Shown: positions 1 through 39,302 of the stretch, in pieces | Layout: each line of letters starts with the position of its first letter | How positions within the stretch are numbered: the first letter of the stretch is position 1 | Virus record (IMG/VR): IMGVR_UViG_3300038701_002551 | Coordinates: 1-39,302 of that record | Origin: a virus | Direction: 5' to 3' (one strand) | Length of the DNA stretch: 39,302 nucleotides | Translations under genes and position numbers: made by a program | Notes under the pieces: generated by a model | Database searches by the model: none | Told to the model about the DNA's origin: nothing | The model's input: the letters and a program-made list of their open reading frames with translations, nothing else

Positions 1-129
1 ACCCGCGTAAAAAAAAATGCGTGTCGTTTTTTAAATCGGGTTTGTTTAAGTTGATTTGGTGATTTTTTTAAAACTTTTTAATCTTTTTTCCAAAAAAATT
101 GATATTTTTGTTATGAAACAAAACAAAAC
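1..129. promoter_or_regulatory. left-end leader with promoter before the packaging genes
   Basis: Non-coding leader. The -7-like box TATTTTTG at 103-110 matches the Bacteroidota consensus TAnnTTTG; the expected -33 region is T-rich but has no clean TTTG. ACCCG at 1-5 pairs with CGGGT at 37-41 around A- and T-runs, which could form a weak hairpin. No Shine-Dalgarno sequence precedes the first gene. Transcription would start about 10 bases before the start codon of the gene at 130. The promoter is inferred from sequence only. Confidence 0.45.
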
Positions 130-474
130 ATGAGTAAAATTTTAACGGTTTTCAACCATTTCATACTGTATTTGATGATTTTCATGAAATATGCATTGCC
201 AATTTTGGCGGTAATTTGCTGTTTTATGATTGAATTTCCAACCGCAATTGCATTTATAATTGGTTCAATTTGCTTTTTTCATGCTTCAAAATCTTGGTAT
301 GAATATCACACTGTTTTAATTTATCATGATTTTGAGGGTAACAGATCGCAAAGAAGGAAAAAATCAAATATTTCAGATTCACATGTTAGGAAAAAAGCAG
401 ATAATGATTTTCAAATTATTTATGAAAAAAGAAAATCAGCTGCAAAAAAGATCATAAGAAAAAACCAGAATTAA
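130..474 (+). CDS. small membrane protein, unknown function
   Basis: 114 residues, not recognised. Two hydrophobic segments at about residues 8-32 and 35-52 suggest a two-pass inner-membrane protein. A strongly basic, polar C-terminal half (about 70-114, many K and R) would lie in the cytoplasm. It is the first gene after the promoter at 103-110 and lies 6 bases before the small terminase gene, so it is probably co-transcribed with packaging genes. A holin or superinfection-exclusion role is possible, but nothing in the sequence decides this. Confidence 0.7.
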   Translation: MSKILTVFNHFILYLMIFMKYALPILAVICCFMIEFPTAIAFIIGSICFFHASKSWYEYHTVLIYHDFEGNRSQRRKKSNISDSHVRKKADNDFQIIYEKRKSAAKKIIRKNQN

Positions 475-480
475 TTTTTA

Positions 481-1146
481 ATGGCTTATTTATCAAAAAA
501 ATCTGTTGCTGAAAAATGCGGTGTAAAAATGCCGGCAATTACTGCTGCAATTAAGACTAAAAAACTAGTCTTAATGAAAGATGGAAAAAGGATAAACACC
601 GCCAATAAATTAAATTCAGAATATTTTTTATTTCATGAAAAAAGGCTTCAGGACCTAAAGAAAGAAAAAGAAAAAAAAACAAATAAAAAAAAACCACCAA
701 TTAAAAAACTACCAGTTAAAAAAACACCCGTTAGAAAACCAAAAACCAAAACACCACCAGCAGATGATGCACCGCCTGAAAATAAAGATGGCCAACTAAC
801 AATTTATGATTTAAATAAAATTCATAAAGAAAAAGAAATTCAGCTGAAAGAAATAAATATTGAAAATAAGAAATTAGAAAACCGCCGTTTAAGCGGTGAA
901 TTAATACCAGTTAAATATGTAAAATTGATTGTAAAAATTCAATCAAAATCATTTATTGAAAGTTATCAAAATAACCTTGAATCATTTATAATTCAATTTA
1001 TTGGACAAAATAAAATTACACCAAAAAAAGGTGCCCAGATTAAAAAACAATTAATTGATTTTATTAATAAATCACATGATGAATCAATTACACAAGCCCA
1101 GCAAAAAATGGCTGAAGCTTTTGAATTAAGTAAACAATCAAAATAA
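481..1146 (+). CDS. terminase small subunit (DNA packaging, DNA-binding)
   Basis: 221 residues. The N-terminal 30 residues (LSKKSVAEKCGVKMPAITAA) look like a winged or helix-turn-helix DNA-binding domain, as in Nu1-like small terminases. A K/P-rich linker follows (about 58-95), then a long charged helix (about 110-145) carrying KEKEIQLKEINIENKKLENR and the RRLSGELIPVKYV pattern often seen in small terminase oligomerisation regions. It would recognise the packaging site and load the large subunit. The gene order (small terminase, two small genes, GpA-type large terminase) supports this. The assignment is by motif and position, not by close similarity. Confidence 0.7.
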   Translation: MAYLSKKSVAEKCGVKMPAITAAIKTKKLVLMKDGKRINTANKLNSEYFLFHEKRLQDLKKEKEKKTNKKKPPIKKLPVKKTPVRKPKTKTPPADDAPPENKDGQLTIYDLNKIHKEKEIQLKEINIENKKLENRRLSGELIPVKYVKLIVKIQSKSFIESYQNNLESFIIQFIGQNKITPKKGAQIKKQLIDFINKSHDESITQAQQKMAEAFELSKQSK

Positions 1147-1151
1147 ATAAT

Positions 1152-1415
1152 ATGTCAAAAACAAAAGGACAGCAAAGAGTGAAAGCAGATTTCAACCCAG
1201 CAAAAAATGATGTTGTTGATAGAATAAAAAACAAATCAGCAGAATTAATTGATTTGCTTGAAGAATTACGCCCAGAATTTGACGTTACTAAAAATGAGGA
1301 TGGAACATTTACATTAAAAGGTGATTCAGAAAAAGAACGTTTAATTGAAATTTCACAAACGTATTATGAAACCGCTGCAATGTATGCTGTAAAAAGTTGT
1401 TTTACTAATGATTAA
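1152..1415 (+). CDS. Acb2/Tad1-like helical hairpin protein (candidate anti-CBASS sponge)
   Basis: 87 residues. The protein reads as two helices joined by a short beta turn. Helix one is about 19-40 (VVDRIKNKSAELIDLLEELR). Helix two is about 60-83 and ends in YYETAAMYAVKSC. The second-helix pattern (a run ending ExAxMxAxK) is what I associate with the Acb2/Tad1 hairpin family. Known Acb2 proteins, including T4 Vs.4, bind cyclic di- or trinucleotides and block CBASS signalling. Length fits the family (about 90 residues). It sits between the terminase subunits and overlaps the next gene by 8 bases. The fold resemblance is seen; ligand binding is inferred and untested. Confidence 0.5.
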   Translation: MSKTKGQQRVKADFNPAKNDVVDRIKNKSAELIDLLEELRPEFDVTKNEDGTFTLKGDSEKERLIEISQTYYETAAMYAVKSCFTND

Positions 1416-1722
1416 GAAAAACAATAAAACATTACAAGAAAGTATTGATGAATTAAATGATCATTTAAAAAAACTGATCAATTCAATGTTAGAATCATTA
1501 ATAATATTTTTTCATTTTATTAGGCCGAAATATAAACCAAAAGTTTATAGGTATTATTTAAGGTATAAATTAATAAATAATATTTGTATTTCATGGGGCC
1601 GTGATGATGAAGATGCTTTTAGTTTTAAATTTTTCAAACATAAAGGTGCATCAATTTTTAAAAGGTTTTCAATTGTTTTAGATTTTACATTTTATGGCCG
1701 CCGGTTGGTAGTCGAATTTTAA
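1408..1722 (+). CDS. hypothetical protein between terminase genes
   Basis: 104 residues, not recognised. The start codon lies inside the end of the preceding gene (8-base overlap) and the stop is 4 bases before the large terminase, so translation is probably coupled. The protein has an amphipathic N-terminal helix, a hydrophobic stretch at about 30-40 (LIIFFHFI), a tyrosine- and lysine-rich centre and a beta-like C-terminal half. It has no cysteine cluster or other motif that suggests a function. Confidence 0.6.
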   Translation: MIKKNNKTLQESIDELNDHLKKLINSMLESLIIFFHFIRPKYKPKVYRYYLRYKLINNICISWGRDDEDAFSFKFFKHKGASIFKRFSIVLDFTFYGRRLVVEF

Positions 1723-1726
1723 AATA

Positions 1727-3742
1727 ATGTCAGATAAAAATTATCAAAACATATTAAAAGATTTACTTGATGAATCAAGAATTCAAATTTCGTCAATGTC
1801 GCCTGTTGATTGGGCTGAAGCAAAGCGAATAATGACTTCAGATAATTCACCAATTAAAGGAAAATTTAGTTTTGAAAATTCACCGTACATAAAAGAACCG
1901 TTATCATGTTTGGCCCCAGATCACCCAGCAAGTATTGTTGCATTTATGAAGGGTGCCCAGCTTGGAATAACGACCGGTTTAATTGAAAATGGTATTGGCT
2001 ATATAATTGATCAACACCCCGGGAATATTTTATATTTGGTTGGTCATGATGATTTAATAAAAGAAACTGGTAAACGCCTTGATTTAATGATTGATTCAAC
2101 CGGCATAAGAAGTAAAATTAAATCAACTGTAAAAAGAATCAGAAACACAAAATCCGGTGATACTGATAAAATGAAAGAATTTGAAGGGGGTGCATTAAAA
2201 CTTGGTATTGCAAATCATAAAAGCATACGCCAAACATCAGTGAGATATGGTTTTTTTGATGATTTTGAATCAATGAAAGGTGAATCAAAAGAATCTGGTG
2301 ATCTTACAAAATTAATTGAACAACGTTTTGCATCATATTCAAAAGTGATGAAGCTTTTTTATATTTCAACCCCAGAATTAAAAGAAGGTTCAAATATTGA
2401 AAATGTTTATTTCTTAGGTGATCAGCGTAAATATCACATACCATGCCCAAACTGTAAAGAATTGATTGAATTGTTATTTTTTGGAGTTGGTGAAGGTGTT
2501 GAAAATGCTGGTGGCATGAAATGGGAATTAGATAAACGCGGTAATTTAATTGATTCATCAGTTGTTTATGAATGTCAGAAATGCCGTAAAACTTTTGATG
2601 AAGAAAATAAATTAAAACTTTTAAATTCTGGTAAATGGATTGCAACAGCATTACCATCAAGGCCCGGATATTATTCATACCATTTAAGTGCATTGTACGC
2701 CCCACCTTTTATGTACGATTGGACCCACTATGTACGCGATTATTTAGAAGCATGCCCCCCGGGCCAAGAAAAAGATGAAAGAAAATACCAAACTTTTTTA
2801 AATGTATGCTTAGGTGAAACATACCACCCAGAAACCAAAAGAATTGATGCAAATAAATTGCAACATAATGTACGAAAATATCAAGCTGGAATAATACCAG
2901 AATCATTATCAATGAAAGATGGAAACGGGCGTATTATTATGATCACATGCGGTGTTGATTTAAATGGTAAATCAGATGATGCCAGAATTGATTTTGAAGT
3001 TGTTGCATTTTCAGAAACTGGTGCAACTTATTCAATTGATCATGGTTCATTTGGTACTTTTGATAAATATGAAAACAGGCATGCAGACCGTCCAAAATAC
3101 AGGTATGAATTCGGTTATAAAAATACAGTATGGCCATTGCTTGAAGAATATATTACACAAGTTTTTGAAACTGATACAGGCCGAAAGATGGAAATAATGA
3201 CAACTGGCATTGATTCAGGGTATCAAACAGATTGGGCGTATAAATTCAGAAATGAAACCAAAGCAAAAGCAATTTGTATAAAAGGTGATGATGATGCAAA
3301 CAGATATTTAAGCCAAAGTGCCAATTTAAAAACATATAAAAATTCAAGGCAAATGCCAGAAAAATTATATTTGGCACAAAATCAATTTTCAAAAGATTTA
3401 CTGGCCCGGTATATGTCGTTAAACTGGAACCCAGAAAGCGACAAAGGACAACCAGAAGGTTTTATGAATTTTCCAACCCCAGCAGATGGAAAATATCAAT
3501 ATGTAAATTTCTTTTCTCATTTTGCAGCAGAAGAAAAACGAATGAATAAAGACGGAAAATTTAGATGGGTAAAAAGGAAAGAAACGAAAGAAGAGAGAAT
3601 TGAAAACCACCTTTACGATTGCCGCCTTTATGCTATGGTAACGAAAGATGTGGTTGTTGATGTTTTATGTAAGGCGTTTAAGGTCCATAATCCAAGTTGG
3701 ATTACTTTTGTACAGTTGATCACCAACAAGCAGAATAAATAA
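1727..3742 (+). CDS. terminase large subunit, lambda GpA family
   Basis: 671 residues, the normal length for GpA-type packaging ATPase/nucleases. Residues about 60-90 carry the divergent P-loop region FMKGAQLGITTG followed by LYLVGHDD. YGFFDDFESM (about 173-182) is a Walker B-like segment. Two CxxC pairs at about 240-243 and 283-286 form the zinc-binding insertion common in this family. The C-terminal nuclease has its acidic residues in ITCGVDLNGK (about 407) and TTGIDSGYQT (about 490). It would cut concatemers and pump DNA into proheads with the small subunit and the portal. The portal gene is more than 13 kb away, which is unusual. Confidence 0.93.
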   Translation: MSDKNYQNILKDLLDESRIQISSMSPVDWAEAKRIMTSDNSPIKGKFSFENSPYIKEPLSCLAPDHPASIVAFMKGAQLGITTGLIENGIGYIIDQHPGNILYLVGHDDLIKETGKRLDLMIDSTGIRSKIKSTVKRIRNTKSGDTDKMKEFEGGALKLGIANHKSIRQTSVRYGFFDDFESMKGESKESGDLTKLIEQRFASYSKVMKLFYISTPELKEGSNIENVYFLGDQRKYHIPCPNCKELIELLFFGVGEGVENAGGMKWELDKRGNLIDSSVVYECQKCRKTFDEENKLKLLNSGKWIATALPSRPGYYSYHLSALYAPPFMYDWTHYVRDYLEACPPGQEKDERKYQTFLNVCLGETYHPETKRIDANKLQHNVRKYQAGIIPESLSMKDGNGRIIMITCGVDLNGKSDDARIDFEVVAFSETGATYSIDHGSFGTFDKYENRHADRPKYRYEFGYKNTVWPLLEEYITQVFETDTGRKMEIMTTGIDSGYQTDWAYKFRNETKAKAICIKGDDDANRYLSQSANLKTYKNSRQMPEKLYLAQNQFSKDLLARYMSLNWNPESDKGQPEGFMNFPTPADGKYQYVNFFSHFAAEEKRMNKDGKFRWVKRKETKEERIENHLYDCRLYAMVTKDVVVDVLCKAFKVHNPSWITFVQLITNKQNK

Positions 3743-3749
3743 AAATAAA

Positions 3750-3769
3750 TTCCTGAATATTAGGAAAAG
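3750..3769. promoter_or_regulatory. 20-bp element TTCCTGAATATTAGGAAAAG, copy 1
   Basis: Near-palindromic element (TTCCT...AGGAA) upstream of the tail sheath gene. It matches the site at 18797-18816 in 19 of 20 bases. A -7 box starts 45 bases after its first base. It is probably a binding site for a phage regulator; the antisense RHH protein at 18567-18761 is the best candidate. Confidence 0.6.
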
Positions 3770-3794
3770 AATTTTTCAATTTGAAACAACTACA

Positions 3795-3802
3795 TATTTT
3801 TG
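3795..3802 (+). promoter_or_regulatory. promoter -7 box for the tail operon
   Basis: TATTTTTG fits the Bacteroidota TAnnTTTG -7 consensus. The expected -33 position (about 3771-3775) is T-rich but is not a clean TTTG. An untranslated leader of about 40 bases, containing a small inverted repeat (TTAGT...ACTAA), leads to the sheath start at 3851. This is the only sizeable gap between the terminase and the tail genes. Confidence 0.5.
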
Positions 3803-3850
3803 TTACCCTAAGAAGGCTATAAAAATTAGTCATAAACTAAAATTAAAGAT

Positions 3851-5368
3851 ATGGCAGCAGTTCCATCAGAATTTGTTTCAAAAGTAGTTGGTTACCAATT
3901 AACAGCGGGTGATTTTTCCGAAACAACCCCAAATTTACCACAAAGAGTTTTAATAGTTGCAGAAGCTAACGAAGCAAACCAAGGCACAATGCCAACTGGT
4001 TTAACACAAATCACATCAGATAAACAAGCTGGTGAATTATACGGTTACGGTTCGCCAATTGAATCTATGGCGCGTATTTTTTACCCAAATTCTGGTTCTG
4101 GTATTGGTGGTATTCCTGTATTTGTAGCGGTTCAAGATGAACCAGCTGGTGCAGCAGTTTTTTCAACAGATATTTCAGTTACTGGTACGGCAACAGGAAA
4201 CGCAACACATAAATTAATTATTAATGGTCGTAATATTATTGATGGTGAAAGATACGATGTAAATATATTAAAAGATGATACAGCAATTATTATTGCTGAT
4301 AAAATACGTGATGCAGTAAACGGTGTATTAAGGTCACCACTTGAAGGTTCAACAACAGGTGGTTCAGATGTTTCATTAAAATCAAAATGGGCTGGTTTAA
4401 CAGCAAATGATATTACAGTAGAAATTGATGATCAAAGTAATGCAGCCGGTATTTCTTATTCAGCCGCAATTACAAGTGCTGGTGCCGGTTCACCAACAGT
4501 TACTTCAGCATTGAATTTAATGGGTAATGAATGGTTTACAATCGTTTGTTCTGGTTATGGTATGAATACTGATATAATTGATGAATTAGAAGCGTTCAAC
4601 GGAAAACCAGACCCAAACAATCCAACAGGTAGATATTCAGGAATTGTTTTTAAACCTTTTATTGGTTTATGTGGTTCAACTGCTGATAATGAATCCGCAT
4701 TAACAGATTTAAGAAAAACAGAAGTAACGCTTGCTGTTTGTAGTGCCCCATTGTCAAAAGGTATGCAATATGAAGCGGCTGCAAATTATGCCGTACTTTA
4801 CGCAAGGCAAGCACAGGAACGCCCAGAAGCAGATATTTCAGGTTATTATTTACCAGATATGCCGGTTCCAGAAGATTGTAATATTGGAACGATGAAAGAT
4901 TACATTAATCGTGATCTTTATGTTAAAAAAGGCTGTACAACTGTTGAATGTGTTTCTGATCAGTATAAAATCGCTGATTTTGTTACAACATATCACCCGG
5001 ACGGTGAAGCTGTGCCATCATATAGGTATGTTAGAAGCTTGACACAAGATTTTAATATTAAATTTGGTTTATCATTACTTGAAGAACAATATGTTGTTGA
5101 TAATGTAATTGCTGAAGATGATCAGCCGGTTCGTGTTGATGGTGTAATTAAACCGAAATCATGGAAGGGTATTTTATATACTTATGCTGATGATTTAAGT
5201 TTAAAAGCAATCATTACAGAACCATCATTTATGAAAGATTCAATTCAGGTACAAATATCAACATCAAACCCTGAAAGACTTGATACATTTTTTAGATACA
5301 AACGTTCAGGATATGCCAGAATTTCAAGCACAGTTGCAGAAGCTGGTTTTAATTTCGGTGAATTATAA
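3851..5368 (+). CDS. contractile tail sheath protein (Mu gpL-like)
   Basis: 505 residues, normal for Mu-type sheaths. The N-terminus (residues 1-90) contains QRVLIVAEAN, TQITSDKQAGELYGYGSPI and MARIFY, the pattern seen in Mu gpL-like sheath proteins. A variable middle domain follows (about 95-215). The conserved C-terminal part includes PDMPVPEDCNIGTMKDYI, YRYVRSLTQDFNIKFGL and the final ISSTVAEAGFNFGEL. Sheath subunits form the contractile tube around the tail tube. The gene starts the tail operon and is followed 27 bases later by the tube gene, the classical order in contractile phages. Confidence 0.92.
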   Translation: MAAVPSEFVSKVVGYQLTAGDFSETTPNLPQRVLIVAEANEANQGTMPTGLTQITSDKQAGELYGYGSPIESMARIFYPNSGSGIGGIPVFVAVQDEPAGAAVFSTDISVTGTATGNATHKLIINGRNIIDGERYDVNILKDDTAIIIADKIRDAVNGVLRSPLEGSTTGGSDVSLKSKWAGLTANDITVEIDDQSNAAGISYSAAITSAGAGSPTVTSALNLMGNEWFTIVCSGYGMNTDIIDELEAFNGKPDPNNPTGRYSGIVFKPFIGLCGSTADNESALTDLRKTEVTLAVCSAPLSKGMQYEAAANYAVLYARQAQERPEADISGYYLPDMPVPEDCNIGTMKDYINRDLYVKKGCTTVECVSDQYKIADFVTTYHPDGEAVPSYRYVRSLTQDFNIKFGLSLLEEQYVVDNVIAEDDQPVRVDGVIKPKSWKGILYTYADDLSLKAIITEPSFMKDSIQVQISTSNPERLDTFFRYKRSGYARISSTVAEAGFNFGEL

Positions 5369-5395
5369 AATTAAAAAATACTTAAAAAAGATATT

Positions 5396-5803
5396 ATGGC
5401 AGTTCATGGTGATATAAAAGAAATTACATTTAACCACCCAACGGTTGGTTCTGGAACACTTTTCCCAAAAGCAAATGAATCAAATACTTTAGATACCGGA
5501 GGTTATAGAACAAATGATGATGCAAATCAAATTGTTTCTGATGGTTCATTAATCCTTCAGAAAAACAGAACCCGGGCATTTTTTGAAGCAATGGTTGAAA
5601 ATGACAATAATTTGCGTGAAGATATGCGAAAAGTTGTTGAAATCACTGAAAGCCCTTTATTGGCAGAATGGACAATTTCACTTATTGGTGGTGCAATTTA
5701 TAAAGGTTCTGGTCAACCGGTTGGTGATCTTCAAACAGATTTAAACACTGGTATGTTCACTTTAAAGGTTGCATGCGATAGAATAGAAAAAATTAGTGGA
5801 TAA
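5396..5803 (+). CDS. tail tube protein (Mu gpM-like)
   Basis: 135 residues, in the size range of Mu gpM-type tube proteins. The sequence is largely beta-type and ends in VGDLQTDLNTGMFTLKVACDRIEK, where tube proteins commonly have a conserved final strand pair. Tube subunits stack as hexamers inside the sheath and carry the DNA. Its position directly after the sheath gene and before the frameshifted chaperone gene strongly supports the role. Confidence 0.82.
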   Translation: MAVHGDIKEITFNHPTVGSGTLFPKANESNTLDTGGYRTNDDANQIVSDGSLILQKNRTRAFFEAMVENDNNLREDMRKVVEITESPLLAEWTISLIGGAIYKGSGQPVGDLQTDLNTGMFTLKVACDRIEKISG

Positions 5804-5823
5804 ACAATTATAAATTATATTTT

Positions 5824-6255
5824 ATGGAACAAAACAAAACAAACACTGCAAGCGGCGGTGTTGTAACGCCTGAACAAGCTGATAATGAATTAACAGCATG
5901 GCTTGATGAAAAGAGGGTAAAACCAAGAAAAAGAAAAGAATCATCAGATACAATTGAAACATTAATTGAAGCAATTGAAGATGGTGATATTACTTTTGAT
6001 GAAAAAGGTGATTTAATACAAATTTTATCTGATCCGGCTGGTGAAGGTTCTTTAAAAGTTGAAAAACTAAAGTACAAAACCAGAATTACTTTAAAAGAAG
6101 TACGGGTTCGATTGAAAAACGTTAAATCAAATGATATTGATGGTCGTGTTGTTGCTTATATTTCAGCAGCAACAGGTGAAAATTCAGCTGTAATTGATGA
6201 ACTATCAACAACAGATTGGAGTTTATCACAATCAATCGCGGTTTTTTTTATGTAA
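5824..6255 (+). CDS. tail assembly chaperone, short (unshifted) product
   Basis: 143 residues. Acidic, mostly helical N-terminal part with a central region (about 60-100) resembling phage tail assembly protein E-type chaperones. It lies between tube and tape measure, the universal place for tail assembly chaperones, which wrap the tape measure before tube polymerisation. The frame ends in GTT TTT TTT ATG TAA, so the stop comes right after a poly-T slippery tract. The short product is analogous to lambda gpG. Confidence 0.8.
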   Translation: MEQNKTNTASGGVVTPEQADNELTAWLDEKRVKPRKRKESSDTIETLIEAIEDGDITFDEKGDLIQILSDPAGEGSLKVEKLKYKTRITLKEVRVRLKNVKSNDIDGRVVAYISAATGENSAVIDELSTTDWSLSQSIAVFFM

Positions 6256-6428
6256 CTGAAGAAGATGCATTAAATAATATTATCTTGTCTTTGTATCACA
6301 CTTTCAAGATGAAACCATTAGAGGTTGAACAATTCTTTCTTGATGAAAAGGATGCGTTCAGCCTTTTTTTTTGGTATAATGAAGCTGAAGAAATGACAAA
6401 GAAAGCAAACAAAAAGAAAAGTAAATAA
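5824..6428 (+). CDS. tail assembly chaperone, -1 frameshift fusion product
   Basis: A -1 slip on the T-run would join the first 142 codons to a 59-residue extension read from 6249 to 6428 (YVTEEDALNNIILSLYHTF...), giving about 201 residues. The extension has a conserved-looking motif KMKPLEVEQFFLDEKDAFSLFFWYN and a lysine-rich end, and stops 8 bases before the tape measure gene. An independent start for this frame exists at 6216, but it is buried in the upstream gene with no leader, so the fusion (lambda gpGT logic) is more likely. Confidence 0.72.
6242..6249 (+). other. programmed -1 frameshift slippery site
   Basis: A run of eight T follows a G; in frame it reads GTT TTT TTT ATG TAA. The heptamer T TTT TTT fits the X XXY YYZ rule and allows both tRNAs to re-pair after a -1 slip. 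The zero-frame stop two codons later and the open -1 frame downstream fit a tail chaperone recoding site. I did not identify a convincing downstream pseudoknot. Confidence 0.72.
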
Positions 6429-6436
6429 AATATTCA

Positions 6437-8611
6437 ATGGCAAAGCAATTTACAATACCAACGGTATTTTCAGCAATAGATAAATTTACTGGACCCGTTC
6501 AGAAAATGGAAAAATCTGTTTCGAGAATGGCAAAAGGTACTGATGCTGCTTTTGATAGAATGGACCGTAAATTTAGAAGAACGGCGGGCCAAATGAATAA
6601 AGTCGGTTCAAAAATGATGGTTGCCGGCGGTTTAATTGCCGCACCTTTGGCTTTGGGTGTTCGTGAAGCAATTAAATTTGAAGAAAAAATGGCCAATGTA
6701 TCAACATTGATTGATACAAATACAGAATCACTTGAAGATATGGGTGATAAGGTGTTGAAAATGGCAACAAAATTACCCGTTCCAATTGAAGAATTAACCA
6801 CAAGTTTATATGATATACGTTCAGCCGGTATTGCTGCAAATGATCAATTTTCTGTATTAGAAGCCACAACAAAACTTTCAGTTGCTGGTTTATCTTCAGT
6901 TTCAGAAGCAACAAATCTTACAACATCAGCAATAAATGCTTTTGCATCTGAAGGATTAACAGCAAATGAAATTACTAATATGCTGTTTAAAACGGTTAAA
7001 TTTGGTAAAACAACAGTTGCAGAATTATCACAAGCTTTTGGATCAGTTGCCCCGATTATACAAAGTTCATCAACTACATTAAAAGAATTTCAGGCCGCAA
7101 CCGCCGCATTAACAACAACTGGTACACCAGCAGCACAGGCACAAAATCAATTAAAAGCAGCAGTTATTGCATTGCAAAAGCCAACAAAAGATATGCAAGC
7201 TGTATTTAAAAAATTAGGTGTTACAACAGAAAAAGAATTAATTAAAAAGTTTGGCGGTTTGGTACCAGCAATGCAAGCTGTAAACAAAACCACAAATGAA
7301 CTTGGTATAAATAACGCAAAGGCTTGGAGTAGTACAGAAGCACTTGCATCAGTTACATCATTAACCGGTGCAACTTATGAATCATATCAGCAGACATTGA
7401 AAGCAATGACAAATGGCGTTGATGATCTTGGTATTGCATTTGATAAGCAATCAAAAACGGGTAAAGCCCAGATGCAAGTTTTAAAAAATCAAGTACAAGT
7501 TCTTGGTATTCAAATCGGCCAAGCATTATTACCTGTTTTATTGGAATTAATGAAAACGGTGGGGCCAATGGTTCAAAGTTTTTCAAAATGGGTTAAAAAT
7601 AACAAAGTTTTATTTGCTTCAATTGTAAAAGTTGTTGCAGTTGTTGGTTCACTTTCATTTGGCCTTGGTGGTTTATTAAAAATTGCAGCCCCTTTTGTTC
7701 GTATAATGCCAAAAATGGCAAAAGGTTTTTCAGTTTTTTCAAAAACAAAAATCGGTGCAAAAGGTGTTGGATTATTAGCAAAAGGTTTGAAGATGTTACC
7801 GGGGCCAATTGGTTTAGCTGTTGCCGGTGTTGGTGCATTAGCAACTGTATTATTTACACTTGGTAAATCTGAAAAAAATGTTTTTGATAAAACAAAAGCA
7901 CTATCAGAGATTCAAAGCCGGGCTTATCAAAATAGTGCAAAACAACGTGTTGAAGTAACAAAACTTTTCATGCAATTGAGGGCATTAAACCCTGAATCTG
8001 AAAAGTATCATCAAGTTCTTCAACAAATTGATGCAATGCAACCCGGATTAATTGAAAAATACAATCTTCAAGCTGGTGCATTAAAAAATATTAATGCAGC
8101 AGAAAAGGAACTGATGAAAAACATCATGGCCCGAGCAAAAGCCCAAGCAGTTGAAGATTTATATACTGAAAGTTTAACGGCTGTACTTGATCTTGAAACC
8201 CGTAAAAAAATGGGTGAAGATGTTGATTCAGATGAATTATTACTACAAAAGAAAAAATTATCAGAATTTTCAACCCAATTTGGAATTCAGCAAGGATTAA
8301 CAGAAAACCAAGCAAGGCTTGAATCTTTACGCCAAGGTGTTGAATTAACAAAAGAATTTCAAGACCCTGCAACAGTAATACAAAGTGAAAAGAAATATGA
8401 TCAAAATGGATTGCCAGTTTATGATGTGCAAAATCCAACATCAAGTATGAACCAGAATTTAAATCAAAATTTAGAAGTTGATATTAAATTTGATGCAAGC
8501 GGTTTACCTGTAATAAATGCAACATCATCTGGTGATGCAACAATAAAAACAAATGTATCAAGTACGGCTGGCGTAAATAGTATTTTGGATGATATTAATA
8601 ATATGAAATAA
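6437..8611 (+). CDS. tail tape measure protein (TP901 core family)
   Basis: 724 residues. The N-terminus starts with a helical region (FSAIDKFTGPVQKMEKSVSR). The TP901-type core at about 60-340 includes GLIAAPLALGVREAIKFEEKM, LPVPIEELTTSLYDIRSAG and QAFGSVAPIIQSS. Two hydrophobic segments lie at about 390-420 and 450-475. Helical and coiled-coil sequence follows, and the C-terminus is low-complexity, rich in N, S and T. The protein sets tail length and helps DNA entry. A length of 724 residues predicts a rather short tail, roughly 100 nm by the usual 1.5 angstrom per residue rule. Confidence 0.93.
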   Translation: MAKQFTIPTVFSAIDKFTGPVQKMEKSVSRMAKGTDAAFDRMDRKFRRTAGQMNKVGSKMMVAGGLIAAPLALGVREAIKFEEKMANVSTLIDTNTESLEDMGDKVLKMATKLPVPIEELTTSLYDIRSAGIAANDQFSVLEATTKLSVAGLSSVSEATNLTTSAINAFASEGLTANEITNMLFKTVKFGKTTVAELSQAFGSVAPIIQSSSTTLKEFQAATAALTTTGTPAAQAQNQLKAAVIALQKPTKDMQAVFKKLGVTTEKELIKKFGGLVPAMQAVNKTTNELGINNAKAWSSTEALASVTSLTGATYESYQQTLKAMTNGVDDLGIAFDKQSKTGKAQMQVLKNQVQVLGIQIGQALLPVLLELMKTVGPMVQSFSKWVKNNKVLFASIVKVVAVVGSLSFGLGGLLKIAAPFVRIMPKMAKGFSVFSKTKIGAKGVGLLAKGLKMLPGPIGLAVAGVGALATVLFTLGKSEKNVFDKTKALSEIQSRAYQNSAKQRVEVTKLFMQLRALNPESEKYHQVLQQIDAMQPGLIEKYNLQAGALKNINAAEKELMKNIMARAKAQAVEDLYTESLTAVLDLETRKKMGEDVDSDELLLQKKKLSEFSTQFGIQQGLTENQARLESLRQGVELTKEFQDPATVIQSEKKYDQNGLPVYDVQNPTSSMNQNLNQNLEVDIKFDASGLPVINATSSGDATIKTNVSSTAGVNSILDDINNMK

Positions 8612-8614
8612 AAA

Positions 8615-9145
8615 ATGGCTGATTTATACATATATGAAACTTATGATGGCGGTGATTCGGTCCTTGTCGGAAATGATTTAAAAATGACGAATGGCCTTCA
8701 TAATTTCCCATATTTCGGTTTGTTTGGCGGTAATCCAGAACAAAACACAAAACAAAACCGCCAAACTGGTGAAATTGCCCTTGATTGGTGGGGTAATTCA
8801 TTGCTTGAACCAATAACCCCTTTAAACTGGATCAATTCCAGATTAGAAAAAACCCTTGAAACGATTGCATTAACTTCAGCAAACAGATTTAATTTAATTA
8901 ATACTGTAAAATCAGATTTAAAATTTTTAAAAGAATTTGTTACAATTGAAGTTGATGTTAGATATACAGGGGTTGATGAAGTTTTAATTCAAATAAAACT
9001 GATTGAACCAGAAACATTAACAGAAAATATTTATATTTTTATATGGAATTCCACAGAGCAAGAATTAAAATCTGAATTTATTATTCCAGATGATCAATCA
9101 GGCACAGGAATTGCATTAAACACAATTTTAAATTTTCCATTATGA
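8615..9145 (+). CDS. baseplate wedge-type protein (Mu gp46-like)
   Basis: 176 residues. It shows the gp46-family pattern: a glycine-rich start (DGGDSVLVGNDLKM), the motif GEIALDWWGNSL (about 52-63), SRLEKTLETIALTSANRFNLINTVKSDL in the middle and a beta-rich end. In Mu-like phages gp46 is a small baseplate wedge component preceding the gp47 baseplate J protein. Here two extra genes separate it from the gp47-like gene. It starts 3 bases after the tape measure stop. Confidence 0.72.
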   Translation: MADLYIYETYDGGDSVLVGNDLKMTNGLHNFPYFGLFGGNPEQNTKQNRQTGEIALDWWGNSLLEPITPLNWINSRLEKTLETIALTSANRFNLINTVKSDLKFLKEFVTIEVDVRYTGVDEVLIQIKLIEPETLTENIYIFIWNSTEQELKSEFIIPDDQSGTGIALNTILNFPL

Positions 9146-9756
9146 GCATAATTACTTGGGATGATAAAGAAAAGGTAAGGAATACAGACGGCATACCTAG
9201 AAAACAGCAAATTACAGCTGAAGATATTAATGATATGAAGGGTGCAATAAATAATTTATGGGATAATTCATATCCGGCATCAATTTCAGAATCAACAACA
9301 TTAACCGTTGAAGATTCTGGTCAGGTTTTTATAACAGATATTAACGGCACGTTACTACAAAATGATTCAGCAAATATTATTGATTCAACAAAAAACGGTG
9401 TTCAATCTGGATTTGGTAATTATGATGTATCTGGTTCATTTTTTGATATTTCAGCAATTACAAAACCATGCCAAATTTTTATTAATCATTCTTTTACACC
9501 AGCTGGTAATGCAGATAGTGGTGTTGCGTATGCGTTTTTTAGTGATAAATCAAATATACCATCATCATTTGTTAAGGTAGAACAAAACGGTTTTAATAGA
9601 ACTAGAAATTCATTTGATAATGGGGGTACTAAAATGATACATTATGATCCAAATGTTCAGCCATTGGAAGCGATACAGATTTACGCATTATCACAAGCAA
9701 CAGAATCTGTTACTTTAAAATATTTCACAATATTTATTAATACTTTAAAACAATGA
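9142..9756 (+). CDS. putative virion/baseplate-associated protein
   Basis: 204 residues, not recognised. The start overlaps the previous stop by 4 bases (ATGA), and the stop overlaps the next start in the same way. The N-terminal 35 residues (ITAEDINDMKGAINNLWDNS) look like a short helical attachment segment. The rest is predominantly beta-strand (ISESTTLTVEDSGQVFI, FINHSFTPAGNADSGVAYAFF), resembling a capping or receptor-binding domain of tail-associated proteins. Its position inside the baseplate operon suggests a structural role; the exact function is unknown. Confidence 0.6.
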   Translation: MSIITWDDKEKVRNTDGIPRKQQITAEDINDMKGAINNLWDNSYPASISESTTLTVEDSGQVFITDINGTLLQNDSANIIDSTKNGVQSGFGNYDVSGSFFDISAITKPCQIFINHSFTPAGNADSGVAYAFFSDKSNIPSSFVKVEQNGFNRTRNSFDNGGTKMIHYDPNVQPLEAIQIYALSQATESVTLKYFTIFINTLKQ

Positions 9757-10313
9757 TACAGGAATTCAATATTACAACTGAAATTGATATGATTCTTCTT
9801 TTTGAGGAATTAAAATCATTAAGTTTTTATGCCTTATTCGATAAAGATCGTAAATTTAAAACTAAAGCTGATAAAATTACTATTTTTTTTACTGAAGATT
9901 TAAATCAAGATCAACAAGATGAACTTTTTTTATTAATACAGAATCATCAAGTAAATTATCTTGATCACGAAAAACAGAAAATGCACATTGAAATTGACGC
10001 AAGAACAGCAGAATTAATTTCAAATGGTTATATTTACAAAGAAAAAGCATTTTCATTATCACCAAACGCCCAGACTAATATATTAGCATTGTATTCAACA
10101 AAGGATGAACCGGAAATGATTTATCCAATAAGATATAATACAATTGATGATACAGATTCTTATGATTTGGTTGATGCTGCTGATGTAAAAGGGATGTATT
10201 TAACAGCTTTAGCATTTAAAAAAGGCTTTATTGATAGTGGTACAGCTTTAAAAGATTCAGTTAGGGCAGCAAGTACACCTGAAGAATTAACGGCAATTAA
10301 AGACAATAGATAA
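9753..10313 (+). CDS. DUF4376-like tail-associated protein
   Basis: 186 residues. The C-terminal part (about 88-186) reads ARTAELISNGYIYKEKAFSLS..AQTN..AL, then YPIRYNTIDDTDSYDLVDAADVKGMYLTA and a final RAASTPEELTAIKDNR. This resembles DUF4376-type modules found at the ends of phage tail fibre and tail assembly proteins. The N-terminal 85 residues are a separate alpha/beta unit. It is translationally coupled to both neighbours (4-base overlap upstream, 1-base TAATG overlap downstream). A tail fibre connector or assembly role is plausible. Confidence 0.6.
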   Translation: MIQEFNITTEIDMILLFEELKSLSFYALFDKDRKFKTKADKITIFFTEDLNQDQQDELFLLIQNHQVNYLDHEKQKMHIEIDARTAELISNGYIYKEKAFSLSPNAQTNILALYSTKDEPEMIYPIRYNTIDDTDSYDLVDAADVKGMYLTALAFKKGFIDSGTALKDSVRAASTPEELTAIKDNR

Positions 10314-11473
10314 TGATTGAAATTCCAACAACGCAAGAACTTTATGTTCAAATTAAATCAGAATTAGAAACTGAATTTAATATTACAATACCAGATGTTG
10401 GGCCTAATTATCTAAGGACACAAGCACAAGTTCTTGCAGCTGAATTACGCCTTTATTATCTTTATGCTGGAAAAGTACAGAAAAATATTTTTGCTGATAC
10501 TGCTGATCCTGAATCAATGGGTGGTACTTTAGAGCGTTTCGGGCGTGTAAAATTGGGCCGTGATCCATTCAAAGCAACAGCGGGTAAATATTTATGTGTT
10601 GTAACTGGTGATGCTGGTGCAGTTATTCCAGCAAATACAGTATTTAAATCAGATGATGATACACAAAGCCCAAATAAATTATATGTTTTAGATTCTGCAT
10701 ATACAATGCCGGGTGTCAGTGGTCAAATTTTATTACGCGCTTTAGAATCTGGACTTGATTCACAATTATCTGTTTCAGATACACTTTCATCAACTGCACC
10801 AATACCGCAAGTTGATACCACAGCAACAGTTCAATCAGAAGATACAGAACCAATTGCAGCAGAATCAGTTGAAGAATACCGTGAAAAGGTAATTGAAGCA
10901 TTTAGACTTGAACCACAAGGTGGGGCACAAGCTGATTATGTTTTATGGTCGAATGAAGTACAAGGTGTTGCCGAAAGTTACCCATACACAAGCGGCGGTA
11001 ATACAAATGAAGTTGATTTATACATTGAAGCAACAGAAATTGATTCAACAGATGGAAAAGGTACACCATCTGCACAGTTAATTACAGATGTTCAATCATC
11101 AATTGAGGACCCAACACCAGAACGCCCATCAAGAAAACCAATTTCAACAATAGTTAATTATTTACCAATAACCCCGCTTGATATTATTATTACAATTTCA
11201 AATTATATTGATTTAACACCAGCAAAAGAAACATTAATACAAAATGCGTTGAAAAATTATTTTTCAGAAATACGGCCTTTTTTATCTGGTGTTGATGTTG
11301 TAGGTGAAAAGATTGATACAGTAACATTAAATAATATTTCATCTGTTGTTTTGGATGCAGTGCCGGGTTCAATATTTGATACGCCACAACTTGATGTTGA
11401 TGGTAATATTGTACCATCTTATCAGTTTGAAGATGGTGATATTCCATTTTTAAATCCTATTATTTATATTTAA
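10313..11473 (+). CDS. baseplate J-like protein (Mu gp47 / XkdT-type)
   Basis: 386 residues. It carries the hallmarks of baseplate J proteins: an N-terminal helix pair with LRTQAQVLAAELRLYYLYAG and the phrase ADPESMGGTLERFGRVKLG. The domain AGAVIPANTVFKSDDD follows, then SVEEYREKVIEAFRLEPQGG and a C-terminal LTPAKETLIQNALKNYFSEIRP..GVDVV. These proteins form the wedge that links the hub to the fibres and triggers sheath contraction. It is followed without a gap (TAATG) by the gp48-like gene, as in Mu. Confidence 0.9.
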   Translation: MIEIPTTQELYVQIKSELETEFNITIPDVGPNYLRTQAQVLAAELRLYYLYAGKVQKNIFADTADPESMGGTLERFGRVKLGRDPFKATAGKYLCVVTGDAGAVIPANTVFKSDDDTQSPNKLYVLDSAYTMPGVSGQILLRALESGLDSQLSVSDTLSSTAPIPQVDTTATVQSEDTEPIAAESVEEYREKVIEAFRLEPQGGAQADYVLWSNEVQGVAESYPYTSGGNTNEVDLYIEATEIDSTDGKGTPSAQLITDVQSSIEDPTPERPSRKPISTIVNYLPITPLDIIITISNYIDLTPAKETLIQNALKNYFSEIRPFLSGVDVVGEKIDTVTLNNISSVVLDAVPGSIFDTPQLDVDGNIVPSYQFEDGDIPFLNPIIYI

Positions 11474-12183
11474 TGAGTACGAAAAATAAAATAATTAAAT
11501 TAACTAAACAGTTATTCCCAGAAGGCCGCGCATTAAGGATTGTTAAAGATGGAAATAATGAAAAGCGTGAAACAGCCCTTGCAGAAATTAAATCACAGGG
11601 TGTTGATTCAGCATATAGTATTTTATATTCGATCCTTCCAGATAATGATTTTTTTACAGAAGATGATGCCACAAAATGGGAACGCCGATTAGGCATGATA
11701 GTACAAAATTCATCTGTACCTTTAGCTGATAGAAAAGCCGCAATTTTAAGAAAATACAATCACCCGGGAACAATTTTAGCCCGGCAATCATACGATTATT
11801 TACAGGATCAATTAAATTTGGCCGGTTTTACAAATGTTGTAATTTATGAAAATATACCCCGTTTACCGCCTTCATTTTATTGTGGTATTCAAGCAACCGG
11901 TATTGCTGAACTTGGTGGTGATTGCCAATTTTCACCATTAATTGAACATGGTCAAATTGATAATGGTTCTGTTTTCGGTAATATGATTGCAAATCATATT
12001 GATGAAATAAAAGATTATTATTTTGATATAGGTGATAATCTAAGTGCATTATTTTATGTTTCAGGAACACCAAATGGAACTTTTATTGATATTTCAGCAA
12101 GTAGAAAAGAAGAATTCAGACAATTAATAATGAAATTAAAACCAGCAAATACAGTTGGTGTTTTATTTGTAAATTACGTTTAA
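11473..12183 (+). CDS. baseplate protein, Mu gp48 / YmfQ (DUF2313)-like
   Basis: 236 residues. It contains ILPDNDFFTEDDATKWERRLGM (about 54-75) followed by LADRKAAILRKYNHPG, the conserved segment of the YmfQ/gp48 family. An asparagine- and glycine-rich region and a beta-rich C-terminus (about 130-236) follow; the latter may contact fibres. Immediate coupling to the baseplate J gene matches the Mu gp47-gp48 order. Confidence 0.8.
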   Translation: MSTKNKIIKLTKQLFPEGRALRIVKDGNNEKRETALAEIKSQGVDSAYSILYSILPDNDFFTEDDATKWERRLGMIVQNSSVPLADRKAAILRKYNHPGTILARQSYDYLQDQLNLAGFTNVVIYENIPRLPPSFYCGIQATGIAELGGDCQFSPLIEHGQIDNGSVFGNMIANHIDEIKDYYFDIGDNLSALFYVSGTPNGTFIDISASRKEEFRQLIMKLKPANTVGVLFVNYV

Positions 12184-12195
12184 AAAAAAAAAGAT

Positions 12196-12816
12196 ATGGC
12201 AAGAAGTATTACACAATTGCAAAACACTATACCACCGGGGCCAAATTACCAATATGGTGATATTAGAGATAGAGCCGGTGCAACATCTGGTACGCCGGTT
12301 GATCGTGAAGGGTTTGCAGATCAATTTCAATTCTGGAATCGTTTAATGGATGTTGTAGATATACCATTCAATGGCTTACCAGATAATGATGCACCTTTTC
12401 CACTTGGTGATGGCCGGCAATTTTCAGAAGCTGTTGCAAAATATGTTGACAATAATTATCGTGAATTAATTTTAAAATTATCACAAACCGGAACAAGTAA
12501 CCCCGGTTATGTTCAAGTAAAAAATAATATTTTAGATCCTTTAGGTAATCCAATGATACCTGTACCAGTAAGAACAAACCCCGGTTTATATTACTTAGAA
12601 TTTGACCCCGTAATTGGTAAAGATTATATGCTTATTGTTTCACAGGGCACATTGTCAGATACCACAAATGACATTGTAATGACTGCAAAATTGGCAGAAG
12701 GTGATTTAATAAGAATAAATACAACATTATCTGGGCTTGCATCAGATGGGGTTCTTGATCATGTAATTATTTTGCGTGAAGTAGATACACAATATTATGG
12801 TTTAGGTGATTATTAA
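12196..12816 (+). CDS. putative tail fibre or fibre-adaptor protein
   Basis: 206 residues. The N-terminus contains GATSGTPVDREGFADQFQFWNRLMDVVDIPFNGLPDN, then FSEAVAKYVDNNYRELI. The C-terminal half is beta-rich. The glycine-, proline- and asparagine-rich N-terminus and the position after the gp48-like gene, where Mu encodes its fibre, suggest an adaptor or short tail fibre. It is much shorter than a typical fibre and has no recognisable repeats, so the role is tentative. An A-rich leader precedes the start. Confidence 0.55.
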   Translation: MARSITQLQNTIPPGPNYQYGDIRDRAGATSGTPVDREGFADQFQFWNRLMDVVDIPFNGLPDNDAPFPLGDGRQFSEAVAKYVDNNYRELILKLSQTGTSNPGYVQVKNNILDPLGNPMIPVPVRTNPGLYYLEFDPVIGKDYMLIVSQGTLSDTTNDIVMTAKLAEGDLIRINTTLSGLASDGVLDHVIILREVDTQYYGLGDY

Positions 12817-12825
12817 AAAAATAAT

Positions 12826-13560
12826 ATGGCAGTTCTTGATGTAAATACTGATGCTTTGGTTTCATTCACAAATACCCTTGAAAAACTATCTGAAAACGAC
12901 GTTCCAAGGGTTGTTGCTAAAACATTAAATTCTGCTGCATTAGATGTGAAGCAAAAAACAATGCCAGCTTCAGCCAGAAGAACTTTCACCAATAGATCAA
13001 AAAACTTTTTTAAATCACATTCACAAGTTGAATTTGCAAAAAGAAGTTCAAATATCAATAATATAAAATCAACTGTTGGTTTTACTGATAAGAAGATTCC
13101 AACCAGCCAAAATAAATTTGCAGTAAAAGAACTTGAACAACAAGAATACGGGGGATCAATTAAAAAGCGGTCCTTTATTCCTTTAAATCGTTCACGTGTT
13201 GGCGGTTCTTATAATAGAAATGTTGCCAAACGTAACAGATTAGGTAATATTAAATTTGTGAAAGCCAGACAAGCACAAGGGGTAAATGAAGGGCAAAGAT
13301 TTATTAAATCTGTTATGCACGCGGGCCGCGGTGGTCATGTTTTGAGTGAAAAAGGTATTTTATTCAGGGTGAATTCTGTTAGAAGAACAAAAGGCGGTGC
13401 ATTAAAATTAACGGCTTTATATAGTTTCAAGAAAAGCCGTACAGTGCGGGTTCATAACACTAATTTTATGCGGTATGCATCAGAAAGATCATCTGAAAAG
13501 CTTGATGATCTTTTTATAAAAGAAGCAAAAAAACAAATCGAATTTAGAACAATTTCATAA
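12826..13560 (+). CDS. putative tail completion / minor tail protein
   Basis: 244 residues, basic. The N-terminal part reads VSFTNTLEKLSENDVPRVVAKTLNSAALDVKQKTMPASARRTF. This resembles minor tail protein Z / gp10-like neck proteins, which begin with a helix ending in an ALN..A motif. A beta-rich middle and a C-terminal helix (RYASERSSEKLDDLFIKEAKKQI) follow. Its position before the gpN-like gene is not the usual neck position, so a structural tail role is more certain than the family. It overlaps the next start by one base. Confidence 0.45.
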   Translation: MAVLDVNTDALVSFTNTLEKLSENDVPRVVAKTLNSAALDVKQKTMPASARRTFTNRSKNFFKSHSQVEFAKRSSNINNIKSTVGFTDKKIPTSQNKFAVKELEQQEYGGSIKKRSFIPLNRSRVGGSYNRNVAKRNRLGNIKFVKARQAQGVNEGQRFIKSVMHAGRGGHVLSEKGILFRVNSVRRTKGGALKLTALYSFKKSRTVRVHNTNFMRYASERSSEKLDDLFIKEAKKQIEFRTIS

Positions 13561-14786
13561 TGAGTTGGGTAGAAAAAGTACAAAATCAGATTAGTATTCA
13601 AACCGGTGATGGTAAAGTATATCAACCGCTTTATTCATTTTATACAAAAAGCATTGAATTTAATTTTACTGAATGGAATTTTCCAAATATTACAGGTTCT
13701 AAAGTTGACCGATATTTAAGAAAAGGTAACAGATTTGATATGAATATTATATTTCAGGGTGATGATCATCTTGATTTGGCTGCTGAATTTTTAGATAGTG
13801 CGGAAAATATAAATCCTTGGGTATTAAGACACCCTTTTTATGATGATTTTACAGTTCAGCCAACAAATCTAAGCCATGATACAAGCGGTTTAAATACATC
13901 TGTTATTACAGGCCAGCTAATAGAAACATTAACTGAAGATTTCCCACAATCAAAAGATCAACCGCAAGGTGAAGCAGATGATTACGGTGCAGATCATTCA
14001 GATGCATCAGATGCGATTTTTGCAGAATCAGATTTTGCATCAGCTGATCAGCAATTATTGGAACAAAATTTAAATGAAACATTTGATGATGTAAAAGATA
14101 AAATTACAATTCAAGAAGCCCTTGATGAATATTTCAATTATTTTAATGAAGCATCAAATGCAGTAATAAATGCAACTTCAGCCCCGCTTGAAGCGATTCA
14201 AACCGCAAGAAATGTTTATACATATCCGGCGTTATTGGCCCAATCTGTAAAACAAAGAATGGGAATGTTGATAAATCAATTTCAAACGGTTGTATCAGAG
14301 GTTGTTAATTTAGTAACACCAAATGAAAAAAAGATTGTTGAAAATAATGCTGGTTTAACCATTCAGGCAATGTTTATTGCTGCAATAAATCCTTTAAATG
14401 ATACAGATTATGAAAATGTAAATGATGTTTTTGATATTCAAGATTTACTTGTGAATACTTTTAACCAGTATATTCAAATAATTGATAGTTTGCAAACTGA
14501 TACAAATGATGAACCAGATTCATATTTGCCAGATTTTGAATCAATAAAAGCACTTGTTGGTGGTGTAACTTTTGTTGTTGCTAATTTAGCACAAGTAGCA
14601 CTTCAGGCCCAGCAACAAAGAATTGTTACATTGAAAAAAGATACTAATGTGATTGAACTTACACATAGATTTTACGGCCTTGATCCAGAAGATTTAAACC
14701 TTGATAAATTTATTGCACAAAATAACATTGGATTAAATGAACTTTTAGGGCTGGAAAAAGGCAGAAGAATTGTATATTACATTTAA
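13560..14786 (+). CDS. Mu gpN-like tail/DNA circularisation protein with LysM-like end
   Basis: 408 residues. The N-terminal about 100 residues (YKGRNRFDMNI-like region, ENINPWVLRHPFYDDFTVQPTNLSHD) fit the DNA circularisation N domain of Mu gpN. An acidic linker (about 120-165) and a helical middle follow. The final 55 residues (KKDTNVIELTHRFYGLDPEDL...LLGLEKGRRIVYYI) resemble a LysM-type peptidoglycan-binding module. Mu gpN is a baseplate hub-region protein. The following two genes are gpP-like and gp45-like, reproducing the N-P-45 order of Mu. Confidence 0.8.
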   Translation: MSWVEKVQNQISIQTGDGKVYQPLYSFYTKSIEFNFTEWNFPNITGSKVDRYLRKGNRFDMNIIFQGDDHLDLAAEFLDSAENINPWVLRHPFYDDFTVQPTNLSHDTSGLNTSVITGQLIETLTEDFPQSKDQPQGEADDYGADHSDASDAIFAESDFASADQQLLEQNLNETFDDVKDKITIQEALDEYFNYFNEASNAVINATSAPLEAIQTARNVYTYPALLAQSVKQRMGMLINQFQTVVSEVVNLVTPNEKKIVENNAGLTIQAMFIAAINPLNDTDYENVNDVFDIQDLLVNTFNQYIQIIDSLQTDTNDEPDSYLPDFESIKALVGGVTFVVANLAQVALQAQQQRIVTLKKDTNVIELTHRFYGLDPEDLNLDKFIAQNNIGLNELLGLEKGRRIVYYI

Positions 14787-14788
14787 TT

Positions 14789-15880
14789 ATGGAATTAAAA
14801 ATATCAGATAGATATGACAACAGGGTGATAAAATACTTTAATGAAGTAAATGTTCAATTAAAGCATGATGCGGTTGCAAGTACATTTGCTTTTGTGTTTA
14901 ATTTTAACCCTAATAACCCGGATCATAAAGAATTATCATGTGTTTCACATTATCATGATGTTGAAATATTTCATAATGGTAAAAAACTTATTACTGGAAT
15001 TTTACTTTCACAATCATTTAAACAAAATGCAAAAGGAATTGAAACCCAGTTTTCAGGATATTCAACATCTGGCCAGCTTGAAGATTGCCAGATACCACCG
15101 AACATTTACCCATTACAATCAAATGGTTTAAGTTTAAAAAACATTGCATCAAAAATTGGAAATGCTTTTAAACCAAAAATTGGTGTAATTGTTGATGAAT
15201 TAACTGCATCATCTGCTTCAGGATCATTTAAAACTTCAGCACCAGAAGCAACAACAACATGTAAAAGCTATTTACAAAAGCTTGCAACACAAAAAGATAT
15301 TATACTTTCAAATGATCCATCTGGAAAATTACTTTTAACAAAATCAAATACCAACGGGAAGCCAATTTTAGATATTGATCTTACTGATCCGAAAAAATCA
15401 ATTCCTGTTGTTCAGGCTGAAATGCTTTTTCCGGGGCAACCGATACATTCACACATTACGGCAATGCGTCAAGCTGGTATTGATAGTAAAAATGCGGGCC
15501 AGCAAACGTTAAGAAATCCTTATGTTATCGGTTCTGTACATAGGCCAAAAGTAATTTCACAAAGTTCAGGTGATGATAATTCAACTTATGATACAGTACG
15601 GCGTGCATTAGGTGATGAAATCAGAAACATTAAAGTGAAGTTAAAATTGGATAGATGGACCATTGATAATAAATTAATTTTTCCAAATAACACAATAAGA
15701 ATACATGCACCGGGCATTTATATCTGGTACCCATCAATATTTTTTATTGAATCAGTTTCATATTTAGGAAATGAAAAACAGCAATCAACAGAATTAATTT
15801 GTACACTTCCAGAAGCATATAATGATGAAAGAAATATTGTCAATATTTTTAGAGATATAAACATTCACCCGAGGGTTTAA
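14789..15880 (+). CDS. baseplate hub protein (Mu gpP / late control D-like)
   Basis: 363 residues. It begins with a beta-barrel-like region (VNVQLKHDAVASTFAFVFN, VEIFHNGKKLITGILLS, FSGYSTSGQLEDCQIPP), then SLKNIASKIGNAFKPKIGVIV and YLQKLATQKDIILSNDPSGKLLLTK. This is the architecture of Mu gpP / T4 gp27-type hub proteins. The trimeric hub connects the tube to the spike, whose gene follows 6 bases later. The start lies 2 bases after the gpN-like stop. Confidence 0.85.
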   Translation: MELKISDRYDNRVIKYFNEVNVQLKHDAVASTFAFVFNFNPNNPDHKELSCVSHYHDVEIFHNGKKLITGILLSQSFKQNAKGIETQFSGYSTSGQLEDCQIPPNIYPLQSNGLSLKNIASKIGNAFKPKIGVIVDELTASSASGSFKTSAPEATTTCKSYLQKLATQKDIILSNDPSGKLLLTKSNTNGKPILDIDLTDPKKSIPVVQAEMLFPGQPIHSHITAMRQAGIDSKNAGQQTLRNPYVIGSVHRPKVISQSSGDDNSTYDTVRRALGDEIRNIKVKLKLDRWTIDNKLIFPNNTIRIHAPGIYIWYPSIFFIESVSYLGNEKQQSTELICTLPEAYNDERNIVNIFRDINIHPRV

Positions 15881-15886
15881 ATTAAA

Positions 15887-16411
15887 ATGAAAGTAATAAA
15901 AGTTTTATCATCAAAGGTTGGCGAAGGTGGCCGGCGTTTCATCAAGTTTTTAAGCATGGGTTCAGATGATACCCGTGAAAATGTACTTGCAGCACCTTTT
16001 GGTGATGATTCAAACCCGCCAAAAGATTTCAAAGCTATTTATACACGTACATCAGTTGATGGTGAAGATGTTGTTGTTGGTATTATTAATGAAAACGCAA
16101 TTGCGGAACCCGGCGAAAAAAGACTTTATTCAACAAATGATGATGGTGATGAACAATTTTATCTTTATTTAAGAAAAAATGGCACAATTGAAATTGGCGG
16201 TGATCAAGGTAATGCAGTGAGGTATCAAGAGTTGCAGCAGCAATTTGATGAATTAAACAATAAATTTAATGATTTGGTAACTGCATTTAATACACATCAA
16301 CATACTGGCAACATGGGGGCACCAACGGCACCATTACCCGGGTTTATTCCTTCACAACCATCAAGTGCAGATATTACACAATGTAAAATTGATGAAATAA
16401 AAACAATTTAA
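15887..16411 (+). CDS. baseplate spike protein (Mu gp45-like)
   Basis: 174 residues. It contains FGDDSNPPKDFKAIYTRTSVDGEDVVVGIIN and GEKRLYSTNDDGDEQFYLYLRKNGTIEIGG, typical of gp45/gpV spikes with an OB-fold followed by a beta-helix. NAVRYQELQQQFDELNNKF is a helical linker. The segment HQHTGNMGAPTAPLPG (about 143-158) carries the HxH pair that binds iron at spike tips in this family. The spike pierces the outer membrane on contraction. Confidence 0.88.
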   Translation: MKVIKVLSSKVGEGGRRFIKFLSMGSDDTRENVLAAPFGDDSNPPKDFKAIYTRTSVDGEDVVVGIINENAIAEPGEKRLYSTNDDGDEQFYLYLRKNGTIEIGGDQGNAVRYQELQQQFDELNNKFNDLVTAFNTHQHTGNMGAPTAPLPGFIPSQPSSADITQCKIDEIKTI

Positions 16412-16412
16412 A

Positions 16413-16619
16413 ATGGCTTTAGACCCGCAAGAATTAGCAAATGATATATTAAATGACCCTTTAATTATGGGTGATGTGCCGCCCGTGGCACAGCAAAAAA
16501 TGGTTGAAATATGGACACGTTTAAGTGTTCATATAACCGAGCAAATAAAACGGGGTATTATTGATGATGTTCAGGTTGATCAGTTCGGAAATCAACAAAA
16601 TATTTCATCTGTTAAATAA
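16413..16619 (+). CDS. small hypothetical protein
   Basis: 68 residues, not recognised. Acidic helical protein (DPQELANDILNDPLIMGDVPPVAQQKMVEIWTRLSVHITEQIKRG). The start is one base after the spike stop, so it is translated with the baseplate genes. Its size and position at the boundary between tail and head genes suggest a minor virion or assembly factor, but no motif supports a specific role. Confidence 0.6.
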   Translation: MALDPQELANDILNDPLIMGDVPPVAQQKMVEIWTRLSVHITEQIKRGIIDDVQVDQFGNQQNISSVK

Positions 16620-16640
16620 TTTTTAAGTAATTTTACAACT

Positions 16641-16946
16641 ATGAGTGATAAAATAGAATATTGCACACTTGATTTAAATCTAAGTATTTGTTCAAATGCA
16701 CGTGATGTAATCGCAAAAATTGATGCGGTAATATCTGAATTATTAGTTACTGCATTGCCTAGTGTTCAAAATGGACAATATGCAGAATATGAAATTGATA
16801 CGGGCCAAACAAAACAGAAAGTAAAATATAATGATCCATCAGAAGTTGTAAATACTATTTCTTTGTACAGGAAATTAAGAAAGCAATATGAAAATGATAT
16901 TATACCAAGGCGGGTTTCTTTGGTTGATTCAAAATCAATAAGATAA
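16641..16946 (+). CDS. head-tail joining protein, gpW-like
   Basis: 101 residues. The segment from about 30 to 95 has a helix (VIAKIDAVISELLVTALPSVQNG), a two-strand hairpin (YAEYEIDTGQTKQKVKYNDPSEV) and a second helix ending LRKQYENDIIPRR. This fits the gpW fold, and the gene lies directly before the portal gene as W lies before B in lambda. It is longer than lambda gpW (68 residues) because of an N-terminal extension. The role would be to seal DNA-filled heads before tail attachment. The stop overlaps the portal start by one base (TAATG). Confidence 0.6.
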   Translation: MSDKIEYCTLDLNLSICSNARDVIAKIDAVISELLVTALPSVQNGQYAEYEIDTGQTKQKVKYNDPSEVVNTISLYRKLRKQYENDIIPRRVSLVDSKSIR

Positions 16947-18565
16947 TGAGAAAAAATAACACATCTAGAATGATATTAATGGATGCGGCTAATAAAATAC
17001 CGTTTCCAAGTGATATAATACCAATGAATAAAATGGTATCAGATCAAAGTTCTGATGGTCCAGAAGCAAGGGCAAATTCAGTTTCTTATGGCCAAGCGTA
17101 TGTTCTTGGTTATGACGGTGAAAAGGACCGGGGCACAATGGGCACACCAATTGAATATATACCTGAATTTGAACGTTTATCAATTCGTTCTTGGCAGTCG
17201 TATTTAGAAAGTGATGTTTCACAAACAATAATAAAAAGATATGTACTTTGGGTTGTTGGTAAGGGTTTAAAATTCCAATACAACCCAATAAAACCATTAA
17301 CAGAATTTAATGAATCATTTGAAAAATCAACACGTAAAGTTGAATATATGTTTGAACTTTGGGCTGGTTCTAAAAATTCAAGCCATAATAAAGAAACTTC
17401 ATTAAATTGGCTTGGAAATGAAGCATATAAATCTGGTAAAATTGGCGGTGATGTTCTTGTTATTTTAAGATGGAAAAATAATAATCTTTCAGTTCAAAAT
17501 ATTGATGGTTCAAATGTTGGTAATCCAATGATAAAACCAACAATTACAAATGGCCATATATTAGAAAATGGTATTGAAACAAATAAAAGCGGTGAAGTTG
17601 TTGCATATTATGTAAGAACTGAACAATTAAAATATAAAAGAATTAAGGCCGTTGATCCAACAACTGGTTTGAGGGTTGCATTTATGTATTATGGTTCAAA
17701 ATTCAGAATTGATTCTGATAGGGGTTTACCAGTAATTGCAACAACATTACAATCATTAAAACAACTTGACAGGTACAAAGAAGCAACAGTTGGATCAGCT
17801 GAAGAACGGCAAAAAATCGCCTATTTCATTGAACACCATCTTGATGGTGATGGTACAAGCCCGCATGCACAAGCATTACTTGCATCATTTAATGTTGGTG
17901 CGGATTCAACAGCGCAAAATGCAACAACCCAAAACGGGGTTGAAATTGATCAAGTTGTTACAGCATCAACACAAAAACAAACTTTTAATTTATCACCCGG
18001 TTCAAAAATGAGCCAATTAGATTCAAAAAATGAAATTCATTTTTCAGAGTTTCACGGATCAGTGGCAAATATTATTTGTGCATGTGTTGGAATTCCACCG
18101 AATGTTGCATTTAGTTTATATACAGATTCTTTTTCAGCTTCAAGGGCTGCAACAAAAGATTGGGAACATACATTAAATGTTGAACGTGATGATTTTTCAT
18201 TTCAATATTATAAGCCAATTTTTGAATTTTGGCTGCACATGAATGTATTAACAAATCAATTATCATTACCGGGGTATATTGATGCGTATTTAACGCAAAA
18301 TTTATATAAACTTTCAGCGTTTAGAAATTGCCGTTTCATGGGGGCACAATTCCCGCACATAGACCCATTGAAAGAAGTTAAAGCAGAGCGCGCGAAGCTT
18401 GGACCGAAAGCAAATGATATACCACTTACAACGGTTGAAAGATCAACTGAAGCATTAAACAGTGGTGATGCGTTACAAAATATTGAAAAATTCGCTGATG
18501 AATTAGAGATTGCAGAAAAAGCCGGTATAATAACCCCGGAACCAGAACCGGGTGATGGTGAATAA
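16946..18565 (+). CDS. portal protein (lambda gpB family)
   Basis: 539 residues, usual for lambda-type portals. The sequence includes NIICACVGIPPNVAFSLYTD, FSASRAATKDWEHTLNVERDDFSFQYYKPIFEFWL and QFPHIDPLKEVKAERAKLG. These match conserved portal_2 segments: the polymerase-like 'SxxxSRA' helix, the FxxxYxPIxxxWL helix and the iDPxKExxA end. The dodecamer forms the DNA entry vertex. It is followed immediately by the antisense RHH gene, which ends two bases after the portal stop. Confidence 0.92.
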   Translation: MRKNNTSRMILMDAANKIPFPSDIIPMNKMVSDQSSDGPEARANSVSYGQAYVLGYDGEKDRGTMGTPIEYIPEFERLSIRSWQSYLESDVSQTIIKRYVLWVVGKGLKFQYNPIKPLTEFNESFEKSTRKVEYMFELWAGSKNSSHNKETSLNWLGNEAYKSGKIGGDVLVILRWKNNNLSVQNIDGSNVGNPMIKPTITNGHILENGIETNKSGEVVAYYVRTEQLKYKRIKAVDPTTGLRVAFMYYGSKFRIDSDRGLPVIATTLQSLKQLDRYKEATVGSAEERQKIAYFIEHHLDGDGTSPHAQALLASFNVGADSTAQNATTQNGVEIDQVVTASTQKQTFNLSPGSKMSQLDSKNEIHFSEFHGSVANIICACVGIPPNVAFSLYTDSFSASRAATKDWEHTLNVERDDFSFQYYKPIFEFWLHMNVLTNQLSLPGYIDAYLTQNLYKLSAFRNCRFMGAQFPHIDPLKEVKAERAKLGPKANDIPLTTVERSTEALNSGDALQNIEKFADELEIAEKAGIITPEPEPGDGE

Positions 18566-18566
18566 A

Positions 18567-18761
18567 TTACAATTCATCATCATCTGGAAAATTCGTCATA
18601 CGCATTTCAGGCGGTAATTCTGCAATATATGTGCGCAATACTGGTTTTAATAGTTGTGAAACGGTAATATCAGATTTTTTTGCAACAAATTTTATTTCAT
18701 TTTTTAAATCATCTGGTACGTGTTGAATTCTGATTTCATTGGTATAATTTGTTTTGCTCAT
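18567..18761 (-). CDS. ribbon-helix-helix regulator, antisense inside the head operon
   Basis: 64 residues. The first strand NEIRIQHVP, helix DDLKNEIKFVAKKSDIT and helix VSQLLKPVLRTYIAELP make an Arc/MetJ-type RHH DNA-binding domain, with an acidic tail (FPDDDEL). It is the only minus-strand gene in the first 26 kb, placed tail-to-tail with the portal. Its own promoter region holds two palindromes, TATTTGTACAAATA at 18775-18788 and the shared 20-bp element at 18797-18816, so autoregulation is likely. No toxin partner is adjacent, so a phage regulator is more likely than an antitoxin. Its first 16 bases are identical to those of the HTH regulator ending at 27221. Confidence 0.75.
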   Translation of the reverse strand: MSKTNYTNEIRIQHVPDDLKNEIKFVAKKSDITVSQLLKPVLRTYIAELPPEMRMTNFPDDDEL

Positions 18762-18774
18762 TTCAAAAAGTTTT

Positions 18775-18788
18775 TATTTGTACAAATA
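18775..18788. promoter_or_regulatory. perfect 14-bp palindrome over the RHH gene promoter
   Basis: TATTTGTACAAATA is its own reverse complement. It overlaps the minus-strand -7 box TATATTTG (18783-18790, read on the minus strand), so a dimeric repressor bound here would block transcription of the RHH gene. The site is 14 bases upstream of that gene's start codon. Confidence 0.5.
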
Positions 18789-18790
18789 TA
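18783..18790 (-). promoter_or_regulatory. promoter -7 box of the RHH gene
   Basis: On the minus strand this reads TATATTTG, an exact fit to TAnnTTTG. Twenty bases upstream on that strand is TTTC (18811-18814), a near match to the -33 TTTG. The shared 20-bp element lies between and over these boxes, which is a typical repressor arrangement. Confidence 0.55.
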
Positions 18791-18796
18791 AAAAAT

Positions 18797-18816
18797 TTCC
18801 TAAATATTAGGAAAAG
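18797..18816. promoter_or_regulatory. 20-bp element TTCCTAAATATTAGGAAAAG, copy 2
   Basis: It matches the element upstream of the sheath gene in 19 of 20 bases. With one base added on the left, it contains the perfect inverted repeat TTTCCTAA-ATA-TTAGGAAA (18796-18814). On the plus strand a -7-like box, TTGTTTTG, begins at 18842, again 45 bases from the element start. It lies between the divergent RHH and protease genes. Confidence 0.62.
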
Positions 18817-18853
18817 CTTTTATTAAGTTTATTAAATTTAATTGTTTTGTATA

Positions 18854-19897
18854 ATGGAAAATGAAATTTCTTTATATGGTTCAATAGAAACTTATTCATC
18901 TGAATATATTATAAATCAGATGAACAGGGTAAAAGGCAGTGATATTTCATTACGTATCAATTCAGTTGGTGGTAATGTTTTTGCCTGTTATGGGATCATA
19001 GCAAAATTTAAAGAATTCACAGGGAATAAAGAAATCAAAATTGATGGTACAGCTTATTCAATGGCCGCATTTTTTTGTGCGTATTCAAACAGCGTACAAG
19101 CACTTGATGTAAGTGAATTTATGATTCACCGCGCGGCATATCCTTCATATATTGAAAGTAACCCTGAACTTTTTACAGCAGAGAAAAAAGAACGTTTAAA
19201 TAAAGTAAATCAAGATTTACGCGCAGCATTAGAATCAAAAATTGATGTTGAAAAATTTGAAAAATTAAAAGGTGTATCAATTGATGATCTTTTTTCAATT
19301 GAAGCGGTAAAAAAAGATGTTTATTTAACAGCATCTGAAGCACTTGAAATTGGTTTAATTGATTCTATTAATGAAATCACACCAGAACAAGCAGCAGCAA
19401 TTTCAGAAAATTATGATATTGCCGCAAAGTATAATTCAGAAGCAGATTTAAAAAGTATTTACAGGCCGGAAACAGTAACCGGGAAAATTAATAATTCAAA
19501 AACTAAAAACCCTAAAAAAATGGATTTAGAAACATTGAAAAAAGATCACCCGGAAGTTCACGCACAAGCGGCAAAAGAGGGTACGAAAGAAGCAAAAGAA
19601 TCTGCAATTAAAGCTGAAAAAGAAAGAATTCAAGCATTACTTGAATTGAGAGAAGCAGACCCAGAATTAATTGATGCAAAAATTGCAGATGGTTCAAATT
19701 TAACGCAAGCTGAAGTTATTAAATTAACAAAAGCAATTTATGCAAAAGATGCAGCAAAAGATGTTGAAAAAAATGCAGCTGATGATTTGAAAACAAAATC
19801 ACCAGAATCAAAAATATCTGATGATCAACCAACAGCAGAAGAACAAGAGTATGCAGATTATGAAGCAAAAATTGATGCTGCTTTAGATATTAAATAA
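18854..19897 (+). CDS. prohead protease (ClpP-type) fused to scaffold
   Basis: 347 residues from the ATG at 18854; an in-frame TTG at 18842 is less likely because it coincides with the -7-like box. Residues 1-170 form a ClpP/S14-type protease. LRINSVGGNVF (33-43) is the oxyanion region, Ser69 in GTAYSMAA is the nucleophile and His92 in FMIHRA the general base. The C-terminal part (about 215-347) is charged and helical (EKERIQALLELREADPELIDAKIADG), like phage scaffolds. The enzyme would mature the prohead and destroy the scaffold. It is followed by decoration and capsid genes, as in lambda (C-Nu3-D-E). Confidence 0.9.
   Translation: MENEISLYGSIETYSSEYIINQMNRVKGSDISLRINSVGGNVFACYGIIAKFKEFTGNKEIKIDGTAYSMAAFFCAYSNSVQALDVSEFMIHRAAYPSYIESNPELFTAEKKERLNKVNQDLRAALESKIDVEKFEKLKGVSIDDLFSIEAVKKDVYLTASEALEIGLIDSINEITPEQAAAISENYDIAAKYNSEADLKSIYRPETVTGKINNSKTKNPKKMDLETLKKDHPEVHAQAAKEGTKEAKESAIKAEKERIQALLELREADPELIDAKIADGSNLTQAEVIKLTKAIYAKDAAKDVEKNAADDLKTKSPESKISDDQPTAEEQEYADYEAKIDAALDIK
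19520..19897 (+). CDS. possible internal-start scaffold protein (Nu3-like)
   Basis: An in-frame ATG at 19520 (MDLETLKKDHPEVHAQAAKEG) after an A-rich tract would yield a 125-residue helical scaffold alone, as lambda Nu3 is made from within gene C. The break between the protease domain and the charged coil lies just before this ATG (NNSKTKNPKK linker). Internal initiation is an inference by analogy. Confidence 0.45.
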   Translation: MDLETLKKDHPEVHAQAAKEGTKEAKESAIKAEKERIQALLELREADPELIDAKIADGSNLTQAEVIKLTKAIYAKDAAKDVEKNAADDLKTKSPESKISDDQPTAEEQEYADYEAKIDAALDIK

Positions 19898-19951
19898 TCT
19901 AAAGAAAAAAAAAGCTTAGTAAATAAATAAAAAAAATTAAAAAAACAAATC

Positions 19952-20404
19952 ATGAGTAATACAGAAAATGTAAGAAATGATAGTAATTTATCAAAACAAA
20001 ATTATAACACTGCAAAGTTGTTTTTGTTTAATAACGATTTCAGAAGAAATGAAAGCGTTTCAAATGCTGGAGGTTCTGAAATAGTTTATAAAAAAGGCAC
20101 AATTATGGGCCGTGTTGAATCAACTTTAAAAATTATTCCATTAGAATCAGATGCAACAGATGGTTCAAATGTTCCAGTTGGCGTTTTGGCAACTGATTAT
20201 ACAATTCCAGCTGCAACTTTAGGTATGCCAGTAACAATTTGTATTGGTGGTGAAGTTGAAGGTGATTTACTAATTTTCGCGAAAGCTGGTGATACATTAG
20301 ATACAGTTATTGATGGTAGAACTTTAAGAGATCGTTTAAACGGTGATACTTTAGGCATCAAAGTAATTGAATCTGTTGAAACTTCAGATTATGACAATGC
20401 ATAA
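19952..20404 (+). CDS. head decoration protein (gpD-like)
   Basis: 150 residues. A short polar N-terminal arm is followed by a beta-rich domain (VYKKGTIMGRVESTLKIIPLESDATDGSNVPVGVLATDYTI, then CIGGEVEGDLLIFAKAGD). This is the pattern of trimeric lambda gpD-type decoration proteins, which stabilise the expanded capsid. It lies between protease-scaffold and major capsid, exactly the D position. A 54-base A-rich gap precedes it; no promoter box was seen there. Confidence 0.82.
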   Translation: MSNTENVRNDSNLSKQNYNTAKLFLFNNDFRRNESVSNAGGSEIVYKKGTIMGRVESTLKIIPLESDATDGSNVPVGVLATDYTIPAATLGMPVTICIGGEVEGDLLIFAKAGDTLDTVIDGRTLRDRLNGDTLGIKVIESVETSDYDNA

Positions 20405-20464
20405 TTTTTAATGCATTATTAAAAAGAAAAAAAAACAAAATAAAAAATTAAAAAAATAGAAAGA

Positions 20465-21622
20465 ATGAAAAATTTATTGAATTTCGTGTTATTAAGTTGC
20501 ATTGCAATGCTTGGTGTATTTGCATGCATTGACCCATCAACAATTTCAGGTGGTGCCGGTGATGGTGTAATTACCGCAATGGCAATACCTTTTGTGCAAC
20601 ATAGGGGGTTATTTACAAAAAAGATTGTTGCAGTTGTTGATCAAGTAGTTGAACCAATGGCATTTTTAAGGTCGTTTTTCACTGAAGATTTGAGCCTTAC
20701 AAAAGAAGTATCAATTGAAGTAAGAAGAGGGAAAAGAAAAGTTGCTGTTGATGTTCTTAGGGGTGCAGATGGTGTCCATACAACAAGAACAAAAAGCACT
20801 GAAACAATTATTTTACCGCCTTATTATTATTTAACAACAACATTAAATGATACTGATCTTTATGAAGCAGCAATGGGATCACAAAACCCGGCTTTAATGT
20901 CAAGATTGATAAAACAAAAAGCAAATGATGTACGTGAATTGATCGCACAAGTTGAAACAGCAGAGGAATTGCAATGTGCCCAAGTTTTACAAACTGGCCA
21001 AATTCAATTAAATGAAGGTGTTGATATAAATTATGGAAGAAAAGCAGCTTCAATTGTTGATGGTGGTGCATCTACATACTGGACTGATCCAACTGTAAAC
21101 CCGCGTGATGCATTTAAAGCTGGTGCAAATTTCCTTAAAACAGAAGGGAAACTTGCTGGCGGTGGTGCATTAACAGCAATACTTGGTGAAGATGCGTATG
21201 AAGCTTTAATTGGCAACCCAAAATTTCAAGCTGCAAGTGATATAAAAGATTATGAACTTGCATTAATGAGAGAGCCACAAAGAGAATCAACAGGGGGTGT
21301 TTTACAGGGTAGGTTATCAGCTGGATCATATAAATTTAATATCTGGACTTATCCAGAAGTTTATGATACTGAATCTGCATCAAATGTACCTTACATTGCA
21401 CCGCATAACTTGGTTATTATTCCATCAAACCCAAAGTTTTTAATGACTTATGGCGCGGTTCCTCAAATCATGGAAGATGATAATTCAATGCCGCAAAAAG
21501 GTAAATACTTGATTCAAGATTTCAAAGACAAAAGAAAAGGTAATCATGAAATTGCTGTTAAATCTGCACCTGTTGCAGTTCCAGTAATGGTTGATCACAT
21601 ATATACACAAAAAGTTGCCTAA
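20465..21622 (+). CDS. major capsid protein (lambda gpE family) with signal-like N-terminus
   Basis: 385 residues. From residue 40 onward it reads as a lambda gpE-type capsid: FTKKIVAVVDQVVEPMAFLRSFF, KSTETIILPPYYYLTTTLNDTDLYE, GQIQLNEGVDINYGRK, WTDPTVNPRDAFKAGANFL, AILGEDAYEALIGNPKF and YIAPHNLVIIPSNPKFLMTYGAVPQ. Oddly, the first 21 residues (MKNLLNFVLLSCIAMLGVFAC) look like a lipoprotein signal peptide with Cys21 in a lipobox-like context. An alternative start at Met39 exists. The leader may be removed by the prohead protease or may be a delta-type assembly peptide. A strong terminator follows. Confidence 0.9.
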   Translation: MKNLLNFVLLSCIAMLGVFACIDPSTISGGAGDGVITAMAIPFVQHRGLFTKKIVAVVDQVVEPMAFLRSFFTEDLSLTKEVSIEVRRGKRKVAVDVLRGADGVHTTRTKSTETIILPPYYYLTTTLNDTDLYEAAMGSQNPALMSRLIKQKANDVRELIAQVETAEELQCAQVLQTGQIQLNEGVDINYGRKAASIVDGGASTYWTDPTVNPRDAFKAGANFLKTEGKLAGGGALTAILGEDAYEALIGNPKFQAASDIKDYELALMREPQRESTGGVLQGRLSAGSYKFNIWTYPEVYDTESASNVPYIAPHNLVIIPSNPKFLMTYGAVPQIMEDDNSMPQKGKYLIQDFKDKRKGNHEIAVKSAPVAVPVMVDHIYTQKVA

Positions 21623-21648
21623 TACAAAAAATTAGGATGGTATAAAAT

Positions 21649-21684
21649 AAAAGCCGAATGATTTAATTATTCGGCTTTTTTTTT
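21649..21684 (+). terminator. Rho-independent terminator after the capsid gene
   Basis: A perfect 11-bp stem (AAAAGCCGAAT at 21649-21659 with ATTCGGCTTTT at 21669-21679) encloses a 9-base loop and is followed by T to 21684. It would end or reduce head-operon transcription before the completion genes. Confidence 0.88.
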
Positions 21685-21710
21685 CACGTAAACAATTAAA
21701 ATTATATAAA

Positions 21711-22073
21711 ATGAGCAAAGCAAAAACGTTTAAAATCCTTACACATTGGATTACTGGAAAAGGTGGTAAAATTCTAAGTGAAGGTAAAGTTTACCCAGCA
21801 TCAGCATTTGTTGGTGATGCAGCAAAAGAATTTCTGGCAAAAGGGTATATTGAAGAAGTTAAAGAAAAATCATCAAAACCAGACCCAAAGCCAGCAGATG
21901 ATGCAGCAGATGATGCAGCAGAAAAACAGCCTGTTTTTGTAACAGCTGAAGGAAAAGAAGTATTTTATGAATCTGATTGTAAAAAAACAGATATAATTGC
22001 AGAACTTGAAAAAAGAGGGGTTGAATTTGATTCTTCAGATAAAAAAGAGGTTTTGTTTCATAAGTTGCAATAA
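21711..22073 (+). CDS. small protein with HeH/LEM-like C-terminal domain
   Basis: 120 residues. The N-terminal 45 residues (FKILTHWITGKGGKILSEGKVYPASAF) look like a small beta domain. An acidic, alanine-rich linker with DDAADDAAE repeats spans about 55-70. The last 30 residues (CKKTDIIAELEKRGVEFDSSDKKEVLFHKLQ) resemble the helix-extension-helix fold often found in phage head-completion clusters. It sits alone between two terminators, which suggests expression separate from the capsid gene. A packaging or head-maturation role is inferred from position. Confidence 0.6.
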   Translation: MSKAKTFKILTHWITGKGGKILSEGKVYPASAFVGDAAKEFLAKGYIEEVKEKSSKPDPKPADDAADDAAEKQPVFVTAEGKEVFYESDCKKTDIIAELEKRGVEFDSSDKKEVLFHKLQ

Positions 22074-22095
22074 TAATTTGTAATCGTGAAAACCG

Positions 22096-22127
22096 AAACC
22101 CGAATAATGATTTATTCGGGTTTTTTT
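22096..22127 (+). terminator. Rho-independent terminator
   Basis: A perfect 12-bp stem, AAACCCGAATAA (22096-22107) with TTATTCGGGTTT (22112-22123), has a 4-base loop and a T-tract to 22127. It lies between the HeH-like gene and the neck genes, so those may depend on read-through or anti-termination. Confidence 0.86.
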
Positions 22128-22141
22128 ATTAATTTTATAAT

Positions 22142-22525
22142 ATGGGTTTAATGGACACCGCGCGAAATGATTTAAATCATTTTTTAAATAATTCTGATGA
22201 TTTCGCACAGGATATAATTTTAATTGATACAGGGGGTACAGAATACCCCGTGAAAGGCTATCATACAGATCATACAAATCAATATGATGAATATGGTGTT
22301 AGATTGAACACGAAATTAATTTCAATTGCAATACCTGAACTTACATTAATTGAAATTAATTATCCATACAAAACCCCAGCACCAAAAAGTGAAGTTGATT
22401 TTAAAAAGCATAAAGCAAAAATTACTGATGCAGCTGGTGATGAAAAAGAATATATGGTTGCCCAATGGTACCCAGATCGTGAACTTGGTATTATAGTTGT
22501 TCAACTTCAATATTACACATCTTAA
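22142..22525 (+). CDS. putative head completion / neck protein
   Basis: 127 residues. The acidic N-terminal helix MDTARNDLNHFLNNSDDFAQDIILIDTGGTEYPVKGYHTDH leads into a beta-barrel-like domain (ISIAIPELTLIEINYPYKTP, YMVAQWYPDRELGIIVVQLQYY). This is the size and layout of head-tail stopper proteins such as lambda gpFII. It lies between capsid-linked genes and the tail terminator-like gene, the usual neck position. The assignment is tentative. Confidence 0.5.
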   Translation: MGLMDTARNDLNHFLNNSDDFAQDIILIDTGGTEYPVKGYHTDHTNQYDEYGVRLNTKLISIAIPELTLIEINYPYKTPAPKSEVDFKKHKAKITDAAGDEKEYMVAQWYPDRELGIIVVQLQYYTS

Positions 22526-22527
22526 TT

Positions 22528-23757
22528 ATGGCATTAATAAATGAAACAATTGCACAAGCAAATTATGAATTAGTACGTAATCGAATTGGTGAAATTTTGG
22601 CAATGGAAATGCCATCACAAGCATTAAAAAATGGCCTTGATTATTTAAATTGTACAGTTGGTATTGAACGTTTAATTCCCATTGATAAAACTGAAGGACC
22701 TTTTATAAATGTTCAAATTGAAAAAGGTGAATATGATTATTATACTGAAATTCGGCGAGCTGGTACTTATACATTTTGGGTTGATTGCTACCAGCGAGCA
22801 GAAGCAACAGATGATGATGAATCTGATAAAATCGCACAATATAAATTACAACGTACATTAGGGGTTGTTGAACATGTTTTAAATCATTGGCATTACAGAA
22901 CTTTAGGTTTTCCGGCCCCATCTTTGAGCCGCGTTGAAGTTACTGAATTATTAATGCCAGATTCAAGGCAATTTGAAAATGCCCCAGCTGCAATAATGGG
23001 CCGGGCTGTTGTTCGTGTTGTCGTTGAAGAAACAAGTGATTCATATACACCTTTACCATTAACAGATTTTCAAACACAAGTAAAACTTGGTTTGGGTGAT
23101 AATGGATATATTTTTTCTGGTCCAAATATACCAGTTATACCACCGCCGCAAAACGGTTTGATTTATCAGCGCCCATTTTGGGGTGGCCAAACAATACAAT
23201 ATTCATTGTATGATGCGGGGTATCATTATCAAAATGGAACGTATGATTACGCCCCAGCCGGTAATTTATTACAGCAACTTGATTTATCATCTGGTTTTAC
23301 AATATTAAAACATGAAAATATTTTCAATAATTTCAACAGATTTACAGATGAAACAGGGGCACAAGATTATACAAATGAACTTGTAATTGATCATTTAACC
23401 GGTTTAATGTGGAAAAGAACGAGGAGTTTAACAACGTATAGTTTTTCTCAATCACTTGATGATGTGCATAATTCAACATTTGGCGGTTTTAATGATTGGC
23501 GTATTCCAACTAATAATGAATATTTATCAATTGCTGATTATTCAAATCAAAATTCAGGTATTGATTACCCACCGTTTTCAGATTCTGTTTTTATAGAACA
23601 ATGGAGTGCCGAAACAAGCCCATCTGAAACAACTGAAGGTTTAACAGTTTGGTATAATATAAAATCATTTACAGCAAATGAATTAGTTGTGAACACAAAT
23701 AGACACCCAAAAAACCAAGTTTTAAAATATTGGCAAATTAGAAATCATTTATATTAA
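22528..23757 (+). CDS. tail terminator-like protein fused to a DUF1566 (C-type lectin-like) domain
   Basis: 409 residues, two modules. Residues 1-175 (GEILAMEMPSQALKNGL, INVQIEKGEYDYYTEIRRAGTY, RVVVEETSDSY) look like a tail terminator/neck protein. A proline-rich linker lies at about 198-215. Residues about 235-405 carry the DUF1566 signature: RFTDETGAQDY, DHLTGLMWKR (288-297), GGFNDWRIPTNNEYLSIADY (319-338) and a late W-x-I-R. DUF1566 adopts a lectin-like fold used for surface binding and is found on phage receptor-binding proteins. The fusion would place such a domain at the neck, possibly as a whisker or collar appendage. No reverse transcriptase for diversification is present. Confidence 0.72.
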   Translation: MALINETIAQANYELVRNRIGEILAMEMPSQALKNGLDYLNCTVGIERLIPIDKTEGPFINVQIEKGEYDYYTEIRRAGTYTFWVDCYQRAEATDDDESDKIAQYKLQRTLGVVEHVLNHWHYRTLGFPAPSLSRVEVTELLMPDSRQFENAPAAIMGRAVVRVVVEETSDSYTPLPLTDFQTQVKLGLGDNGYIFSGPNIPVIPPPQNGLIYQRPFWGGQTIQYSLYDAGYHYQNGTYDYAPAGNLLQQLDLSSGFTILKHENIFNNFNRFTDETGAQDYTNELVIDHLTGLMWKRTRSLTTYSFSQSLDDVHNSTFGGFNDWRIPTNNEYLSIADYSNQNSGIDYPPFSDSVFIEQWSAETSPSETTEGLTVWYNIKSFTANELVVNTNRHPKNQVLKYWQIRNHLY

Positions 23758-23759
23758 TC

Positions 23760-24065
23760 ATGGATATATATTTAAAAGAAAATACCGGAATAAAAACACC
23801 ACAGGGTGAAAATTGTGATGTATTTTCAATAAAAACTGTTGGTGCAAATTTATTTGCAAATAATGGTTTTTCACAAATTTTATTTTTTGAAAAAAGAATA
23901 CATGCAGAAGAATCAAAGCCAGCAAATGCAATAAGAATTTGTGAATGGGCAATTGAAAATGAAGCAACAATTGAAGCTGGCATTGAACGGGTTTTGAATT
24001 TCGAGAATAAAGAAACAACGGCTGGTGATGAAATAACATTAAAAGGTGCAATTAAATTACAATAA
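23760..24065 (+). CDS. hypothetical protein after the neck genes
   Basis: 101 residues, not recognised. An alpha/beta protein of a single domain (GENCDVFSIKTVGANLFANNGF, HAEESKPANAIRICEWAIENEATIEAGIERVLNFENK). It lies 2 bases after the tail terminator-like stop and 3 bases before the membrane protein, so it belongs to the same transcription unit. A structural or lysis-related role is equally possible. Confidence 0.6.
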   Translation: MDIYLKENTGIKTPQGENCDVFSIKTVGANLFANNGFSQILFFEKRIHAEESKPANAIRICEWAIENEATIEAGIERVLNFENKETTAGDEITLKGAIKLQ

Positions 24066-24068
24066 ATT

Positions 24069-24605
24069 ATGTTATTAGATGCAGTAAACGGTTTTTCAGA
24101 TGTTTCATTTAACCTTGGTAATATTATTACAATTATTGGCGGGGTAATTGCAACCGGGGCTTCATTTGGGGCTGTAAAATGGGGTTTAAATAATCATAAA
24201 TCATTAACGGCTGAAAAATTTAAAAACCAATCAAAAGAATTTAATGAATCGAAAACCCAGCATGAAAAAGAATTTAATGAATCAAAAACCCAACATGATA
24301 AAGATTTTGAATCATTAAAATCAGATTTTGAAAAATCAACCCAGATTATGCAAGCTAATTTTGATCGAGAATATAGAAATGTTCAAGAAAAATTTATTGA
24401 TTCACAGCGTGAAAAAAGAAAAATACGGGAAGAATTGAAAAAAGAAATTGATGTTTGCCATAAAAGAACTGATGCTGTAAATATAAAATTAGATGGTTTT
24501 CAAAAAGATATTCAGGCCGAAATTAAAAAAGTTGATCGTGAACTTGGCGAAATCAAAACAGGTATCAACAGCATAAAAGAACTAATACAAAACAAAACCA
24601 ATTAA
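24069..24605 (+). CDS. membrane-anchored coiled-coil protein in the lysis block
   Basis: 178 residues. One transmembrane segment (about 17-42, LGNIITIIGGVIATGASFGAVKWGL) is followed by a long charged coiled coil to the end. The coil starts with a tandem peptide repeat of 11 residues (EFNESKTQHEK, EFNESKTQHDK), encoded by a 33-base duplication at 24237-24302. It precedes a putative lytic enzyme and a holin-like gene. It could be a holin partner or a spanin-type element; topology supports a membrane role but not a specific one. Confidence 0.6.
   Translation: MLLDAVNGFSDVSFNLGNIITIIGGVIATGASFGAVKWGLNNHKSLTAEKFKNQSKEFNESKTQHEKEFNESKTQHDKDFESLKSDFEKSTQIMQANFDREYRNVQEKFIDSQREKRKIREELKKEIDVCHKRTDAVNIKLDGFQKDIQAEIKKVDRELGEIKTGINSIKELIQNKTN
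24237..24302 (+). repeat. 33-bp tandem duplication inside the coiled-coil gene
   Basis: Units 24237-24269 and 24270-24302 are nearly identical (three differences seen). The length is a multiple of three, and each unit encodes 11 residues, keeping the coiled-coil register. It looks like a recent in-frame duplication that could vary in copy number among relatives. Confidence 0.85.
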
Positions 24606-24607
24606 AT

Positions 24608-25195
24608 ATGTTTTATTCAGCAAAAGAAATAATACAAAAAGTAAAAACAGCCCGTAATTTTAAAGAAATACCGGCTGATTTTTGGATTTGTGGAATCAGA
24701 AAAACAGATGATAAACCAGATAAATTTGATGATGTTTTTTATTTAATGAAAGGTGATAAAATTATAATTGAAACAACAGGAACAACGCACCCGGGAAAAG
24801 CTGTTTTAATGGGTGGTTTTAAAAAATACAATAAAAAAGGTGCAGCAGTTGTTGTTTCAAATTCTTGGTACAATAAAGTATGGAAAAAAGGGTATCATAA
24901 AAGGGTTTATAAAGCCTTGGTTCAAATTGGTGCAAAAATAGATATATACCGTGATGGTAATGCAGATGATAAAATTGATGCATCTGGTAAAATTTATTCA
25001 GGTTTTTTTGGAATTAATTTTCATCTTTCAGGTAAAAACCCATTAAAAAACCTTATTAAAAAAATCATTGGTTTCTGGTCTGCTGGTTGTCAAGTATGCA
25101 ATGTTTATGCAGATTACAGAAAAATAATAAAAATTATATGGCAATCAGATCAAGAATTTGTTAGTTATGTAATTGTAGATGAATTTTCAATTTAA
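24608..25195 (+). CDS. putative endolysin with YkuD (L,D-transpeptidase)-like motif
   Basis: 195 residues. Conserved-looking blocks: GIR (29-31), DKFDDVFYLM (38-47), TTGTTHPGKAV (57-66), YRDGNADDKID (114-124), GFFGINFHLSG (132-142) and FWSAGCQVCN (156-165). The His139...Ser158-x-Gly-Cys161 arrangement resembles the H...S-x-G-C catalytic signature of YkuD-type cysteine enzymes that act on peptidoglycan. I know this block pattern from phage lysis regions, where it is usually annotated as a hydrolase of unknown type. Neighbours are membrane and holin-like genes. No signal peptide is seen, so export would need the holin. Confidence 0.55.
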   Translation: MFYSAKEIIQKVKTARNFKEIPADFWICGIRKTDDKPDKFDDVFYLMKGDKIIIETTGTTHPGKAVLMGGFKKYNKKGAAVVVSNSWYNKVWKKGYHKRVYKALVQIGAKIDIYRDGNADDKIDASGKIYSGFFGINFHLSGKNPLKNLIKKIIGFWSAGCQVCNVYADYRKIIKIIWQSDQEFVSYVIVDEFSI

Positions 25196-25209
25196 TTAAA
25201 AATAAGTTT

Positions 25210-25467
25210 ATGAAAGAAAAAGTAATATCATGGGCCACAACAATAATTGGCATTGGCCTTGTTGTAATGTTTGCAGTAATTTATTTTCAATCAGAAGATA
25301 AAAACCTTTTTCAGTTTTGCGGCGGGGTTGCTTCTGGTTTGATTTTAATGTGGTTTCGTGGTGAATGGGCCGTTCAGCTTTGGAATGTTGCATTAGGTGC
25401 ATTAAAAAATAAAACTGGACAAAATACCCAAGAAAGAAAAGAAAACCCAACAGATGATGAAAATTGA
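25210..25467 (+). CDS. holin-like membrane protein
   Basis: 85 residues. Two hydrophobic segments, about 8-26 (WATTIIGIGLVVMFAVIYF) and 34-48 (FCGGVASGLILMWFR), are followed by a polar, charged C-terminus (NKTGQNTQERKENPTDDEN). Size, topology and position between the lytic enzyme and the spanin-like genes fit a small class II-type holin. It overlaps the next gene by 14 bases. Holins are too diverse for certainty by sequence. Confidence 0.6.
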   Translation: MKEKVISWATTIIGIGLVVMFAVIYFQSEDKNLFQFCGGVASGLILMWFRGEWAVQLWNVALGALKNKTGQNTQERKENPTDDEN

Positions 25468-25774
25468 TCTGATTAAGGTAATAACAATTGCAAATTTTAT
25501 TGCAGTTGTTGTTTTTATTTTCGTATTCTTATTAAAAGATTCTGCACCTATCAATACAATTGATGGTGAAAAAAGATTTAATGATATTGATTCTGTTTTG
25601 AAAGAAATAAATCAAAGAAAACCAATTGAAGAAAAAATTTATATTATAGACAATGAAACAATTAAAAAAGTTAATGGTAATGACACTATTCGTAACAGGG
25701 CCACAATTGACAGCCTTTTCACAAACTTCAGCCGATTCATTAAGCCAGCCGCAATTGATACGGCCCGCCGATAG
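25454..25774 (+). CDS. inner-membrane spanin-like protein (Rz-like)
   Basis: 106 residues. One N-terminal transmembrane segment (about 5-28, IKVITIANFIAVVVFIFVFLL) is followed by a polar, helical periplasmic part of about 75 residues. This is the type II topology of inner-membrane spanins. The last third of the gene overlaps the next gene in a different frame for 122 bases, the arrangement known from Rz/Rz1 pairs. Function is inferred from topology and gene architecture. Confidence 0.55.
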   Translation: MMKIDLIKVITIANFIAVVVFIFVFLLKDSAPINTIDGEKRFNDIDSVLKEINQRKPIEEKIYIIDNETIKKVNGNDTIRNRATIDSLFTNFSRFIKPAAIDTARR

Positions 25775-26045
25775 TTGTTTATCATGGCAGCAAATTGATG
25801 CATGCCTTGATTGCTTTATAATAGTTGAACAACAATTAAAAAAGATTTCAGAATTAAATGGTGAAATTGATACTTTGAATCAAGAAAACAACCTAATAAA
25901 AGAACAGGTTGAAATAAAAGTTGATCAGAACAAAGAATTAAAAAAACAAGCCAGAAAAGATAAAGCCCTTAAAATTTGGGTTCCAATTGTTTCAGGTGTT
26001 GCCGGCGCTGCTGCTGGTTATGGAATAGGCAAGGCCGTAAAATAG
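25653..26045 (+). CDS. secreted, C-terminally membrane-anchored spanin-like partner
   Basis: 130 residues. A signal peptide (about 1-24, KKLMVMTLFVTGPQLTAFSQ) is followed by a region with two cysteines, a coiled coil (about 60-105, QQLKKISELNGEIDTLNQENNLIKEQ) and a C-terminal glycine- and alanine-rich hydrophobic segment (IWVPIVSGVAGAAAGYGIGKAV). The gene starts inside the preceding spanin-like gene in another frame. There is no clear lipobox, so this is not a classical Rz1. An exported coiled coil with a C-terminal membrane segment is closer to a unimolecular spanin layout. A strong terminator follows. Confidence 0.55.
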   Translation: MKQLKKLMVMTLFVTGPQLTAFSQTSADSLSQPQLIRPADSCLSWQQIDACLDCFIIVEQQLKKISELNGEIDTLNQENNLIKEQVEIKVDQNKELKKQARKDKALKIWVPIVSGVAGAAAGYGIGKAVK

Positions 26046-26076
26046 CATAATTAATTTTATGTTTTCGTAGGTAGAT

Positions 26077-26106
26077 AAAAAAGCCCGGGTAAAACCGGGC
26101 TTTTTT
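26077..26106. terminator. bidirectional terminator between lysis genes and GH16 gene
   Basis: Perfect 12-bp stem, AAAAAAGCCCGG (26077-26088) with CCGGGCTTTTTT (26095-26106), and loop GTAAAA. A-run and T-run on either side let it work on both strands for the convergent genes. The 18-base core GCCCGGGTAAAACCGGGC recurs at 33646-33663. Confidence 0.92.
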
Positions 26107-26108
26107 AG

Positions 26109-26855
26109 TTATGATATAACAGCATTATTAAATGGTGTATATTTAAAATCAAGCACATGCATTTCACTTGAAGGTTGTGATGTTTCAATATGTTCATCTT
26201 GAATACCGTTATTTATTACAACAACAAATTTTTCTTTTCTTAGCTGCATCATAATTGCCGGATCATCAATTTTTCGTACACATTTATCATCATAAAATAT
26301 TTTAATTGAATCTGGTCTAAATTCAACCGCATAATTAATATATTTCTTATGCGGTGATTTAAACCCTAAAAAATGGCTTTTTGCTTTTAATTGTTTATGT
26401 TGTTTTGGATTTGGCCCGTAATGTAAATTTGAATTCATACGCCAAAATTTACCCCCGAACCATTCCCAGAAATACAGCCAATTAAAATAAGAACCATATT
26501 TATTTGTATAGCCTTCAAAAATATCAATTTCAGGCGGCCAAGAGTTGGCACCAGTAAGCCAAAAAGCCGGCCAAAGGTATTTACCTTCAGGAACTTTTAT
26601 AATTGCTTCAAATCGACCAAAACTAAATTTTTCTTGTGAAACAATCATACCAATTCCGTAATCAAGCTGAATAAATTTATTTTTTGAATCCAGCCAGAAT
26701 TTTTTGGGGTTGTAATGTGTTTTTAGAATAACAGTATCATCATCAAGTTTAACAACTGCATCTTTATCGCAATGATTTCTTAAATCATCTGGATGAAATG
26801 CCCCCCAATTAAACCGTGTTTGCCAGTTTAAGTTTTTCCATTTAATTATTTTCAT
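26109..26855 (-). CDS. GH16 family glycoside hydrolase
   Basis: 248 residues, the size of a single GH16 catalytic domain. The signature SWPPEIDIFEG (105-115) carries the catalytic triad Glu109 (nucleophile), Asp111 and Glu114 (acid/base) of the ExDxxE motif. Supporting segments are FSFGRFEAIIKVPEGKYLWPAFWL (77-100) and NYAVEFRPDSIKIFYDD (about 175-190). The family cleaves beta-1,3/1,4-glucans and galactans. No signal peptide is seen, so it would act after lysis or as a virion enzyme on capsule or exopolysaccharide. It faces the lysis block across a shared terminator, and the minus-strand location suggests it may be a cargo gene. Confidence 0.85.
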   Translation of the reverse strand: MKIIKWKNLNWQTRFNWGAFHPDDLRNHCDKDAVVKLDDDTVILKTHYNPKKFWLDSKNKFIQLDYGIGMIVSQEKFSFGRFEAIIKVPEGKYLWPAFWLTGANSWPPEIDIFEGYTNKYGSYFNWLYFWEWFGGKFWRMNSNLHYGPNPKQHKQLKAKSHFLGFKSPHKKYINYAVEFRPDSIKIFYDDKCVRKIDDPAIMMQLRKEKFVVVINNGIQDEHIETSQPSSEMHVLDFKYTPFNNAVIS

Positions 26856-27040
26856 ACTTCTTGAATTTTAATTTTTAAATCAGTTATTTCATTTTTAGTT
26901 TTTTTATCAATTAAAACTTTATATTCTAAAGTTACAGTTGATAAAACATCAAAAGCATCATTACCCCACCGGGTGCAATCAGCCATTGTTTCTTTGCCGT
27001 TTTTAGTCGAGATTATCACCCTGAATTTTTTCATCTTCAA
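26852..27040 (-). CDS. small hypothetical protein upstream of GH16
   Basis: 62 residues, not recognised. A small alpha/beta protein (KKFRVIISTKNGKETMADCTRWGNDAFDVLSTVTLEYKVLIDKK). It overlaps the GH16 start by 4 bases and the HTH gene end by 38 bases in another frame, so the three minus-strand genes form one operon transcribed from the control region at about 27.24 kb. Confidence 0.6.
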   Translation of the reverse strand: MKMKKFRVIISTKNGKETMADCTRWGNDAFDVLSTVTLEYKVLIDKKTKNEITDLKIKIQEV

Positions 27041-27221
27041 TTTTTTTTAATGTTTCGTTTAATTTTCCGTATTCTTTTAATGATTTGGGTGTTTTTCTTC
27101 GCCAATTATTTAAAGTGGACCATGAAACACCAGATTTACGGCAAAGTTCTTGCATTGAAATACCGGTATTAATGCACCTTTGCTTAATGGTTTCAAAAAC
27201 CTTTGAATTTGTTTTGCTCAT
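27003..27221 (-). CDS. helix-turn-helix transcriptional regulator
   Basis: 72 residues. FETIKQRCINTGISMQELCRKSGVSWSTLNNWRRKTPKSL (about 10-49) is a lambda-repressor/Xre-type helix-turn-helix, with recognition helix SWSTLNNWRR. It has only a short C-terminal helix and no protease or ligand domain, so it resembles Cro-type rather than CI-type regulators. It is divergent from the early region, with the 20-bp operator-like palindrome 17 bases upstream of its start. It probably represses its own operon and the rightward early promoter. Confidence 0.8.
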   Translation of the reverse strand: MSKTNSKVFETIKQRCINTGISMQELCRKSGVSWSTLNNWRRKTPKSLKEYGKLNETLKKIEDEKIQGDNLD

Positions 27222-27237
27222 AAATTATTTTTTAATT

Positions 27238-27257
27238 ATGATGTAAATATACATTAT
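27238..27257. promoter_or_regulatory. operator-like palindrome between divergent transcription units
   Basis: ATGATGTAAATATACATTAT, an imperfect palindrome (ATGTA....TACAT core). It matches the perfect palindrome at 33387-33406 in 18 of 20 bases. It lies between the HTH gene and the rightward promoter, over the expected -33 region of the latter, fitting a repressor site. Confidence 0.65.
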
Positions 27258-27262
27258 TTTTA

Positions 27263-27270
27263 TATATTTG
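27263..27270 (+). promoter_or_regulatory. rightward early promoter -7 box
   Basis: TATATTTG fits TAnnTTTG exactly. Transcription would start near 27276, about 18 bases before the ASCH-protein start at 27294. No clean -33 TTTG is seen, and that position is occupied by the operator-like palindrome. Confidence 0.6.
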
Positions 27271-27293
27271 CACCATACCATTAATATTTTTTT

Positions 27294-27845
27294 ATGAAAA
27301 CGCAACCAATTTTATTTTCTGCTGATATGGTAAACGCTATATTACAGAACCGAAAAACAGAAACCCGCCGTATATATAAAGGTGGTAAAATTAAGTTTGA
27401 AAAAGATCAAATTCTTTATGTACGTGAAGGCTTTTTAAAATCAATTGATTCTGGAAAAATTCTTTATACTGCTGATTATTCAAAATCTGAATTATTCAAT
27501 TTATCAAAGGCTGGGTTCAGAAAAAAACCTTCAATACATTTACCTCGAGCAAATTCCAGAATCTGGTTAAAAGTTTTAGATGTAAGAATTGAAAGATTGC
27601 AAGAAATAACACGTGCATCATCAATAAAAGAAGGTGTTGAAATTTATGATCATAATTCAAGTGAAGGCGAAAAACATTCATATAAAAATTATCTTTTTCC
27701 ATCTTATGAAAATCGGTTTCCAAATCCAATATCATCATTTAAATCATTATGGAAAAAGATAAACGGCAATCAAAGCTGGTATGATAACCCTGAAGTTATT
27801 GTTGTTGAATTTGAACTTAATACACTTGAAGATGAAAAATCATGA
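27294..27845 (+). CDS. ASCH (PUA-like) domain protein
   Basis: 183 residues. The pattern ILFSADMVNAILQNRKTETRRIYKG, ILYVREGF, KPSIHLPRANSRIWLKVLDVRIERLQEIT, EGVEIYD, FKSLWKKINGNQSWYDNPEVIVVEFEL is a very common phage gene with an ASCH/PUA-like RNA-binding fold. Its exact role in phages is unknown; binding of RNA or modified nucleotides has been proposed for the superfamily. It is the first gene of the rightward early region and overlaps the next gene by 14 bases. Confidence 0.8.
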   Translation: MKTQPILFSADMVNAILQNRKTETRRIYKGGKIKFEKDQILYVREGFLKSIDSGKILYTADYSKSELFNLSKAGFRKKPSIHLPRANSRIWLKVLDVRIERLQEITRASSIKEGVEIYDHNSSEGEKHSYKNYLFPSYENRFPNPISSFKSLWKKINGNQSWYDNPEVIVVEFELNTLEDEKS

Positions 27846-28230
27846 TGTTTTATCTGTTAATGATCTTTTTAAACAAGGCATTGGTATGAAATATTGCTAT
27901 GCAATTGAAAAGGTTCAGGAAAACGTATCAATAAAAATTGATGCAATTGAAGCAATTGAAATTGGCCCCGGTTTACCGAAATTCAAAAAACAATTAGATG
28001 TTCACGTGAATAATATTAATTGTTTTTACCGATGGTTTCATATTAGAAACGGAATTTCTGATTATACTTTAATTGAAGTTTATAAATTATTTGGTGATAT
28101 ATGGCAAAAGGAACAAGAAAACAGAACTATTTTATCTTTACGTTCAGAATTCAAGCTTAAATACTTGGGTGAAGGAAAGAAATTATATATTCGCAGAATT
28201 GCAAAGTACATGAAAAATAAATCATTATGA
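27832..28230 (+). CDS. hypothetical protein before the methyltransferase
   Basis: 132 residues from the ATG at 27832 (MKNHDVLSVNDLFKQGIGM). An earlier ATG at 27781 exists but lies deep in the ASCH gene. Not recognised. The sequence contains a helix pair (FYRWFHIRNGISDYTLIEVYKLFGDIWQKEQENR) and a basic C-terminus (KKLYIRRIAKYMKNKS), consistent with nucleic-acid binding. It overlaps the methyltransferase start by 4 bases (ATGA). Confidence 0.6.
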   Translation: MKNHDVLSVNDLFKQGIGMKYCYAIEKVQENVSIKIDAIEAIEIGPGLPKFKKQLDVHVNNINCFYRWFHIRNGISDYTLIEVYKLFGDIWQKEQENRTILSLRSEFKLKYLGEGKKLYIRRIAKYMKNKSL

Positions 28231-29360
28231 AAGAAATAAATGTTTTATCATTATTTGATGGCATGTCATGCGGTCAACTCGCAATAAATCGACTTGGAAT
28301 TAATTATAATAATTATTTTGCATCAGAAATAGACAATCACGCAATCAAGGTTACGCAATCAAATTTCCCAAAAACAAAACAACTTGGTTCAGTCGTTGAT
28401 TTAGAAACCTCTAAATTACCAAAAATTGATTTATTGATTGGCGGTTCACCTTGTCAAAGCTTTAGTTTTGCGGGTAAACGCAAGGGAATGACAACAAAAA
28501 CAAATATTGAAATACTATCATTAGATCAATATTTAAAAATGAAGGAAGAAAGATTTGAATTTCATGGGCAATCATATTTATTTTGGGAATATATGAGAAT
28601 ATTAAAAGAAGTGAAGCCAAAGTATTTTATACTTGAAAATGTAGTAATGTCGAAAAACTGGGAATCAATTTTATCAAATGCGGTTGGTTGCCACCCAATT
28701 TTAATTAATTCTTCACTTTTATCAGCGCAAAACAGAAAAAGATTATATTGGACCAACATAGGTAAAGAACCTTCAGGTTTATTTGGTGATTTAAAAAATA
28801 TAATTCCACAGCCAATAGATAAAAATATTTTATTAAAAGATGTTCTTGAAATGAATGTTGATAAAAAATATTTCTTATCAGAAAAAGCCATAATTAGTTT
28901 TTATAGAAAAAACGAAAAAAACAAAAAAAACAATATAAACTTCAAATTTGAACCCACAACAGGAAATAAAAAAAGCAAAATTATTACAACCAGAAGTGGC
29001 CAAAGGTCTGAAGATAATTTTATCATTCATAATACGCAACCAAGAAGCGGTGACCCAACAAAGGGAGGGACAGGACATCTAACAAGAAATGATGGCAAAA
29101 CATATTGTTTAGATACAGGAAATACAAATGCTGTTGAAATAAAAAATGATGATAATAAATTATCATCATCAATAGATTATTTAAGTGAAAAATTAGAAAA
29201 TTCATCAATTAGAAAATTAACGCCAATTGAATGTGAACGTTTGCAAACTGTACCAGATAATTACACAAATCATGTTTCAGATACCCAACGTTATAAAATG
29301 TTAGGTAATGGCTGGACAATTGACGTCATATGTCATATTCTTAGATATGCGAAATTTTAA
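28227..29360 (+). CDS. C5-cytosine DNA methyltransferase
   Basis: 377 residues with the full motif set in order. Motif I LSLFDGMSCGQ (7-17) binds AdoMet. Motif IV GGSPCQSFS (72-80) has catalytic Cys76. Motif VI is ENV (137-139) and motif VIII is QNRKRLYW (168-175). A target-recognition region follows, with GHLTRNDGKTYCLDTGN, then motifs IX-X with RKLTPIECERLQTVPDNYT and RYKMLGNGWTIDVI. No partner endonuclease is adjacent, so it is an orphan phage methylase that most likely protects the genome from host restriction. Target sequence cannot be read from the protein. Confidence 0.95.
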   Translation: MKEINVLSLFDGMSCGQLAINRLGINYNNYFASEIDNHAIKVTQSNFPKTKQLGSVVDLETSKLPKIDLLIGGSPCQSFSFAGKRKGMTTKTNIEILSLDQYLKMKEERFEFHGQSYLFWEYMRILKEVKPKYFILENVVMSKNWESILSNAVGCHPILINSSLLSAQNRKRLYWTNIGKEPSGLFGDLKNIIPQPIDKNILLKDVLEMNVDKKYFLSEKAIISFYRKNEKNKKNNINFKFEPTTGNKKSKIITTRSGQRSEDNFIIHNTQPRSGDPTKGGTGHLTRNDGKTYCLDTGNTNAVEIKNDDNKLSSSIDYLSEKLENSSIRKLTPIECERLQTVPDNYTNHVSDTQRYKMLGNGWTIDVICHILRYAKF

Positions 29361-29383
29361 AAAACAAACATCAAAAACACAAA

Positions 29384-32140
29384 ATGAATAGATTAGAAAT
29401 TGATCAATTAAAAGCATCAGTAAATATTGTTGACGTTATCAATCAACATGTACATCTGGAAAAAGTAAAAGCCGGTGAATACAAGGGGCAATGCTGTTTT
29501 CATGAAGATACAAAGCCATCAATGACCGTTTCAGAAAACAAACAAATTTTCCACTGTTTTGTTTGTAATACTGGGGGTGATGTTCTTGCATTTTTCATGC
29601 AGCAACCAAATTACAGTTTTAAAGATGCAGTGAACGCAATAAAAGGTGATATTGATTCATCAGTTCAGCAGCAGAAAAAGCCGGTAAAAAAGAAAAAAAC
29701 AAACCCGATTAAATCACCGGATTCATACCCGGCTGAATTTCCTGAAGTGAATCATTATAAAATGGGGGCACCCGCTGATCATTGGAATTATACAGATCAT
29801 CTTGGCCATTATATGACAATTATAAGGCGGTACAATTTCAAAGAGGGTAAATCATATATGCCTTTATCATGGCTTGATGTTGGTAATGGCCCACAGTGGG
29901 TTGATTTACAAATTCCAGTTGATCGGCCTGTATATAATTTGCAATTGATTCACCGTTTCCCAGATGCTGAAATTATAGTTGTTGAGGGTGAAAAATGTGC
30001 TGATTATGGCCAAAAGTTGGTTGATCCTAAAGAATTTATCTTTACAACTTGGATTGGTGGCAGTAATGCGATATATAAAACGAATTTTAGACCATTAGAG
30101 GGCCGTAAAGTTTTAAAATGGCCAGATAATGATGATGCTGGTAAAAAAGCGGTTACATTGTTGCCAATTGATGGTGAATATATACATGTTCCGGAAGATA
30201 AGCCCAAAAAATGGGATATTGCAGATAGTGGTTTTGATTCGGTCCAGCTGTTAGAATTCATAAAAAACAATACCAGCACTGAACCAATGATATTTTCAGA
30301 ACCAACAATGAAAAATAAAATTGTTGCTGAAGTAAAGAATCATAAAACAAAAGCCCCAGAACAAGAACCAGCAACAGAAGATGCAAAATTATCTGTTACA
30401 AAACAATATTTTGAATTTCTTGGTACCAAGATCACCAACAACCAACCCCATTTTTATTTTTACATAAGAAGGATTAAAAACGTAATAAAATTTGCATCAA
30501 CAGAACTTACAAGAAAAGTAAATATTGAACAATTGGCCCCGGCTGATATATGGGAAAATATGTTTTCTGATCGAAAATCATACAATAAAGATTGGGTTGC
30601 ATCATTTCTTGTTGAAGAATCCATGAAGAAAATAATCAATGTTGATACTGAACGCAGTGTTGGTTGCTGGCTTGATGATGGAAGAATTATTTTTTTTGAT
30701 GGTCAAACCATATATCATAAAGAAAAAAGATATTCAGCTTTTGATTTTCCAACAGAAAATGTATATATGCCTTCTTCAGAAATTGTAAAATTTTCAGCTA
30801 AAAACCCAATGAATGATTCAGATGGTAAAAAAACTTGGAATTTTATAAAAGAACTAGAATTTAAAAACATTGATCAAAACCGCCTTTTGGCTGGCTGGAT
30901 TGTATTAAGCCCTTTTGCATCATTATTACGCTGGCGGCCCCATATTTGGTTAATTGGTGAATCTGGAAAAGGTAAATCATGGATTACAGATCATGTAATT
31001 ATGCGTATGGGCGGCGGCATATCAATACTTGCTTCAGGTGGTACATCAGCTGCTGGTTTAAGAAATTACATATCATCAACAGGCCGTTCAGTGGTAATTG
31101 ATGAAATGGATGGCCAGAATAAAAAAATGCGTGATATGATCGGTGAAATTATAGAACTGGCCAGAATGTCAAGTTATCGTGAAGGCGGTGCAATTTTCAA
31201 AGCCAATACAACCGGTGGTGGTTTTTCGTTTGATGTTAAATCTGCATTTTGTTTTACTTCAGTAAATGAACAATTAGAAATGCAATCTGATAAAAACCGT
31301 TTTTCTGTACTTTCACTTGATAAGCAAATTGATCAGAAAAGATTTGAAAAATTTGAAAAAGCGTATGATGAATTCATGACTGAAGAAACGGTTTCTTCAT
31401 TAATTTCAAGAACCTTTTATAATTTAGAAAATATACTTTCAAATGCTGAATTAATTAAAACATATTTAAGAAGTAAATTTTCAGCCCGTGAATCAGACCA
31501 GATTTCATTTTTGCTTGCTGGTTATATCGGATTATTAAAAACCGGTGAAATTAGCAAAGCACAAGCCAAAAAAATGGCTGATGATTATGAAAACAAAACA
31601 TCTGATGAACTTGAAAAACGTGAAATGAATGATAATTTAGAATTATTGAATTTAATCTTAGGTTATCAGTACCGGATCAGTGCGGGTTACTTTTATGAAT
31701 TTTCACTTGGAAGATTAATTTCAATTGCTGCAAGGCTGGATGAATTACCAAACGAGGAAAACGGCCCAATGACTGATAAAATTTGTGATGAATCATTGCG
31801 AAATTTCGGAATTAAAGTAAACCGTGAAAAACAAACATTCATTATTATGAATTCATCAAGAAAAATTATTGATAATATTCTTGAAAAATCACCATTTAAT
31901 TCAAATTATCACAAGCAATTACGCCGGCTTGAAGATGCTGTTGAAACAGATACAACGTATTTTACACAAGGTGTTTACGGTCGGGGCACTGAAATACCCT
32001 TTAAATACTTAAATATGGGAATATCTGAAGCAGATATTGAAAAACCAGCTGAACCAGAAAAAGAAAATCTTGAAGATAGTGTTGATCCAGAATTTAAATT
32101 TGAAGGCCAAAATATTGATAAAGATGATTTACCATTTTAA
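29384..32140 (+). CDS. primase-helicase: CHC2 zinc finger, TOPRIM and P-loop domains
   Basis: 918 residues. Residues 35-61 are a CHC2-type zinc finger (Cys37, His40, Cys58, Cys61), as in DnaG. A TOPRIM domain lies at about 192-255 (AEIIVVEGEKCADYG with Glu201; VLKWPDNDDAG with Asp248 and Asp250). The C-terminal half is a DUF927-type P-loop ATPase with Walker A GESGKGKS (about 524-531) and Walker B SVVIDEMDG (about 569-577). It would make primers and unwind DNA at the fork. With no phage polymerase present, it is probably the central replication protein recruiting host polymerase. The C-terminal 40 residues are acidic. Confidence 0.9.
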   Translation: MNRLEIDQLKASVNIVDVINQHVHLEKVKAGEYKGQCCFHEDTKPSMTVSENKQIFHCFVCNTGGDVLAFFMQQPNYSFKDAVNAIKGDIDSSVQQQKKPVKKKKTNPIKSPDSYPAEFPEVNHYKMGAPADHWNYTDHLGHYMTIIRRYNFKEGKSYMPLSWLDVGNGPQWVDLQIPVDRPVYNLQLIHRFPDAEIIVVEGEKCADYGQKLVDPKEFIFTTWIGGSNAIYKTNFRPLEGRKVLKWPDNDDAGKKAVTLLPIDGEYIHVPEDKPKKWDIADSGFDSVQLLEFIKNNTSTEPMIFSEPTMKNKIVAEVKNHKTKAPEQEPATEDAKLSVTKQYFEFLGTKITNNQPHFYFYIRRIKNVIKFASTELTRKVNIEQLAPADIWENMFSDRKSYNKDWVASFLVEESMKKIINVDTERSVGCWLDDGRIIFFDGQTIYHKEKRYSAFDFPTENVYMPSSEIVKFSAKNPMNDSDGKKTWNFIKELEFKNIDQNRLLAGWIVLSPFASLLRWRPHIWLIGESGKGKSWITDHVIMRMGGGISILASGGTSAAGLRNYISSTGRSVVIDEMDGQNKKMRDMIGEIIELARMSSYREGGAIFKANTTGGGFSFDVKSAFCFTSVNEQLEMQSDKNRFSVLSLDKQIDQKRFEKFEKAYDEFMTEETVSSLISRTFYNLENILSNAELIKTYLRSKFSARESDQISFLLAGYIGLLKTGEISKAQAKKMADDYENKTSDELEKREMNDNLELLNLILGYQYRISAGYFYEFSLGRLISIAARLDELPNEENGPMTDKICDESLRNFGIKVNREKQTFIIMNSSRKIIDNILEKSPFNSNYHKQLRRLEDAVETDTTYFTQGVYGRGTEIPFKYLNMGISEADIEKPAEPEKENLEDSVDPEFKFEGQNIDKDDLPF

Positions 32141-32153
32141 AAAATAAAAATTC

Positions 32154-32447
32154 ATGACAAAATCAAATTATGAACACCCAGAAAACATTGAAGAAATAAT
32201 TGATTCTTTAAAAAATTCAGAACCAAAAGAATTAACTATTGAAGAAATGAAAAGATTAGATGAAATTGCACCTTCAGGCAAACAAAAACGCCGCGAAAAA
32301 CGAAAAAAAGCCCGAAACAAAAAGAAGAAAGCATTTATTGCTGATAAAAAATTATTAGATGTGATTGAATCAACAGATTTTGAAGGTAAAGAACAAAAGG
32401 CGGTTTTAGTAATTGAACGTAAATCAAACCAAGAAAATAAAAAATAA
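32154..32447 (+). CDS. small highly charged hypothetical protein
   Basis: 97 residues, not recognised. The middle is extremely basic (GKQKRREKRKKARNKKKKAF), flanked by acidic N-terminal helices (NIEEIIDSLKNSEPKELTIEEMKRLDE). This fits a nucleic-acid-binding or nucleoid-type protein. It follows the primase-helicase gene by 13 bases, and the next gene starts right after its stop. Confidence 0.6.
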   Translation: MTKSNYEHPENIEEIIDSLKNSEPKELTIEEMKRLDEIAPSGKQKRREKRKKARNKKKKAFIADKKLLDVIESTDFEGKEQKAVLVIERKSNQENKK

Positions 32448-32448
32448 A

Positions 32449-33021
32449 ATGGCAACACATAAATCATTTGATGTTACATATCAAGGTGATATTGTAAAAA
32501 TAAAATTAAAACATGCTTTAATTTATATTGAAGATTTTACCCCGGGAAAAGGTAAAATTATTGTTGAAACAAATTATGGTACATATTCATCATATTGGGG
32601 TGCAATGGGTTCTTGTTTATCAGAATTCATAAAAAGAATCAATTCTGATTACTTTGCAAAAAACCTTGTTAATAATATGTATGTTTTTTGCCCTAAAGAA
32701 AGCGTAAAAGAATTACGCGGTTATATAAGAAATAATTCAGGTTTATCATGGTATCAATTCACTGATCAGCAAAAAGAAATGCGCCTTTGTATAAAAGATT
32801 TAGAAAAAGCATCTTCAGAACATGAATTTGTTGATATATGTTATAGAATACCAGATTCAATTTCAACACATGAATTATCAGTTATTGATCAAGAATTTTT
32901 TGAAGAACACATGAATAATATTTTTAAAAATGAACCTTGGCATTTTATAAGCAGTAAACCATCAAATGAATTTTTACTGATGCAAAAGGTACATAATGAA
33001 CTTAAAACCGCTTTAAAATGA
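32449..33021 (+). CDS. hypothetical protein in the early region
   Basis: 190 residues from the ATG at 32449 (MATHKSFDVTYQGDIVKIKLK); an in-frame TTG at 32413 lies inside the previous gene and is unlikely. Not recognised. Beta-rich N-terminus (GKIIVETNYGTYSSYWGAMG) and helical C-terminus (DQEFFEEHMNNIFKNEPWHF). It overlaps the next gene by 4 bases (ATGA). Confidence 0.6.
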   Translation: MATHKSFDVTYQGDIVKIKLKHALIYIEDFTPGKGKIIVETNYGTYSSYWGAMGSCLSEFIKRINSDYFAKNLVNNMYVFCPKESVKELRGYIRNNSGLSWYQFTDQQKEMRLCIKDLEKASSEHEFVDICYRIPDSISTHELSVIDQEFFEEHMNNIFKNEPWHFISSKPSNEFLLMQKVHNELKTALK

Positions 33022-33386
33022 AAATAATTGTATTTGTAATTTTCTTTTTCATTCTGTATTTGGTTGCATATAGAAAAAGAACTAAAAGTTCAGAAATTGT
33101 AATTTCAGGTGATACATTCAATGTTTATTATAGTACGTTGATTGATAATGTATTTTTCATTGATCAAAAACCTTTTATGTATTGTATGACTGAAAACGGC
33201 CTTTATCATTATAATGAACCCGGTAAAGAATGGGTTTTTTCTTTTTTAAATCTGGAACCAGAAAAATTTTATACAAAAAAAATTAATGTAAAAATAGTTG
33301 ATATATACAGTTTACCAGATAAATATGTTCAAGGTCCAATAAAAAAAATTAAAAAAAATCATAAAAAAGCTTGGAATTTCAAATAA
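33018..33386 (+). CDS. small membrane-anchored hypothetical protein
   Basis: 122 residues. One N-terminal transmembrane helix (KIIVFVIFFFILYLVAY, about 2-18) is followed by a soluble domain (about 30-120) with a basic C-terminus. Not recognised. Its stop abuts the palindrome at 33387-33406. Confidence 0.6.
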   Translation: MKIIVFVIFFFILYLVAYRKRTKSSEIVISGDTFNVYYSTLIDNVFFIDQKPFMYCMTENGLYHYNEPGKEWVFSFLNLEPEKFYTKKINVKIVDIYSLPDKYVQGPIKKIKKNHKKAWNFK

Positions 33387-33406
33387 ATGATGTAAATTTA
33401 CATCAT
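33387..33406. promoter_or_regulatory. perfect 20-bp palindrome ATGATGTAAATTTACATCAT
   Basis: Perfectly self-complementary over 20 bases, starting directly after a stop codon and 24 bases before the next start codon. It is related to sites at 27238-27257 (18/20) and 38776-38795 (16/20). It is probably a repressor-binding site controlling the gene at 33430 and those downstream. No perfect -7 box is seen behind it. Confidence 0.68.
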
Positions 33407-33429
33407 AAACATATTTAAACACAAAAAAA

Positions 33430-33639
33430 ATGAAAGATCAAGTATTATTATTTTGCGAAAACAGAAACCAGTTCTTTAAAGGTGAAAATGAAGGTATGAC
33501 GTTTTGGACCAGAAAAAAGGCTGAAGCAAAAAAATTTACAGTAAATGCCGCCGGTAATAAAATTACATTATTAAAAAGCGCAATTACAGATGCAAAATAT
33601 ATTTCAGCAGTACGGCCAGATTTTGAATTATACAACTAA
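33430..33639 (+). CDS. small hypothetical protein behind the palindrome
   Basis: 69 residues, not recognised. A compact alpha/beta domain (KDQVLLFCENRNQFFKGENEGMTFWTRKKAEAKKFTVNAAGNKIT). An A-rich leader precedes the start. It is the first gene after the perfect palindrome and is followed by the hairpin at 33646, so it may be a separately controlled unit. Confidence 0.6.
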   Translation: MKDQVLLFCENRNQFFKGENEGMTFWTRKKAEAKKFTVNAAGNKITLLKSAITDAKYISAVRPDFELYN

Positions 33640-33645
33640 ATAAAA

Positions 33646-33663
33646 GCCCGGGTAAAACCGGGC
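33646..33663 (+). repeat. hairpin identical to the core of the 26-kb terminator
   Basis: GCCCGGGTAAAACCGGGC repeats exactly the core at 26083-26100. Here it is not followed by a T-run (CAATTTTAAAC), so it may be an attenuator, an mRNA-stabilising hairpin or a leaky terminator between the genes at 33430 and 33689. Confidence 0.65.
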
Positions 33664-33688
33664 AATTTTAAACACAAAAAAAAATATC

Positions 33689-33946
33689 ATGAATTTCAAA
33701 AAAGGAACATCAATTTCAGCGGGCAATTTTCTTGTAAGTATTGGAACATTTAATTTATCAGATGTTGCAATTATATCTAAATCTTCAGGTGAATTTGTTA
33801 CTTTGTCAATGACAAAAAGAAGTAAAAAATTAAGGTTAATTAAAAGGCGTTTAAAATGCTTTTTATCATGTGATCAAACTTTTAATTTTCAACACATGAC
33901 CGAGGACAAAACACAAGAATTAATTGATATTTTAAAATCTAAATAA
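33689..33946 (+). CDS. small hypothetical protein
   Basis: 85 residues, not recognised. Mainly beta-type N-terminus (TSISAGNFLVSIGTFNLSDVAIISKSS) and a basic centre (KRSKKLRLIKRRLKCFL). It shares a TAATG stop-start with the next gene. Confidence 0.55.
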   Translation: MNFKKGTSISAGNFLVSIGTFNLSDVAIISKSSGEFVTLSMTKRSKKLRLIKRRLKCFLSCDQTFNFQHMTEDKTQELIDILKSK

Positions 33947-34539
33947 TGGCAACTGAAAAATTTTATCAAATAAATTTTCTTATTCATACAGAAAAAACAT
34001 CTGCTTTTATGGAAATGCAGAAAATATTGAATCAATGCGGTGTTTCAGAAATAGCAATTAAATCTTTACCAGATAAAGTTGAATTTAAATCAACAGAATA
34101 TGCCAGAAAAATTTATGATCCGAAATCACCAAGATTAAATAAACGTTTCATTGGTTACATTGAAAAGTATGATCAAGATAAGTTTAAATTGTATTTTGAA
34201 GCTTATGATGAAGCATTTATATCAAAAATAGGTTCATTAGTAAAAAAAGCCTTTGAAAAGAAAGATATACAACTTGTGAATCAATGGCATCAACAATTTT
34301 TTCAGGGCCTTAAAAAACAGTTTTTACCATATAAAATGAACTTTCATTTTTCAGGCCATACCATAGGTGATAAAAAAATAATTTATACGGTACGGGTTGC
34401 AGATAAAAAAGGTGTTTACTATAATAAAACCCAGATAATGCAGCATCATTTACAGCAACTTGATGTACTTGATAAAATTGGCGTAAATCCAGAAGGAAAA
34501 GATGCAATATTTGATCATTCAAATTTAAACTTCAATTAA
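33946..34539 (+). CDS. hypothetical early protein
   Basis: 197 residues, not recognised. Mixed alpha/beta with a basic C-terminal half (FQGLKKQFLPYKMNFHFSGH, IIYTVRVADKKGVYYNKTQIMQHHLQQ). It could be a nucleic-acid-binding or recombination accessory protein, but no diagnostic motif is visible. Confidence 0.55.
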   Translation: MATEKFYQINFLIHTEKTSAFMEMQKILNQCGVSEIAIKSLPDKVEFKSTEYARKIYDPKSPRLNKRFIGYIEKYDQDKFKLYFEAYDEAFISKIGSLVKKAFEKKDIQLVNQWHQQFFQGLKKQFLPYKMNFHFSGHTIGDKKIIYTVRVADKKGVYYNKTQIMQHHLQQLDVLDKIGVNPEGKDAIFDHSNLNFN

Positions 34540-34582
34540 TCACATTAGAAATATTAATTATTAACTTATAAAATAAAACAAC

Positions 34583-35014
34583 ATGAATACATTATTTAGT
34601 GCCAAAATGCGATACCGTAAAGATGATGAAAACGGTAAATCAAAAAAAATGAATGAATTGTTTCTGATCGAAGCGGTAACAATTACAGATGCAGAAGCAA
34701 TTTTAAATAAATATGCAACAGAAAATGTAAAAGGTTCATTTATTGTTGGCGGTATTAATAAAACAAGATTTGCTAAAGTAATAGAGGACCCAACGCAACA
34801 GCAGTATTATTTCTTTACTGGTAAAATTGAATTTAAAGATGTAACAGAAGGCGGTAAAATCAAAAAAAGCCGTGAACAATATGTTATCATTTCAGATAGT
34901 ATTGAAAAAGCAATGAAGCAAATGAAAACTTCATTTGAAAAATGGGTTACAGATTGGGAAATTGTAGAATTAAAAGCATCAAAACTTGTTGAATTCTTAA
35001 ACGCTGAATCATGA
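34583..35014 (+). CDS. DUF4494-like protein
   Basis: 143 residues. The order of segments (FSAKMRYRKDDENGKSKKMNELFLIEAVTITDAEAIL, YYFFTGKIEFKDVTEGGKIKKSREQYVI, SIEKAMKQMKTSFEKWVTDWEIVELKASKLVEFL) fits the DUF4494 family, widespread in Bacteroidota phages and prophages next to DNA metabolism genes. Function is unknown. A 43-base gap precedes it, and the stop overlaps the next start by 4 bases (ATGA). Confidence 0.65.
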   Translation: MNTLFSAKMRYRKDDENGKSKKMNELFLIEAVTITDAEAILNKYATENVKGSFIVGGINKTRFAKVIEDPTQQQYYFFTGKIEFKDVTEGGKIKKSREQYVIISDSIEKAMKQMKTSFEKWVTDWEIVELKASKLVEFLNAES

Positions 35015-35166
35015 ATTATGAACTTCTTTTTGCTGGTTTATCTGTTTTATTTCTGGTAATGTTTCTTGGTGCTGTTTATCAATTGGGTGCAATATCTCAT
35101 GATTATGAGCAAATTTTAAAAGAAAAAGATAAAAAAATATCAGAATTACAAAATAAAAACAAGTGA
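35011..35166 (+). CDS. small single-pass membrane protein (51 residues)
   Basis: 51 residues, starting at ATG 35011 inside the stop of the previous gene and ending at TGA 35164-35166. One transmembrane helix (about 5-27, LLFAGLSVLFLVMFLGAVYQL) is followed by a short charged helical tail (EQILKEKDKKISELQNK). The tight coupling on both sides (ATGA upstream, GTGA downstream) supports it being real despite its size. Function unknown. Confidence 0.6.
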   Translation: MNYELLFAGLSVLFLVMFLGAVYQLGAISHDYEQILKEKDKKISELQNKNK

Positions 35167-35417
35167 ACCCGGATCAAAAAGAAGGAAAGAAATTAAACTT
35201 GCCAACGGTTGAAGAAATTGAAAATTTCTTTCATGTGTTCAAATACCCAGAGTGTGATAAAATAACTTTACATTCTGGGTTTGAATGTCGTGATGCTAAA
35301 AAATTAGTTGATTCACACATATCAATATTGAAAGCAAACCCGGGTAAATATAGATTTATGCCTTATTATCAAAGGCTTTACAAAGTATATAAACATTATC
35401 AAAATGAAACAAATTGA
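35163..35417 (+). CDS. hypothetical protein with GTG start
   Basis: 84 residues, starting with GTG in a GTGA overlap with the previous gene. Not recognised. Acidic N-terminus, then FHVFKYPECDKITLHSGFECRDAKKLVDSHISILKANPGK and a basic aromatic end (PYYQRLYKVYKHYQNE). It overlaps the next gene by 14 bases. Confidence 0.55.
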   Translation: MNPDQKEGKKLNLPTVEEIENFFHVFKYPECDKITLHSGFECRDAKKLVDSHISILKANPGKYRFMPYYQRLYKVYKHYQNETN

Positions 35418-35868
35418 AGAAAATACACCGCTTTATACAAAAGATGGTACGAAAATCGGCAATGCATTAGTAATTAAACGTGTTGCAGAAGCAAAGAAGG
35501 AAAAAAAGAAACATGATCTTTATAAAATAAAAACTGATTATGGTACTGTTTTATTCCTTGATCGAAAAGAAATTGATGAATTTTATTCTGTTGGTTTTGG
35601 GCACATGGACCCAGTAGAACAAGAAATTGCAAAATCAAATATGCATACGCATAAACATTTTCATCAAACACTGCCAGATGCAAAATTTCCATCACAGGCC
35701 CAGATGTTTAATTTAACTGAAAACTATATTAAAAATAGTAAGATTGAAAAAATAATATATCATTCATTTTCCGGTAATTGGGTAATATCTTATAATTATG
35801 ATGTACCAAATGATGCATTTGATGATTTTGATGATTTGGTATTATTTCTTCAATCTGATCAAAAATAA
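35404..35868 (+). CDS. hypothetical early protein
   Basis: 154 residues, not recognised. N-terminal beta segment (TPLYTKDGTKIGNALVIKRV), a histidine-rich stretch (MHTHKHFHQTLPD, about 80-92) that could bind metal, and an acidic C-terminus. Its stop marks the left edge of the compositionally unusual stretch that follows. Confidence 0.55.
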   Translation: MKQIEENTPLYTKDGTKIGNALVIKRVAEAKKEKKKHDLYKIKTDYGTVLFLDRKEIDEFYSVGFGHMDPVEQEIAKSNMHTHKHFHQTLPDAKFPSQAQMFNLTENYIKNSKIEKIIYHSFSGNWVISYNYDVPNDAFDDFDDLVLFLQSDQK

Positions 35869-35940
35869 CGGTAAATCTATGTTGCGTTTAGTAGCGTAGC
35901 GGATAAATGAAATATAAATAGTGTTATAAACTGAAAAATT

Positions 35941-36099
35941 ATGAATATTTACTTAGCAAAAATGATAGGGAAAAACGGATATGAAGGAGATACCTTCTAT
36001 GACCTTGTAAAAGCCGATACACCACAAGAAGCAAGAGAGAAAGTTGAAAAGGCTTACGGTTATGGGTATGAAATTGAAATCAATGTACCGATTGAATAA
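35941..36099 (+). CDS. small hypothetical protein in a foreign-looking segment (52 residues)
   Basis: 52 residues: MNIYLAKMIGKNGYEGDTFY, then DLVKADTPQEAREKVEKAYG and an IEINVPIE end. It uses GGA, GGG, GAG, AGA, GAC and AAG codons that are rare in neighbouring genes, and the surrounding bases are less A-rich. Not recognised. Flanked by ATAACGG-like sequence on both sides (35866 and 36109). May be a chromosomal gene captured by the phage. Confidence 0.5.
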   Translation: MNIYLAKMIGKNGYEGDTFYDLVKADTPQEAREKVEKAYGYGYEIEINVPIE

Positions 36100-36148
36100 T
36101 TTTATTGTTTATAACGGATAGGTATATAAAATTTAAAACACGGATAAA

Positions 36149-36373
36149 ATGGAAAAGACTTTACAATTAATAAAAAACTTTGAGAAAAGGAATAATATAT
36201 CTATTGCAATAACTGTGATGGGTGATGGTAGCGGAAATGTAAGCGAGTTTTGGGACTATGAAGAACTAAAAGAATACAAGGATATTAATGACTTACACGA
36301 CTTTTTAAAGAACACACAATACAAACTCGCTGATGAAGATGGCAGATGCTTATCTCCCGTGCAGAAAGTGTAG
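36149..36373 (+). CDS. small hypothetical protein in a foreign-looking segment
   Basis: 74 residues, not recognised. Alpha/beta pattern (LQLIKNFEKRNNISIAITVM, then FWDYEELKEYKDINDLHDFLKN). Codon use (AAG, GAC, CTC, GGA) differs from the phage's usual GGT/GAT/AAA-dominated genes. Two stem-loops follow its stop. The pair of genes at 35941 and 36149 could be a captured unit. Confidence 0.5.
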   Translation: MEKTLQLIKNFEKRNNISIAITVMGDGSGNVSEFWDYEELKEYKDINDLHDFLKNTQYKLADEDGRCLSPVQKV

Positions 36374-36395
36374 TGTTTTATTTTTTATATACCAT

Positions 36396-36469
36396 GTTGT
36401 GCGGTCGTTTTAATGCCGACACAACGCCGAAATAAAAGCCGTTTTAATGGCTTTTATTGAACGTTATGA
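36396..36469. repeat. two adjacent stem-loops, attC-like in general layout
   Basis: Stem one pairs GTTGTGCGG (36396-36404) with CCGACACAAC (36416-36425), leaving one bulged A. Stem two is a perfect 10-bp stem, AATAAAAGCC (36431-36440) with GGCTTTTATT (36449-36458). Both loops share CGTTTTAATG-type sequence. AACG before and ACGTTATG after stem two recall the AAC...GTT ends of integron attC sites, but the full RYYYAAC/GTTRRRY boxes are not met. It could simply be a terminator or a chromosomal repeat. Confidence 0.5.
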
Positions 36470-36512
36470 TTTTTTAAATCAAAAGAAATATAAAAAAATA
36501 AAATTCAATTAT

Positions 36513-36674
36513 ATGATAGTTTTTGCAAACGTTAATTGTTGGGGGTTGGTAGGTGGCCAATCTTATGAAGTAATTAGAAAAGATAAAAGTGATTATATTA
36601 TTCTAATTAATGGAAAAGAAGAAAGATTTGCATCTGTACATTTCGATAAATATAAATTCAATAAAAACAAATAA
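36513..36674 (+). CDS. small hypothetical protein (53 residues)
   Basis: 53 residues from ATG 36513 (MIVFANVNCWGLVGGQSYEV). An in-frame ATG at 36447 would add 22 residues but lies within the preceding hairpin; the later start follows a typical A-rich leader. The sequence looks like a single small SH3-like beta domain (SYEVIRKDKSDYIILINGKEERF). Function unknown. Confidence 0.5.
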   Translation: MIVFANVNCWGLVGGQSYEVIRKDKSDYIILINGKEERFASVHFDKYKFNKNK

Positions 36675-36676
36675 AA

Positions 36677-36949
36677 ATGGCTGAATTATTACAATTCCGG
36701 GCAACAGTAAAAGACAAAAGCCCAAAAAAAGAAAAAGTAGTTGGTTACTACTATAAAAACGAAACCGCAAATACATTTCATATTATCAAAACAATTAAAC
36801 ATACTGATGATCGGGCCAACTGGACCCAAGATTTAATTGAAATTGACCGTAAAACACTTGAATTATTACTTCCAAACGGTGAATCTGTACTTGTTGATGA
36901 ATATGTAAAAGCACTTTTAGTTGAAGAACCTGAAGATAAAAAAGATTAA
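36677..36949 (+). CDS. small hypothetical protein
   Basis: 90 residues, not recognised. Beta-rich N-terminus (LLQFRATVKDKSPKKEKVVGYYYKNETANTFHII), acidic end. Shares a TAATG junction with the next gene, so the two are translated together. Confidence 0.55.
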   Translation: MAELLQFRATVKDKSPKKEKVVGYYYKNETANTFHIIKTIKHTDDRANWTQDLIEIDRKTLELLLPNGESVLVDEYVKALLVEEPEDKKD

Positions 36950-37203
36950 TGAAGGACCCAACCCCCATAGAAAATGATTCAAGATTTTCAGAACGTATTT
37001 TACAACGTGAATTGGATGCATTAAAAAAACATATTACAGGCCGTAAATGGCGCGGCGGTTCAAATAAAAACCGTGAAACATTTGATGCAGAAATAAAAGA
37101 ATTAACGACAAAAGCAAAGCAGCTTGAAGATGATCTTGAATTTCTTGTTTCATACAGGGGGTATTTAAAACGTGAAAAAGAATTACCGCCGCAATTCATA
37201 TAA
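36949..37203 (+). CDS. small helical hypothetical protein
   Basis: 84 residues, not recognised. Mostly helical and charged (ERILQRELDALKKHITGRKWR, FDAEIKELTTKAKQLEDDLEF), likely a coiled-coil dimer. Confidence 0.55.
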   Translation: MKDPTPIENDSRFSERILQRELDALKKHITGRKWRGGSNKNRETFDAEIKELTTKAKQLEDDLEFLVSYRGYLKREKELPPQFI

Positions 37204-37218
37204 AAATTTTATTGAAAA

Positions 37219-37249
37219 TTGCAAAATCAGAAAAATAAAACTAAATTTG
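37219..37249 (+). promoter_or_regulatory. possible promoter before the gene at 37254
   Basis: TTG at 37219-37221, 20 bases of spacer and TAAATTTG at 37242-37249 match the Bacteroidota TTG-N20-TAnnTTTG layout better than most sites in the window. The start codon lies only 5 bases behind the -7 box, so the mRNA would be leaderless; this lowers confidence. Confidence 0.35.
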
Positions 37250-37253
37250 ATAT

Positions 37254-37457
37254 ATGGCAAAGAAAAAGAAATTAACCAAAGATGAACAACTTGCAAAAAC
37301 AGAAGTTATTACAAGTAAAATGAATGAAGTTCAAAAATTAATTGAAGAACTTGAACATGATGATCATTCCAAAGCAAAGAAATCAATGCTTTATCTTTCA
37401 ATTAAAAAAATTCAGGTTTCACATAAATATATGATGGAATCGGTCGGTATAGATTAA
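37254..37457 (+). CDS. small helical hypothetical protein
   Basis: 67 residues, not recognised. Lysine-rich start (AKKKKLTKDEQLAKTEV), then a charged helix (KMNEVQKLIEELEHDDHSKAKKSM). Confidence 0.5.
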   Translation: MAKKKKLTKDEQLAKTEVITSKMNEVQKLIEELEHDDHSKAKKSMLYLSIKKIQVSHKYMMESVGID

Positions 37458-37499
37458 AATTTTGTGTTTAAATTAGATTGTTATCTTTTGAACAATACG

Positions 37500-37519
37500 C
37501 CCCGGGTTGATAGCCGGGG
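37500..37519 (+). terminator. weak hairpin before the gene at 37547
   Basis: CCCCGG (37500-37505) pairs with CCGGGG (37514-37519) around an 8-base loop, followed by an imperfect T-rich stretch (TTTGTTGTTTA). It is possibly a terminator for the early operon, weaker than the others in the window. Confidence 0.5.
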
Positions 37520-37546
37520 TTTGTTGTTTATATAAACTTTAATATT

Positions 37547-37945
37547 ATGAAAAACGAAAAAATTCAGGTTTTATTAATAATGTTCATTTCAATGATCATT
37601 TTATATTGTTCAGTAAAAGTTGCTGATCATTTAATTACTGCACCAGAACCAAAATCATGTACTGAAGATGCAGATATTTTTAAATTTTCACCATCAAAAG
37701 TTGTTAAATCATATTCAATTGAAGATACTGTTGATGTGGTTTCTTATTTAGAAATTGATATTCATTCACAAATAATTACTTTAAATGATTCATTATCATA
37801 CAAAGCAAAAGGATTTGAAGAATATAAAGATCATATTCTTTATGTAATTGATGCTTTTGGCGTTTCTGTTATCTTTTTTCACACAAACACCGGATCAATT
37901 CAAATAGATAGTGTAAACGGTGTTAAAACCTATTATTTGCCATAA
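37547..37945 (+). CDS. membrane-anchored or secreted hypothetical protein
   Basis: 132 residues. A hydrophobic N-terminal segment (about 7-23, VLLIMFISMIILYCSVKVA) could be a signal anchor; the remaining 105 residues form a beta-rich domain likely outside the cytoplasm (VVSYLEIDIHSQIITLNDSLSY, HILYVIDAFGVSVIFF). Not recognised. It could be a surface-exclusion protein, but only topology supports that. A strong terminator follows. Confidence 0.55.
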   Translation: MKNEKIQVLLIMFISMIILYCSVKVADHLITAPEPKSCTEDADIFKFSPSKVVKSYSIEDTVDVVSYLEIDIHSQIITLNDSLSYKAKGFEEYKDHILYVIDAFGVSVIFFHTNTGSIQIDSVNGVKTYYLP

Positions 37946-37946
37946 A

Positions 37947-37970
37947 AAAACAGGGCTTGAACCCTGTTTT
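37947..37970. terminator. terminator at the end of the rightward region
   Basis: Perfect 9-bp stem AAAACAGGG (37947-37955) with CCCTGTTTT (37962-37970) and loop CTTGAA, between convergent genes. A- and T-rich flanks on both sides make it usable in either direction. Confidence 0.85.
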
Positions 37971-38004
37971 CATTTTATCCTTCAAAAGAAATAAAATTAA
38001 ATTA

Positions 38005-38235
38005 TCAGCACCCAATATACAAACAGTAATTGGATTTAAAAAGTTTTAAATACTGATTTTCCTGTATAATATCTTGATTAAACTGAAATTCCCATTGATC
38101 AACACCTTGTTTACTTTTTTTGATACATTCCTTTTTTTCTAATATAAAAGCATCAGTATCAAATTCATCTGCAAATAATTGAAAACATTTATCATTTTCA
38201 AACACCGGACCCTTCCAAATAATTTTTGTTATCAT
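38005..38235 (-). CDS. small hypothetical protein, minus strand
   Basis: 76 residues, not recognised. Mixed alpha/beta (IIWKGPVFENDKCFQLFADEFD, DAFILEKKECIKKSKQGVDQW) with four cysteines, one at the very end. Convergent with the gene at 37547. About 120 bases of unassigned sequence, including a C-rich tract near 38260, separate it from the next minus-strand gene. Confidence 0.5.
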   Translation of the reverse strand: MITKIIWKGPVFENDKCFQLFADEFDTDAFILEKKECIKKSKQGVDQWEFQFNQDIIQENQYLKLFKSNYCLYIGC

Positions 38236-38358
38236 ATATCACTGTATTATATCTTAATGTTTCCCCCGCACCCCCTTCTTTAAAACTCAAAGGCCAGCAT
38301 CAATATAAAAGGGCGAAACCAAAAGATAAGAATTAATAATTAATCTTGTTTAAGCGCA

Positions 38359-38703
38359 TTATTTTAATATAAAGTATTCATGTTTTAATGCATTTCTTTC
38401 TTTTTCCAATAATTTCTGTTGGTATGATCTCAAAGTATCACCGGCCCCCGGTAATGCTGATGCACCATTTTTATCATTTTCATATATAAATATTTCTGAT
38501 CCAGATTTATTTATTGAAAAATTTCTACTGTATTTTTTGTTGTATTTACTGATAATTTCCCGTAAATAGTGCGTTTCATAAGGAATTGTTTTAATATCGA
38601 ATTGAACAAAGCCTGTAATGTAATTATTTAAAAACATGTGAACATATTTTTTAAAATTGATGTTGTTTTGTTTCATAATGTGTTGTTTTAATTGATTTAA
38701 CAT
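38359..38703 (-). CDS. hypothetical protein at the right end, minus strand
   Basis: 114 residues from 38703, or 105 from the Met at 38676. Not recognised. The N-terminal part is helical (QLKQHIMKQNNINFKKYVHMFLNNYI). A central segment (YLREIISKYNKKYSRNFSINKSGSEIFIYEND) could be an alpha/beta unit, and the C-terminus is a charged helix. The upstream start codon lies within an AACATATA inverted repeat, so its expression may be controlled there. Confidence 0.5.
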   Translation of the reverse strand: MLNQLKQHIMKQNNINFKKYVHMFLNNYITGFVQFDIKTIPYETHYLREIISKYNKKYSRNFSINKSGSEIFIYENDKNGASALPGAGDTLRSYQQKLLEKERNALKHEYFILK

Positions 38704-38762
38704 ATAAATATATGTTTAATATATGTATAATTAGCTTAATATTTAACATATATATGTATGTT
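38699..38762. repeat. AACATATA-type inverted repeats
   Basis: AACATATA-AA-TATATGTT (38699-38716) is an 8-bp-arm inverted repeat over the start of the minus-strand gene. ACATATATATGT (38746-38757) is a perfect 12-bp palindrome of similar sequence, followed by TATGTT. They could be regulator sites or easily melted DNA. AT-rich sequence produces such repeats by chance, so function is uncertain. Confidence 0.5.
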
Positions 38763-38775
38763 TTATGAACATTTG

Positions 38776-38795
38776 ATAGTGTATATATACATCAT
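38776..38795. promoter_or_regulatory. third copy of the ATGATGTA/TACATCAT operator family
   Basis: ATAGTGTATATATACATCAT matches the perfect palindrome at 33387-33406 in 16 of 20 bases, with the right half (TACATCAT) intact. It lies upstream of the minus-strand gene and at the left of the repeat-rich non-coding end. Confidence 0.5.
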
Positions 38796-38848
38796 TTATT
38801 TAAGATTGTTGTGAATTTAAAGCTGATATTACAAATAATTAACCCCAT

Positions 38849-38915
38849 ATTGTTCATGTATTACAGTGCGTGTAATGCCATGTAATGCCATGTATTATTG
38901 ATTGTTCATCTATTA
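38849..38915 (+). repeat. iteron-like direct repeats
   Basis: ATTGTTCATGTATTA (38849-38863) and ATTGTTCATCTATTA (38901-38915) differ at one base and start 52 bases apart, about five helical turns. Between them are two back-to-back TGTAATGCCA units (38871-38890). Together they look like binding sites for one protein arranged on one face of DNA. Confidence 0.6.
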
Positions 38916-39302
38916 TATAACATTATTACAGATATTAGCCGTAATTGATTATATATACTTAATCAATTAATTTAAATGATTAAAGTATTCTATAATAATA
39001 AATAACAATGTAATAATGTTATATTGTTATATATTAGGCTGTATTGTATTATTTATAGTATTTAAAGAGTATTACAGAATCATATTAATGTTGTTAGATA
39101 GTTATAAATAAATATCTGCACCATCACCAGCACAGGTTGATCATCTATGTATTGATAAGGATCAATGATCATTCTTTAATCAAAACAAACTTTTCCTGTA
39201 ATTTCTGGGAAAATAAATCAAAGAAAAAAAAATAAAAAAAAATATTTTTTTTAAAAAAACTGTTTAGGTACTCCCAGAAACTGTATTTGTTTCACATCTC
39301 TT

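Follow-up and report, generated by a model that had tools for sequence, protein, structure and literature searches.

A candidate phage sponge of the Acb2/Tad1 hairpin family, with an altered binding motif, encoded between two terminase genes

Gene content of the terminase locus

The window, i.e., the whole 39,302-nucleotide stretch of viral DNA that was analysed (IMG/VR record IMGVR_UViG_3300038701_002551), carries an open reading frame at positions 1152-1415 on the plus strand. It begins with ATG, encodes 87 amino acids, and was assigned to the FNP-type branch of Acb2/Tad1 hairpin-domain proteins from PF24729, phrog_717, its relatives and an AlphaFold2 model. The start lies 5 bases past the stop of the preceding ORF (481-1146), and the 3' end overlaps the following ORF (1408-1722) by 8 bases. 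Because relatives in F. columnare phages share 48-51% identity with the protein over 98% of its length and a further search revealed 95 relatives in IMG/VR, the ORF is more than a chance reading frame and is a genuine gene.

The ORF at 481-1146 (plus strand, 221 aa) gave a weak PHROG match to the terminase small subunit. A search for relatives of this terS using peptide patterns found none; related terS genes were found instead through relatives of the large subunit. Six related contigs each carry, directly before terL, a gene that is homologous to this protein over its full length (for the contig L103, 28% identity and E 3e-22), and synteny supports the same assignment. Downstream, positions 1727-3742 (plus strand) encode a terminase large subunit of the gpA type, as shown by matches to PF05876 (E 3e-48), PF20454 (E 1e-40) and phrog_15. 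An earlier sequence-only reading had placed the 87-aa gene between the terminase genes; this placement is correct, because 481-1146 is identified as terS by its homology to the gene preceding terL in the related contigs.

In these six contigs, whose terL genes are 43-53% identical to that of the window, terS runs directly into terL. PF24729 was not found in their records, which are partly fragments and carry no completeness estimate. Since terS abuts terL there without a PF24729 gene, the sponge-like gene and the 104-aa ORF that overlaps it (1408-1722, plus strand) look like a two-gene cassette inserted between terS and terL. For the 104-aa ORF, the second gene of this putative insertion, searches of viral contigs and phage records recovered no relatives, and neither Pfam nor PHROG assigned it to a family; it is possibly another accessory or anti-defence gene.

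The gene order of the window runs from terS-terL through tail sheath, tube, tape measure and baseplate genes to portal, protease and capsid genes (3851-5803, 16946-21622). It is thus the order of a contractile-tailed phage, with the terminase genes far from the portal gene. Elsewhere, positions 28227-29360 encode a C-5 cytosine DNA methyltransferase (PF00145) that may serve to evade restriction. The gene at 26109-26855, which runs on the minus strand opposite to the surrounding genes, encodes a member of glycosyl hydrolase family 16 (PF00722).

Family membership and predicted fold

A Pfam search using the 87-aa protein revealed a match to PF24729, the Acb2/Tad1 hairpin domain, with a score of 37.4 bits (gathering cut-off 27; E 3e-9), covering residues 14-82 of 87 and profile positions 2-55 of 58. 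The protein also matched PHROG 717, a family of unknown function (E 3e-12). In a family alignment of the window protein and 39 relatives, all 40 sequences matched PF24729 and no other Pfam family, and PF24729 did not exceed its cut-off in any of 14 control genomes. An hhalign comparison of the FNP-type branch profile with a set of 11 canonical sequences of Acb2, among them T4 Vs.4, Pseudomonas p26 (PDB ID 8H2J) and phage homologues, gave a probability of 97.1% and an E-value of 4.8e-11. When PDB sequences were searched with the branch profile, T4 Vs.4/Acb2 (PDB ID 7UQ2) came out on top, with a weak E-value of 0.022. No match was obtained when the single window sequence was searched against the PDB by phmmer, and no meaningful match was found in NCBIfam. 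The window protein therefore almost certainly belongs to the hairpin family, and the sequence-only reading, which had called it possibly Acb2/Tad1-like, held at the level of the family and its fold.

The AlphaFold2 model, built with the window protein and its 39 relatives (pLDDT 90.7), contains helices at residues 5-10, 20-38 and 59-82 and a beta-hairpin with strands at 44-47 and 53-56. The window protein is thus predicted to have the Acb2 layout of a short N-terminal helix followed by a two-helix hairpin, and the modelled monomer is the helical hairpin that was expected. The helix-hairpin-helix arrangement proposed from the sequence corresponds to helices 20-38 and 59-82, but that proposal left unmentioned the short N-terminal helix and the small beta-hairpin in the loop. 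This insertion (residues 44-56, positions 1281-1319, plus strand) lies between the two long helices and is missing in short relatives, according to both the alignment and the models. A 66-aa relative without it was predicted with a pLDDT of 94.3 and has helices at residues 3-8, 18-36 and 42-64.

A structure search of the viral models of BFVD revealed Acb2/Tad1 hairpin proteins as the two best matches (E 1.6e-4 and 2e-3). Foldseek searches of the PDB with the 87-aa model and the 66-aa relative, both of them short helical hairpins, gave nothing significant, and 7UQ2 and 8H2J were absent from the results. They were likewise absent from the VIA-align output, which only re-aligns the list supplied by Foldseek.

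T4 Acb2 (Vs.4, 7UQ2) and Pseudomonas p26 (8H2J) share with the window protein the PF24729 domain, the N-terminal helix and the two long helices; all are phage-encoded and of similar size. However, their identity to the window protein is 18-26% in the joint alignment, and they lack its extra beta-hairpin. Tad1 has the two-helix hairpin domain in common with the window protein by Pfam definition. It carries an N-terminal antiparallel beta-sheet ahead of the hairpin (PMC12043709), whereas the AlphaFold2 model of the window protein has no strand before the hairpin.

Conservation of the binding site

K26 of the window protein (positions 1227-1229, plus strand) aligns with K23 of T4 Acb2 and K26 of Pseudomonas Acb2, which we take to be the pocket lysine. 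No other residue occupies this position in any of the 18 rows of the joint alignment or in any of the 40 family members. T70 (1359-1361, plus strand) is the counterpart of T4 Acb2 T68, and this threonine is kept in 18/18 joint rows and in 37 of the 40 family members; the T68M substitution reduces binding in T4 Acb2 (PMC12657230). M77 is invariant in both the FNP-type and the canonical Acb2 branches of the 18-row alignment.

T4 Acb2 requires Y8 and F82 for cyclic dinucleotides, and F82 stacks on the ligand (PMC12657218). F84 of the window protein (1401-1403, plus strand) aligns with F82; this column holds phenylalanine in 12 family members, the window protein included, and threonine in the other 28. 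The tyrosine at T4 Y8 (Y11 in Pseudomonas), in contrast, has no counterpart in the FNP-type branch, where its column holds Q8 or K11 of the window protein, according to the alignment used, and is variable or basic across the branch. The nearest aromatic residue is the invariant F14, but the profile alignment sets it at T4 H11 and not at Y8. F14 belongs to the FNP-branch motif F14-N15-P16 (1191-1199, plus strand), which the alignment and the profile comparison locate near the Y8 region; F14 and N15 are invariant in 40/40 members, P16 is present in 38/40, and R9 is near-invariant in the branch. In place of GY(R/K), the motif of T4 and Pseudomonas Acb2 that contains the binding tyrosine, the whole branch has R-V-x-x-x-F-N-P. 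As regards the expected pocket residues, the lysine and the threonine are kept and the phenylalanine is aligned, whereas the N-terminal tyrosine is replaced.

Distribution and genomic neighbourhoods

A tblastn search against phage records revealed relatives in 146 Flavobacterium phages; among the matches listed, they are annotated as 'hypothetical protein'. Gene product 60 of FCL-2 and its homologues in F. columnare phages and elemoviruses resemble the window protein in carrying the FNP motif and in being 48-51% identical near full length (48% for the Flavobacterium elemoviruses). The 75-aa versions of F. columnare phages, however, lack the beta-hairpin insertion, and the genes of the FCL-2 gp60 type lie outside the packaging operon, unlike the window gene. 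The 95 IMG/VR relatives were obtained in a scan with a five-sequence alignment, and 80 of them were kept. A DNA search with positions 1-25000 of the window against phage records gave no match; the nearest relatives point to Bacteroidota as the host bacterium.

The FNP-type profile was also searched in 199 genomes of the order to which the Flavobacteriales MAG behind locus L089 belongs. A match was found in that one genome only, and the branch is therefore rarely resident in chromosomes of this order. CBASS had been described as common in Bacteroidota. It is present, but in a minority, since a CD-NTase exceeded the SMODS cut-off in 14 of these 199 genomes of one order, as counted with the SMODS model alone.

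The neighbourhoods given here are individual example loci and not a census over all relatives. Genes of the FNP-type branch occur near portal genes (L002, L023, L046, L084), beside terL (L038/L039, L051, L068), and near genes for DNA polymerase (L029), a RecE-like exonuclease (L012, L015) and a DNA methyltransferase (L009); the elemovirus relatives adjoin an ERF recombinase gene. Canonical Acb2 homologues adjoin a portal gene in Vibrio D96a and a structural gene in PaMx41, while others lie beside lysis genes and one is found inside a Mu-like head module. The idea that a packaging, late position is unexpected for an anti-defence gene was therefore rejected, as relatives and true Acb2 homologues alike adjoin portal, terminase, capsid or lysis genes. 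The varied position of the branch favours an accessory gene over a structural part.

In Salmonella phage Melville, the homologue of T4 Acb2 (L092, 101-379) contains an in-frame stop within its reading frame, as does the acb2 gene of PaMx41 (L094, 3983-4255). These stops suggest that acb2 is occasionally lost.

Discussion

The window protein belongs to the Acb2/Tad1 hairpin family, in a branch whose binding motif, as judged by alignment, is altered. We consider it probable, on the basis of sequence and model, that it acts for the phage as a small sponge with Acb2-type binding of cyclic nucleotides. The subunit, a predicted short N-terminal helix plus two-helix hairpin, would probably assemble into a hexamer like that of Acb2. 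Such a hexamer would tightly bind the cyclic oligonucleotide alarm signals of host CBASS or related defences; the signal would be held and not cut, so that the effector would not be activated. The gene appears to have been inserted with its neighbour as a cassette between terS and terL, and it is probably expressed together with the packaging genes.

An Acb2-type function is not taken for granted, mainly because the N-terminal tyrosine is not conserved. The protein could share its descent with Acb2 and no longer bind in the Acb2 manner, its FNP-built pocket serving another ligand (gcADPR of Thoeris, or an unnamed nucleotide) or the protein a different role. The branch-wide exchange of GY(R/K) for R-V-x-x-x-F-N-P fits this explanation, and the strongly conserved polar residues R9, N15, K28, R63, E73 and K81 differ from the Acb2 set, suggesting a somewhat different site. 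However, the pocket lysine and threonine are kept, and sponge families vary in ligand on the same scaffold (PMC12043709). We therefore regard a protein that has left Acb2-style binding as rather unlikely.

Much less probable is a small structural or packaging helper, e.g., an accessory protein of the terminase or of head assembly. Its position between terS and terL, and the location of relatives next to portal or terL genes, would suit such a role, but the six related phages that share this terS-terL pair yielded no such gene, other relatives adjoin DNA polymerase, RecE-like exonuclease and ERF recombinase genes, and the family model that is matched is that of Acb2/Tad1. Short helical proteins are also known to give weak spurious matches, and the Foldseek search of the PDB yielded nothing significant, which would agree with a chance likeness to the hairpin model. 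Such a coincidence is nevertheless hardly credible for a score 10 bits above a curated cut-off, with every aligned member matching the same model, the low E-value of the profile-profile comparison and control genomes that stayed below the cut-off.

Returning to the sponge that we favour, the window protein is a testable anti-defence candidate, as yet without a name, in phages of Flavobacterium and relatives. If it does not bind, the Pfam name over-predicts function; if it binds, Acb2-type sponges would cover ligand chemistry and hosts beyond those known so far. More tentatively, the FNP-type branch (95 IMG/VR loci in one scan, from Flavobacterium and other hosts) might be a large group of sponges with a pocket rebuilt around R9, F14 and N15 that binds other immune nucleotides. 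Acb2 has been described as a 'relatively rare', restricted family (PMC11722364). If the rebuilt-pocket reading is true, Acb2-type sponges would be far more widespread than that description suggests.

Follow-up and report, generated by a model that had tools for sequence, protein, structure and literature searches.

In the genome of a phage whose sheath, portal, protease, and capsid genes mark it as contractile-tailed, a short dyad element precedes both the tail and the head operon at one fixed distance from a predicted promoter, and one of its two copies also overlaps the promoter of a small divergent ribbon-helix-helix (RHH) gene. Related phages carry such paired elements at the same two places, each in a version of its own. 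The overall reading favoured here, with moderate confidence and on comparative sequence evidence, is that the RHH protein is an autorepressor and also controls, from a fixed position, two late promoters, which it probably activates. The window, i.e., the whole stretch of DNA that was analysed, comprises positions 1 to 39,302 of IMG/VR record IMGVR_UViG_3300038701_002551 and has a G+C content of 31%.

At its core, the element has a dyad of 17 bp, made up of two 7-bp arms around 3 central bp, which occurs in the window in two copies only. The predicted operator of the tail operon (3750..3766) reads TTCCTGAATATTAGGAA, a 7-3-7 dyad around ATA with one arm mismatch, and is placed between terL, which ends at 3742, and the tail sheath gene (3851..5368, plus strand; 46-55% identity to annotated or related sheath proteins), the first gene of the tail operon. 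The predicted operator of the head operon and the RHH gene (18797..18813) is the perfect 7-3-7 dyad TTCCTAAATATTAGGAA, again around ATA, which extends with a flanking T/A to an 8-3-8 inverted repeat (18796-18814). It is placed between the minus-strand RHH gene of 64 aa (18567..18761) and the head maturation protease gene (Clp protease family; 18854..19897, plus strand), the first of the head operon; the tail-to-portal block ends with the portal gene (Phage_portal_2; 16946..18565, plus strand). A sequence-only reading of this DNA had pointed to two 20-mers (3750-3769 and 18797-18816) that agree in 19 of 20 bases, and to -7-like boxes, TATTTTTG (3795-3802) and TTGTTTTG (18842-18849), each starting 45 bases past the element start. 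The coordinates, the single difference, and the boxes were borne out, as was the claim of only two good copies: no further match was found in the window at up to 3 mismatches, and in 100 dinucleotide shuffles of the window the mean was 0.07 matches and two were never reached. Two features had not been mentioned there, namely, the dyad symmetry and a minus-strand Bacteroidota -7 box with the exact sequence TATATTTG (18790-18783), which faces the RHH gene at 6 bp from the second dyad. Since the centre of this dyad lies 15 bp upstream of what is predicted to be the RHH gene's own -7 box, the dyad is situated inside the core promoter of that gene. Both plus-strand boxes, the predicted -7 boxes of the tail-operon and head-operon promoters, start 37 bp past the dyad centre. 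The dyad-to-box spacers of the two sites are equal at 15 of 27 positions only, so that the conserved parts are the dyad, the distance, and the box. The motif TANNTTTG is not rare in the window (54 matches vs about 80 expected); it was dropped as evidence when taken by itself, and the late -7 box counts through its fixed spacing only.

Judging by profile comparison and structure modelling, the minus-strand product is an RHH (MetJ/Arc/CopG) protein. The family profile matches the solved RHH protein ORF56 (E 3.6e-5), and the structure model (mean pLDDT 81) has helices at 17-29 and 34-48 behind an N-terminal stretch, with the strand unassigned in the lone chain. Nearly all entries in the Foldseek list for this model are RHH proteins, including the Arc repressor of phage P22, yet none has E < 0.3. 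Similarity to curated models is weak: the window protein scores 17.4 bits against Pfam RHH_5, below the cut-off of 26, and few family members match any RHH model in Pfam. Among 21 single-domain phages the mean pairwise identity is 33% for the RHH protein vs 52% for the portal and 43% for the protease, which indicates that RHH proteins diverge faster than their neighbours; the low Pfam score reflects a fast-evolving family rather than a structural failure. The RHH proteins of relatives consist of a single domain of 55-72 aa or have about 95-137 aa with mostly two domains.

Relatives were collected by a portal search, in which viral contigs supplied about 90 loci and genome bins a few, with portals 42-58% identical to the window portal. 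A search with the window RHH protein alone, which included the phage collection, found no relatives; the portal was the right bait. Portal and protease could both be placed in 84 loci, some of which are overlapping records of one phage, and the RHH-family profile found a minus-strand RHH gene between the two in 67 of them; the place of the gene is thus conserved. Where tail genes immediately precede the portal, 59 of 63 loci have the gene; where terL stands there instead, none of five has it. In cultured Flavobacterium phages (FCV-1, portal 34% identical), the gene order is different and no minus-strand gene is annotated between portal and protease. A PF00589 integrase was found in three RHH records (two from one phage) and in L137, and neither in the window nor in 12 of the 16 other records, bearing in mind that virus records may be fragments; over these records, a role as lysogeny repressor does not seem to be general. 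All counts take phages as independent once near-duplicate upstream DNA is removed, and deeper common ancestry remains in them.

When viral contigs were scanned with the window element (117 stretches), just L017 and L018 distantly matched late genes (22-24% identity), and these look like chance; the letters of the element are not common to different phages. The sequence-only reading had held that absence of the element from close relatives would refute it. The exact letters are indeed not kept, and what is kept is an own version at the same two places: the letters vary from phage to phage and the two sites of one phage share a stretch, e.g., TACTTTTCCCCATTGGTTCACAAAGATA in L184, AAAAACCTCAACATTTAGCGCATT in L164, and TTCCGTTATCAACGGAACTTTTTTT in L180, each found twice, the last being another 7-3-7 dyad. 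Protease-upstream and sheath-upstream DNA was compared in the 28 records that include the sheath gene. For every one of the 20 non-redundant RHH phages compared, the protease site matched the sheath site of the same phage above that of all others (self scores 12.5-89; cross scores with mean 9.4, sd 1.5, and max 17.5). Whole-contig searches, performed for 12 contigs with an RHH gene and for L137, located the private element at the protease and sheath sites of all 13, with one further match each in G012 and G003, at 3 mismatches. In L137, L143, L146, and others, the element ahead of the sheath is where glycosyltransferase-like minus-strand genes begin (start MKTAIIIPDRGDR or similar); by their arrangement, the sheath-side site, too, can be divergent in relatives. 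Five tandem 11-bp units (CGAGTACCTAA) stand upstream of both protease and sheath in L176 (= L175), whose two sites are identical over 90 bp; this array may represent the element in direct-repeat form, or else a duplication of recent date.

It is highly probable, on this comparative evidence, that the RHH protein is the binder of the element. That the element is instead bound by a host protein or another phage protein, with the RHH gene merely adjacent and uninvolved at the sheath site, is improbable. In favour of such a binder is L137: it has the paired element, at a spacing of 39, and an RHH gene was not found in it by profile, which means that another protein can fill the role or that the profile missed the gene. 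Such a binder would sit poorly with the elements of related phages, which are unrelated to one another and of a type that tracks the RHH beta-strand, with the overlap of the RHH promoter and the element, and with the RHH-less phages L191, in which no paired element was found upstream of protease and sheath, and L162, in which the -7 region alone is shared and no paired dyad was found. Furthermore, each contig has one RHH gene of the family, and no second was found. As for the beta-strand, an Arg in its E-x-R motif goes with a CC/GG half-site core (15/16 vs 2/9; p 5e-4, post hoc, with shared ancestry still contained in the counts). It is a guess that this Arg reads CC/GG; the dyad operators together with the agreement between strand and operator lend indirect support to an RHH dimer that would bind the dyad via its beta-sheet. 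In L277, the contig of L137, a 56-aa ORF between terL and sheath (L277:9352-9522; TERITVAVPAPKKQEY...) has a strand-like start; a Pfam scan of it gave no match, and it may, as a guess, be another ribbon-type regulator. A long dyad stands ahead of the protease in L139, where, as in L137, no RHH gene was recognised.

Paired dyads between operons might also be terminators that end the upstream blocks, or duplicated DNA from recombination between promoters; both are very improbable. Some relatives do fit: a T run follows the protease-upstream dyad (at -37) in L120, L122, L123, and L185, with a fold of -10.7 kcal/mol in L122, and L176, L185, and L190 share 57-90 bp between sites. The window hairpins, however, are weak (-5.4 and -7.7 kcal/mol, with 47 and 11 of 200 shuffles as good) and have no T run, those of L184, L164, and L150 are almost nil (0 to -2), and the window sites agree in dyad and box only and differ in the spacer. 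Nor would a terminator need a fixed distance to the next -7 box. The intrinsic terminator was thus rejected as a general account. In L120, L122, L123, and L185, operator and terminator may be one sequence.

The operator of an RHH protein, as the element is read here, keeps a strict distance to the late promoters. For the dyad test, the -7 box near the protease ATG was picked by its own letters, blind to dyads, in 44 non-redundant RHH phages. Dyad symmetry showed its sole peak 37.0 bp upstream of the box start (0.54 vs 0.31 in shuffled DNA, z 9.1) and was at background level at 36.5 and 37.5 bp. Overlaying the two elements of one phage made the -7 boxes coincide at shift 0 (mean score 5.94, other shifts ≤3.62). 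A constant distance between site and promoter, as in class-II-like activators, is thus found both across phages, as the 37.0-bp peak, and within pairs, as equal spacing. Common inheritance explains this fixed spacing poorly because the element sequences are private. Elements and spacings given for single phages were anchored by eye, which does not apply to the dyad-symmetry and pairing tests. With the dyad fitted at 37 bp, 23 of the 44 phages reach 6/8 paired positions, and the others have imperfect or no symmetry with the element still repeated; the claim of a strong dyad in every RHH phage was dropped accordingly. The averaged family core has CC at -43/-42 and GG at -32/-31 from the box start, and no TTG nearer the box stands out in the average over the 44 phages. 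At the RHH gene's own promoter, where boxes are often exact TATATTTG and often stronger than the late ones, the distance from dyad centre to -7 box is variable, mostly 15-19 bp and up to 28. At 15-19 bp, the operator lies inside the core promoter of its own gene, as in autoregulated RHH regulators, and does so in most phages. Such loose, overlapping placement suits occlusion, and it is quite probable, from this layout, that the RHH protein represses itself.

The -7 element of Flavobacterium johnsoniae spans -12 to -5, so that the start follows after 4-5 nt (PMC6847099). In this register, the dyad centre lies at about -49 and the 17 bp span about -57 to -41, and the predicted start of the window's head operon falls on or beside the protease ATG at 18854, in agreement with the earlier description of its mRNA as nearly leaderless. 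The protease mRNA is thus predicted to be leaderless or nearly so. The box ends 4-10 nt ahead of the ATG in 41 of 44 RHH phages, giving expected leaders of about 0-6 nt, and near-leaderless protease mRNA is expected to be a trait of the family and not of the window alone; in F. psychrophilum, leaderless mRNAs amount to 5.5% (PMC9723704). The -33 motif is weak in flavobacterial promoters generally (PMC6847099), so that a late promoter without a -33 box does not imply activator dependence. The -7 box of Bacteroidota sigma-A promoters, TANNTTTG, is present ahead of the protease but often degenerate over the RHH phages (T 75%, A 75%, TTT 89-98%, G 75%). The late box is an exact TATATTTG in 0 of 44 RHH phages vs 9 of 15 non-redundant loci without the RHH gene (Fisher p 4e-7), and weaker late boxes in the presence of the RHH gene are what activator-dependent late promoters would be expected to show.

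A protein bound at these sites could also be purely a repressor, keeping its own gene and the two late operons silent for as long as it has not been diluted or removed. This main rival is unlikely, and several points speak for it: repression is the mode of most known RHH regulators, a few family members have matches in PHROG families that are named for Arc-like or CopG-like repressors, and occlusion of the RHH promoter fits. SvtR of SIRV1 provides a precedent, as this RHH autorepressor also represses a viral structural gene, from a site about 80 nt upstream of the promoter, an action explained by spreading (PMC5569661). Pairing and adjacency are accounted for by repression as well as by activation, and the case against it is made solely from geometry and box strength. 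A repressor has no need for spacing exact to one bp at both promoters and across phages, and its surest target, the RHH gene's own promoter, is the one with loose spacing. Single dyads at about -57 to -41 would leave the -7 region and the start free, and phages with the RHH gene have late boxes that are weaker rather than stronger. In contrast, rigid placement near -49 at two promoters, together with weaker -7 boxes, fits a protein that touches RNA polymerase, i.e., an activator; that the RHH protein activates rather than represses the late operons is rather probable from these comparisons.

Small phage RHH proteins include Arc of phage P22, which controls immunity-region genes and not late operons, and from which the protein described here differs in operator and position. 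Phage Mu C and Mor have a fold other than RHH and work with the polymerase and promoters of E. coli. What the proposed RHH module shares with them is a phage protein just upstream of weak host-type promoters, from where C and Mor turn on late or middle genes (PMC4461284, PMC4287176). That RHH proteins can activate follows from AmrZ of Pseudomonas aeruginosa, which both activates and represses (PMC3325190), and which is, unlike the window protein, a cellular regulator with unrelated targets. Nearest in logic are SvtR and AvtR. Self-repression and a site upstream of a late structural gene, as proposed here, are shared with SvtR, which is archaeal and a repressor (PMC5569661). In Acidianus filamentous virus 6, AvtR is an autorepressor that can also act on a neighbouring viral gene, as activator or as repressor; its tandem RHH domains in one chain recur in many of the relatives, and the proposed combination of self-repression and activation is similar (PMC5569661). 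It differs in belonging to an archaeal virus and promoter machinery and in its eight potential sites with spreading over ~100 nt (PMC5569661), compared with two single dyads at fixed spacing here, and the joining of head and tail operons is not among its shown roles. In the open literature, no description of RHH late control in phages or of Bacteroidota phage late promoters was found, subscription papers being outside the scope.

In the mechanism proposed, the RHH protein that the phage itself encodes between portal and protease would have the element as its operator. On 18797-18813, the protein would cover the RHH core promoter and limit its own synthesis; bound there and at 3750-3766, with the dyad centre at about -49, it would help the host RNA polymerase to start both operons together, switching on the head operon from the protease onward jointly with the tail operon from the sheath onward. 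Transcription continuing past the end of the tail-to-portal block would traverse the RHH gene antisense, and late transcription may thereby add to its shut-off. The dedicated late-gene control site that the sequence-only reading had proposed gains support from the adjacent RHH gene and the paired elements in relatives; comparison also supports the view that an activator probably uses the site for the plus-strand operons and that the divergent RHH gene is repressed from it, with activation on the plus strand still an inference. A second divergent regulatory spot, possibly for early or replication-module control, lies at 27003-27293 of the window: the gene for an HTH protein of 72 aa (HTH_26 / transposase-type HTH) on the minus strand stands opposite a plus-strand gene that has an exact TATATTTG box at 27263. 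A family 16 glycosyl hydrolase gene (26109-26855) lies on the minus strand, with nearly all other genes on the plus strand.

Late-gene control in Bacteroidota phages has hardly been described so far, and it is very likely, from the comparisons made here, that an RHH switch times virus-particle building in a large group of these viruses. More tentatively, contractile-tailed Bacteroidota phages may, as a clade, use the RHH protein as a true late activator in place of the recognition of upstream promoter DNA by the unusual Bacteroidota sigma factor; the regulator and its two operators would then change fast and in step, and the private code would insulate each phage from co-infecting relatives. 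The family has a two-site regulon of fixed geometry, whose regulator and operator exist in more than 40 natural variants, and offers a test bed for the rules of RHH-DNA recognition, and the same variants would serve studies of the activation of the unusual Bacteroidota RNA polymerase and the design of small orthogonal switches. Lastly, the fixed geometry predicts the positions of late promoters to one bp in many uncultured phages.
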